From the NCBI GenBank assembly GCA_020723385.1, contig DYIZ01000034.1, forward strand, positions 1-46,295: DNA of 46,295 nucleotides. The letters are read 5' to 3'. This DNA is from Candidatus Aquidulcis sp. (lineage in GTDB: Bacteria > Chloroflexota > Anaerolineae > Anaerolineales > UBA4823). Numbering within the stretch: position 1 is the first letter of the stretch; each line of letters begins with the position of its first letter. Shown here piece by piece: positions 1-46,295 of the stretch. Both the position numbers and the translations under genes were made by a program. The notes below the pieces were generated by a model. The model did not search any database. It was not told the origin of the DNA and was given only the letters and a program-made list of their open reading frames with translations.

Positions 1-2
1 TC

Positions 3-1832
3 TGGCTGCTGACTGGCATCGCGGTTGCACCTGGCGGGCCGGCGGGGGCCAGCTATTTCTGGGGGTCGGCAACAACCATGAAAATCGCTTGGGCTTTGCT
101 CGGCTTTTTTCTGGTAGCTTTACACCTCTACTTCCCCGCGCCAAGCATCGCACCGATCCATCGGAAACGTATTACGTGGTTTTTTGCCATCATCTCAGTT
201 ATCCTGACCTGCGTCACACTTGTTGATGATTTGGTCTTCAAAACCTATTTCTCAGCCTACACTGGGCTCAATTATTTTGTCTATGGATTTTTTGCCGTAT
301 CGGTGTTGATCAGCCTGGGATTGCTCTTCCTGGGTTTCTTTCGGACAAGCGACCCAGATCAAAAACGACAAACCGGGATCGTGTTGTGGGGGATGGCGCT
401 AGGGTTTGTGCCTTTCCTGGCGTTGACTTTACTGCCAATTTTATTCAGCCTGCCCTATTTGGATGGCGCATACACGTCCCTTTTCCTGATTCTCATCCCG
501 TTATCTTATGCGTATGTCATCCACCAACGAAAGCTGCTCAAGGTTGACTTTATCATCAATCGCATTGTTGTTTTCTTCATCATGGGGTTGCTGATTTTGA
601 CGGTCTCGTTCCTCACCCTTTTAGTGGCTGCTACTGTCCTGAAATCGCCTGCGCTTATGCCGCTGATAGGAAGCGCGGTAGCTGTGGTTGTAGCGCTGCC
701 TGCATCGGCTCTGCGGGACAAGGCAAACCGATGGGTAAGCCGAACCCTCTACGGCTCATATTATGATCACACCAGCGTCGCTGGCGGCCTGTCCAGCCGT
801 CTGGCGCAAGCTCTCGACCGAGATACGATGATCAGCTTGCTGACGAACGATCTGGCCAAGCAGATGGGTATCCAGCAAACGGCTCTGTTGTTGACTAACG
901 GCGACAATCTCGATTTACAACGACCAACCAACAACGAAGTCTTTGCCGCCAAGTTGGAAGATGAGTTATGCCAAACCTTGCTCAACGCTCAGGCGCCGGT
1001 GCGAGCGCTGAATCTTTGGGGATTGCTGCCTGATTCTTGCCAGATGCGCTGGCGGCGATTCGCCTGGGGTGAGCTTTTTGTTCCGATCATTTTCGAAGGC
1101 CGCTTGCAGGGCATTCTCATCCTGGGCAGCCGTATCGCCGGGGACATTTATTCCGATCAAGATATCAGTATATTAGCCACCGTCGCTCATCAAGCTGCAC
1201 TTGCCTCAGCCAATATCCAGCTTGTCGAGAGGCTGCGCGGCCTGTCTCAACAAATCGTTCGCGCTGGCGAGGAAGAACGCAAGCAGGTCGCTCGTGAGCT
1301 GCACGATGGAGTTTTACAAACTCTGTCGTTCGTCAAGCATAGCATCCAACACAACCATGAATTGGTTGGCTATGTGGATGAAATCATCACCACCTTACGG
1401 CATATCGTCAAAATGCAACGAACTTCGGCGCTCAACCGAGGACTTGCGCCCGCGCTGGAGGAACTGGTTACAGACATGCGCCGGCGCGCTGGTGAAAATG
1501 GCCCTGAAATCGCTTGGCGCAACAGGATTGGAGAGATAGCCGTTCCAGACGAGCACGCCACGGCGATCTATCGCATCGCTCAGGAATCTCTTTCCAACGC
1601 GCTCAAGCATGCTCGAGCTAAAGATATCGCCGTAACCCTGGCGCAGGAAAATGGGAAGATCGAGTTCACCATCGAAGACAATGGCATTGGGTTGCCGCCA
1701 GTGATCGCGTCGGAAGGCCATTATGGTCTGATCGGTATGCGAGAGCGCGCCTTGATGATCGGCGCGAACCTGAGAGTTGTCTCGGATCAGGAGGAAGGCA
1801 CAAGAGTTGTGATGGAGTACACCCCATGTTGA
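3..1832 (+). CDS. Membrane sensor histidine kinase, HisKA_3 (NarX/LiaS-like), 5' end outside window
   Basis: The first ATG is at 78, but the frame is open back to base 3 and encodes plausible membrane sequence (…LTGIAVAPGGPAG…), so the gene very probably begins before the window; 609 residues are visible. The N-terminal ~240 residues are hydrophobic with several membrane helices, including an 'ALHLYFP' segment typical of 7-helix bacterial sensor kinases. A GAF-like domain follows (about 270-400). The dimerisation/phosphoacceptor box 'ARELHDGVLQTL' has its histidine at visible residue 434, and the HATPase_c boxes are 'AQESLSNALKHA', 'IEDNGIGLP' and 'GLIGMRERA' (about 520-600). Family knowledge: it autophosphorylates this His and passes phosphate to a NarL/LuxR-type response regulator. 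No regulator is adjacent; the next gene overlaps it and is an acetyltransferase. The input signal is unknown. Confidence 0.9.
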   Translation, partial: WLLTGIAVAPGGPAGASYFWGSATTMKIAWALLGFFLVALHLYFPAPSIAPIHRKRITWFFAIISVILTCVTLVDDLVFKTYFSAYTGLNYFVYGFFAVSVLISLGLLFLGFFRTSDPDQKRQTGIVLWGMALGFVPFLALTLLPILFSLPYLDGAYTSLFLILIPLSYAYVIHQRKLLKVDFIINRIVVFFIMGLLILTVSFLTLLVAATVLKSPALMPLIGSAVAVVVALPASALRDKANRWVSRTLYGSYYDHTSVAGGLSSRLAQALDRDTMISLLTNDLAKQMGIQQTALLLTNGDNLDLQRPTNNEVFAAKLEDELCQTLLNAQAPVRALNLWGLLPDSCQMRWRRFAWGELFVPIIFEGRLQGILILGSRIAGDIYSDQDISILATVAHQAALASANIQLVERLRGLSQQIVRAGEEERKQVARELHDGVLQTLSFVKHSIQHNHELVGYVDEIITTLRHIVKMQRTSALNRGLAPALEELVTDMRRRAGENGPEIAWRNRIGEIAVPDEHATAIYRIAQESLSNALKHARAKDIAVTLAQENGKIEFTIEDNGIGLPPVIASEGHYGLIGMRERALMIGANLRVVSDQEEGTRVVMEYTPC

Positions 1833-2788
1833 GACCCTTGAAGCCGCCTGCGGATTTATCTATTGGGGTGGATCTGGTCCTGCGTGGATTCCAGGATACG
1901 CGCGCTGATAAAAAGGAAGTCGCGGTTGACGCGCTCAAAAGCCTGCGAAATCTTTGGCCTTTGATTCGCATTGGCGGGGTGATATCGCCTTCGTTGCGAG
2001 ATAGCTTTCAAGGATTCATCTGGGAGGAGGACGCTCAGCCAGTTGGGTTTGTGACCTTCGCCCCAGAAAGCACAGCCGACCGGTGGGAAATTGGGATCAT
2101 CGTTGTGCTGCCGGAATACCGGGGACGCGGGATTGCCAGGAAGCTCATGCAAGCCTCGATTGACGCCATTCGGGTGAAGAGAGGCAAGGTGATCGTTCTG
2201 GATGCGGCGGCGGAAAGCGAGGCGGCCTGCATTTTGTACGAGAAGCTGGGGTTCGAGCGGGTTTTTACCTCGATTGAATTCAACCTCGAAAGCGAGATTA
2301 TGTCGAGTGATTCGCTGCCGGCCGGCTACGAATTGATCTCATTGCCTCCTTCCGATTGGCGCACCCGCTACGAATTGGATCAGCGTATCACCCCCGCTCA
2401 CACAACCCGGTACGATCCGATGGTAGAATCTCGTTTTCACACACCCTGGATCGAGCGAGCCATTCAATCAGTTGTCTGGCAATTCAGCGGCCAGAAATCC
2501 GGCCAGGTGGCGATGCGCTCGTCGGGCGGGCAAATCGTTGCCTGGGGAAGCTGCCTGGCGCGCATTCGACCTGGCGGCGTAAATTATCTCAGTTTGCGGG
2601 TAGACCCACAACATGATTTAATACCGCTGCCATTTGAAGTACACCTGATCCGCCAGATTCAGCAAATCAGCCCAGGGCGGCGGATCATGTTCGCCGTTCC
2701 CGACTGGCAGGAATCGCTTGTGCAGTCATCATTGGCAATCGGATGCACCGAACGCACCCGATACCGACGCATGGGTATGTTCGTTTAG
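1826..2788 (+). CDS. GNAT-family N-acetyltransferase
   Basis: 320 residues. The N-terminal ~150 residues form a GNAT fold with the acetyl-CoA binding motif A 'VLPEYRGRGIARKLM' and the later 'ILYEKLGFERV' segment. The C-terminal half (about 160-320) is a second, less conserved domain that looks like a degenerate GNAT repeat, as in other tandem GNAT proteins. Its ATG overlaps the kinase stop by a few bases, so the two are probably co-transcribed and translationally coupled. The substrate cannot be told from sequence; small molecules, ribosomal proteins or antibiotics are all possible within this superfamily. It is the last ordinary-looking gene before a long intergenic stretch. Confidence 0.85.
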   Translation: MLRPLKPPADLSIGVDLVLRGFQDTRADKKEVAVDALKSLRNLWPLIRIGGVISPSLRDSFQGFIWEEDAQPVGFVTFAPESTADRWEIGIIVVLPEYRGRGIARKLMQASIDAIRVKRGKVIVLDAAAESEAACILYEKLGFERVFTSIEFNLESEIMSSDSLPAGYELISLPPSDWRTRYELDQRITPAHTTRYDPMVESRFHTPWIERAIQSVVWQFSGQKSGQVAMRSSGGQIVAWGSCLARIRPGGVNYLSLRVDPQHDLIPLPFEVHLIRQIQQISPGRRIMFAVPDWQESLVQSSLAIGCTERTRYRRMGMFV

Positions 2789-3237
2789 TATGTGGGGAGA
2801 GCATTAATAACGATATAAACCGAATCGTGGCGTGATCTGTCGTAGGGGGAATTTCGAGCACTTCAAATTCAACAACCAACGTGGCATTCGATGGGGTTTG
2901 CGGATAAAGCGAATTGCGTTCCATCGAGCAAATAACTGATGTAGTGGATGGTGATCTCATCGCTAGATGGCGCGGTTTTGCCCACCAACCATCAAATCTC
3001 CAGCCTTAACGGGGTAGGTATAGGCACTGTCCTTGGGAGATCATCTGTACAGACAGTTAAGCGATGACGGCTACTTCCACCACACCATACACAGCCCAAA
3101 AGACATATTACAGGCGCGTCTACAATGCCTGCCGCGCTTATTTGCGGTCGGAAATGTTGGGTCTATAACATTTGTCGATGGGCATGGATGAACTCCTGAA
3201 TTATTACCTGCGCTCGCGATCCACCGTAAAAGAGCGA

Positions 3238-3300
3238 TTCACAGCAGAGCACAGAGACCACAGTTATGCCTTTCTCTGCGCTCTTGGCGTGCTCTGGCGA
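3238..3300. repeat. Degenerate CT/GA-type interspersed repeat
   Basis: The stretch reads 'cagcagagcacagagacc…' then 'ctttctctgcgctcttgg', an imperfect inverted arrangement of CACAGAG/CTCTGCG words. I recall similar 'ctctgcgctctctgtg' repeats scattered between genes in Chloroflexota, but this is memory, not a search result. Its function is unknown. Confidence 0.4.
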
Positions 3301-3410
3301 TAAATCTTACCCTTCACTATGCCACAACCAGCAGAAGGTCCGGCGGACCACATGCTTAGTGACGATGGTATCGTAATGACCGCATATCGACAACCATTCA
3401 CTATCGTCAA

Positions 3411-3466
3411 GGGACATTTGTCAGGGAGGATTAACGACATTTGCCTCATCACATTAACGACATTTG
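3411..3466. repeat. Three spaced GACATTTG repeats
   Basis: 'GGGACATTTGTC', 'ATTAACGACATTTGCC' and 'ATTAACGACATTTGTC' lie within 60 bp, roughly 20 bp apart, just upstream of a promoter-like sequence and a broken ORF. Spaced short repeats of this kind are typical of transposase binding sites in an insertion-sequence end, or of an operator array. Since the ORF behind them stops after 20 codons, an IS-end remnant is the likelier reading. Confidence 0.5.
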
Positions 3467-3470
3467 TCCG

Positions 3471-3500
3471 TTGCTCTTTGCCCAACCCTTGCCGTACAAT
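3471..3500 (+). promoter_or_regulatory. Sigma-70-like promoter of the broken ORF
   Basis: TTGCTC (3471-3476), an 18-bp spacer and TACAAT (3495-3500). An AAGGA Shine-Dalgarno-like sequence and ATG (3535) follow. A complete expression signal in front of a 20-codon frame supports decay of a former gene. The promoter may now read into dnaB. Confidence 0.45.
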
Positions 3501-3534
3501 GCAACGAGTAAAACGAGAGATAAGGATAGAGCAA

Positions 3535-3597
3535 TGACATCGAAACAACCACCTCACACCACATCGTTTAATCTCACAGATGTCACCTACCGCTAGG
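3535..3597 (+). pseudogene. N-terminal remnant of an unidentified gene
   Basis: ATG at 3535 with AAGGA about 8 bp upstream begins a frame (MTSKQPPHTTSFNLTDVTYR) closed by TAG after 20 codons. The next ~140 bases are open in another frame as far as a TGA that overlaps the dnaB ATG (3737-3739). Good start signals, immediate truncation and upstream short repeats suggest a degraded transposase or similar gene. The family cannot be identified from 20 residues. Confidence 0.35.
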
Positions 3598-3735
3598 TCG
3601 TAAACCTATCAACTTCTTCCCCGATAGTGTCGGAATGGCGGAGCGCGGAAGGATTCAGCGCAAGGTTCAAGAAAGTTCTCGGTTTCTGAGCATTGACACA
3701 TCAACCCAAGAGTCTCGATCAGGTTTCACCCCATT

Positions 3736-5061
3736 ATGACAGATAGATTGCCGCATCAACTAATTCCTCACTCCCGAGAAGCAGAAGAGGCCGTCATCGG
3801 CGCAGTTCTTATCAACCCCGAGGCCTACTACACGATTGCGCAATTTCTGCAAGTCAATGATTTCTACATCCACCGTCATCGCTGGATCTGGGAGACTTTC
3901 ACCCGGCTCCTGGAGCAGCGCTGCCCGATTGACATTCTCACCGTCACTCAAGACCTCGAACGTGTGGGGCATCTGGCCGAGGTGGGAGGGCCGGCATACC
4001 TGATAGCGCTGGTCAACAATGTTCCCACTTCCCTGCACGCCGAGTCCTACGGGCGCATCATCGAACAGGCTGCCATCCGCAGGCGTATGCTCGAAGCCGC
4101 CAACCAGGTGGCGAAGTTGGCCTACCAGGAAGATGCCACACTTGAGTCCGTCATCGGCGAATCCGAGAAGGCGATCTTTGCCGCAGGCGAGCGGTTGACG
4201 ATCCGCGACTTGCGCCCGGCTTCGGCTGTGTTGAGCGACTTGTATGACCAGATTGAACAGCGCTCTCGCCAGGATGAGATTGCCGGCATTCCTACTGGCT
4301 TCATTGATCTGGACAGCATTTTACAAGGATTGCAGCCTTCAGATTTTGTCGTGGTCGCTGGGCGGCCAGGGATGGGTAAAACCAGCTTTCTGTTGTCGGT
4401 CGCTAAGACAGCGGCCCAGGTACGCAAAAAGACTACTGCGCTCTTCACGCTGGAGATGGCGAACGAGCAACTCATGCAGCGCATGATCGCTCAAGAGACG
4501 GGGATAGATTCGCAGCGCATCCGTACTGGCAGGATGACCGAGAATGAGTGGCCGTTGTTTGCTCACGCCATCGAGGTGATCGGCGGCGGCCGCTTGTACC
4601 TGGATGATACGCCATCGCTGACACCGATGCAGTTGCGTGCAAAGTGTCGCCGGCTGCAAGCCGAGCGTGGCCTGGATTTGGTAATCGTGGATTACCTGCA
4701 ACTCATGGCCGGCGGAGGCCGTTTCGAGAACCGGGTGCAGGAGGTGTCATATATTTCCCGGCAAATGAAGGCGTTGGCAAAAGAAATAAATGCGCCGGTA
4801 CTGGCGGCAGCACAGCTTTCACGGGCCATCGAGAAACGGGCCGACAAGACACCGGTGTTGTCGGACTTGCGCGAATCGGGCGGGATCGAGCAGGATGCTG
4901 ATGTGGTGATGTTTCTGCACAGGACCAACGAGACTGCGAATATTGTGATGCTGAATGTGGCGAAGCACCGCAACGGACCGGTGGGCACAGTGGATCTGAT
5001 CTTCCGGTCGCAGGTGACGAGGTTCGAAAGTGTAGCGAGGGGTGATGCAAATGCACAATAG
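3736..5061 (+). CDS. dnaB: Replicative DNA helicase DnaB
   Basis: 441 residues, near the usual length for bacterial DnaB. The N-terminal domain begins 'SREAEEAVIGAVL', and the RecA-fold C-terminal domain has Walker A 'GRPGMGKTSF' (K215), Walker B 'LVIVDYLQLM', the 'LSDLRESGGIEQDADVV' motif and the terminal 'AKHRNGPVG' loop. Family knowledge: a homohexameric 5'-3' helicase that unwinds DNA at the fork and works with primase. It is followed by an initiator-like and a loader-like protein, which suggests a phage- or plasmid-type replication module rather than the host copy; the host should have its own dnaB elsewhere. The Shine-Dalgarno is weak. Confidence 0.95.
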   Translation: MTDRLPHQLIPHSREAEEAVIGAVLINPEAYYTIAQFLQVNDFYIHRHRWIWETFTRLLEQRCPIDILTVTQDLERVGHLAEVGGPAYLIALVNNVPTSLHAESYGRIIEQAAIRRRMLEAANQVAKLAYQEDATLESVIGESEKAIFAAGERLTIRDLRPASAVLSDLYDQIEQRSRQDEIAGIPTGFIDLDSILQGLQPSDFVVVAGRPGMGKTSFLLSVAKTAAQVRKKTTALFTLEMANEQLMQRMIAQETGIDSQRIRTGRMTENEWPLFAHAIEVIGGGRLYLDDTPSLTPMQLRAKCRRLQAERGLDLVIVDYLQLMAGGGRFENRVQEVSYISRQMKALAKEINAPVLAAAQLSRAIEKRADKTPVLSDLRESGGIEQDADVVMFLHRTNETANIVMLNVAKHRNGPVGTVDLIFRSQVTRFESVARGDANAQ

Positions 5062-5130
5062 TTTCAGTGCTTGGTCGATTAGAAAGTGTCTGGCCTGGCA
5101 AATCAGGGCGCCTCACCGGATGATTCTGCT

Positions 5131-6762
5131 ATGACGGATAACGATTCAAACGGGCAAGTTCTTCAATTCACTTATGACCAATCGTTATTCTGGCGAGCTG
5201 GCTCTGGAAAACACTGGAGCGAAGTTGCTCAAGCCAAGGTCACAATGACCGATTATGCGCTTTCCAGCGGTTGGTTGAGAGAAAACTTTACAGGCCGGCG
5301 CGGCGGTGCGAGCGATCTCATTGTGCTCATCACCATCGCGATGCACGCCCGCCCGCTCATCGGAAACGATTTGCAATACCTGGTCAATCTGGAGCTTGCA
5401 ACTCAAGACGATGAGGGTCGTTTATATGCACGTGTCACCGATCTGGGGCTTTCGGCCGAGCTGGGGATAGACCGTAAGACGATTGCCGACATTACTAATC
5501 GTTTGAGCAAGATGGAGTTTATATCGATTGCTCAAATTCCCGAAAACCTGAAAGACTTTCGCGATAGCCATGGTCGATTTGGGGGATCGAAGGTCTACAT
5601 TCTTGCAGGGGATTTGCAAGCACGGCTGATGTCCAAAACTGTGGAGCCTCTATATGCGCCTGTTAATCACCGTGGGGCATTACACCCCACGGCAAGCAGC
5701 CAATCTGACCCCACCGTGGGGAGTCCCACCCCACACGGTGGGGAGTCCCACCCCATAAATATTAAAGATGAGGATGAAGAGGATGATGCGGCACGCGCCA
5801 CAAAGATATTTGATTACTTTGCTGCTCGAAAAGGCCTGACCGATTACCGGCCAACCGCCAAAGAACAAACCGAACTTGAAAAGCTCCTGGCCGAAGATTT
5901 CACGCTGAAAGAAATTATCGCGGCCATTGACGTTGCCTTCGAGCGGCCCTCAAAGCCGATGCAATTCACCCTCTGCGCGGCGATTGCCCGTGACGCCCGC
6001 AATCCACGGTCCTCGTCGCCGGACATCACTGGCCTGGATTTATCTGCGGTTGCGCCGGACGATATTCCCGGTCACGTTTTTGGCCGCTTTGCAGCGCAGT
6101 TGGGATGCGATTATCTGCCCAGCAAGAAAGACCGCCAGGCGCTCGATCAAATGCTGGCTGATGGTTATTCGCTGAAAGACATTTTTGTCGCGATAGACTT
6201 TGCATTCTCGCGGCCCAAGAAACCGCAGCATTTCACGTTCGTTGCTATTCTGGCGCAAAGCAATTCCCGTCAATCCGAAAACCTGCAGCCGGACTCCCGC
6301 CAACCTGAAATCCGTCAATCGGAAACCTGCCAACCGGAACCCCGACAACCAGAAACCCGACAGGAACCGGCGCCATCTTCGGCCAAGATCCTGGTGATAG
6401 AACCTGAACTCACCCGCGCCATCGAAGTCTACCGCGGCGCCGGGCGCGATATCTCCCCCGACATCCTGGCGCGTTTTCGGCTGATGATGATGGATAGCGA
6501 CCAGGCTGCACGCGCTGCCGGGTCGACCGGCGGCGAATGGCTGGCCGATGCCCTGACGACCGCTCTGGGCGTAGCCAAACCGGATAACCTGATCAATTAC
6601 GCCGCCAGGGTGCTCGAAGATTGGCGCTTGAACGGGCGAAGCAAACCCGGAAAGTTGCCTGACAAGCCAAAGCGTCCTCGCAAAGGGCAGCCTGACGAGC
6701 CAAGAGCATTCCAGGCAATCCGTGATTACCTGTCAGACAAAGGCAATTCAAATGGCAACTGA
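5131..6762 (+). CDS. Winged-helix replication-initiator-like protein with internal repeats
   Basis: About 543 residues from the ATG at 5131; a GTG at 5086 would add 15 and neither has a clear Shine-Dalgarno. The N-terminal ~170 residues look like a winged-helix DNA-binding domain of the phage O / DnaD-partner kind (…LSAELGIDRKTIADITNRLSKMEFI…). Two homologous ~65-residue repeats follow (from about nt 5790 and 6060), both with '(L/Y)(T/S)LK(E/D)I(I/F)…AID.AF.RP.KP..FT'. Next comes a linker built from (R/C)QPE-type units, then a C-terminal domain ending in a Lys/Arg/Pro-rich stretch. Its place between dnaB and a loader-like gene suggests origin recognition and helicase recruitment. The coding region itself contains clustered inverted repeats. 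The function is inferred from architecture and context. Confidence 0.65.
   Translation: MTDNDSNGQVLQFTYDQSLFWRAGSGKHWSEVAQAKVTMTDYALSSGWLRENFTGRRGGASDLIVLITIAMHARPLIGNDLQYLVNLELATQDDEGRLYARVTDLGLSAELGIDRKTIADITNRLSKMEFISIAQIPENLKDFRDSHGRFGGSKVYILAGDLQARLMSKTVEPLYAPVNHRGALHPTASSQSDPTVGSPTPHGGESHPINIKDEDEEDDAARATKIFDYFAARKGLTDYRPTAKEQTELEKLLAEDFTLKEIIAAIDVAFERPSKPMQFTLCAAIARDARNPRSSSPDITGLDLSAVAPDDIPGHVFGRFAAQLGCDYLPSKKDRQALDQMLADGYSLKDIFVAIDFAFSRPKKPQHFTFVAILAQSNSRQSENLQPDSRQPEIRQSETCQPEPRQPETRQEPAPSSAKILVIEPELTRAIEVYRGAGRDISPDILARFRLMMMDSDQAARAAGSTGGEWLADALTTALGVAKPDNLINYAARVLEDWRLNGRSKPGKLPDKPKRPRKGQPDEPRAFQAIRDYLSDKGNSNGN
5670..5755. repeat. Cluster of CCCCAC/GTGGGG inverted repeats, candidate origin iterons
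   Basis: Inside the initiator-like gene: CCGTGGGG-7-CCCCACGG (5670-5692), CCCCAC-C-GTGGGG (5709-5721), CCCCAC-ACG-GTGGGG (5729-5743), plus an 18-bp direct repeat GTGGGGAGTCCCACCCCA at 5716-5733 and 5738-5755. An A+T-rich run (ATAAATATTAAAGATGA) starts immediately after. Iterons followed by an A+T-rich segment inside an initiator gene is the layout of lambda-type origins (established knowledge). That this is an origin is inference. Confidence 0.6.
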
Positions 6763-7306
6763 AAATGACGTATTGCAGTGTTTTGCTGTTTTGGGCGCGG
6801 CTTATCCCAATTATGGTCCCAAGAAAGAGACGATCTCTCTCTACATCCGCCTGCTGGCGGATATCCCAGGCGATGCGTTGGAAAAGGCGGTTTTGGAGCA
6901 CCTCGGTCGAAATAATTGGTTCCCGACCATCGCTGAATTGCGCAACGCGGCCTTTGCCTTGCTCGAAGCCGCTGACCCCACCCCGGACGAATACCAGGCC
7001 TGGGCCGAAGTGCAGGCCGAAATTCAGCGTGTGGGGCACATTGGCCAGCCGCAGTTCTCGCACCCGCTGATCGCCAGGATAGTCGAACAGTTTGGTTGGC
7101 GCTACCTGTGCCTGTCGGAGGATCCAGTCCCCGACAGAGCGCAGTTCCTCAAGGCATACGGCGGCCAGGCAGCGCGCGCTCGCGAAGAGACACGCCGGCT
7201 GCCGGAAGTGCGTGAATACGTTGCGGCGCTGGGAGCGTCACGGACGCAAGCTGCGCCCGCACTGCAAAGCGTTGTGATGCCCGGTCCACAGGAGGTGCAA
7301 AGATAA
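6752..7306 (+). CDS. Helicase-loader-like (G39P-type) replication protein
   Basis: 184 residues from the ATG at 6752, which overlaps the end of the initiator-like gene. The N-terminal ~75 residues (Y-P-N-Y…, a '(L/I)YIRLLADIPGDALEKAVLEHL' helix, then 'NNWFPTIAELR') match the pattern of small helicase-loader/inhibitor domains such as SPP1 G39P and related proteins: two helices followed by 'FPTIAEL'. The C-terminal part is Arg/Ala-rich and helical. Following dnaB and an initiator-like gene, a loader role fits. An alternative is a general phage-type protein of unknown function. Confidence 0.6.
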   Translation: MATENDVLQCFAVLGAAYPNYGPKKETISLYIRLLADIPGDALEKAVLEHLGRNNWFPTIAELRNAAFALLEAADPTPDEYQAWAEVQAEIQRVGHIGQPQFSHPLIARIVEQFGWRYLCLSEDPVPDRAQFLKAYGGQAARAREETRRLPEVREYVAALGASRTQAAPALQSVVMPGPQEVQR

Positions 7307-7386
7307 CCAAAATAATTCGTTCACCCGTTCGCCTGACTCACTTGTGACAATTCAACTGAAATTACACAATTCTACGGAGGTTTCCT

Positions 7387-7500
7387 ATGTTTGGTATTGA
7401 CGTTTCTTCGATCCCGTTTCTGGTCATCGCCGCTATTTTCTTCGGGCTGTGGGCGATATACCACAGGAGAGGCTCGCGAAGGCCTACGGTCAAAAAGTAG
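7387..7500 (+). CDS. 37-residue single-pass membrane protein
   Basis: A short ORF with an excellent Shine-Dalgarno (ACGGAGG, 6-7 bp upstream of ATG). It encodes a short lead (MFGIDVSS), one hydrophobic helix of about 17 residues (residues 9-25) and a basic tail (HRRGSRRPTVKK), giving a probable N-out/C-in topology. It starts the operon that continues with the diguanylate cyclase 1 bp after its stop. The function is unknown; a small regulator or assembly subunit of the membrane machinery is possible. Confidence 0.6.
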   Translation: MFGIDVSSIPFLVIAAIFFGLWAIYHRRGSRRPTVKK

Positions 7501-7501
7501 T

Positions 7502-8407
7502 ATGACTGGCAGCAGGGAGAGACCCGAAGACGGTTTCTCCCTGCGCCACGTTTTGGCACATGAAATGAGGAATTTGCAGCAAACCGAACTTTTGGCCGGA
7601 GCCGAAGCCTTCTCGGCGCTGCTCTCGCTGATGGTGGCAATTATTGGGATGAAGACAATCGTCGCTTCCAGTTTTGATCTGCAAAAGCGCACCGCTGTGC
7701 TGTTCACGGTTTCGTCCGCGTTGAATGGTTTGGTGCTGATGTTCTCGGTGGGCGTCTATTTACTCGAACCTGAAAACTACCTCTCGGCGTTGTTGTTTTT
7801 CCTCAAGGCTCTGGCAAGCACCTTCCTGGCGGTCAGCCTGGTGATGGCGATCAACAACCTGCGGGAATCCGAACGATTCGAGATTCTGCCGTTGCGGAAA
7901 GAGGCCGACACGGATAGCCTGACGCGGCTGCCCAATCGGGGAGCGTTCTTCCGCCAGGCCGAGCAGTATTTTCACCGCGCCCGCAAGGTTGGCGGGATGA
8001 TCGGCATCATCCTGTTCGACCTCGACCATTTCAAGCAATATAACGACGATTACGGCCATCCGGCCGGCGATCAGGCGCTGCGCCGACTGGCGGAAGTAGC
8101 CGCTTTTGGCCTGCGCGGCTACGATGTCTGCGCCCGGTACGGCGGCGAGGAATTCATCGTGCTGGCGTTCGGCGATCTGAATACAGCCCAGGCAGTTGCC
8201 GAGCGCATTCACGCGAACGTCTCGGCGCGCTGCACACCAGATGCATATCCAGAACTGAAACGCCTGCTCACGATTTCGGTAGGGGTGGCCGCGCTTGGGC
8301 CTGAGCATCGAACACTGGAGGATTTGGTCAAGGCTGCTGACCAGGCCATGTACCAGGCCAAGAGCGGCGGGCGAAACCGGATTTGCATTGCTGGAAGGAT
8401 GAGCTAA
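7502..8407 (+). CDS. Membrane-bound diguanylate cyclase (GGDEF)
   Basis: 301 residues from the ATG at 7502; upstream in-frame sequence overlaps the small membrane gene and is probably untranslated. Several hydrophobic helices occupy about residues 30-120. The GGDEF domain begins 'TDSLTRLPNRGAFF', has the metal-site strand 'ILFDLDHFKQYND' and the active site 'RYGGEEFIVL' (GGEEF at 214-218). An RGYD sequence (205-208) five residues before it fits the RxxD inhibitory site, so product inhibition is likely intact. Reaction (family knowledge): 2 GTP to cyclic di-GMP. In this operon it may tie pilus or transfer function to surface signalling; that is inference. Confidence 0.92.
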   Translation: MTGSRERPEDGFSLRHVLAHEMRNLQQTELLAGAEAFSALLSLMVAIIGMKTIVASSFDLQKRTAVLFTVSSALNGLVLMFSVGVYLLEPENYLSALLFFLKALASTFLAVSLVMAINNLRESERFEILPLRKEADTDSLTRLPNRGAFFRQAEQYFHRARKVGGMIGIILFDLDHFKQYNDDYGHPAGDQALRRLAEVAAFGLRGYDVCARYGGEEFIVLAFGDLNTAQAVAERIHANVSARCTPDAYPELKRLLTISVGVAALGPEHRTLEDLVKAADQAMYQAKSGGRNRICIAGRMS

Positions 8408-8413
8408 CCAACT

Positions 8414-9577
8414 ATGAAAATCAAACTTCTCACCAATTCCTGGCAGTGGGGGTGGGGGGCAATGTTCAGCCGCCCCCTCGGCGATACGGTCTTAATCTTC
8501 ATTTACCCTTTCCCCGAGCGGCATATCTTCCACACCGCTTTTTGCCCGCCCTTGCGGATCATGGCTTTGGATGAGCGAGGCCAGGTGGTATACAACCAGG
8601 TCAAGCGCCCATTTAGTTTTGCCTTTCTGCCATCCACGCGCCTGATCATCGAAGCTGATCCCTCCACCGACCTGCCGCCGGTTTCCGAGCTTCTGGCATT
8701 GGTTAAGGCCAATCCAGCGTATGGGGATGGAAATTGGGACGAGAACGTTTCGGTGGATGGCCTGGTGTTTGCTCTTGTGGCGCACGCGGTAGCTGACATG
8801 CGTCGGGTGAATGAGGCGGTACAGCGGTCGCACGCGGCTTCGCTCCCCGCTGTGCTGCGGAAACGATTCTCGATGTATGAGCGCGGTCAGTTGGCTGCTT
8901 CCGCTGAGACTCTGCTCGATTTTGCTGGCGAGAAGTCAATCCCGCCCGAAGCGGTGAGTCTGTCTCGGCAGCTTCTGAGCAGTGAGAAGCCATACCTGGA
9001 CGAATTGTTTGTTGCTGCCGCGGCGGCCATGCCCTGGAAGATAGATTTCCCAAACTACTGCCTGCGCTGCGGCAGGGTTGGGGTTACCTGGCGTTCGGTC
9101 ATATCAGGCTTGGCGCAAGCGCCGCCCGTTTTGACGTGGCGTTATACACGTCCAGAGAACAACGTGCCGTTATGCCACAAGTGCGTCGATCTGCTGAACT
9201 GGAACCGGGACGAACAGATACGGCGTAACCTGGCGCTGGGGTTGTGGGGGCCGCGCTTTGAGGCGTTTCTGCGGTGGCATAACGGCGTGTTGGAGGACAG
9301 CCTGCCTCAGGATTGGGACTGTCAGGAGTACCCCTTGTGGCCGCGTCAGTTTGGGGGCGCGACCTGGGGGACGGGCAGCGGCAGTATCGAGCATGCCTAC
9401 CCGCGCCCGCCAGACAGACACATTGTCCAAACGGCGGCGCACAAGGCGCTTCTAAGCGAATTGCTCTTCCCGGTGCATCAACAGGTGAAGCTAAAAGGAC
9501 GCCTGGCGACCTCCCCCTTTGGCTTTTTGGTAAAGTTTGAGGAGAAAGAGAACATCAAAAAAGGAGCCGCTCTATGA
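8414..9577 (+). CDS. DUF192-like and zinc-ribbon protein of unknown function
   Basis: 387 residues. The N-terminal ~95 residues resemble the DUF192 fold (MFSRPLGDTVLIFIYP…, then 'MALDERGQVV' and a proline-bounded 'STRLIIEAD' strand). The middle is helical (about 115-200). A zinc-ribbon-like pair of knuckles follows, CLRC (216-219) and CHKC (254-257). The C-terminal ~120 residues are rich in Trp and His and are not recognised. The stop overlaps the ATG of the TadC-like gene, so translation is probably coupled. No signal peptide is visible, so the protein is probably cytoplasmic. The start could alternatively be the ATG at 8462, where the DUF192-like part begins. Confidence 0.55.
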   Translation: MKIKLLTNSWQWGWGAMFSRPLGDTVLIFIYPFPERHIFHTAFCPPLRIMALDERGQVVYNQVKRPFSFAFLPSTRLIIEADPSTDLPPVSELLALVKANPAYGDGNWDENVSVDGLVFALVAHAVADMRRVNEAVQRSHAASLPAVLRKRFSMYERGQLAASAETLLDFAGEKSIPPEAVSLSRQLLSSEKPYLDELFVAAAAAMPWKIDFPNYCLRCGRVGVTWRSVISGLAQAPPVLTWRYTRPENNVPLCHKCVDLLNWNRDEQIRRNLALGLWGPRFEAFLRWHNGVLEDSLPQDWDCQEYPLWPRQFGGATWGTGSGSIEHAYPRPPDRHIVQTAAHKALLSELLFPVHQQVKLKGRLATSPFGFLVKFEEKENIKKGAAL

Positions 9578-10476
9578 ACTCAATGATCGTCGCCATAATT
9601 GCTGTCATCGGCGCAATTGCGCTGACCCTGTTTGTCTTCGAGATAGGTTCGACTTTTCAGTATGCGGTCAGCCTGGGAAAACATAGCCGTATGGCTGGAG
9701 TATATACCGCATCTGCATCCATTCCCCGCCGACGTCCGACCTGGGAAGCGCTGATCGCCAATATTCTGCCCGGACGCTTCGATCCCACCCGGGCGGCGAA
9801 CCTGGGCAGCGTGATCGAGCAGCTCCGGCGGGCAGGCTGGCCTTATGAGACGCCGGGGGATTACTACGCCGCCGCCATACGCACGTTCGCAGTCTACCTG
9901 CTGATCGGCGCAGGCTGTGCAGTGGGGGTGGCTTTGAGTGATGCGCCAGAGATGGCGCCGTTCGTTGCGGCGGCTTTCGTCTACCTGGGGCTGCGGCGGC
10001 CTGGCTACCAGCTCCAACAGAAAGTCAAACGACGCGCCGAGGCGATGCGCTCCAACATGCTGATCGGCCTTTCGGTGCTCAACTCGCTTTTAGACGCAGG
10101 CGTGGGTGTGCAGGAGGCGCTGCGCCGGACGGCGTCGGTGGGCGGGCCATTCTGCAACCTGCTGGGGCTGCTGGTGGCGCAGATGGACCGGCAGAGCTTA
10201 CCAAAAGCCTTCGCAGTTACTCAAGCCCATCTGCCCGATCCAGACGATGTGGAGATGAGCATGTTCCTGCGGGATGTGGAGGCGTATTTCACGACCAACC
10301 GGCCGCTTGGCGCGGGCGTTCACGCGTTGCAGGCGGCAGTGCACCGGCTGGTAGTCGAGCGCACCACCGAGCGGGCCTCCCTCGTCCAGCGGCGCGCCGG
10401 CCTGTTCGGGGTGCTGGCAGTGGTCGGGCTGCTCTTGGGGCTGATCATGCCGTACTCCGGGAATGGGCTGTTCTAA
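9574..10476 (+). CDS. TadC/TadB-like pilus platform protein (T2SS F family)
   Basis: 300 residues with an N-terminal membrane helix (4-25), two central helices (about 105-145), a cytoplasmic four-helix region with 'NMLIGLSVLNSLLDAGVGVQEALRRTA', and a C-terminal helix. This is the layout of T2SSF/TadB/TadC inner-membrane platform proteins, which couple the assembly ATPase to the growing pilus. It has a strong AAAGGAG ribosome site and an ATGA overlap with the previous gene. It is followed by an Flp-type pilin and pseudopilins. A related protein lies at 40544; no partner ATPase is seen in the window. Confidence 0.8.
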   Translation: MNSMIVAIIAVIGAIALTLFVFEIGSTFQYAVSLGKHSRMAGVYTASASIPRRRPTWEALIANILPGRFDPTRAANLGSVIEQLRRAGWPYETPGDYYAAAIRTFAVYLLIGAGCAVGVALSDAPEMAPFVAAAFVYLGLRRPGYQLQQKVKRRAEAMRSNMLIGLSVLNSLLDAGVGVQEALRRTASVGGPFCNLLGLLVAQMDRQSLPKAFAVTQAHLPDPDDVEMSMFLRDVEAYFTTNRPLGAGVHALQAAVHRLVVERTTERASLVQRRAGLFGVLAVVGLLLGLIMPYSGNGLF

Positions 10477-10485
10477 AGGCATCTC

Positions 10486-10531
10486 GTTAAAGGACGCGTG
10501 CGGGATACCCCCCTTTAAAAATTGTTATCAT
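10486..10531 (+). promoter_or_regulatory. Transfer-operon box, copy 1, with -10
   Basis: AAAGGACGCG (from 10488) followed by GCGGGATACCCCCCTTT (ending 10516), exactly 9 nt, then TATCAT (10526-10531) as a -10-like hexamer. The outer AAAGG/CCTTT and inner GGG-ATAC-CCC are inverted repeats. It lies about 80 bp before the Flp pilin ATG. Copies with the same spacing precede 15618 and 38085. Confidence 0.7.
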
Positions 10532-10608
10532 ATCTTCAAGATCGATCTCTTGACATCCAATCATACCGAACATCAAATCAACCCAATTCTCATCATAGGA
10601 GGCTCGAA

Positions 10609-10785
10609 ATGGATACGTTAGTTCGTTTCATCAAGGAAGACGAAGGCCAGGATTTTGTCGAGTACGCTTTGCTGGCGGCTGCAATTGGCGCTATCGGCGT
10701 TGCCGTCATCCCGCGTTTTCGGCAGACAGTGATTGACATCTTCAACACCGCGATTGACAACATGCTGTCTGCCGCGGGGAGTTGA
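10609..10785 (+). CDS. flp: Flp-type major pilin
   Basis: 58 residues, the usual size for Flp/TadA-system pilins. A short charged leader (MDTLVRFIKEDEGQDF) is followed by the invariant Glu-Tyr of the mature pilin and a hydrophobic helix (VEYALLAAAIGAIGVAVIP). Family knowledge: the prepilin is cut by an A24 peptidase (a candidate is at 15618) and polymerised into thin adhesive pili. Cleavage would follow the 'EGQD' region. AGGAGG lies 7 bp upstream of ATG. Its operon promoter is probably the box at 10486. Confidence 0.93.
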   Translation: MDTLVRFIKEDEGQDFVEYALLAAAIGAIGVAVIPRFRQTVIDIFNTAIDNMLSAAGS

Positions 10786-10788
10786 GCG

Positions 10789-11220
10789 ATGCTGCCCAAG
10801 CGCCGCAGAGTTCGATGTAAGCCACGAGGGATCGCTTGCGCTCGTCGAAGCGAGCGAGGCCAGGCTATGCCCGAATTTGGCATTTCCATTCCTATCCTGG
10901 CGCTCTTAGTGGGCGGGATGATCCTGGCTGCGCTGTATTCATTTCGCTCGGCGGCTGCGGATTGGGGCATCTTTATCTACGGCGTCACCGCTGGCGCGTA
11001 TGATGCCCCGGCGACTGACCAGGCGCGGGCTTCGATGATGTGGCCCGATATCCGTGACCGCATCACCGCAGAGTCAGCCGATAACCGCCAGGTGCGCTCG
11101 CAAATCGAGATCCAGGATTCTAACCCGTGGATGTTCGGCATCAAACTGGTCGAAGCGCAGCGGGGGACGGCCTACTTCCGTCTGTGGCGGTTTTACCCGG
11201 GACCGGATGGCGACGAATGA
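10789..11220 (+). CDS. TadE-like pseudopilin
   Basis: 143 residues. A basic cytoplasmic leader (about 25 residues, many Arg) is followed by 'ERGQAMPEF', a prepilin-peptidase type site with a conserved Glu, then a hydrophobic helix (GISIPILALLVGGMILAALYS) and a soluble domain of ~95 residues. This is the TadE/TadF plan: minor pilins that help start or anchor Flp pili. It begins 3 bp after the flp stop, and its own stop overlaps the next start (ATGA). Confidence 0.8.
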   Translation: MLPKRRRVRCKPRGIACARRSERGQAMPEFGISIPILALLVGGMILAALYSFRSAAADWGIFIYGVTAGAYDAPATDQARASMMWPDIRDRITAESADNRQVRSQIEIQDSNPWMFGIKLVEAQRGTAYFRLWRFYPGPDGDE

Positions 11221-11693
11221 CCCCGAAAATCTCGACCAGATCCAAAATTACAGGAGCGCCGGCGCGCCCCGGCGCTCCTGTCCAGCGCAAAAGCGAACGC
11301 GGGCAGGCTCTGACCGAGACCGCGCTGTATGCGCTCGTGGCGGTGCTCTTGGCGCTGGGCCTGTTGATGTTCATCCCGGCCCATCGCACCCGCACGGCCG
11401 CCACCGCAGCAGCTTACGCCTGCGCCCAGGCTCTCTCACAGGCGTCTGATCCGGGGCAAGCGCAGGATGACGCCTACGAAATCGCCAACCAGACGCTCTC
11501 GGCCAGCTGGAACTCGCTGCGCAATGTGCGCTTCCTGACGGTTATCAATCCACCCTCTGGCCCAGGCGAGCCGGGAAGCTGCATGGTGAGCTACATGCTC
11601 CCGCCGATGTATGCAATCTTCGGTGGCGGGGGCTGGCACTCAACCGTGCAGTTCGTCTCCCGCGCCGAGACGTGGAAAGCCAATTGGCCGTGA
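11217..11693 (+). CDS. TadE/TadF-like pseudopilin
   Basis: 158 residues from the ATG at 11217, which overlaps the preceding TGA. It has the same plan as the previous gene: a basic leader, 'ERGQALTETALYALVAVLL', a hydrophobic helix (to about 70), and a small extracytoplasmic domain rich in Gly/Pro with one Cys. The conserved ERGQ(A)…E element points to processing by the element's prepilin peptidase. It probably acts with the neighbouring pseudopilins at the pilus tip or base. Confidence 0.75.
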   Translation: MTPKISTRSKITGAPARPGAPVQRKSERGQALTETALYALVAVLLALGLLMFIPAHRTRTAATAAAYACAQALSQASDPGQAQDDAYEIANQTLSASWNSLRNVRFLTVINPPSGPGEPGSCMVSYMLPPMYAIFGGGGWHSTVQFVSRAETWKANWP

Positions 11694-11703
11694 AAAGAAG
11701 CGG

Positions 11704-11787
11704 TCAGCACTCAGCGGTCAGCTTACCGGTCTTTTATCTGCACAGCTTTACTGACTGTTGTTGAATGGGCTGAATGCTGAGTGCTGA
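11704..11787. repeat. 12-bp inverted repeat between pseudopilin genes
   Basis: TCAGCACTCAGC (11704-11715) and its exact complement GCTGAGTGCTGA (11776-11787) flank 60 bp, within a patch of repeated GCTGA/TCAGC words just before the next pilin-like gene. It could form an mRNA hairpin that sets the ratio of the two proteins, or be an interspersed REP-like element. No U-run follows, so it is not a typical terminator. Confidence 0.6.
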
Positions 11788-11806
11788 AAGCTGCAGGCTG
11801 AAAACA

Positions 11807-12217
11807 ATGAGAATCGAAAAAGGTCAATCAACTGCGTTCTATGCCATCATCATGTCTGTCATGGCCGTGTTCATCCTGGGGTTGCTGGCTTATCTGATCA
11901 CCAATTCACGGATGATGGATGTGATTGCCGTGGCCGACCTGGCCGCCCATGCCGGCGCACAGGAGATTATCGTGCAGCCGGACGGCAGTCTGGAGGGTCT
12001 GAGCCAGGGCAGCAACGTGGCGCAGGCGTACTTTGAGATGCAAGCACCCACGTATGCGCATCTGGTGTCGGTGGCCTGCGGAGTGTTCGACGAGCGTCCG
12101 GGCTGTCAGGTGCAGGCGCAGGTGCAGACGCCCAGCTACCTATTCTTTCCATCGAGGATGGCGACTGTCAACGCCATTGGTTATCTAGCGTATGGTGTGA
12201 CCGAAGGCGACCAATGA
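11807..12217 (+). CDS. TadG-like pseudopilin
   Basis: 136 residues from the ATG at 11807; an upstream in-frame ATG (11774) lies inside the inverted-repeat patch and is less likely. The start 'MRIEKGQSTAFYAIIMSVMAVFILGLLAYLI' is a short basic leader, GQST-type site and membrane helix, as in TadE/TadG-type proteins. The remaining ~100 residues form an extracytoplasmic domain with two Cys (…ACGVFDERPGCQ…) that may pair. It is the third pseudopilin in a row after the Flp pilin. Note the absence of the conserved Glu at the usual +5 position. Confidence 0.65.
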   Translation: MRIEKGQSTAFYAIIMSVMAVFILGLLAYLITNSRMMDVIAVADLAAHAGAQEIIVQPDGSLEGLSQGSNVAQAYFEMQAPTYAHLVSVACGVFDERPGCQVQAQVQTPSYLFFPSRMATVNAIGYLAYGVTEGDQ

Positions 12218-12282
12218 AAGCCGGAAGAACATCGGTCGGTGAAGAACACCAACCGTACAGAACAGTGCGCTCTGGAGATGGA

Positions 12283-12288
12283 TATAAT
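12283..12288 (+). promoter_or_regulatory. Candidate -10 before the 12380 gene
   Basis: TATAAT at 12283-12288 in a 160-bp gap, about 90 bp before the ATG at 12380. There is no good -35 at 16-18 bp, so strength or activator dependence is unknown. Confidence 0.3.
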
Positions 12289-12379
12289 TAGCACGTGCGT
12301 TCTGGTAGCTGTCCGATAACCAGCCACCTGAAAAAGAAAACCCCGAACCATCATTGATCTATTTTGAGGAGGTGGAACC

Positions 12380-13498
12380 ATGACCTTGAAACGAGCCGTA
12401 CGCGACAGCACGACTTATCCTGACCTGGCTGGGAAACGACGCTTACGCTATTACGTCATCGCCAGCTTGTGGATATTCGCTGTTCTGTGCGTGATAGGGT
12501 TATATGGCGTCTACCGGTTCTGGCAGCGGGAAAATCCGCCGGCGGTGGTTGAGGCACCGATCACGCTCCCGCCTGACTTCACGCCGATGAATAAGCTGGG
12601 ACCGACCGACACGCCTGTGCCGACTGGCACGTTCACGCCGACGTCAGTGCCGCCGACGCTATCACCGGGAACACCTTTGCCAACGGCAACGGAGATCCCT
12701 ACCGAGACGCCCATTCCCTGCCCGACTGACCCGGAGCAGTGGGATTTGGTGGATATGCGGGAAGGCATTACCGACAACTTCAAGAAGATCGTCCAGACTT
12801 GTGTATATGACGGACTGGCGCGGACGGTGGCATGGGCTCTGGCTATCGAGGAAGGGTACAGTCGAGCCGAGGCTGCCGATGTGTTAGGCTTCGATGATCT
12901 CCCGATGGTGTGGGGGACCAGGGTGATCAAGGGAATGTCCAATACCAAAGGACCGATGGAGACGGAGGTTCACTATACACCATATCATCTTGATTTCACT
13001 ACTTGGGCATTGAATCCGAATCTAAAACCGTCCATCACTTATACATTACGCGGGTGCTATCGTACACGCACCATTGTCGGTGCTACTGTAGAGACGTGGA
13101 GCGAATATCCGGTGATATGTGAGCTGACCCAGGATTACGACAATGCGATTTGGGCAGTATCAAAATTGGGGGAGCATATGTTTACAGCAGGAGCCCAAAC
13201 CACTAGCGCGGCCAAGGTGACGCGCTACTTTACCATGTTTGGGTATGTGGGGAATGGTAATTGGGCATGGTTAGGCATTCTGGATAAGCCTGTGGTATCG
13301 AGTGACCAGCTCGCGGGGATTGACCTTCATCAAGACCGGCAGATGTATGCAGATATTCATCAGGTTTCAGTCTGGGACGCCGAGTGGCTCGAAACTACAT
13401 ACGCACTAACTGTACAACCATTGCCCGAGGGGTGGCAGGCTGCCACTGATTCGGCCAACATGCAGGCTATTCTCGATGCGATGAATAAGTCCCCATAG
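12380..13498 (+). CDS. Membrane-anchored secreted protein with Thr/Pro linker
   Basis: 372 residues; AGGAGG lies 8 bp upstream of ATG. A basic N-terminus, one membrane helix (about 25-48), then a Thr/Pro-rich linker (about 58-115, 'PTDTPVPTGTFTPT' style) typical of extracytoplasmic proteins in Chloroflexota. A soluble C-terminal domain of ~250 residues follows with a few Cys. No known family is recognised. Position after the pseudopilins, with another secreted protein next, suggests a surface component of the pilus or transfer apparatus. The box-type promoter at 10486 or a local promoter could drive it. Confidence 0.7.
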   Translation: MTLKRAVRDSTTYPDLAGKRRLRYYVIASLWIFAVLCVIGLYGVYRFWQRENPPAVVEAPITLPPDFTPMNKLGPTDTPVPTGTFTPTSVPPTLSPGTPLPTATEIPTETPIPCPTDPEQWDLVDMREGITDNFKKIVQTCVYDGLARTVAWALAIEEGYSRAEAADVLGFDDLPMVWGTRVIKGMSNTKGPMETEVHYTPYHLDFTTWALNPNLKPSITYTLRGCYRTRTIVGATVETWSEYPVICELTQDYDNAIWAVSKLGEHMFTAGAQTTSAAKVTRYFTMFGYVGNGNWAWLGILDKPVVSSDQLAGIDLHQDRQMYADIHQVSVWDAEWLETTYALTVQPLPEGWQAATDSANMQAILDAMNKSP

Positions 13499-13517
13499 GT
13501 CTGGGAGGTATCATTCC

Positions 13518-14819
13518 ATGAAAAATCGTTGGGTTTATATCGCTTTTGCAGTTTTAGTTCTCATTCTGGTTTCTTTCGGGAATTCAAAAGCCCAGGATGG
13601 CTGTACGACAACATGGGTGCCTAACCCAAACCCACCGCCGCCTGGGTCTTACGATATCGTCTGCACAGGCGGCGGTAGCGGTGAGCAGCCTGACCCAGGT
13701 AACGTTCCTTGCACACCTGGATCTACCTACACGGTTCACTATTACACTCACGTCGAAGGTGGTTTGTGCAATCACACCTGGGCGATCCACGATTGTGATA
13801 CTGGTGGAGTTCTTGCTGGCGGCACAGAGTTCAATGTCGCATGCCCTGCCGGGTCAGATCCTCCCGAATTTCCCTGCCTCGAATTCGGCGGCGGGCCAAC
13901 GGGTGTGTATTGCGATTCCAAATGGCAGGTCTCGGCCTCGGTGGGCTTTCCAGAGGCCTACCTGGATGTGCGACCTTACCCGGCTTCACTGGTGCATTGG
14001 CCGACAGCAGCCCGCTGTGGGGGGCAGAACTCCGCTTCCGGCTCCGGCTCCCTGGACTACATCCCATACGGCGGCGGATCGGAAGATACCCCCATCGTCG
14101 GCGACTGGCGCAACATCGTTTTGAGACTGACCTTCTCGCCTGCCGGCCCGATGTATTTCAATATGCCATACGCCAATCCGGGGGAGATGATCCTCGATCC
14201 TGGTAACAACGCCTCGACGCCCACCTACTTTACCTGGGAAGTCCCCTCGCACCCGGCATTGGGCGGCTGGCCGCTGGCCGGCGATATTCCGGGTCTGGCC
14301 GAGTTGCCGGACAACGTGCTGCCCGACAATATCCCGATGTTCGTCGGCAGCGCTAAATCCCCATACAAGCTCTTCTGGCAGTTGACCTGGGAGCAGTACA
14401 CCTCGTATGAGGACGATGCTTGCGAAGAGGGGTCAGGCCCCTTGGGGTACGACTGCGAAACCGAAGACGGCGATGACGGGCATCGCGTGTGCATCTCGGG
14501 CGGCGAAGAGGACGATCACGATTGCATTACCAGCGCGGGCGGCTATGGCGTCTGGCAGCAGGTGACCTACTACGAATGGCGTCCAGGCGGGCGCGGCGGC
14601 GAGATTCTGCCGTCGGACGTGGCCAACCTGCCCGGCTACCTGGCTGCCGATCTGGATGGAGATGGGGTTGCAGATGCTTACTGGAACAGCAATGTCACCT
14701 TGCGGCGCATGAATGACAATGACGATGTGTATGACCCCGAATGGGAAGCATCGTGGAATTGGTGGGGGACGGTGTATTGGGCAGTGCGCGAAGGCCAGGG
14801 GCAGATTGGTTGGCCTTAA
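13518..14819 (+). CDS. Large secreted protein, Cys/Gly/Pro-rich, with calcium-loop motif
   Basis: 433 residues. A signal peptide is evident (MKNRW…, hydrophobic to about residue 23, then 'NSKAQDG'). The mature part is rich in Gly, Pro, aromatic residues and Cys (for example 'DDACEEGSGPLGYDC'), which suggests disulfide-bonded extracellular structure. Near the C-terminus 'AADLDGDGVADAY' fits the DxDxDGxxD calcium-binding loop of dockerin/thrombospondin-type-3 repeats. No known family is recognised overall. It ends the operon, with a terminator right after its stop. A pilus-associated adhesin is a reasonable guess; it is not shown. Confidence 0.7.
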   Translation: MKNRWVYIAFAVLVLILVSFGNSKAQDGCTTTWVPNPNPPPPGSYDIVCTGGGSGEQPDPGNVPCTPGSTYTVHYYTHVEGGLCNHTWAIHDCDTGGVLAGGTEFNVACPAGSDPPEFPCLEFGGGPTGVYCDSKWQVSASVGFPEAYLDVRPYPASLVHWPTAARCGGQNSASGSGSLDYIPYGGGSEDTPIVGDWRNIVLRLTFSPAGPMYFNMPYANPGEMILDPGNNASTPTYFTWEVPSHPALGGWPLAGDIPGLAELPDNVLPDNIPMFVGSAKSPYKLFWQLTWEQYTSYEDDACEEGSGPLGYDCETEDGDDGHRVCISGGEEDDHDCITSAGGYGVWQQVTYYEWRPGGRGGEILPSDVANLPGYLAADLDGDGVADAYWNSNVTLRRMNDNDDVYDPEWEASWNWWGTVYWAVREGQGQIGWP

Positions 14820-14841
14820 ATCATGTAGACCAGAACCAACA

Positions 14842-14867
14842 AAAAGCCCGGTTTTACCCGGGCTTTT
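14842..14867. terminator. Bidirectional intrinsic terminator
   Basis: AAAAGCCCGG (14842-14851), 6-nt loop, CCGGGCTTTT (14858-14867): a perfect 10-bp stem with A-run and U-run flanks. It lies between the convergent secreted-protein gene and the RelE-type toxin gene, so it can end transcription in both directions. Confidence 0.9.
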
Positions 14868-14874
14868 CTGTTGT

Positions 14875-15153
14875 TTATGGATTTTTCAAGCATTCGTCGT
14901 GGTTATCTACGTTGCGGAACACGCAAATGGTCTCGCCGCCGACTTCGTCTTTCTCGTAGTGAAAGGTGAAACGGTATTGTTGGTCAATCCGGCCTTCCCA
15001 GACATCCTCCACTCCTTTGATTTTCTTGATTACCAGGGAAGGATGATTGCGATCTTCTCGAAAAAGGGCGAAAGCTTTGATCACCTTTTCTTGAATGGTC
15101 TGAGGGAGCGCCTTAAAGGCCTTCCGAAACCGCTCACTGCGCCGGTAGATCAT
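14875..15153 (-). CDS. RelE/ParE-family toxin
   Basis: 92 residues, typical toxin size. The fold signature is visible: 'FRKAFKALPQTIQEKVIKAFALF', 'VWEGRIDQQYRFTFHYEKD' and 'CVFRNVDNHDEC'. The 'EGR…YRF' strand is standard for RelE-like mRNA endonucleases and ParE-type proteins. Family knowledge: a ribosome-dependent mRNA cleaver (RelE branch) or gyrase poison (ParE branch); the Arg and His residues near the end favour the nuclease branch but do not settle it. It overlaps the antitoxin stop by 4 bp (ATGA). It probably stabilises the element. Confidence 0.85.
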   Translation of the reverse strand: MIYRRSERFRKAFKALPQTIQEKVIKAFALFREDRNHPSLVIKKIKGVEDVWEGRIDQQYRFTFHYEKDEVGGETICVFRNVDNHDECLKNP

Positions 15154-15443
15154 TTGGCCTCCACATCATCTTCCAGCGCCTTGATAAAGTCATCTATTGT
15201 GTCGAAATCCTGGTAGCGGCCTGCCTTCAAGTCTTCTTCGGCTTCGAGTTCAGCCTGCTGCCAACGCTTTGTCCAAAAATATGCCTGGGAACGGTCAATG
15301 GCCACCTTGGGGATCAAGCGCAGGGAACCATCTGACTCGACTGTGACTTCCAACAAGTCGCCCTCGCTCAGATGGGCTTGCCGCCGCACAGTGGTGGGCA
15401 GGGTGATTTGTCCGTTACTGCGAATTTGAAGGACGGTGTTCAT
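15150..15443 (-). CDS. AbrB/MazE-type antitoxin
   Basis: 97 residues from the ATG at 15443, with a GGAGA ribosome site; an upstream in-frame alternative start is less likely. The swapped-hairpin AbrB domain is clear at residues 1-45 ('IRSNGQITLPTTVRRQAHLSEGD'). The acidic C-terminal tail (EAEEDLKAGRYQDFDTIDDFIKALEDD) is the part expected to bind and block the toxin. AbrB-type antitoxins usually repress their own promoter, here in the 15444-15540 gap. That gap also holds an inverted half-copy of the transfer-operon box. Confidence 0.88.
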   Translation of the reverse strand: MNTVLQIRSNGQITLPTTVRRQAHLSEGDLLEVTVESDGSLRLIPKVAIDRSQAYFWTKRWQQAELEAEEDLKAGRYQDFDTIDDFIKALEDDVEAK

Positions 15444-15521
15444 TTCCGGGTCTCCTAAAATCAAGAATTGCGCAATCTGATTACTCAGATTTTACACAGA
15501 TTTCCCTTGCTGGTCAAGCGT

Positions 15522-15552
15522 CCTTTTCTTGATGAGATTTGCTAAAGGACGC
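15522..15552. repeat. Inverted CGTCCTTT / AAAGGACG pair
   Basis: 'AAGCGTCCTTTT' (about 15518-15530) and 'AAAGGACGCG' (15544-15553) are complementary across a short spacer. The right arm is the start of box copy 2; the left arm is a reversed half box facing the antitoxin gene. A dimeric regulator could bind both and control the two divergent transcripts. Confidence 0.55.
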
Positions 15553-15586
15553 GTAGGGGATACCCCCCTTTAGAATCAGATAACAT
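15541..15586 (+). promoter_or_regulatory. Transfer-operon box, copy 2, with -10
   Basis: GCTAAAGGACGCG (15541-15553), GGGGATACCCCCCTTT (15556-15571), 9 nt, TAACAT (15581-15586). GGGG-ATA-CCCC is a perfect inverted repeat here. It lies about 30 bp before the prepilin-peptidase start. Confidence 0.72.
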
Positions 15587-15617
15587 AGATACACACAACT
15601 TACACCAAGAGTCCTTG

Positions 15618-16025
15618 ATGCTCACGATTACCCTGCTCGCCCTAACCTTGTTCGTTTCTGTGTATGACCTGCGCCGCCGGCGCGTACCCAATTGGGCAAC
15701 GCTGCCGCTCCTGGCCGCTGGGTTGCTTGTGCATTTTCCGGGGAAGCTGGAAACCTGGCTGGCCTGCTTGATGCTCTTTCTAAGTTGGCAATTTAAGGCG
15801 ATGGGCGCGGGCGACTCCAAGCTGTGGATGGCCTTGTTATGGGCTGCTCCACCCTCTGGATCCCAACAAACGGCGCTGACGATGTGGATTGTCATCATCG
15901 TCACTGCCCTGGCGCAGATGGCCTATCGGAAAATCGCCCACCGCCAGCTCACCGGCGTGCGCTCGCCCGGCGCCTGGCGCACGATACCGTTTGCATTGTT
16001 GCTGGTAGTTGCAATGATCACATAA
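15618..16025 (+). CDS. Prepilin peptidase, A24 family (TadV/CpaA-like)
   Basis: 135 residues from the ATG at 15618. Four or so membrane helices, no long cytoplasmic methylase domain, as in the small TadV/CpaA peptidases of Flp pili. Both catalytic aspartates are present: D17 in 'SVYDLRRRRVPN' and D66 in the 'GAGDSKL' motif. Family knowledge: an aspartic membrane protease that removes the leader from prepilins; substrates here would be the Flp pilin at 10609 and the pseudopilins. It starts a transcript controlled by box copy 2. Confidence 0.9.
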   Translation: MLTITLLALTLFVSVYDLRRRRVPNWATLPLLAAGLLVHFPGKLETWLACLMLFLSWQFKAMGAGDSKLWMALLWAAPPSGSQQTALTMWIVIIVTALAQMAYRKIAHRQLTGVRSPGAWRTIPFALLLVVAMIT

Positions 16026-16084
16026 CCAGTCGCCAAACTGGCTAGTCGCCTGACACCGGAGCACCGAATCACCGAATCACCGAC

Positions 16085-16996
16085 ATGCCCACCGATCTGT
16101 TTCTTGCCCTGAAAGACCCCAGAAATCCGCGCGGCCACCCGATCCTGACGGCGCTACTGTATTCATATTGCCCGGCGGCGGCGCGCTGGTGGCTGGCCGG
16201 GGCAGACCCGCAGCCGCCCTTCGACCCGGTGTGGCAGGCGCTTGAGGATCAGGTGCAGGGCGGGGTGCTCAAGGATGTCTTGCGCGGATATGGCTACGAT
16301 AAGTGGTTGGATCTCGCCAAACAATATATCGAGCAGGTCGAAGCCTACCGCCGGCTGCACCCGGATGTGGTATCCCCGGAACGGCTGCCGTTCTTCACCG
16401 GTGGACGCACAACAGTAAGAATGCGTTTCGAGATGCAGCACGCAATTGATAAGTTAGGCGGAGCCTGGCAAAACTTCTTTGTGTATGTGCGCACCTGGGC
16501 ATTCTTGATCCCGGATTGGGGGCGAGCAGTCAAGTTTTCGATCCCGGCGGAATTCAAGGCGGCGCGCCTGGCGTTCACTCTGTCTGGGATTCGCCGCCCG
16601 GTATACTTTCCGGCCTGGCAGTGGGTAGGATACAAGGAGAAGAAATCCGGTTTGGTTGTCAAACGCATTGTGTTGGGCGCATTGACTGCTGGATTGGAAC
16701 AGGATCAGTTGCGCTACTCGCTGATCCTGCGAGCTGTGCCAGATGGAGAACCGCCCTGGGAGATCGCACCGGAAGTGTGGTCGCTGGATCGCAACACCGG
16801 TCAGGCAGCCCGGTTCGAGGCGCATCTGCCAGATGGGCTGGAGCGCCTCATCCAGCGGCTGGCAGAGCTGGCCGAGAGCCACCCATCGCCGCCGGCCAAT
16901 GCGTTACAGCGCCCGGCTCACTGTGCATATTGCGGCTACCGGGCGCAGTGCTACGACAAAGAAGGGCTGGCGACGCCCCTGGCCCTGGGATTTTAG
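16085..16996 (+). CDS. Cas4/AddB-like four-cysteine protein, possible PD-(D/E)XK relative
   Basis: 303 residues. One cysteine near the N-terminus in 'YSYCPAAARWWLAG' resembles the entry of Cas4/RecB-family nucleases, and three lie in the C-terminal 'CAYCGYRAQC' (CX2CX5C). This spacing matches the iron-sulfur site of AddB/Cas4 (family knowledge). The catalytic acidic-Lys core is not obvious by eye, so it may be an inactive or divergent member. It is placed between the prepilin peptidase and the VirB6-like gene; it could process transferred DNA. The start has no clear ribosome site. Confidence 0.5.
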   Translation: MPTDLFLALKDPRNPRGHPILTALLYSYCPAAARWWLAGADPQPPFDPVWQALEDQVQGGVLKDVLRGYGYDKWLDLAKQYIEQVEAYRRLHPDVVSPERLPFFTGGRTTVRMRFEMQHAIDKLGGAWQNFFVYVRTWAFLIPDWGRAVKFSIPAEFKAARLAFTLSGIRRPVYFPAWQWVGYKEKKSGLVVKRIVLGALTAGLEQDQLRYSLILRAVPDGEPPWEIAPEVWSLDRNTGQAARFEAHLPDGLERLIQRLAELAESHPSPPANALQRPAHCAYCGYRAQCYDKEGLATPLALGF

Positions 16997-17006
16997 GAGG
17001 ATTGCC

Positions 17007-19025
17007 ATGCAGGCAAAACGCAATTTGGTTATCGTAACGCTGGTGATCGTCTTCGGGATGTGTGCTGCCTTGTTGAGCGTGCTCCCGGCCTTGGCCGGTG
17101 GGCAGGGGCCTGATGTGATAGATGGCACGCCGGCCTCGACGCCGGTCTCTACCCCGGTCTCGACGCCTGCGCCGACAACCACCCCCGAACCGCAGCCGCC
17201 GATCATCCAGAACATCTTCCATAAGGTGTTGTTTCCTGCCCGCACGCTCAGCGACGCGTTACGCAAAGTGATGAACGACGCAGCGGTCAAGGAGACCAAG
17301 CACCTGATTGGGGAAACCGAACAGTGGCGCGAAGTGCTGGACGTGGTGCTTGCCCCCGGCCAGGTGAACTATTCGACCGTCGCCCAGGCCAGTATGAGCG
17401 CAGCTGCCGTCCTGGCCGTGGCGTTGTTTCTCTTACGTCTGGCGCTGTATCATTGGCACAAGCTGACCGGCGAACAAGACAGCCCAACGAGCGTCATCGG
17501 GGATTGGGTGACCGCGGGGATTATGGCGGTTGCGGCAGGGCCGCTGCTCGACCTGGTGGCGCGTTCGTGTTGGGAATTATCGCTGCGCGTGCTGGGCGAG
17601 ACGGGGTCGGTGGCGGCAGCCTTCGCTGATCTCATCTCGCCGGTGTCGGTCGTCAGTGGGGTGGAAAACGTGAGCAAGCTCGCCAGGCCGACCTTCTTTT
17701 CGAGCATCATCATCTATGGCATCGGGATATTGAGCATCCTGGCAGTGGCCGGGATACTGTATGCTTTCGTGACAGTCAGCACGGCGTTGTACGTGCTGGC
17801 GTTTCTGGCCCCGCCGGTGGCGGTGTTGGGGGTTGTCCCGCAGATGCGCTGGATCCGCTCGCTGTGGCTCAAGACCGTGGGGGTGGTGATGCTCATCCCG
17901 TTCGTGGCTGGGGGCATCTTCAAGGCTGCGACGACGATCACGATCCTGTACACCCCGGCCAGCGACGCGGGGACGCTGGTGCTTTTGATTCGGATTCTGT
18001 GGATGGCCGGGGCAGTGGGGCTGCTGCTGTCGCTGGCGGGGGTCCTCGGCAAGCTGACGATCCAGACAACGGTGGATGCGGCCAGGCAGCTGATCAGCGC
18101 GGTGAAGGGGGTGGTAGAGACGGCGGCGCTGGCGGCGACAGGGGTGGGCGCGGCAGCAGCCGGGGCAGGCGCGGCCGGCGCGGGGGCGGGCATGGGAGTG
18201 GGCGGCGGTGGGGGCGGGCTATCTGGCCTGTTGGGCGGGGGCGGGGGCAGCGGCGGCGGCGGAGGACTGGGAGCGCCTGGCAACAGTGGCGGCGGTGGGA
18301 GCGCGGGGAGGAGCAGCGGTGGTGGAAGTGGCGGCGGGCTGGAGCAGGCAATGAGTCACTATCAGAATGGCCAGGAGATGAACCGCTCTGCGGCGTTGTC
18401 TGATGCCTTTGGTTTTCGCCGCCTGGGGCAATTCTTCCGCTCTGGCGCACAGGATCAAACGCTGCAGGCGCGCCAGGCCGAACTACAGGATCGCATGACG
18501 CGCTTTGCTCAACAGGACGAGACGCGCCGGGAAGAAGGTGTAGGTGTGGGCGTGGAGCGCAGCGCGCGCATGGAGCGGCTGGAGCAGATCAACGCTTCGC
18601 CTGCCAGACAAGCGATTGAGACGATTGCCGCCCAGACGGGCGTTGGGAGTGTGCGCACAGCCGGCGATATGTATGCAGCCTATTCAACCGCCCATTTGGG
18701 CGCTTCACTGCCGGACACATTCAAGGGCGAGGCAGGGTTCGTCAACGCTTTCAACCAGCTCAGCGCGCGGCTGGTAGAACAAAATCCCGATCACAACCTG
18801 GCGCTCCTGGCGCAATCCCATAGCGGTGAGATCGGCGCGATGGTCAAGACGTATGCGTTGTCAAAAGACGCTTACGACCAACTCCCGAACACTATCAGCC
18901 ATCTGGTTCAAGATGCGGGCGCGGCGCGGTTGGCCCACAATCTCCAAATCGGAGCCGATAGAGGCCTGAAAACCAACACGAAACCGCCATCGGCTGTAGC
19001 TGAGGGGAACGAGCCGACGCCATAA
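17007..19025 (+). CDS. VirB6/TrbL-like type IV secretion channel protein
   Basis: 672 residues from the ATG at 17007 with AGGAGG 8 bp upstream. A signal-like helix (5-30) precedes a Thr/Pro linker (about 40-70). Residues 130-400 hold at least five to six membrane helices, with a long 'FVTVSTALYVLAFLAPPVAVL' segment typical of VirB6/TrbL. A very Gly-rich low-complexity hinge (about 385-450) follows, then a hydrophilic helical tail (about 460-672). Family knowledge: the inner-membrane conduit of conjugation machines. The Gly-rich hinge and tail are longer than in most VirB6 proteins and might be a transferred or regulatory domain. Confidence 0.72.
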   Translation: MQAKRNLVIVTLVIVFGMCAALLSVLPALAGGQGPDVIDGTPASTPVSTPVSTPAPTTTPEPQPPIIQNIFHKVLFPARTLSDALRKVMNDAAVKETKHLIGETEQWREVLDVVLAPGQVNYSTVAQASMSAAAVLAVALFLLRLALYHWHKLTGEQDSPTSVIGDWVTAGIMAVAAGPLLDLVARSCWELSLRVLGETGSVAAAFADLISPVSVVSGVENVSKLARPTFFSSIIIYGIGILSILAVAGILYAFVTVSTALYVLAFLAPPVAVLGVVPQMRWIRSLWLKTVGVVMLIPFVAGGIFKAATTITILYTPASDAGTLVLLIRILWMAGAVGLLLSLAGVLGKLTIQTTVDAARQLISAVKGVVETAALAATGVGAAAAGAGAAGAGAGMGVGGGGGGLSGLLGGGGGSGGGGGLGAPGNSGGGGSAGRSSGGGSGGGLEQAMSHYQNGQEMNRSAALSDAFGFRRLGQFFRSGAQDQTLQARQAELQDRMTRFAQQDETRREEGVGVGVERSARMERLEQINASPARQAIETIAAQTGVGSVRTAGDMYAAYSTAHLGASLPDTFKGEAGFVNAFNQLSARLVEQNPDHNLALLAQSHSGEIGAMVKTYALSKDAYDQLPNTISHLVQDAGAARLAHNLQIGADRGLKTNTKPPSAVAEGNEPTP

Positions 19026-19103
19026 CTATCAATAACGCCGGCATTCGTGGAAACGTTCGGCGATCGCAGGGCACTCTGCGCAAGATATGATATGAGGTGA
19101 AAC

Positions 19104-19571
19104 TTGGATCCAACAACCGAAATGTTTGTGGCGCTATCTTTCTTCTTTTTCAGCCTGCTGGACACGCGCTATCGCACAGTTCCCGCCATCGAGGTTTTCT
19201 TCATAGGAACGTTATTCCTGGCGGTGTGGACGCACCCGCTGGTGGTGATTGCCGTTGTGCTTGCGTTCACATGGGGCCGGGTGCGGGCGGCGCCGGGGTA
19301 TATCGTCTTGCCGCTGCTGTTCGTGCCGACCACCTGGGGTGTGCTTCTGGCGGGGTACGGCGTGCGGAAAGATGTTGTGGGGCGCTCTGACCTGGTGGCG
19401 GTAGCGGGGCTGGCCTGCCTGTATCCCTGGCAGGCGCTGGTGATGTGCTTCATCGGCATAGAATTATTCAGACGTTTATGGCGGCGGCGCTGGCCGGGGC
19501 CAGTTCCGGCGCTGCCGGGGATGCTCTTGGGGCTGGCGGTGTATATTGTGCTCAGACCGATGGTGGTATAA
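19104..19571 (+). CDS. Divergent A24-type prepilin-peptidase-like membrane protein
   Basis: 155 residues from the TTG at 19104 (GAGGTG 4 bp upstream); the ATG at 19122 is an alternative. Several membrane helices. 'SLLDTRYRTVP' (D20) matches the first catalytic site of A24 peptidases, and 'GRSDLVAVAGL' (D96) replaces the usual GxGD…: both aspartates are present but the flanking Gly is partly lost. It follows the VirB6-like gene, so it may be a second, specialised peptidase or a non-catalytic homologue. The first homologue is at 15618. Confidence 0.6.
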   Translation: MDPTTEMFVALSFFFFSLLDTRYRTVPAIEVFFIGTLFLAVWTHPLVVIAVVLAFTWGRVRAAPGYIVLPLLFVPTTWGVLLAGYGVRKDVVGRSDLVAVAGLACLYPWQALVMCFIGIELFRRLWRRRWPGPVPALPGMLLGLAVYIVLRPMVV

Positions 19572-19642
19572 CGAAAATTGTTTAAATTAGATGGGAGCCC
19601 TGGTATCCTTGTGCGGTCACCACACCAAACAAGGAGAAAACC

Positions 19643-19744
19643 ATGACTCCCAAAACAAATCATAAGCGGCTTGACGGCGAAGGTCAAGCACTGGCGCATA
19701 TCCGTGCCCGCAAAGGATACATCCCCACTGGAGATTTCACATAA
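19643..19744 (+). CDS. 33-residue small ORF with strong ribosome site
   Basis: ATG at 19643 with AAGGAG 7 bp upstream. It encodes a short basic peptide (…GQALAHIRARKGYIPTGDFT). The stop falls just where the sequence becomes A+T-rich and the minus-strand RHS block begins. It may be a real small protein, or a gene cut off by insertion of that block. Function unknown. Confidence 0.4.
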   Translation: MTPKTNHKRLDGEGQALAHIRARKGYIPTGDFT

Positions 19745-19821
19745 TTCTTGACATACCGCTGACCGATCATTGCGGCTATCTAATAGGTGGATTTTGCTAC
19801 CGGACAAATAGTGGTTGACTA

Positions 19822-20280
19822 TTAGTATAGACAATCACCGATATTTGAACATTCTATAACGAAACGGTGTAAAAAGAAATACAGAAAGATCGAACCAAGA
19901 GCTAATAAAACTATTGCCAATATTAAAGCGCCTACCTTATCACCAAATCGCCAATCCAACAAACTATTATCCTTTACTGTTCCAATGTTAATGGCAAGCC
20001 AATTCCTAAATTTCCGAGGAAACAATAATGATAATAAACCTATTCCCAACAATTGAGAAAAGCATGAAATCCACGATACCCAATATAGCCACTGCGCGCC
20101 GCTATTTGCCCATATCGTATTAAGAATAATGGGTAGGAGGAGAAGCGCAAATAGAAATGCCCTAAACATGTATTTTCGTAGAGCGGTACCAAGGATCCAA
20201 TTTTTAGAACTAGTTTCAGGCTGGGTCGGGATTTGGCTCTGATTATTCGGTTTGATTTCAGATTGGCGTTTTGATGGCAT
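19822..20280 (-). CDS. Small multi-pass membrane protein, probable immunity partner of the RHS tip
   Basis: 152 residues. A polar Gln/Ser/Pro-rich N-terminus (1-35), then hydrophobic helices at about 38-57, 66-85 and 115-137, and a short tail with two Cys. The ATG touches the stop codon of the giant gene, so translation is probably coupled. Established pattern: an RHS polymorphic toxin is followed directly by a small gene for its immunity protein. A membrane immunity protein would suit a toxin acting at the membrane. Base composition is more A+T-rich than the surroundings, as for the toxin tip. No family is recognised. Confidence 0.6.
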   Translation of the reverse strand: MPSKRQSEIKPNNQSQIPTQPETSSKNWILGTALRKYMFRAFLFALLLLPIILNTIWANSGAQWLYWVSWISCFSQLLGIGLLSLLFPRKFRNWLAINIGTVKDNSLLDWRFGDKVGALILAIVLLALGSIFLYFFLHRFVIECSNIGDCLY

Positions 20281-21264
20281 TAAGGCATACCTCCTGTCAA
20301 TGAAGCGGCTTTCTGTTCAAGATCGCCTCGAAAAGTTGCTTTTATGCTAGGATCCAAACCTAGTAAAGCATCTATTAAATAATTCCACCCCAATTCTGGC
20401 CGTGTATCGCCGGTGTAACGAGTATAACTTAGGTCAACTGAAGCGCTCAACCCACCACCGACACTGACAAGAACAACTGCTGATCCATTCTCGCGGCTCC
20501 ACCATATAGTAGATGTTGCACCTACACCTCCAACTCCGATGAAAAAATCACCGCCAAAAGATAAATACTGAATGCTTGATATCATTGTATTTGAATCCGC
20601 GATCAAGGAATTAGTACCTCGATAAATCGCGCCATATGCATCTGATGTAACATAACCTTCTGAATAGACTGGTAATGATATACCGAATCCAAGACCAACT
20701 TGACCTGATATATATATATTACCCCACCTATCAACAAGGGTCGAGACATTAAAACCAAGACCGCACCTCGATTCAAACCGCAACAATTTTTGTATGATCC
20801 ACCATAATCTACCACCATCTGGTAGTATTACGCTACGGAAATCAGGTAAATCTATTCTATCTGCACCATCTATGTATAATCCCTTAAGACCTGATTGCCC
20901 CTCAAGCCAATAATGTGTTGGACTATTGTCGCGCCATAATGTATGAGCTATGTTATCCAATAGATAACTAATATTCGCGTATTTATCCATTACTATCTCA
21001 TTCTTATTAGGATCGTAATCTAATATCACCTCATCAACCTGATCGAGTTGCGGGATAACGGCGAGGTTTATATTGATCCTATGAAATTTTAAGCGATCAC
21101 CTGGTGTTGCATCAAGCAATGCTGCTATCAGCCCCCAAATTGGGTGTCTAGGGTGTCTAGCCTCGTGAGTTCCAATATAATCTGTTGGATATGTACCAAT
21201 ATAGTCTAATAGATCTGAAAAACTAGGTTTCCTAAACGATCGTGCTATTTCTTCTGGGCTAAAC
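20280..21264 (-). other. Variable C-terminal tip of the RHS protein, putative toxin
   Basis: About 328 residues after 'NPVVNTDPSG'. No catalytic motif is recognised. The second half is rich in Gly with alternating polar/hydrophobic residues ('GLGFNVSTLVDRWGNIYISGQVGLGFGIS'), as in beta-sheet or pore-like domains. It is more A+T-rich than the YD-repeat part, as expected of exchangeable toxin tips. Paired with a membrane immunity-like protein. Confidence 0.5.
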
Positions 21265-24200
21265 ATACCAGATGGGTCTGTGTTGACGACTGGGTTGGCT
21301 GATCCGTAAAGATACAAATTATTCTCAATTCCTGATGGATCTTTTTGAACAAACCTTCCCACCCCCGGCTGGTAGTATCGCGCCCGTAGGTACACCATCC
21401 CCGTCCCATCCGTCCATTCGCCAGTGTACCCGTAGCTGGTCGCACCGTTTCCTGTGTTGTCCAACGTTTCCCCATACGGATTATACGACTTCGCCAGCGT
21501 CACAGTACCATCGGAATCCGCAAGCTGCCGTACAGAGCCAAGCGCGTCACTCAGGTAATACTCCTTCCCGACAATACCGGTCTCGGAAATCCGCCTGCGA
21601 CCATAGAGATACATGTTCTCACCGTCACTCAATACCTGGATCAGGCCGGTGTTCAGATCGAGTGTGTAACGTGTCTCTGTTCCGTTAACGGTTTGTCGCA
21701 ACCGGTCTCCTTCCCCATTATACCCGTAACCGACTGCCAACTGCCCGCTGACAACCGTCAACCGATTGGCATGATCGTAGCTGTAAGCGTTCACGCTGTC
21801 CGAGAGCAGGTTGCCGTTGTCATCCCAACTGTACGTCACGCCATGCCCCGCGCTCACCAGGCGATTGGCGGCGTCATACTGGTACAGGGTCGTATGCCCC
21901 GGATCGCTGGCAGTCAGGCGGTTGCCCATCGAATCGTAAGTATAGTGGAAGTAGAGACCACTGCTGTAGTCCGCCGCTTTCAGACGGTATAGGTGATCGT
22001 AGGTATAGGCGATCGTGGTGGTAGTCTGATGGTCGGATAGTCGGATGGTTGTCAGGTCGGGCAGGTTGAGTTTCGACCAGCCGGGCAGGGTGGGGAGCGC
22101 CGCCAGTGGATCGCGGGCAGCCAGCCGGGTGGAGATGGCCCAATTGGCCGGCGCGCTGACTGTCTCGGCCAGTGGGACAGTCGAGTAAAAGATACCCTTA
22201 CTGCCACCGTCGAAGCCGCCGGTCGCCGCGACGCTGATGGCTGCGGTGGTGCAGCCGGGAATAGCGCAGTGATTCTGGCTGCCGCTCCAATATTGTCCGC
22301 CGCTCTTGTCAGCGCGGAAGCGGTAGTTACCCAACGGCAGGGTGAATGTTGCCTGCCCGTCAGCGTTGGTCGTCTTGTTGTAGCCAGTGTAGGTGGATCC
22401 GTTGAAGGCATACACCGGCAGGCCGGCCTGCGGCGTGTTGTTCGTGTTCAGTATGGTCACGATGACCGGGATCGTCACCGTGACGTTAGCTGCTGTACAG
22501 CCGGGCAGGGTGCAGTGATTTTGTGTGTCGCTCCAGAACTGAGTCCCGTTCTTGTCTGCCCGGAAGCGGTAGCTGCCCTGCGGCAGCGTGAATGTTGCCT
22601 GCCCGCTGACGTTGGTGGTTTTGTAGTAACCGGTGTAGGTTGTCCCATCGAAGGCGTACACCGTCAGCCCGGATTGAGGAGTTCCATCGGTGTCGAGAAC
22701 GGTTACGACCACTGGGACGGTTACGGTTACTGATGCGCTCTCACAGCCAGGGATTGTGCAGTGATTGACTGTTCCACTCCAGAATTGCACGCCATTCTTA
22801 TCAGCGCGGAAACGGTAATCCGCTTGCGGCAGGGTAAACGTGGCCTGCCCGCTGGCGTCGGTGGTTTTGTAGTAGCCAGAGTAAGCCGCCCCGTTGAAGG
22901 CGTAGACTGTCAAACCCGCCGCCGGGTTGCCGTCCGTGTCCAAAACGGTGACAACTACGGGGATTGTGACAGTGACGCTGGCCGAAGCGCAGCCCGGAAT
23001 CGTGCAGTGGTTGCTTGATCCGCTCCAGAATTGCACACCATTCTTGTCTGCCCGGAAGCGATAACTGCCTTGCGGCAGGATGAAGCTGGCCTGCCCGTTG
23101 GCGTCGGTTGTTTTGGTGTAGCCGGTGTAGGTCGCCCCATTGAAGGCATAGACAGACAAACCAGCCGCCGGGCTGCCGTTTGTATCCAACACGGTAACCA
23201 GCACGGAGGCGGTTACCGTGATCGCGGCGCTCGTGCAGCCGGGTATTGTGCAGTGGTTGGCAGCTCCGCTCCAGAACTGCGTGCCAGCCTTGTCGGCGCG
23301 GAAGCGGTACGAGCCTTGCGGCAGCGTGAACGAGACTTGCCCCTCGGCGTTGGTCACGCCGGTGAAGCCGGTGTAGGTTGTCCCATCATAGACATAGACG
23401 CTCAACCCTGGCTGGAGTACGCCGTAATTGTCCACCACGGTGACCGACAGCGCGCCGGTGACGGCGACACTCGTGGTTGTACAGCCGGGGATAGTGCAAT
23501 GGTTACTTGTCCCACTCCAGAACTGCGTGCCATTCTTGTCGGCGCGGAAGCGGTAGCTACCTGTCGGCAGAATGAACGTTGCTTGCCCATTCGCGTCTGT
23601 CGTCTTGTTGTAATTGGTATACGTAGCGCTATCGAAGGCATACACCGACAATCCGGCTTGTGGATTCCCATCCGTATCCAGTACGGTCACGACGACGGGA
23701 ATCGTCACCGTGACGCTGGTTGCTGTGCAACCGGGCAGGGTACAGTGATTCTGCGTGTCGCTCCAGAACTGCGTGCCATTCTTGTCTGTCCGGAAGCGGT
23801 AGTTACCTTGGGGCAAAGTGAATATGGCCTGACCATTGGCGTCGGTGACTTTGTTGTAGTTGGTATAGGTCGAGCCATCGAAGGTGTACACAGCCAGCCC
23901 CGATTGAGGGATCCCATCAGTATCGAGAACGGTCACAACCACCGGGATGGTCACAGTCACTGATGCGCTCTCGCAACCTGGCAGGGTGCAGTGGTTGCTC
24001 GATCCACTCCAGAATTGCGTGCCGTTCTTGTCGACGCGGAACCGATAGTTGCCCTGAGGTAAGGTAAATACTGCCTGCCCGCTGGCGTCGGTGATTTCAT
24101 GGAAACCGGCGTAGGTTTCGCCGTCGAAGGCATACACGGACAATCCACCAGCAGGGTTTCCACCGGTATCGAGCACCACCACAGATATCGGGATCGTCAC

Positions 24201-27200
24201 TGTGATCGCCGCGCCCGCGCAGCCTGGGATCGTGCAGTGATCTGTTATCCCGCTCCAGAATTGTGTGCCATTCCTATCGGCGCGGAAACGATACTCCCCT
24301 TGTAGCAGAGTGAACGATACCTGTCCATTGGCATCCGTCACGCCCTGTTTACCTGTGTACGTGGTACCTGTGAACGCATACACCGCCAGTCCAGCCGCCG
24401 GATTACCATTCGTATCTAGCGCTGTCACCGTGATCGGGTTGGTCACTGTGATGTCCACATGGCCGCATCCAGGAACCATGCAGTGGTTCGCCGCGCCACT
24501 CCAGAACTGCGTCCCGTTCTTGTCAGCGCGGAAGCGATACGCTCCGTCCGGCAAATCGAACGATACCCGCCCTGCAGAATCCGTGACCCCGCTGTAGCCT
24601 GTATAGGATGATTCATTGAAGGCATACACAGTCAGCCCGGCCTTCGGCGCGCCGTATGGGTCGCGCACCAGCGCAACTTGCCCAGTGTCGGGCTGCAATA
24701 CCGTCTCGGTAACCGCCGTCCGGTTGCCCACGGCATCATAGGCGTATTCGAAGCTAGATAGCAGTTCATAAGCTGTAGCGTGTTCGATGCTGGTGACTCG
24801 CCCCGCACCATCGTAAGTATAGGCGGTTGTTACCCCATTGGCGCGTGTTTCCGTTAGCAGTTGCCCGGCCGCATCGTAGGTATAAGTGATGATCAGTGAT
24901 GACAGACTGCCAACAACCGTGAGACGATTGAGCGCATCGAATGTGTATGTGATGACTTCGCCTGTTGGATAGATCAAAGCGGTCCGATTGCCGATAGCAT
25001 TGTAGGTATACCCCACTGTACCTGTGAAGGGATCAGTAATAGTGACCGGCCGACCGACGAGATCGTAATCCCAGCGGGTAATTCCCACCCCATCGGTCAT
25101 CACTGTCCGCCACCCCAGGCCGTTATACGCGAAGCTAACATCGGCGTCGGGGTCAGGATAATCCGTCTCCACCAGCCGCCCTAACTTGTCATAGACAAAG
25201 TACGTGGTAAATCCATTGGCGTCCATCTTGCTGGCCTGTTGGCCTGCGGCATCGTAATTGTATTTCCAGATGTGACTTAACGCATCGGTCTCTGCCGCTA
25301 ACCTCCCCAGCTCATCATACTGATAACTGATGACTGAATACTGCTCACTGATGATGGGCAGTTGGCTGCTGATAACGGCGAGCCGGTTTCCTGAAACATC
25401 GTAAGTGTATTCCGTGCGCACGTTGGCATCGGTGCCGGCGGGGGTGCCCGGGATGCAATTCTCGACAACTGCTGTGAGCCGTCCCACTTCGTCGTATTCG
25501 AAGCACGTCACGACCCCGTTGGCGTCTTTGGCGCTGATTCGCTGGCTTGCCGAATCGTATTCGGTCTCGCTGCGCAGATTTTGGTCGGTGCGCGTCGGAT
25601 CGTACGCAGGCGGGGTGTCATTTTGGACAGCCCAGCCGGTCAGGTTTTCCACAAGCAGCCAGGGGCGGCCCAGCCCATCATAGTAGGTGCGTGTGACGCG
25701 GCCAATGGGATCCACGTTGGCGATGGCCTGCCCGGCGAGATTGTAGATCGTCTCACTGCGCACGTTCTGGTCGGGATGATCGGGGTTGAAAGAGGGCGGC
25801 GTCTCGTTTTGCACATCCCACCCGGTCAGGTTGCGCACAGTCAGCCAGGCGCGCCCCAGCCCGTCGGTGTAGGTGCGCGTGATTCTTCCGAGCGCATCCA
25901 CGCTGGCAATCGCCTGACCGCCTTTGCCATAGATCGTCTCGGTGCGAATGTTCCGATCAGGATAAGCCGGATCGTACGCTGGTGGGGTATCCTGTTGGAC
26001 ATCCTGCCCGGTCAGGTTACGAACCACCACCCAGGAACGGCCCAGCTCGTCGAAATAAGTGCGCGTGACACGGCCAAACGCGTCCACACTGGCTATCGTT
26101 CGTCCGTAACCATCGAAGATTGTCTCCGAGCGGATATTCCGGTCGGGAAAATCCGGGTTGAAGGGGGGCGGCGTCTCATCGGTGATCTCCTGCCCCCGCA
26201 GATTGCGGACAACGAGATACGCCCTTCCAAGGGAATCGTAATACGTGCGGGTCACGCGGCCGCTGTTGTCAATCGAGGCGATTGCCCGCCCATCATCGTT
26301 GTCATAGACCGTCTCATTGTGCAGGTTGCGGTCGGGGTGCGCCGGGTTGTAGTCCGGCGGCGTCTTTTTCTTGATCGCATCCAGGTTCGGCAGCGGCTCG
26401 CCATCCAATCCGAGCACGACCAGGTTTTGCACAGTCAAATACGGGCGGCCATAATCGTCGTAGTAGGTGCGTGTGACTCGCCCTGCCGGATCAATGGTGG
26501 CTATCGCCACGCCAGCTTTATCATATACTGTCTGGCTGGTGAGGTTCTCGTCCACCGTGCGCAGATCGGGCGTTGGCGGCTCATCGGCGGTGATTTCCCA
26601 ACCGGTCAGGTTCTGAACCGTATACTCTCCGCGTCCAAGCGTGTCGAAATAGGTGCGGTTGATGCGGCCTGCTGGATCTACCGTTGCGAAGGCGTTTCCA
26701 TTGGCATCGTAGATTGTGCGGCTGGTGATGTTCTCGTTGGGATAGCTCGATTGATAAATGGGCGGCGATGTCCGGGTGACAGCTTCCTCGACCGGCAGCG
26801 GCTCACCCAAACCGTCGCGCACGACCAAATTTTGCGTCACATATTCCTGGCGGTTGAGAATATCATAATATGTGCGTGTGACGCGTCCACCGGCATCCAC
26901 TGTGGCGATCACATTCCCGTTCTTGTCATAGATTGTGCGCGTGATCATGTTCTGGTCAATCGTGCGCAGGTTGGACGGCGGCGGCTCGTCCTCAGTGATG
27001 CCCCAATTGGTCAGGTTTTGCGCCACATACTCCGGGCGGTTTTGCGCATCGTAATATATGCGCGTGATTCTACCGGTTGTATCAATCGTGGCGATCACCT
27101 TTCCGGCGTCATCATAGACCGTCTGTATCACCAGGTTTTGCGTCGCCGTTCGAAGATGAGTGGGCGGCAGATAGGGATTGTCAATCGCCCAACCGGTCAG

Positions 27201-30200
27201 GTTTTGCACCACCGCCACCGGACGGTTTGTGCGATCGAAGTATGTGCGTGTGATGCGGCCAAATATGTCAATCGTAGCAATCGCATTGCCAGCGATATCA
27301 TAGATGACTGAAGTGACCAGATCGTAACCAACCGCGCCGGTCGGGATATAGTGTTCGGCGTCGCACGGGTCGGTTTGAGGCTTCAATCCATCCCCACTAG
27401 CGTTAGCCACACTGCGGATCGTCCGCCCGGCGGCGTTGTAGCACATCCAGTTAGCGCGCCCCAATGGATCGGTGACGGTTACCAACCGTCCCAGTTCGTC
27501 ATAGAAATAATGCGTGGTCAATCCCAGCGTGTCTGTTACCGCCACCCGCTGCCCGAAGCGATCGTAGCCGTATTGGGTAACGCGGCCTGATGGGTCCCGT
27601 ACAGCTTTGAGCAATCCGGCCGGCTGCGGCCAGTCGGCGACGGAGGTGTAGGTATAAATGGCGCTGGCGCCGAGAGAGTCGGTTATGCGTGTTAGCAGCG
27701 TTCCGCTGTAAGCGTAGGTGGTAGTGTGCCCAAGAGCATCGGTAGACAGGATCAGATTGTCGAGATCGTCATACACCATGCTGGTCTGGTTGCCTTCGGC
27801 GTCGGTGACGTTGAGCAAGTTCGCGCCGTCTTCGCTCCAGGCCAGGCTGGTTGTGTGGTTGTATGCATCGGTGAGAGCGTCAGGCCGGAAATTCCAATCG
27901 TAAGAGCGGCTGCCGGCGCTGATCCCGTCGGTCTGGCGTGATAGCGTATTGCGAATATCGTAGTAATGGGTTTCGGAATTTCCTACCCCGTCAGCGACGG
28001 TCGTCTGGACGGAATTAACGGTCATCCCGCCAGTCACCGCACGAAAATTGCCTGAATCTGTGTAATCCAACGCCACAACGGTTTCGCCCTCGCCGTTGGT
28101 TTGTTCCACAACGCGCCCCTGGCTGTCGTACTCATTGTGTTCAACGATATAACCGCGTGGGTCGCGCACGGTGGCAAGCAGGTGGGGGTGCGCCGGATCG
28201 TATTCGTAAGTCCAGGTTTGCCCAAGAACGTCAACTGCCGAGACCAGATCGCCTGTAGCCGGGCTGTAATCGAAACTGACCTGGCGTTCGGCATGGTCGT
28301 TGACCATGACAATCTGCCCGACCGGGTTGTAGTGCAGTTCGAGGTAACGTACTCCCGTATCATCGCTAACCCGTTCGAGTAAGCCGGCAGAAGTGTACGA
28401 GTAATGCAGAGCATGGCCTTGCGCGTCTGTCCATTGGGAAAGCAGTCCCTGGTCATCGAAGGTGTAGACGTTTTGCCCATCGTCGGTATAAACGTAACCA
28501 TCGCTCTGTTGGTATAAAGTCCCGCCCACGCCCGGATACGGCGTAAACGAGCCATCCAGGTTGGCGTAGAACATGTACAGGTTTGTCGAATGAGTTTTCA
28601 ACCAGACGATTCCGCGTATGCCGAGTACCCCCTCGATTTGTTCAGGGTATTCTGGTATCTGGACACCCGCGGGCGGATGGCCAGGGAGATACAGCCGCGT
28701 ATCGAGGTTGTGTGTCCACCCATAGCCGAGTGTTCCGGTGTAGGTTTCGGTAGCTGTGGAAGCATACCAATGCCGAAAAGCCAGTGTCCCTGCAGATGTG
28801 GGGAAGGACAGGTCTGTTGCCGAGTAGTCCACACCGCCGGTGCGAGTGTTGATTGGGCCGCCATCGCGTACTTGCGTCCCCGGGTACGCTGCGCCACACT
28901 CGCTGGTATCACAACCGTTTTGTACCGATTCGTCTCGAACAGGCGCTCCGGGGCAGCTTCCTGATTCATCAAGAGGCTCGAAATCGTAAGTGTCATCAGC
29001 GATTTGTTCTGCTTCCTCCTGGCTGCGGGCGCACACGTATACCGTTACCGCCTCCATGCCCAGGCCTAACTCGAACCCGGTAGAGACCGCGTAATGGCCG
29101 GGATTGAGATGCGTTGTCCAGATATTGACATCTTGCTCGACCATACCAACCTGCCCGCTTCTCAACGTGGCTGGCACGATGCTCCACCAATAATCGCTCC
29201 AGTCCCAGGCGTTAGTAACTCTGAGTGAACCCAGAAGATATCCATTGAAGCGAATCTCAATATTATGAGGCAGCACGTTTCGGCTGACGCGCAGTTGCAT
29301 GGCCAGATCTGCCGATTTGACCAGTTCAGGCTTGATAAAAGCTGGGGTAAAGATTGGCACGGAGATATCGGGCCGGTTGGTGCAGTACCAGTCGTTGGCT
29401 TGAAAAGCCATACAGACATTCTGGCGCGTGACTGCGTAAATATCCCCGCCGCATTGCAAATTGCTCGATAACGTTTGTCGGGACCCACCGCCAGCGAAAT
29501 CAAGGTCATAAGGGATAGACAGATTGCCCATCCCAAGATCGCCCTCACCGTATGCTGGCAAGGTTTGGATGGTCAATGATTCGCCTGTTTGCAGGTTAGC
29601 GTGATTGACGATCGGCGATATTTGGATGTTAGCCGGCAAGCCGGTGGTCGGATCTATTGCCCTGATTTTCAAATCTGTAATCGGAGAGCCATTGTTAGTC
29701 ACTCGATAAGTGCGAACGCCGGTGACAGGGTTGACATCGATTTCTTCGACGGTGAAATCGCCGCTGAAAACGACGCTCACATGCACCGGGGCTGTGTCAA
29801 TGATAGGCATAGCTTCGCCCTCATCGGCGGTGATGACCGCGGTTAGATCGTACGATTTCAGTTCAGCGTCCTGGGCATGCAAGGCAAGCTGCAGGCTGGC
29901 TTCCTGCCCCGCTTCGAGCACGATGATTTCATCGCTGCTGCCGCTGCCAACGAAGTTCACGACGAGGTCAGGATAGGGGTTTTGAACTATGGCTTTGAGG
30001 GTGTGCGAGATCGTATCCTCATTTCGGACGGTCATCGTGACCACCTGGTTGTAATCCCGATCGATCGCGAAATCATAGGAGCGTTCATCGAATACGATTC
30101 CGCTGCCTACGGTAAAGGTGTAGGCGGGGCTGGCCGCCACGCCACAGGCAGAAGTAGCCTCGGCTTGCCATACGTAAGTCACATCCCGAGTTAGATTTTC

Positions 30201-33200
30201 TACCAACACCGTGTGCGTGCCAGTGATAGATGTCGTATAGATTTGGGTTTGATCTGGCTGCCCGAGTGGGTATAACCTGAGCGATCCTAATGCTTCAGGC
30301 AGGGTTTGCCATCGGAAGAGCACCGACCGGGACCCGCTGGTGATGCCTGCCTGGGGTGAAGAAATCAGAATTTGCGGCTCGTCCACCAGGGATAACTCAC
30401 CTGCCAGGGTTTCACCTTGAATGCTGTAGGTAGAGTGAACGGTAACCGTAAACGGGAGTGTGCCTTCATCCTGGCACCCTGGAGGGGTGATAGTCAAGAC
30501 GATATCCTCAGAGCCACCGGCCGGCAGGCTTACTGTTTCGGGGGTCACTGTAATCCAGGATGCTTCAGGTCCGGCCACCGTAAAGGTCAGAATATCTGGA
30601 AGCCATCCGATGTTTTCCACATGAATTGTGTATTCGGCTGCGCCGCCCATGCTCAGTGTGCTGCTTATCGGCGTCATCGTCGCGACAAAGCCATAACCGA
30701 TAGTAATCCCTTCCAGATAGAGCGTTCCCCGTCCGCCTGGCTCATCGCCTGCTCCGCCGGCAACGTTGTACGTAAGCCGCGGATCGATCTGGTCGGCGTA
30801 AATTGCAATGCGCCCGCCGCCTCCGCTCCCGGCAGAGACTCCTGTCCCTCCGGTAGCCCAGATCGAGCCAGCTCCGGTTACCATCGTGGCTGTGATCCAA
30901 ATACTTCCTCCGGCGCTGCCGCCATGTGCAAAGGCTGTTGCACTGGAGCCGTTGGTGCTTACCAGCCCGCCGCCGGGTATGTCGAGCGTGCTGGTGATAG
31001 CCAGGTACATTGCCCCCCCGCCGTTGCCGGAGGATGTCGAAAAGCCAGCGCTGCCGAGCGTCGTGGGCGTCTCTGGTATGCCATATGCAATGCCCCCGCC
31101 AGTTCCACCGCCCGCACCGCCATGACCCCCGCCGCCTTCGTAGGCTGTGGCTGCGCCAGCGCCGTTATTCTCAGGCGTAAATCCCATCTCGTCTGCTGAC
31201 AGGTGTCCGGCGACGGTAATTTCATTGGCGAACAGCGAGACGCCATTTCCGTTCAAGGGGTTGCCGGCAAGCTCCAAAGTCTGCCCGGCCTCGATCAAGA
31301 TACTGTTGAAAACATAGGCGGCTGGTTCCTGTCTCGCACTCTGTCCTGCGGCGCTCAATCGCACCTGGCTATTCACATCGTCAAACGCGGCAAGGGTTAA
31401 ATCGCTTGCTCCCGCCAGCGTACCGTATACGGTGAGGCGCGTGCCTCGCACGGTAAACTCTGCAGGCAGAGTCAGGGTTGCACCTTCAGCAACGTAAAAG
31501 CCAAATCCTTGCAGCTCAGCCAGAGTGTATTCGAAATTTTGGATGAAATAGAGTTGACCAGTGCCATCACCCTGCATGTTGTCGGCAGTCAGGAGGATAG
31601 AGTCATCCGAATCCATCAGTTCCAGGTTGCCTTGATTGAGCAGCTCGATCTGATCGAATGCCCAAACCGTCGCTTCCGGGTCGGTGATTGCCGCCGGAGG
31701 CCCATCGCGGTCTTGATTATCCACGATCAATCGGTGGACGCCAGCATGTTCGACGTAAATCGTTCCCGCGCCGCCGCTATCGCCATCGGCGCCGCCGGCG
31801 GCTTCCAGGCTTACATCCAATGAGCCGTCGTTGAAGTAGACAGCAATACGCCCGCCCGCGCCGCTGCCGTCAAAATATTGATTGAATCCATTTCCGCCAT
31901 TAGCGTTGATAACCCCCGTGCCGTAGATTGTCTGAGCGATAACCCAAAGGCTGCCGCCTGCCCCGCCGCCACCTTCTATTTCCAATCCATTCGCACTCAA
32001 CAAACCGTCGAGCCGCAGGGTTCCGGTTACCACGATTTTTATGGCCCCCCCGCCTGCGCCGCCCACCTCCAAGTCATTCGATGCCCCGGCGCTGCCTGGC
32101 GTGACAGGTTCCAGCACGGAGCCATAAGCCTGACCGCCACCTGCGCCGCCGCCGAACCCTCCATGCCCACCGCCGCCTGAAAGCGATTCAACATTCGTGC
32201 CTGCCCCAGGGCCGGGATTTGCATGGTTGTACCCCAACCCGTCGGCAGTGATCTTGCCGAGTGGATCAACAGCGATATTTTCAGCCAGAAGTGTGACTCC
32301 CGAGCCAGTGTCCAGGTTGCTTTCAAGCTCCAACCTTTGCGCGGTATATACGGTCACAGTATCAAATCGGTACACTCCCGGTAATTGTCCACTGCTATGG
32401 CCGGTGGCTGCCAGGCGGACGATACTGTTCTGACCGGTCTCATCCGAAATAATCAGATTGTTGATACCATCCAAAGTACCGTAAACGGTCAAACCTTGAC
32501 CTCGGACGGTCACATCCGACGCCATGGAAAGCATACCATCAGCATAGATATACAGGCCGAAGTCAACCAGATCAGTAAAGGATGGAGCTGCAATTGTTCC
32601 GTGGGCGAAGATACGAGCGGTTCGATCACCGACCACTGCATCCAGTTGAAGGGTGTCTTGGGGATCGTGCAACTCAAGATCACCGTTGTGGATCAGGGTG
32701 ATTTTGTCGAAAGGCCAGATGGTAGCAGCCGGATCTGTCAAAATAGCTTGCTTGCCGGGCTGATCGTGGTTGTTGATAATTAGTTCGTTGTAACCGGTCG
32801 ATGTGTTTTCGACATATATTGTTCCTGGGCCACCAAAACGCGTGGCCTGATCGCCCGCGGCAGCAGACCAGGTGCCATAATACGATGTTTCGGCAGTGTA
32901 GAGCGCGACGCGTCCACCGCTGCCGCTGGCGCAATACGATCCGCTGCCACAGCTTTCGCCGCCATTCGCTTGGATGTCACCGTTGCCGATCAATTGATCC
33001 GTTTCTACCCAGATGCTGCCGCCTGCGCCGCTGCTCGATCCTGTACCGCCGTTAGCACGAAGCGACCCGCTCAAATCAAGGATTCCCGCTATTTCGATGA
33101 TAATGGCACCCCCGCCATGGATGGCAGGATCGCCGCTCCCACCCAGCGTTACAGGAGTTCGCGCCAGGCCATAGCCTGCAATACCGCTGCTGCTGTAGCC

Positions 33201-36200
33201 GCCATGCCCGCCATAGCGACTATCCTGGCTTGAGAGTCCCAACCCGCTGACATCGATCTCGCCACCGGTTTCGATGGTCAAGTTCATGGCGCGAAAAGCC
33301 ACGATACCTCCCAAATGACCATCCCAGGGATGAGCGGTGATCTTACCGCCATCTTGAATGATGACATCAGGAAAATGACGGATGTGTTGCACCATAACTT
33401 TGTCGTGCGTACCATCATATGAATTTGCCAAAGGTGCGCAAAGGATCAACTCGTTTGCAGTGACAGTCTCGACGAATGCGGTTTCAAAGGTTCCAATATT
33501 CGCTCCGGACAAGACGGCGATCAGCACTTCCTGCCCTGGCAAGATAACGACAGATTGATCATATGGCAGGTTTATAGATCCCACCGATGCCATCTCAGTG
33601 ATTGCATAACGTGCATCGTCAACTGTGATGGTTTGCCCATTCCCAACGACGAGTTGATCCAGAACGTCAATACTTTCACTGGCTGCCATATCGGGAACGC
33701 CCATCAGGTTTACCGAAAGGGTTTGCAGGGCGCTTGTTCTCCAGGTTGCAGCCACGAGCGCTTGCCCGTTTACTAAAGTCACAGAGACTGGTAAGGTTGC
33801 TGAGGGGTCGGTGCTGGTAATGTTCACGGTCCCGGTAAAACTGGTATCAATATTCCAATTGTCATCAACAGCCTGGATCGTAAAACTGGCCGGCTCGTCA
33901 ATGAACACTTCTTCTGGAGTGCCGGTTTTGCCGGGAGTGGAGCCGGGCGTGGCAGTTTCGCCAGCGCGTAAGATCAACAATTGGTTGGCAACAACAGGGT
34001 TAAACGTCACGGTAATCGAATCAGAAACTGCCATGCCATCCACGTAAGCGCGCACGGTCTTGGAGCCGGAAATGGTAGATGCCAGGCCAGCAGTCACTAT
34101 TCCGTCACTGCCGGTATTGCCAATATAAAGACTCCTTTCATCTGTAACAGGCTCGCCCCCAATCAAATTGCCTGCACCACTCACTTGTATGTAGACAGGA
34201 GCGTTCACAATTGGCATGCCGCTCGAATTTGCAGCGCTCACCATTATTGTGGCAGACATGACGCCATTCGCGCTGAGAGATAGCGGTGCGGCTTCGACTG
34301 TTGACCCGCCCACATCCAGGTAGCTCAGATATTCGACCGGAATCACAACCTTGGAGATAGAAGCAGACTCCCACTCGAGAGATACCCGGGCAGATTTGCG
34401 TGTGATGATCGGATCGTCGTATTCGAAATATTCCAATCGTATATCGTATTTCCTTCCGCCTTCCAATGATATGCTCGCGGTGGCCGTCTTTGGAACGTAG
34501 TAGGCGATGGATTCATCATACTGAACCGGATTGATATTCCAATCGTCAATCAGCAACTGTCCATCGATCCAGAAACGAATGCCATCATCATAAGTCAGGT
34601 AAAAGGTATATAGCTCACTGGCTGGCGCTTCCAGCCGCCCGCTCCAGCGTGTCGAGAAATTAGGTGAGGTAATCTCGGGCGCCGGTGTATATTGACCCCA
34701 ATTGAAATTGACGGTGGAGTCGTAGCGAATCAACTCCGCGGATGGTGTGAGAAACCGATTATTGAAGTATTCTCCATGCAAGCCGGCAATGGTTGGATTC
34801 GTGAATGTGACAGCCACAGTGGCATCCACTAAATATTGGCCGGATTGCACAATGATTTGTTTTGTTTCAGCCAGAATGGAAGATAAAGTGGCGGTCGTTG
34901 AGCCGTCAGGCGCAGTTCGGTTAAGAGATACCCACTCATCATCTCCCACAGGTATACCGTTGACAATATTCTGGCTTCCGCTCACCTGGATTGATACCGG
35001 GCGGCCGGAAATCGGCGTACCCAGCCCATCCGCAAGCCGAACGGTTACGGCGGCGTTTGCCACCCCATCTGCAGCTAGTGAGGCTGGATCCACCTCAATC
35101 GTCGAACCGCTCAGATCAGGGTAGCTCAAACGAATTTCGGGAATCACCTGCCGGGGTGTCGAGGGCGAGTCCCACTCCAACCGGATAACCGCATCCCCCT
35201 CATCGTCAAAATATTCCAGGCGCAGATCATACTTCTGCCCGGCTTCCAAATCAATTGTGGCGCTGTTCCAGGTAGATTCATGTATATTCCAATCGTCTAT
35301 CAGCAACTGATCGTCTAGCCACAGCCGCACACCGTCATTGGAAAGCGTGTAGAGTGTATACGTTTCATTGTATTCGGCCTCCATCTGCCCTGTCCAGCGC
35401 GCCGAGAAGAAATCAATACCCAACTCGCCGGGCAGTGGACTGCGGCCCTGCCAATCGAAGTCCACTACCTGATAATCGTTCGTCGAGCTAACGGGTGCTT
35501 CCAGGGTGGGGTTCGCAAAATACTCGCCGCGTAAGCCCCCGATCGCCTGGCTGACTGATAGGCGCAGTTCACCGCCGCCGCCATCTCCATATTGTACTGC
35601 CTCGATCCAATAGGTCGTCCCTGCCTCGGCAGCCAGGATGATTGACGATTGCTCGCCCAGCCCGTTATCGGCGCAAGCAGTTTGAACCAACTCGCCACGC
35701 TCGCCGGTGAATATAGCCAGCACGGTGTCATAGTTGCTGCCGTAAGTGCTAATTCGCACCATCTGGCTGCTTCCAACTTGGAAGCGGTACCAGGCCGAGT
35801 GGGATTGTTCTGTCGGGTCGGGTGCTCCACAATTGATGGCGGGATCATCGGCTGCTGTGGTCGCATCGAAGGTAGATACTGTGCTCGAAAAGGGGATAGT
35901 CTCGATGGAAATTGCCGCGTCGAGATCATCGTTCGGCGCAGGGGCTTCGCCTTCGCCGCGATCGCGCACAAAGATATCGGTATAACCATTGATATCATTC
36001 ATAACCAGGTTGCTGGCTGCCGATTGGAACACCACATACCGCCCATCCGAGGAGATTACTGGGATCGAGGAATAATCTTCAGCTTCAGCCCCGTTAGCCG
36101 CCAGAGAAACACGAGTGGTTGTTTCCAAAAGCAAATCATAAACGAAAATATCCTCGAAGCCGTTGGTGTCGTCAGGAACCAGGTTGTCGGCTTCGCTGGC

Positions 36201-37361
36201 GAAGACAACGAAGCGCCCGTTAGCGGAAATGGATGGCGCTCCATCTATTTCCGCGCCAGCTTCGATACCGTCTGATGAGATAGATACCCGGGTGGTAGTT
36301 CCGAGAACCTGGTCACGAACAAAGGCATCTGCAACGTTATTGGTGTCGCTGATGACCAGGTTGCTGGCCAACGAGACGAAGGCTATGTAGCGCCCATCGG
36401 CAGAAATGTCTGCCCCGCCAGAATAGTCGTCAGCCTGCGAGCCATCGTTGGCAACCGAGACACGGGTGGTCTCTCCCGTCAGCAGATCGTGAACGAAGAT
36501 GTCGGTATTATCGTTAGTATCCCCGCTCACCAGGGTGTTGGCCTCGGATTCGAAGACAACGTAGCGCCCGCTGGACGAAATTGCCGGAGCAGCAGAAACC
36601 ATGTTCCCTTGAGTTCCTTCAGTCGAGACGGAAACCAGGTTCATTTCGCCGGTTGATCGGTCATAAACGAAAATATCATCGTATTCGTTGGTATCCCCGC
36701 TGACCAGGTTATCAGCTGCCGATTCGAAGGCAATATAGCGCCCGCTGGATGAGATCGAAGGATTGTGTGATGCCCCGTTGGCTGTGCCTTGCCCGCCCAG
36801 GGGAACTGACACCAGGGTGATTTCCCCATTCGGTAAATCCTTCACGTACACGTTGTCGCCCGAAACAAATGCCACGAACCGTCCATCGGGAGTTATATCC
36901 GCCTCGCCAGATGTGCTGTCTGAAATGATGACAGTTTCACTGATCACGAGGCTGCGGACAAAAACGTCATCGTCATAGCCATCGCCAAGCGCCAGGTTAC
37001 TGGCATTGGATGTGAAGGCCACAAAATCTGCATACGCCGATACCACCGGCGCGCTCGACCAATGGTTGGCCTGCTCGCCGCCGGTTGCCACCGAGACCAG
37101 GGTCGTGGGATCGAGGAATGTCTGCTGATGCAGCTCCGTCGAGAGAATGACATCAGCCGACGCCGGCTCCACCACCGCATCCAGCTGTGAAACGCTGCCT
37201 GCTTCCACAGCGCTGGCTTGTTCGGCCGCACTGGCTGTCGAGGTAGAACCTCCCAGGTTCGGCATGAGCATGACCAAAATGACTACTACATTGATTGCCT
37301 TTTCAGAAAAGTATCGGAATGCAGAACGAAGGTGCGTTGGTGAAATGCGATGAGTGTACAA
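20280..37361 (-). CDS. Giant secreted RHS/YD-repeat protein (5693 residues), polymorphic-toxin-like
   Basis: In order: signal helix (about 22-38); seven-bladed TolB/WD-like propeller (about 85-470); pre-peptidase C-terminal-like domain (468-610); PA14 (610-745); invasin-type Ig (750-855); second PA14 (858-1010); second Ig (1015-1120); three long Gly-rich passes of a beta-solenoid-like repeat (about 1240-2225); NEW3/FN3-like domains; DUF6531-type RHS entry (about 2820); YD repeats with nine 'TRTYYD.LGR…VQNLTGW' units; ten 82-residue cysteine repeats (about 4225-5050); a return to YD repeats; the RHS core 'ARYYQPGVGRF…DPSG' (about 5325-5365); then a variable 330-residue tip. RHS shells encapsulate and release C-terminal toxins (established). 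The tip is not recognised. It is read against the neighbouring operons and looks like an acquired cargo gene. Confidence 0.9.
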   Translation of the reverse strand: MYTHRISPTHLRSAFRYFSEKAINVVVILVMLMPNLGGSTSTASAAEQASAVEAGSVSQLDAVVEPASADVILSTELHQQTFLDPTTLVSVATGGEQANHWSSAPVVSAYADFVAFTSNASNLALGDGYDDDVFVRSLVISETVIISDSTSGEADITPDGRFVAFVSGDNVYVKDLPNGEITLVSVPLGGQGTANGASHNPSISSSGRYIAFESAADNLVSGDTNEYDDIFVYDRSTGEMNLVSVSTEGTQGNMVSAAPAISSSGRYVVFESEANTLVSGDTNDNTDIFVHDLLTGETTRVSVANDGSQADDYSGGADISADGRYIAFVSLASNLVISDTNNVADAFVRDQVLGTTTRVSISSDGIEAGAEIDGAPSISANGRFVVFASEADNLVPDDTNGFEDIFVYDLLLETTTRVSLAANGAEAEDYSSIPVISSDGRYVVFQSAASNLVMNDINGYTDIFVRDRGEGEAPAPNDDLDAAISIETIPFSSTVSTFDATTAADDPAINCGAPDPTEQSHSAWYRFQVGSSQMVRISTYGSNYDTVLAIFTGERGELVQTACADNGLGEQSSIILAAEAGTTYWIEAVQYGDGGGGELRLSVSQAIGGLRGEYFANPTLEAPVSSTNDYQVVDFDWQGRSPLPGELGIDFFSARWTGQMEAEYNETYTLYTLSNDGVRLWLDDQLLIDDWNIHESTWNSATIDLEAGQKYDLRLEYFDDEGDAVIRLEWDSPSTPRQVIPEIRLSYPDLSGSTIEVDPASLAADGVANAAVTVRLADGLGTPISGRPVSIQVSGSQNIVNGIPVGDDEWVSLNRTAPDGSTTATLSSILAETKQIIVQSGQYLVDATVAVTFTNPTIAGLHGEYFNNRFLTPSAELIRYDSTVNFNWGQYTPAPEITSPNFSTRWSGRLEAPASELYTFYLTYDDGIRFWIDGQLLIDDWNINPVQYDESIAYYVPKTATASISLEGGRKYDIRLEYFEYDDPIITRKSARVSLEWESASISKVVIPVEYLSYLDVGGSTVEAAPLSLSANGVMSATIMVSAANSSGMPIVNAPVYIQVSGAGNLIGGEPVTDERSLYIGNTGSDGIVTAGLASTISGSKTVRAYVDGMAVSDSITVTFNPVVANQLLILRAGETATPGSTPGKTGTPEEVFIDEPASFTIQAVDDNWNIDTSFTGTVNITSTDPSATLPVSVTLVNGQALVAATWRTSALQTLSVNLMGVPDMAASESIDVLDQLVVGNGQTITVDDARYAITEMASVGSINLPYDQSVVILPGQEVLIAVLSGANIGTFETAFVETVTANELILCAPLANSYDGTHDKVMVQHIRHFPDVIIQDGGKITAHPWDGHLGGIVAFRAMNLTIETGGEIDVSGLGLSSQDSRYGGHGGYSSSGIAGYGLARTPVTLGGSGDPAIHGGGAIIIEIAGILDLSGSLRANGGTGSSSGAGGSIWVETDQLIGNGDIQANGGESCGSGSYCASGSGGRVALYTAETSYYGTWSAAAGDQATRFGGPGTIYVENTSTGYNELIINNHDQPGKQAILTDPAATIWPFDKITLIHNGDLELHDPQDTLQLDAVVGDRTARIFAHGTIAAPSFTDLVDFGLYIYADGMLSMASDVTVRGQGLTVYGTLDGINNLIISDETGQNSIVRLAATGHSSGQLPGVYRFDTVTVYTAQRLELESNLDTGSGVTLLAENIAVDPLGKITADGLGYNHANPGPGAGTNVESLSGGGGHGGFGGGAGGGQAYGSVLEPVTPGSAGASNDLEVGGAGGGAIKIVVTGTLRLDGLLSANGLEIEGGGGAGGSLWVIAQTIYGTGVINANGGNGFNQYFDGSGAGGRIAVYFNDGSLDVSLEAAGGADGDSGGAGTIYVEHAGVHRLIVDNQDRDGPPAAITDPEATVWAFDQIELLNQGNLELMDSDDSILLTADNMQGDGTGQLYFIQNFEYTLAELQGFGFYVAEGATLTLPAEFTVRGTRLTVYGTLAGASDLTLAAFDDVNSQVRLSAAGQSARQEPAAYVFNSILIEAGQTLELAGNPLNGNGVSLFANEITVAGHLSADEMGFTPENNGAGAATAYEGGGGHGGAGGGTGGGIAYGIPETPTTLGSAGFSTSSGNGGGAMYLAITSTLDIPGGGLVSTNGSSATAFAHGGSAGGSIWITATMVTGAGSIWATGGTGVSAGSGGGGRIAIYADQIDPRLTYNVAGGAGDEPGGRGTLYLEGITIGYGFVATMTPISSTLSMGGAAEYTIHVENIGWLPDILTFTVAGPEASWITVTPETVSLPAGGSEDIVLTITPPGCQDEGTLPFTVTVHSTYSIQGETLAGELSLVDEPQILISSPQAGITSGSRSVLFRWQTLPEALGSLRLYPLGQPDQTQIYTTSITGTHTVLVENLTRDVTYVWQAEATSACGVAASPAYTFTVGSGIVFDERSYDFAIDRDYNQVVTMTVRNEDTISHTLKAIVQNPYPDLVVNFVGSGSSDEIIVLEAGQEASLQLALHAQDAELKSYDLTAVITADEGEAMPIIDTAPVHVSVVFSGDFTVEEIDVNPVTGVRTYRVTNNGSPITDLKIRAIDPTTGLPANIQISPIVNHANLQTGESLTIQTLPAYGEGDLGMGNLSIPYDLDFAGGGSRQTLSSNLQCGGDIYAVTRQNVCMAFQANDWYCTNRPDISVPIFTPAFIKPELVKSADLAMQLRVSRNVLPHNIEIRFNGYLLGSLRVTNAWDWSDYWWSIVPATLRSGQVGMVEQDVNIWTTHLNPGHYAVSTGFELGLGMEAVTVYVCARSQEEAEQIADDTYDFEPLDESGSCPGAPVRDESVQNGCDTSECGAAYPGTQVRDGGPINTRTGGVDYSATDLSFPTSAGTLAFRHWYASTATETYTGTLGYGWTHNLDTRLYLPGHPPAGVQIPEYPEQIEGVLGIRGIVWLKTHSTNLYMFYANLDGSFTPYPGVGGTLYQQSDGYVYTDDGQNVYTFDDQGLLSQWTDAQGHALHYSYTSAGLLERVSDDTGVRYLELHYNPVGQIVMVNDHAERQVSFDYSPATGDLVSAVDVLGQTWTYEYDPAHPHLLATVRDPRGYIVEHNEYDSQGRVVEQTNGEGETVVALDYTDSGNFRAVTGGMTVNSVQTTVADGVGNSETHYYDIRNTLSRQTDGISAGSRSYDWNFRPDALTDAYNHTTSLAWSEDGANLLNVTDAEGNQTSMVYDDLDNLILSTDALGHTTTYAYSGTLLTRITDSLGASAIYTYTSVADWPQPAGLLKAVRDPSGRVTQYGYDRFGQRVAVTDTLGLTTHYFYDELGRLVTVTDPLGRANWMCYNAAGRTIRSVANASGDGLKPQTDPCDAEHYIPTGAVGYDLVTSVIYDIAGNAIATIDIFGRITRTYFDRTNRPVAVVQNLTGWAIDNPYLPPTHLRTATQNLVIQTVYDDAGKVIATIDTTGRITRIYYDAQNRPEYVAQNLTNWGITEDEPPPSNLRTIDQNMITRTIYDKNGNVIATVDAGGRVTRTYYDILNRQEYVTQNLVVRDGLGEPLPVEEAVTRTSPPIYQSSYPNENITSRTIYDANGNAFATVDPAGRINRTYFDTLGRGEYTVQNLTGWEITADEPPTPDLRTVDENLTSQTVYDKAGVAIATIDPAGRVTRTYYDDYGRPYLTVQNLVVLGLDGEPLPNLDAIKKKTPPDYNPAHPDRNLHNETVYDNDDGRAIASIDNSGRVTRTYYDSLGRAYLVVRNLRGQEITDETPPPFNPDFPDRNIRSETIFDGYGRTIASVDAFGRVTRTYFDELGRSWVVVRNLTGQDVQQDTPPAYDPAYPDRNIRTETIYGKGGQAIASVDALGRITRTYTDGLGRAWLTVRNLTGWDVQNETPPSFNPDHPDQNVRSETIYNLAGQAIANVDPIGRVTRTYYDGLGRPWLLVENLTGWAVQNDTPPAYDPTRTDQNLRSETEYDSASQRISAKDANGVVTCFEYDEVGRLTAVVENCIPGTPAGTDANVRTEYTYDVSGNRLAVISSQLPIISEQYSVISYQYDELGRLAAETDALSHIWKYNYDAAGQQASKMDANGFTTYFVYDKLGRLVETDYPDPDADVSFAYNGLGWRTVMTDGVGITRWDYDLVGRPVTITDPFTGTVGYTYNAIGNRTALIYPTGEVITYTFDALNRLTVVGSLSSLIITYTYDAAGQLLTETRANGVTTAYTYDGAGRVTSIEHATAYELLSSFEYAYDAVGNRTAVTETVLQPDTGQVALVRDPYGAPKAGLTVYAFNESSYTGYSGVTDSAGRVSFDLPDGAYRFRADKNGTQFWSGAANHCMVPGCGHVDITVTNPITVTALDTNGNPAAGLAVYAFTGTTYTGKQGVTDANGQVSFTLLQGEYRFRADRNGTQFWSGITDHCTIPGCAGAAITVTIPISVVVLDTGGNPAGGLSVYAFDGETYAGFHEITDASGQAVFTLPQGNYRFRVDKNGTQFWSGSSNHCTLPGCESASVTVTIPVVVTVLDTDGIPQSGLAVYTFDGSTYTNYNKVTDANGQAIFTLPQGNYRFRTDKNGTQFWSDTQNHCTLPGCTATSVTVTIPVVVTVLDTDGNPQAGLSVYAFDSATYTNYNKTTDANGQATFILPTGSYRFRADKNGTQFWSGTSNHCTIPGCTTTSVAVTGALSVTVVDNYGVLQPGLSVYVYDGTTYTGFTGVTNAEGQVSFTLPQGSYRFRADKAGTQFWSGAANHCTIPGCTSAAITVTASVLVTVLDTNGSPAAGLSVYAFNGATYTGYTKTTDANGQASFILPQGSYRFRADKNGVQFWSGSSNHCTIPGCASASVTVTIPVVVTVLDTDGNPAAGLTVYAFNGAAYSGYYKTTDASGQATFTLPQADYRFRADKNGVQFWSGTVNHCTIPGCESASVTVTVPVVVTVLDTDGTPQSGLTVYAFDGTTYTGYYKTTNVSGQATFTLPQGSYRFRADKNGTQFWSDTQNHCTLPGCTAANVTVTIPVIVTILNTNNTPQAGLPVYAFNGSTYTGYNKTTNADGQATFTLPLGNYRFRADKSGGQYWSGSQNHCAIPGCTTAAISVAATGGFDGGSKGIFYSTVPLAETVSAPANWAISTRLAARDPLAALPTLPGWSKLNLPDLTTIRLSDHQTTTTIAYTYDHLYRLKAADYSSGLYFHYTYDSMGNRLTASDPGHTTLYQYDAANRLVSAGHGVTYSWDDNGNLLSDSVNAYSYDHANRLTVVSGQLAVGYGYNGEGDRLRQTVNGTETRYTLDLNTGLIQVLSDGENMYLYGRRRISETGIVGKEYYLSDALGSVRQLADSDGTVTLAKSYNPYGETLDNTGNGATSYGYTGEWTDGTGMVYLRARYYQPGVGRFVQKDPSGIENNLYLYGSANPVVNTDPSGMFSPEEIARSFRKPSFSDLLDYIGTYPTDYIGTHEARHPRHPIWGLIAALLDATPGDRLKFHRININLAVIPQLDQVDEVILDYDPNKNEIVMDKYANISYLLDNIAHTLWRDNSPTHYWLEGQSGLKGLYIDGADRIDLPDFRSVILPDGGRLWWIIQKLLRFESRCGLGFNVSTLVDRWGNIYISGQVGLGFGISLPVYSEGYVTSDAYGAIYRGTNSLIADSNTMISSIQYLSFGGDFFIGVGGVGATSTIWWSRENGSAVVLVSVGGGLSASVDLSYTRYTGDTRPELGWNYLIDALLGLDPSIKATFRGDLEQKAASLTGGMP
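22215..24690 (-). repeat. Ten tandem 82-residue repeats with NHCxxPGC motif
   Basis: Ten in-frame units of about 246 bp. Each encodes 'VTVLDT(D/N)G.P..GL.VYAF', 'TDA.GQ..F.LP.G.YRFRADKNG.QFWSG' and 'NHC(T)(I/L)PGC'. The first part resembles carboxypeptidase-regulatory/CnaB-type beta-sandwiches. Two Cys and a His recur in every unit (one unit has 'ITDHC'), suggesting a disulfide or metal site. DNA copies differ mainly at synonymous positions by eye. The block interrupts the YD repeats. Confidence 0.85.
25540..27310 (-). repeat. Nine long YD-repeat units
   Basis: Nine in-frame units of about 64-72 residues within the RHS gene: 'NVRSETIYD..G.AIA.VD..GRVTRTYYD.LGR..L.V.NLTGW'. Two units (the 'LVVRDG' and 'LVVLGL' versions) carry an extra ~10-residue insertion before the proline-rich 'PP.YNP' segment. 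They represent local tandem expansion of the RHS shell. Confidence 0.85.
30690..33650 (-). repeat. Three Gly-rich repeat passes in the RHS protein
   Basis: Three long units, each running from 'AI(L/T)DP…WPFD.I.L…GNLEL' through 'TVRG..LTVYGTL.G…L' to 'GGGGHGG.GGG.G…GGGAI.I…G.L..NG…GGSIW…GGR(I/V)A(V/L)Y'. The spacing suggests stacked beta-solenoid coils in a filamentous extracellular stalk. Confidence 0.75.
35960..37110 (-). repeat. Seven propeller-blade repeats in the RHS N-terminus
   Basis: Seven units of about 45-65 residues: 'S.DGRY(I/V)(A/V)F.S.A.NLV..DTN…DIFV.D…TTRVSV…G'. This is a complete seven-blade TolB/WD40-type propeller, so this part is structurally whole. Confidence 0.85.
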
Positions 37362-37810
37362 GGTAGCCCTCCAGGATCGATTGTGCTTGATGGATGACAG
37401 TTAATAGCAAAAGCAGGCTCTTCAGCGCCCCAAAAGTAATTGGGAATCAGGCGCATGAAACCTGAATAATCTTCGTTGTCAATGATCGGCAGCAACGTCA
37501 ATTGTCAATACAAAAACGAGAGACCTACCATTAAGGAAAAACGCCCCACATTCCTTGAATCCAATCTTCCACCCAATACTGGTAACTATCGAGTATGTTT
37601 CGGGGCAAGATAAAACCCTGCGCCGAAAACAACCCTTGCGCAAGCGTTGATAATTTCGTTATCAGCAAAATAGTCAGTTCAATGAACCTGCCCTTTGGGA
37701 ATTACCCCATACCGATACAGATTCTAATCCATGACGGTTAAAGGTACAAGGTTTGTTCCACGAACAAGTGTAGTTTGCATTTTATGGTTCAAATAAGGCG
37801 GCCGGGCTTC

Positions 37811-37855
37811 GCTTAAAGGACGCGTGCGGGATACAAGCCATTTGGTTCCTACCAT
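37811..37855 (+). promoter_or_regulatory. Transfer-operon box, copy 3 (degenerate)
   Basis: GCTTAAAGGACGCGTGCGGG (37811-37830) matches copy 1 exactly in its left half, but the right half is ATACAAGCCATTT rather than ATACCCCCCTTT. A TACCAT lies at 37850, with spacing 3 bp shorter than in the other copies. Downstream only a 12-codon ORF with a good ribosome site (ATG 37879) is present. It may be a decayed promoter left from a lost operon. Confidence 0.6.
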
Positions 37856-37878
37856 AAGCTCAATCTTGAAAAAGGAAC

Positions 37879-37917
37879 ATGTTTCATTTTGCATCTCCAA
37901 TAACATTATCGGGTTGA
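37879..37917 (+). CDS. 12-codon ORF behind box copy 3, doubtful
   Basis: AAAAAGGAAC directly before ATG, then MFHFASPITLSG and TGA. This could be a leader peptide or the remnant of a truncated gene. There is no support beyond the start signals. Confidence 0.2.
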   Translation: MFHFASPITLSG

Positions 37918-37989
37918 CCACCTTGTTTTTTTCGCCTTATAAGCCTTGTCTATCACATGTGTCATTGGTTCAAACAAGAGAGTCGAACC

Positions 37990-38037
37990 TTGCTAAAGGA
38001 CGCGCGGGGGATACCCCCCTTTGAAACTTGGTAAGAT
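37990..38037 (+). promoter_or_regulatory. Transfer-operon box, copy 4, with -10
   Basis: GCTAAAGGACGCG (37992-38004), GGGGGATACCCCCCTTT (to 38022), 9 nt, TAAGAT (38032-38037). The ATG of the second transfer operon is 47 bp further on. It has the same geometry as copies 1 and 2. Confidence 0.72.
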
Positions 38038-38084
38038 GGTTTTAGATATTCACAACCCAATCATTTTCGTTCACTCACCTGCCT

Positions 38085-38906
38085 ATGCCACGCTCAGGAA
38101 CACTCGGAACCCCCGATCCCTATCGCTTCTTCGGAACCTTCGCCGGACTGCCCTTCTGGCCGGGCGGCTTGACGCTGATGGCAGCTGCGCCGGGGGTTGG
38201 CAAGACGAGCTGGCTCCTGCGCATCGTTGCGGAGGCGGCTGCGGCAGGTGTGCCCTCGGCCCTGGGCTGCTACGAGCATACCCCCGAGGAACTGAAGTTC
38301 CGCCTGAGACTCCAGGCAGAAGCAGCCGTGGGCGGCCCGCACACCGAAGCTGAACCGATGGATGTCGAGAGAAGCCTGGCGCGCAGCAGCGAAGCGGCCC
38401 TGGAAGCCCTCTCCGACCAGGAACACACCGTGCGCGCCGTCGAAGAAATCCTGGTGCAAGACTACGGTTTTCCCGTTCACGGCCCGGCGGTGGTCGCCAT
38501 GGACTACCTGAGCCGCATCCCGGTAGTGGGACTGACGGGGATGCTCCCCGAAGACAAACGCGCTGGTGAAGCGGCGTCCATGCTGCGCGCGCTGGCCCGC
38601 AAGCACGGTTGGGCGTTGATCGCGGCAGCGGCTTTGAGGGCTGAGACGTTCTCATTGGACGATCCCGATCTGGCCGCCCTCCTGGGCGACGAGCGTGTGC
38701 CCTACGAAGCCGATCGGGTGCTCCTGGTGAGCCGCGCCGGGCTGGTTGCACCCTGTGGCTGCGTCGCACTGGGAGTTCGAACGCTCAAAGACCGCACCGG
38801 GCGAGCACGCGCCTGGCAGCTGGCCTTTTGGGGTGAGCGTTTCTATCCCGCGCTTGAAGACGAGGCCGCTCACTACCAGCACGACATCACAGGAGGTCAG
38901 GTATGA
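38085..38906 (+). CDS. RecA/DnaB-fold ATPase lacking the DnaB N-terminal domain
   Basis: 273 residues. Walker A 'AAAPGVGKTSW' (K40), a 'YEHTPEEL' segment equivalent to the 'LEM' sensor region of DnaB, and Walker B 'AVVAMDYLSRI'. It has no N-terminal helicase domain, unlike the full DnaB at 3736. It is the first gene after box copy 4 and is coupled (ATGA overlap) to a run of transfer-type membrane proteins. It may be a DNA motor or regulatory KaiC/DnaB-like ATPase for transfer rather than replication. The usual transfer ATPases (VirB4, VirD4) have a different architecture, so it is not simply one of those. Confidence 0.75.
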   Translation: MPRSGTLGTPDPYRFFGTFAGLPFWPGGLTLMAAAPGVGKTSWLLRIVAEAAAAGVPSALGCYEHTPEELKFRLRLQAEAAVGGPHTEAEPMDVERSLARSSEAALEALSDQEHTVRAVEEILVQDYGFPVHGPAVVAMDYLSRIPVVGLTGMLPEDKRAGEAASMLRALARKHGWALIAAAALRAETFSLDDPDLAALLGDERVPYEADRVLLVSRAGLVAPCGCVALGVRTLKDRTGRARAWQLAFWGERFYPALEDEAAHYQHDITGGQV

Positions 38907-39418
38907 CCGGGGCCGGAAACATCATTCTGGAATTCATGCGCCAGGCGTGGGTGGCGCTGGCTGCTGCGGTGATGATCTTCGCTGTGCTGGCGCTGCTTGC
39001 TCAGGTTTTGCGCGCTGCGGCAAGCAGCGTGGTCGGGTCCAGGCACTGGATGCAAGAATCGCTGGGCGCGATAACCGGCATCATGGGAGTGGCTCTATTT
39101 GGCTTCCTGGGTGTCCCAGTGATCGTGCGGGCGGCGAGCACCGCCATCAACTGGGGCTGCGGCGGGGCGCTGCCAGGGGGATTGCCGGGCCAGTCGGCGG
39201 CGGTGGTCGAGTTGGGGAGCATGGCGGCCGGATTGATCGGGGCGCTCGCTGCTATCCGCATCATCAAAGCGGTTTTCGTCTCGGTCGCCATGGCCTCAGT
39301 GGGCGGCAGCGCCTCGCTCTCAGGAGTGCTCCTGGAAGCAGGTGAAGCGGTGATCGGCATGGCGCTGGTCGGCGTGGCCGGCCCGGTAGCCATGCATTTT
39401 CTTGGAGTCTGTTCATAA
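38903..39418 (+). CDS. Small multi-pass membrane protein of the transfer operon
   Basis: 171 residues, ATG overlapping the previous stop, with AGGAGG 7 bp upstream. Hydrophobic helices at about 13-35, 58-80 and 105-160, Gly/Ala-rich throughout, with a loop 'NWGCGGALPGGLPG'. It resembles small VirB2- or holin-like channel proteins in size and composition, but no family is recognised. Together with the next two proteins it forms a membrane cluster. Confidence 0.6.
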   Translation: MTGAGNIILEFMRQAWVALAAAVMIFAVLALLAQVLRAAASSVVGSRHWMQESLGAITGIMGVALFGFLGVPVIVRAASTAINWGCGGALPGGLPGQSAAVVELGSMAAGLIGALAAIRIIKAVFVSVAMASVGGSASLSGVLLEAGEAVIGMALVGVAGPVAMHFLGVCS

Positions 39419-39437
39419 CCAAACGAAGGAGGATTCT

Positions 39438-39734
39438 ATGTTCGACCCAATCATGGAAAAACTGTTAGAAATCGCCAGCAGCGCCTGGACATTCCTGGCC
39501 GGGTTGCTCATCATCATCGCTTTGCTGGGTGCGCTGTATTACATCTTGCACGGGGCAGCCGGCGCTTCGATGGGCGGGCAGAAGATGGCCTCCACGGCTA
39601 TCCTGGGCGCGGTCGGGCTGGTGGTCATGGTGCTGATAGCATTCCTGCTCCTGCCGCAACTGGCGAACATACTCTACGAAGTGCAGCCCGCGCCGCCCTT
39701 CCAAGGCATGCTCTCGGCTACGCCCATTCCCTGA
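39438..39734 (+). CDS. VirB2/TrbC-like pilin or channel protein
   Basis: 98 residues from the ATG at 39438, with AGGAGG 6 bp upstream. A short amphipathic N-terminus is followed by two hydrophobic helices (about 14-36 and 48-74) separated by a short basic 'GGQKM' loop, the hairpin plan of VirB2-family pilins. Family knowledge: VirB2-type proteins form the extracellular pilus or membrane pore of conjugation machines. The next gene is PrgI/VirB3-like, which fits the standard B2-B3 order. Confidence 0.65.
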   Translation: MFDPIMEKLLEIASSAWTFLAGLLIIIALLGALYYILHGAAGASMGGQKMASTAILGAVGLVVMVLIAFLLLPQLANILYEVQPAPPFQGMLSATPIP

Positions 39735-39740
39735 GCCGCC

Positions 39741-40277
39741 ATGTTCGATAACCGTGACATCACCATCCTGGGGGCCGGGGCGCTGCTGGCAGTGCTGTGC
39801 CTGCTCCTGCCGCTGCCCTTCGTCGGCAAGATCGCGGCAGGGTTCGTGATCCTGGCGATATTTATGGCCCTGGCGCTTGTGCGCATGGGGCCGGACCGTA
39901 TCCCGCTGGAAGAGTGGCTGAAACGCCGTATTCGCTTTGCGCTCAGCGCCCGTAAGTTCACCTACCAGCGCACGCCGAAACCGGTCACCACGCCGCCTGT
40001 ACGCAAGACAACGACCAAGGTCATCTCGACCGCTGAACTGGCTGCGGCCCTGGCGCCTGCACCGGAAGCGGAGACGCCCACGGCTGAACCAGTTCAGGGG
40101 ACGCTGCCCTTCCCGGCAGCCAAAGACCCCTTCCCGCTGACCTTGACCGTCGAAGGGGTCGGGGTATACCGGCTCATGACCTTCTTCCTGATCGTTGTCG
40201 GGGCATATTTTGTCTTCTGGCTGGCGACGGGCGGGACGCAGGAAATGGTTCTGTTCGTCGAGCAGTTCAGGCGTTAG
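39741..40277 (+). CDS. PrgI/VirB3-like membrane protein
   Basis: 178 residues. Two close hydrophobic helices at about 8-46 are followed by 'RMGPDRIPLEEWLKRRIRF' and a basic 'RKFTYQRTP' segment, the signature end of PrgI-family proteins of Gram-positive-type conjugation systems. A Pro/Ala/Thr linker (about 80-135) then leads to one more helix near the C-terminus, an extension that the family usually lacks. In known systems a VirB4 ATPase follows; here a small protein and a TadB-like protein follow instead. Confidence 0.68.
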   Translation: MFDNRDITILGAGALLAVLCLLLPLPFVGKIAAGFVILAIFMALALVRMGPDRIPLEEWLKRRIRFALSARKFTYQRTPKPVTTPPVRKTTTKVISTAELAAALAPAPEAETPTAEPVQGTLPFPAAKDPFPLTLTVEGVGVYRLMTFFLIVVGAYFVFWLATGGTQEMVLFVEQFRR

Positions 40278-40283
40278 AAGGCG

Positions 40284-40547
40284 ATGACGCGTAACGAGCG
40301 CATCCTGCTGGACGCCTTGCAGCAGATTGCCAGCTACGGCCTGGACAGCCCGAACCGGCCTTTCGTGCGGGCATTTCATCGTGAGATCATCACCATTGCC
40401 AGGCAGGCGCTAAACCAAATCACCCCGGCAGGTTGGTCTGCCCTGGCCGGCAGAATCGGCGGCCAACACCGACAGATGAGTTTCGGCGATCTCTGCCCTG
40501 GATTTGCAGAGGAGTGCCAGCATAAAAAGACAGGAGGCTCATTATGA
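40284..40547 (+). CDS. 87-residue hypothetical protein
   Basis: A small soluble, mostly helical protein (MTRNERILLDALQQIASYG…) with two Cys near the C-terminus. It starts 7 bp after the PrgI-like gene, and its stop overlaps the next ATG, so it is probably translated as part of the operon. No family is recognised. Confidence 0.6.
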   Translation: MTRNERILLDALQQIASYGLDSPNRPFVRAFHREIITIARQALNQITPAGWSALAGRIGGQHRQMSFGDLCPGFAEECQHKKTGGSL

Positions 40548-41491
40548 ATACGATCATAGCCATCATCGGCGCACTGGCGGTTGCTTCGATCCCGATCATG
40601 ATTGGCTGGCGGCGCACATCCGGCGAAGCGGGCATGGCGCGCGCCCTGGGGCTGGCTGTGCCCAAGAGCGGCTTCGACCCCGAGAAGTTCGCCTTGCAAA
40701 CCGGGACCGGTTTCACGTTCAATCAAATGCTGATCGGCGCGATTGCCTGGGCCGGGGGTGGGTTTGCCGCCGGTCTCTTTCTGGGCAGCCTGGTAACGGC
40801 CATCCTGTTTGCCACCGGCGGTGGGTTGTTGTACCTGGGCGGGCTGTCCCAGCGGCGGCAGGAGTTCCGGCTGCGCCAGGCGAAGGATATTCTGCGCGGG
40901 TTGGGGCTGATCGAAACGCTGCTGGAACAGGGCCGCGCCCTCAATGACTCCATCGAAGAAGCCGCAAAATCCATCGGGCCGGACGGCGAGATGGTATTCA
41001 GCGACCTGGTAGTGCGGCTGCGCACGGCCAGGCCTGAGGAAGCGGCTAAGACGGTACGCGAGTGGACGATGATGTGGGACAACCCGGCCGTGGATGTGGT
41101 GGGTACGGCGCTCCTGGCTTCATTCGAGAGCCGGATTGCGGTTGGGCCTCTGGTGTCCACGCTGAGGACGACGATGAGCGATGTGGTGGAAGTGCTCTCC
41201 CGCGCCCGCGCGGCCGCCAAAGGGGTCGAGTGGCAGGCGCGCTTTCTTGCCCTCTTCCCGCCTGGGGTGATGGTACTGTATTCGACGCTCGATCCCAATT
41301 TCGGGCGCGCGTATGCCAGTAACCCACTCCTGGCGCTGCCGGTGCTTTTGGGGTCGGGTGTGTCTTATGCGCTCTCGATGAACATGATCCGCAAGGGCTT
41401 GTCCATCGAATCGTCGGTTGGGCTGCAAGGGCGGCGCGGCGGCGTGCGCGAGGGCGAAATCCGGCTGGATCGCATGGGAAGGATTGAATAA
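40544..41491 (+). CDS. TadB-like platform protein (T2SS F family)
   Basis: 315 residues, AGGAGG just upstream, ATG overlapping the previous stop. An N-terminal helix, a central pair of helices (about 65-105), a cytoplasmic helical bundle (LRGLGLIETLLEQGRALNDSIEEAAKSI…) and C-terminal helices (about 240-290) are the T2SSF plan. It is a likely partner of the TadC-like protein at 9574, although the two lie in different operons. In Tad systems TadB and TadC are usually adjacent, next to the TadA ATPase. Confidence 0.75.
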   Translation: MNTIIAIIGALAVASIPIMIGWRRTSGEAGMARALGLAVPKSGFDPEKFALQTGTGFTFNQMLIGAIAWAGGGFAAGLFLGSLVTAILFATGGGLLYLGGLSQRRQEFRLRQAKDILRGLGLIETLLEQGRALNDSIEEAAKSIGPDGEMVFSDLVVRLRTARPEEAAKTVREWTMMWDNPAVDVVGTALLASFESRIAVGPLVSTLRTTMSDVVEVLSRARAAAKGVEWQARFLALFPPGVMVLYSTLDPNFGRAYASNPLLALPVLLGSGVSYALSMNMIRKGLSIESSVGLQGRRGGVREGEIRLDRMGRIE

Positions 41492-41492
41492 C

Positions 41493-42185
41493 GTGGGCAA
41501 GACCGTTGGAAGCGCCTTCGGTTGTGCGTTCATCGTGCCCCTGGGGCTGGCTTTCGCCTTCGTCATCATGTTTATGATGATGGTGGAAGCGGCGAAGGAA
41601 GCCCTGCCGGTTTGGGCGCAGGGAAATGTGGACGCGTGGATCATGGGAACACCCCAGCCGCTGTACGCCGGCGACCTCGGCAGCGGTATCTCGATGACGG
41701 CGGGGGTGAGTCCGGGTTGGCTGGGGTACACCGACACGCTGGACACCAACCCGCCTGAGGGCCTCCCGCTGGCAGGTATTCCGCAGTACGGCTGCACTTT
41801 CCAGGATCCGAACTATTCTGACCACGTGGGAGTGGACTTTCCCGTTGGCGAGGGGACGCCGGTCTACACCACGATGACCGGCAAGGTGATCTGGGCGGGG
41901 GAAGATACCTGGGCGGACGGCGCATGGGGAAATCTGGTCATCATCGAGAATAACGGTTACCAGATCTGGTTGGCGCACTTGAGCGAGATAGATGTGTCTC
42001 CGGGCGACATTGTGGAGTTTGGCGACCAGGTGGGGTTGTCCGGCGACACGGGCAACTCGACCGGGCCGCACCTACACTACGGCGTCAGGCAGCGCGGGCA
42101 GAATGGGGCGGGGGATGTTTGGCTCAACCCGGAGCTGTTCTTCGGTGATGCCGAATTTATTATCGTGGGATGCAGCGAGGAATGA
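41493..42185 (+). CDS. M23 metallopeptidase, membrane anchored
   Basis: 230 residues from the GTG at 41493; this start directly follows the previous stop and GGAAGGA is about 10 bp upstream. One membrane helix (about 10-30), then an extracytoplasmic LytM/M23 domain with zinc ligands H111 and D115 in 'DHVGVD' and H195 in 'GPHLHYG' (H193 probably catalytic). Family knowledge: it cuts peptide cross-links of peptidoglycan. In a transfer operon this is the VirB1/PrgK-type role of opening the wall. The ATGA overlap with the next gene suggests coupling. Confidence 0.88.
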   Translation: MGKTVGSAFGCAFIVPLGLAFAFVIMFMMMVEAAKEALPVWAQGNVDAWIMGTPQPLYAGDLGSGISMTAGVSPGWLGYTDTLDTNPPEGLPLAGIPQYGCTFQDPNYSDHVGVDFPVGEGTPVYTTMTGKVIWAGEDTWADGAWGNLVIIENNGYQIWLAHLSEIDVSPGDIVEFGDQVGLSGDTGNSTGPHLHYGVRQRGQNGAGDVWLNPELFFGDAEFIIVGCSEE

Positions 42186-43396
42186 GCGTTCGGGTAAGTG
42201 ATCTGATCTTTCCTGGTTGGCAGAGCCTCGACCTTGGCCGGGGCTGGAGCGATACGTTCATCTTCCCCATCTCGGCCACCGGCGGACTGCCGCCGGCAGA
42301 TTACGCCCAGGTGGTCAAGGGGATGCTGTCACGCCTGGCGCGGCTGCGGCGCGGAATTTCTTCTTTGTGGGTACCGGTGTCGTCGCCGCCAGGGGAGTGG
42401 TTCATCCACGAGGTACGCCGCGCTCTGTCGGGGACTTCTGTGCCGGTGGCGGTGACGGTGGATGGCTGCCTGCCTGAAATCGGCGATTTCTCCTACTGGC
42501 CGTACATGGATCGCGTACCGGTACAAGCTCCCCCGCAAGCGGATTGGCCTGAGAGCAGCCTGTCTCAGAGCGAGCTGCGCTGCCTGCGGGCAGCGGCGCG
42601 GTTGGGATCAGCAGCAACCATCGAGATCGCTTCCCAGGCGTTCCTCAGCCTGCCGACAGTGCGCCAGGCGCTGGCCAGTCTCGATGAACGCGGCTTGGTA
42701 GGGCCGGTCAAGCTTCCCCTGGTGATTGCCGGTGAGAAACCGGCAAAGCCGGAGGAGGTGGGCTGGCAGGTTGGGCGGTCTGGCCTATCGGCGGCCTTGC
42801 GCAGCTGGGGTGTGCCGCCGGGGGAATGGTTCCCCTCCCGCAAGGAACGAAGCGCCGTGTTCAAACCCAGCCAGAAGGGCAGCTTCAACAATGCCGGCCG
42901 TCACCGGCGCACAGTGCGATTGTGGCCGGCCTGGCTGCGAAAGGCGTGGCCGCAGGCGGACGTGTGGGCGGGGTGGAGCGAATTATCGCTCCATCACTCT
43001 GCGCCGGACAGCCTGGCCTGGGGGAGGCTGGATGGCGGCGATAAAGAACATCGCTACGAAACGCTCTTCTGGTTGGAAGTGGAGAGCGGGCACCTGGGCG
43101 GCGACGAGCTGCGCAGGCGGATGGTGGAGCGGATCAACCGGGGGCTGGTGTATGCACGGCGCTTTCCAGTGAGATTGGTGTTCGTGATGTTGTCGCTGCC
43201 GTGGGTGGTGCGCACTGTGGCAGGGGCGTTCGTCAATCTACCAGAGGATGTGGCGGTGGTATTAGGGAACTGGCGCTCTTTTGGCAGCCTGCCCGAACCA
43301 GAGTGGGGGAGGGTGGCGGCCGATGACTCGATCAACCGGTCATCCAATGCGCTTGCTAACCTGTGGGGTGGAAGTTCGTCATCAGGTGGTGGATGA
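42182..43396 (+). CDS. Helix-turn-helix, replication-relaxation-like protein
   Basis: 404 residues from the ATG at 42182. A Trp/Pro-rich N-terminus (1-110), then a winged-helix region (about 120-175, 'SELRCLRAAARLGSAATIEIASQAFLSLPTVRQALASLDERGLV'), and a C-terminal domain (about 225-370) with 'LFWLEVESG' and 'RLVFVMLSLPW'. The HTH followed by an acidic/beta-strand domain resembles the replication-relaxation family of conjugative elements (from memory, not a search). It ends the operon. It might bind the transfer or replication origin. Confidence 0.5.
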   Translation: MSVRVSDLIFPGWQSLDLGRGWSDTFIFPISATGGLPPADYAQVVKGMLSRLARLRRGISSLWVPVSSPPGEWFIHEVRRALSGTSVPVAVTVDGCLPEIGDFSYWPYMDRVPVQAPPQADWPESSLSQSELRCLRAAARLGSAATIEIASQAFLSLPTVRQALASLDERGLVGPVKLPLVIAGEKPAKPEEVGWQVGRSGLSAALRSWGVPPGEWFPSRKERSAVFKPSQKGSFNNAGRHRRTVRLWPAWLRKAWPQADVWAGWSELSLHHSAPDSLAWGRLDGGDKEHRYETLFWLEVESGHLGGDELRRRMVERINRGLVYARRFPVRLVFVMLSLPWVVRTVAGAFVNLPEDVAVVLGNWRSFGSLPEPEWGRVAADDSINRSSNALANLWGGSSSSGGG

Positions 43397-43461
43397 GGTG
43401 TCCGAGCGTCGTGCATGGGTCATAATTTTCCGATCTGGTAGCAAATAAATCGAGGTGATGA

Positions 43462-43914
43462 ATGATACAAAAATTATCCAGAATTTTCTTGTTTATCGCC
43501 CACCTTCTTGGCCTTCCTTTTGGCCGCTCCGAAGAGGAAAAGAAAGATATGGCAGAGTTAGATTCTTTATTCGATAATGCAACTATGACTCTACTGCAAA
43601 AGGGTCGTTTTGGAAAAATCCACTGCGCTGGCGTCCCACTTTGCTATCAAGAACAGCCTTTTGCCATGATTTTGCACATGAAAAGTGGGTGGTTTTGCCA
43701 GAAATGCCCCACTTTCGAAGGCAGCATACCCTTTTTGCAGAGGAGTCAACTATCGAATGGAGGGAAGAGATATTGCGCTATGCTAAATCCTTGCTCAAGG
43801 AAGAACAGGGGGAAAATTGATATGGAGTTGGCGGGGATTTCGAAGCAGAAGAGGAGGAAAACGCAGGAAATCCGGGCCAAAATGGGGTTGACGAAGTTTG
43901 AGGTACCCGGCTGA
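43462..43914 (+). CDS. Hypothetical protein with CxxC, possibly frameshifted
   Basis: 150 residues with GAGGTG before the ATG. An N-terminal hydrophobic stretch (about 5-20), then 'HCAGVPLC' and 'WFCQKC' cysteine pairs. After the CCCC run (43707-43710) another frame gives a more natural helical ending (…TIEWREEILRYAKSLLKEEQGEN) that stops near 43820, while the current frame turns into a low-complexity basic tail. A lost base there is possible. No family is recognised. Confidence 0.45.
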   Translation: MIQKLSRIFLFIAHLLGLPFGRSEEEKKDMAELDSLFDNATMTLLQKGRFGKIHCAGVPLCYQEQPFAMILHMKSGWFCQKCPTFEGSIPFLQRSQLSNGGKRYCAMLNPCSRKNRGKIDMELAGISKQKRRKTQEIRAKMGLTKFEVPG

Positions 43915-44112
43915 TGCGTCTAGAACGAAGCAGAACGAGGAGTTCCAGGCAGCGGAGCTGGGAACGGGGAGAGAAAACGTTCTCCGAGTGAAGCCAAGAC
44001 GGATGGATGGGATGAAAACGGGGGGCTGATCGGGTGTTCAGGCGCGCTGAAGAGTGCTTGGGAGTGGTGGCAGGCTACCAAGCTGATGGAATGGGTAAGC
44101 CGAAGCGTGTCT

Positions 44113-45825
44113 TCAGGTGAGCTGGCAAGCCAGGGTGGCTTCACGTACGAGGCGAGCCAGGGTGGTCAGCGTGTCCAAGACATCCGCCAAGAAGATCAAG
44201 GCTTTGGAGCGGAGCAAACCAAAGACGGGCATACGTTTGAAGCCCCAATCTTCGAAGGTAGCATTGCGACCTTCGACGGCATTGCGGGTGCGGTGGTAGA
44301 GAGCCTTCCAGGTAGGGCTGCCGAAGGGGATATCGCGGACAAGGCGGATAGAAGCGTCGGCGAAGCGTTCGCCGACGCTGATGACTCGGCCATGCAGGTG
44401 CTCATGCGCTTGGTAGGGGCAGTCGGGTGGGGGGTAGGAAACCAAGGGGAGTTGGATGCGAGGGTTCTTTCCATGCAAACAGGCTTTGTCACAGCACCAC
44501 TTGTGGCGTTGACGTTCACGATCAAAGCCGTAAGAGTTCAGGCCATAGCCATATTGGCAAACAGGGCATCCGCAGTCATCGTAGCCTCGAATGATCCATT
44601 GGTCTTTGTCTTGATCGGTCTGATGGCGACGGCGGTCGACGACACGGCGGGCATGTAGCTTGGCATACACAGTGTGGAGGAAGGCCTCATAGCCAAACCC
44701 GGCATCTCCAGCCACAGCCTCCACCTGCAAATCAGGGTAATGGAGTTTGAGTTGCAAGAGCAAGGCGGCACTGGGCACATCTTCATGCCCATTGGCTGGC
44801 TGAACATCATCGAACAAAGTCACGCTGAAGCGACGCTGTGGGTCGGCCAGGCGCAAAGGCAAGCTGCGGTAACCATAACGAGCTTTCCCACCTTCATGAT
44901 CCTTTGCTTCTGAGCGTGTTGAGGCATTGGGATTACCTGAAGGTTGATTGGAGCCAGTGTAAACGATATAGCGGGCGGCCTGGTCGCGTGGGGTTGCATG
45001 CTGACAAACCCGAGCGCAGGCCCGATCATTACACTCGCAACCTTTGCGCTCTTTCGCTTTGGCCGGACACAGCCGAGGATGATCCGGCGTCACCGGCTGA
45101 TAACAGCTTTCGGTAACCGAGATGCAGCGCAGATTGGAAGCGGCATCATGGATCTGACCGTCCGGGCACAACAGCGCTTGTTCCCAAACGGTAGGACTGA
45201 GCACAGGCATTTGGCGCATGATCCCCACGGCTTGCACCAACAGCAGGTTCAACTTCTGCACAGCCACCTGGATCAGGGTTTCCCCTTGCTCAACCGTCAC
45301 GGTCTGGCCTTCAGCGTCAGAATTCTGCCCCAGGGTGGTCAGAAAGTAGCGCACACCCCCTTCAGTGGGATAGACCCCGCGGCGGAAGCCAAAATAAGCA
45401 GCATAGTCGCAATAACGCTCATCCGTCAGATTTTTGAGCATTTGACTGCGTGTCCAGCGATGGGCAATTTGCCAACTCACCAACAGAAAAAAAGAAACCG
45501 GATCAAACGGCTCCCAGCCGCGGCCCGTTTTCCATCCAAGAAGATGCGCCAGAACGGGTCGCAGACCACTGAAATCCACCAGGCGTAGCAGCAGATCAAA
45601 CTCCGGTAAATCTTTCCAGATCATAATCTGTTCAGGATCGGCCAGAGCCGCCTGCCAGGCGTAAACATATTCAGAGCGGTAGCGTTTCTTGGGCGAAGCA
45701 GGCATCTCGGCGGGTGTGGGCCACTTCAAGGGCAAACTTTTCTGTAGCCCCAACAGGTTGCACTGGCTGACAAACAGCCCATCTTGGGCGCGGGTTTGCT
45801 CAGAGGAAAGTTTAGCTACGTCCAC
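44113..45825 (-). CDS. DDE transposase (DUF772/IS1182-like) with cysteine insertion
   Basis: 570 residues from the GTG at 45825. The N-terminal DUF772-like domain is clear ('LRPVLAHLLGWKTGRGWEPFDPVSFFLLVSWQIAHRWTRSQ'). The DDE core has an Asp in 'GDAGFGYEAFL' (D374) and the catalytic Glu in 'RNAVEGRNATFEDWGFKRM' (E518). Between them is a Cys-rich insertion ('CGCPVCQYGYG…CCDKACLHG') that probably binds zinc. The start overlaps the stop of the upstream sigma-like gene by 14 bp, so it is probably translated from the same mRNA. The inverted ends of the element were not identified. Confidence 0.85.
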   Translation of the reverse strand: MDVAKLSSEQTRAQDGLFVSQCNLLGLQKSLPLKWPTPAEMPASPKKRYRSEYVYAWQAALADPEQIMIWKDLPEFDLLLRLVDFSGLRPVLAHLLGWKTGRGWEPFDPVSFFLLVSWQIAHRWTRSQMLKNLTDERYCDYAAYFGFRRGVYPTEGGVRYFLTTLGQNSDAEGQTVTVEQGETLIQVAVQKLNLLLVQAVGIMRQMPVLSPTVWEQALLCPDGQIHDAASNLRCISVTESCYQPVTPDHPRLCPAKAKERKGCECNDRACARVCQHATPRDQAARYIVYTGSNQPSGNPNASTRSEAKDHEGGKARYGYRSLPLRLADPQRRFSVTLFDDVQPANGHEDVPSAALLLQLKLHYPDLQVEAVAGDAGFGYEAFLHTVYAKLHARRVVDRRRHQTDQDKDQWIIRGYDDCGCPVCQYGYGLNSYGFDRERQRHKWCCDKACLHGKNPRIQLPLVSYPPPDCPYQAHEHLHGRVISVGERFADASIRLVRDIPFGSPTWKALYHRTRNAVEGRNATFEDWGFKRMPVFGLLRSKALIFLADVLDTLTTLARLVREATLACQLT

Positions 45826-46294
45826 TTCGCCCGCCTCGCCGCCGCAGCCAGGCCTGTGCCAGGCGATCGGCCAGTTCGTACTGCGCTTGGTTGTGGCGAG
45901 CCAATAAACTGCGCAGTTCCTGGCTGTGCGCCGGTTGTCGCAACCAGGTCATCGCCTGAGTTTCCACTTGCCCAACCCTTTGTCGGCTTACCCCCATCCG
46001 AACGCCTATCTCTGCCTGCGTTTGGGCAATGCCCCCCTCTAATCCATAACGCAGCCCGATCACCTCCGCCTGCTGCCGCGGCAGGCGGTTGACCAACTCC
46101 AGCAGGCTGCAACAGACATCCGCCCACTCCTGCTGCTGCGCAGGATCACCCCCTGCTTCATACGCATACAGTTTCAAGAGCGGCAAGCCAACTTGCTTAC
46201 CCTGTCGCCGCAGATGATCCCTGACGGCGGCCCAAACATACCGTATAATCGCTTTGTAGGCGTAGGTGCTGAACCTGGTTCCCCGCTCACTGTT
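45812..46294 (-). CDS. Sigma-70-like protein, 5' part outside window
   Basis: The frame is open to the right edge, giving 160 visible residues; a TTG at 46186 is in frame but is not needed as a start. The edge shows sigma region 2 ('ERGTRFSTYAYKAIIRYVWAAVRDHLRR', visible residues 3-30) and region 4 helix-turn-helix ('LPRQQAEVIGLRYGLEGGI…TQAEIGVRMGVSRQRVGQVE', about 70-112). A basic 40-residue tail follows. This is the plan of sigma-70 family factors. Its stop overlaps the transposase start by 14 bp, so it seems to be part of the mobile element rather than a housekeeping factor. Confidence 0.85.
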   Translation of the reverse strand, partial: NSERGTRFSTYAYKAIIRYVWAAVRDHLRRQGKQVGLPLLKLYAYEAGGDPAQQQEWADVCCSLLELVNRLPRQQAEVIGLRYGLEGGIAQTQAEIGVRMGVSRQRVGQVETQAMTWLRQPAHSQELRSLLARHNQAQYELADRLAQAWLRRRGGRSGRS

Positions 46295-46295
46295 G

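Follow-up and report, generated by a model that had tools for sequence, protein, structure and literature searches.

Why should a gene for a sigma-70-family protein run into the start of a transposase gene, and do the two belong to one mobile element? The question is raised by the end of a 46,295-base stretch of DNA (the window) from a 6.4-Mb assembly. Because the window is one entire contig, the sigma gene is interrupted by the contig end; the left end of the element and the start of the sigma gene lie beyond it, about 300 bp as judged from relatives.

Layout of the locus and its transposase

The following features were located in the window (L numbers denote individual loci compared with it):

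43833..46294, minus strand: the part of the element present on the contig, comprising the right end, laid out as in relatives, the transposase gene and most of the sigma gene
43833..43851, no strand assigned: right terminal inverted repeat, GGGGATTTCGAAGCAGAAG on the plus strand, matching the repeats of relatives such as L070 and L076-L078
43884..43892, minus strand: conserved subterminal motif, GTCAACCCC on the minus strand, about 57 nt from the right end, with equal spacing in L070, L072, L074, L076 and L077
43926..43935, no strand assigned: internal copy of the terminal repeat core, CGAAGCAGAA on the plus strand, at a position shared with the right ends of relatives
44113..45825, minus strand: DDE transposase, 570 aa, GTG start, with the triad D222 (45160-45162), D374 (44704-44706) and E518 (44272-44274)
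45812..45825, minus strand: 14-nt overlap of the sigma gene end and the transposase start, read from the sequence
45834..45837, minus strand: Shine-Dalgarno-like GAGG of the transposase, read within the sigma gene, with GGAGG-like sites at the equivalent place in relatives
45812..46294, minus strand: sigma-70-family gene, incomplete at its 5' end because the contig stops at 46295, with 160 aa visible and a Pfam region 4, aligning with 17 full-length or longer relatives

The preliminary description of this locus had placed the transposase GTG inside the last codons of the sigma-like gene, and the 14-bp overlap it gave was exact. The right end (43833-43958) displays the full layout of relatives, with the repeat core and CAACCC at fixed spacing, and the window's copy was the one full copy of the element found in its own genome. 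A 150-aa frame on the plus strand (43462-43914) enters the right end of the element, from 43833, with its 3' end; it had no match in Pfam and could represent a host gene that the insertion cut short. Elsewhere in the window, a single open frame of 5693 aa on the minus strand (20280-37361) contains RHS repeats, PA14, bacterial Ig-like and invasin D3 domains and many carboxypeptidase-regulatory-like domains, and is predicted to encode a giant surface or secreted RHS-type protein.

The transposase of the window had no match in Pfam, and its three catalytic residues were invariant in 13 aligned members of the family. The best named transposase match was the IS1182 family (NCBIfam NF033551; 9.2e-9, residues 340-541), with 34.7 bits against a cutoff of 270. 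IS1182 elements likewise have a DDE transposase between terminal inverted repeats; however, the score lies far under the cutoff, and the family described here has an additional sigma gene and a longer element. Foldseek alone returned no significant match for the transposase model. Structural alignment of the model with the Tn5 and integrase cores revealed an RNase H fold, with the Tn5 transposase as the best match (VIA-align Z 15.5, rmsd 6.9 over 298 residues). Tn5/IS50 of the IS4 group thus provides the closest solved fold together with a DDE triad, but its transposase shares only about 10% sequence identity with that of the element and, to our knowledge, Tn5 carries no sigma gene.

Element boundaries and distribution of the gene pair

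Element ends were defined by comparing copies within the complete chromosome CP070811.1, one of the Anaerolineae assemblies in which a scan of named genomes revealed further copies. In L070, L072 and L075-L085, a single pair of terminal inverted repeats encloses the two genes, giving elements of 2.7-3.0 kb; the right end of L074 was placed at 5959. The terminal repeats are GGGCTTKCGCAGCRAAT in clade B and GGGGATTCGAAGCAGAA-like in clade A, which includes the window. When target-site duplications were sought, 5-bp direct repeats were found flanking L077 (TTTTA) and L078 (GTTCG) only, the other copies having none. The preliminary description had proposed a mobile element with a sigma factor of its own, and this structure is strongly supported by the recurrence of the pair and by the terminal repeats, now identified in relatives, that enclose both genes. 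In L070 (CP070811.1, 3209-9224), two divergent copies, about 65% identical in DNA sequence, are oppositely oriented and no more than 3 kb apart.

A further motif, CAACCC, is present near both ends of nearly all copies (e.g., 3240 and 5931 in L070, 43884 in the window). At the left end it is found at +32 (or at +22 and +44, or at +32 and +55), and near the right end it is in direct orientation, where the internal repeat core and CAACCC keep a fixed spacing. We considered the motif as the -35 box of an element promoter and dropped this assignment, since clade A lacks a conserved -10-like block 16-18 nt downstream and since the motif recurs at the right end.

To assess how widely the arrangement occurs, we collected 25 distinct loci, nearly all in Anaerolineae genomes, with a sigma-70-family gene immediately upstream of a DDE transposase gene, the transposases being down to about 30% identical. 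The gene order of the window thus recurs in 24 further distinct loci, nearly all overlapping, and the pairing is therefore not due to chance. Nearly all intact pairs join through ATGA (a 4-nt overlap) or through a longer overlap of 11 or 14 nt, and the GGAGG-like site of the relatives' transposases usually lies inside the end of the sigma gene. In the class-wide search, transposase relatives were found in 18 of 396 genomes, and reading of the upstream DNA revealed a sigma gene in every reasonably intact copy with its upstream region present. Sigma homologs (E ≤ 1e-25) were present in 13 of the 396 genomes and, where the downstream DNA was readable, were located before this transposase. The relatives from the phylum-wide search included one belonging to a different family of this phylum, whose upstream gene is a full-length sigma homolog with the same C-terminal motif that overlaps the transposase start; the search with the transposase alignment gave no additional close relatives outside the class beyond those known. 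Single-sequence scans of genome contigs and viral contigs gave no matches, nor did the alignment-based scan of viral contigs or the plasmids and phages. Two loci labeled Proteobacteria and Acidobacteria (L071 and L080) are small contigs little longer than the element, and misbinning is a possible explanation for these labels.

Transposase matches lacking a sigma match were mostly cut by contig ends or decayed. Sigma remnants are retained in L012 and L087, L064 is too decayed for the presence of the gene to be judged, and the gene is absent from L066 and L067, which encode distant transposases. The preliminary description had made its proposal depend on other copies of the transposase also having the sigma-like gene. 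Nearly all do, but the close relative L086 does not, and the association is near-universal rather than strictly universal. In this clade A relative (3836-4314), the left terminal repeat, CAACCC and leader are followed directly by the ATG of the transposase, an arrangement that would result from a precise loss of the sigma gene or from its never having been acquired. The transposase frame of L086 is itself interrupted by the contig end after about 110 codons; the locus shows that a copy of the element, though possibly an inactive one, may lack the sigma gene.

The sigma-like protein and the leader of its gene

The sigma proteins of relatives comprise about 210-260 aa with regions 2 and 4, each region being detected by Pfam in 17 of 18 full-length relatives. 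For the window copy, the preliminary description had called both motifs clear. Region 4 is clear (Pfam Sigma70_r4, 4.9e-11, above the curated cutoff); of region 2 only the end portion is visible, from 2.3-2.4 onward (FSTYAYKAIIRYVW), with a weak match (E 0.15). The ECF sigma model TIGR02937 gave 39.2 bits for this 5'-incomplete copy against a curated cutoff of 42.9, and weak PADLOC matches to MzaA were attributed to the shared sigma domain. The structural model has confident domains (pLDDT 86) and matched sigma chains of RNA polymerase complexes; its pTM of 0.46 leaves the domain arrangement unsure.

Comparison with the genome's own RpoD-like protein showed retention of Q406 (14/17), L412 (17/17), E585 (E or Q, 18/18) and Q589 (15/18), positions that we take to contact the core polymerase or the -35 box in E. 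coli sigma70. Consistent changes were found at W433 and W434, which are lost, and at T440, which is W in 16 of 18; these are presumably -10 and melting positions of E. coli sigma70. E407, which we likewise take to be a core-contact position, is A in 13 of 17. Judged by residue conservation, the combination of kept core and -35 contacts with altered -10 and melting positions would suit a sigma factor with its own -10 preference. The two proteins of the element have diverged together, their distance matrices being correlated (r=0.75, Mantel p ≤ 0.0002, n=20), and both genes are under purifying selection, with dN/dS of 0.14-0.24 for sigma and 0.11-0.22 for the transposase.

The leader of the sigma gene folds into a conserved hairpin in which its Shine-Dalgarno sequence pairs with an upstream arm, at least 3 Shine-Dalgarno bases being paired in all 22 leaders. 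At p ≤ 0.01, 15 of the 22 leaders and 0 of 19 control genes had a duplex that outperformed dinucleotide shuffles (median z of -3.3 and -0.1, respectively), and removal of the 5' arm lowered the folding energy in 22 of 22 leaders, by more than half in most. The arms vary between clades yet remain complementary (GACACCTCCTGT/ACAGGAGGTGTC, GGCGATTCCT/AGGAATCGCC and AGGGCATCTC/GAGGTGCCCT). Clade B has an extra terminator-like hairpin between the left repeat and the leader. In L082, L083 and L084, terminator-like hairpins lie between the left repeat and the sigma leader, in the first 100 nt of each element, with arms that differ between copies and still pair (GCGGCGCACC/GGTGCGCCGC; GCGGGACATC/GAGGTGTCCCGC).

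Promoter-like sequences were found in the same region: TTGAC-N17-GATTCC in three copies, TTG-N16/17-TANGAT in three, ATAAT-like blocks immediately 5' of the hairpin arm in clade A, and TATAAT immediately 3' of the arm in L063. From their positions, a native transcript would probably start in or after the 5' arm. No single promoter motif was common to all clades. The element seems to be shielded from transcription entering from outside and to have the means of producing its own.

Possible roles of the sigma-like protein

These observations can be combined into a model in which the element is a two-gene insertion sequence, the first gene encoding a putative compact sigma factor with regions 2 and 4 and the second a DDE transposase with a predicted Tn5-like fold. 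Transcripts reading through from outside would be poorly translated, with the sigma Shine-Dalgarno folded into the hairpin, and in one clade the upstream terminator-like hairpin would also stop them. A transcript from the element's own promoter, starting inside or just after the 5' arm, would be translated; the sigma protein would then recruit the host RNA polymerase core to that promoter, giving positive feedback, and through the gene overlap the transposase would be made in step with sigma. We give an even chance to the proposal that the sigma protein directs host RNA polymerase to the element promoter and, via coupling, to the transposase. A fuller version, plausible at a somewhat lower level of confidence, is that of a self-governing family: host read-through would be kept out, the element's sigma, recognizing a -10 sequence of its own, would turn on the transposase by positive feedback, and transposition would occur in bursts set by the element and not by the host. 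Points counted against the sigma-driven model are the missing all-clade promoter motif, the sigma-less L086, the prevalence of A at E407, and the CAACCC motifs at both ends, which also suit end-binding.

Such end-binding is the main rival: the sigma-like protein may be a DNA-binding accessory of transposition, its helix-turn-helix recognizing CAACCC at both ends and assembling or regulating the transposase-end complex with no sigma action. The fixed places and direct orientation of the motif, besides the terminal repeats, fit this role, as does co-divergence with the transposase, which would be expected of a physical partner. Region 2, which a sigma factor needs to engage core polymerase and -10 DNA, is however as conserved as region 4; the evidence from the leader relates to expression; and L086 has the left CAACCC but no sigma gene, which leaves the transposase or a host protein as possible users of the motif. 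We regard the accessory role as rather unlikely, at roughly one chance in four. Sigma factors act in trans, and the protein could also be a regulator of host genes or a competitor for core polymerase, a passenger benefiting the element or its host indirectly; this is improbable given the tight overlap and the co-divergence, which point to a role in the element itself, and given the restriction of this sigma to one element family among the 396 class genomes.

A still less probable alternative is that insertion sites are chosen through the sigma-like protein, which would guide the transposase to RNA polymerase or promoters. Only the combination of a polymerase-binding domain with a transposase speaks for it, and the flanks of a dozen copies, compared by eye, had no shared sequence or palindrome at the junction. 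That a host sigma gene was interrupted near its 3' end by an insertion sequence, making the overlap accidental, has next to no probability; it draws on the contig-end cut of the window copy and is refuted by the element boundaries in relatives, whose terminal repeats enclose both genes, and by recurrence of the pair at unrelated sites, with six copies in one complete chromosome (G705, matching CP070811.1). The preliminary description had left open whether the sigma factor serves the element's own promoters or those of the host element. Nothing among the present results points to promoters of the surrounding DNA, and we infer that the sigma protein most likely sends RNA polymerase to the element's own promoters.

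Parts of this arrangement are known already, namely sigma-like genes on large conjugative elements and insertion sequence leaders that bury a ribosome-binding site. Tn916 belongs to the large conjugative elements and has an integrase. Its Orf7 is a sigma-70-family protein encoded by a mobile element (PMC9137128); here, by contrast, sigma is one of only two genes in a 2.8-kb insertion sequence and overlaps the transposase. In ISPpu9, a folded 5' leader burying the ribosome-binding site lowers expression (PMC8450116). This feature is shared with the leader control of the IS10/IS200 type, but in ISPpu9 and these elements the leader controls the transposase gene, whereas in the present family it acts on the sigma gene, to which the transposase is linked by the overlap. 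In a literature search covering mainly openly available papers, no publication was found that describes a sigma factor as a regular constituent of insertion sequences.

The usual view is that insertion sequences rely on transcription by the host and protect themselves against an excess of it. The overlap of a sigma gene with the transposase gene suggests that this element controls its own transcription and does not rely on a promoter adjoining its landing site. If true, sigma as the sole companion of a transposase would represent a new control of transposition in a minimal module of one sigma, one promoter and one transposase; sigma factors would spread as parts of the simplest mobile elements, and the family would be a possible source of compact orthogonal sigma/promoter pairs.
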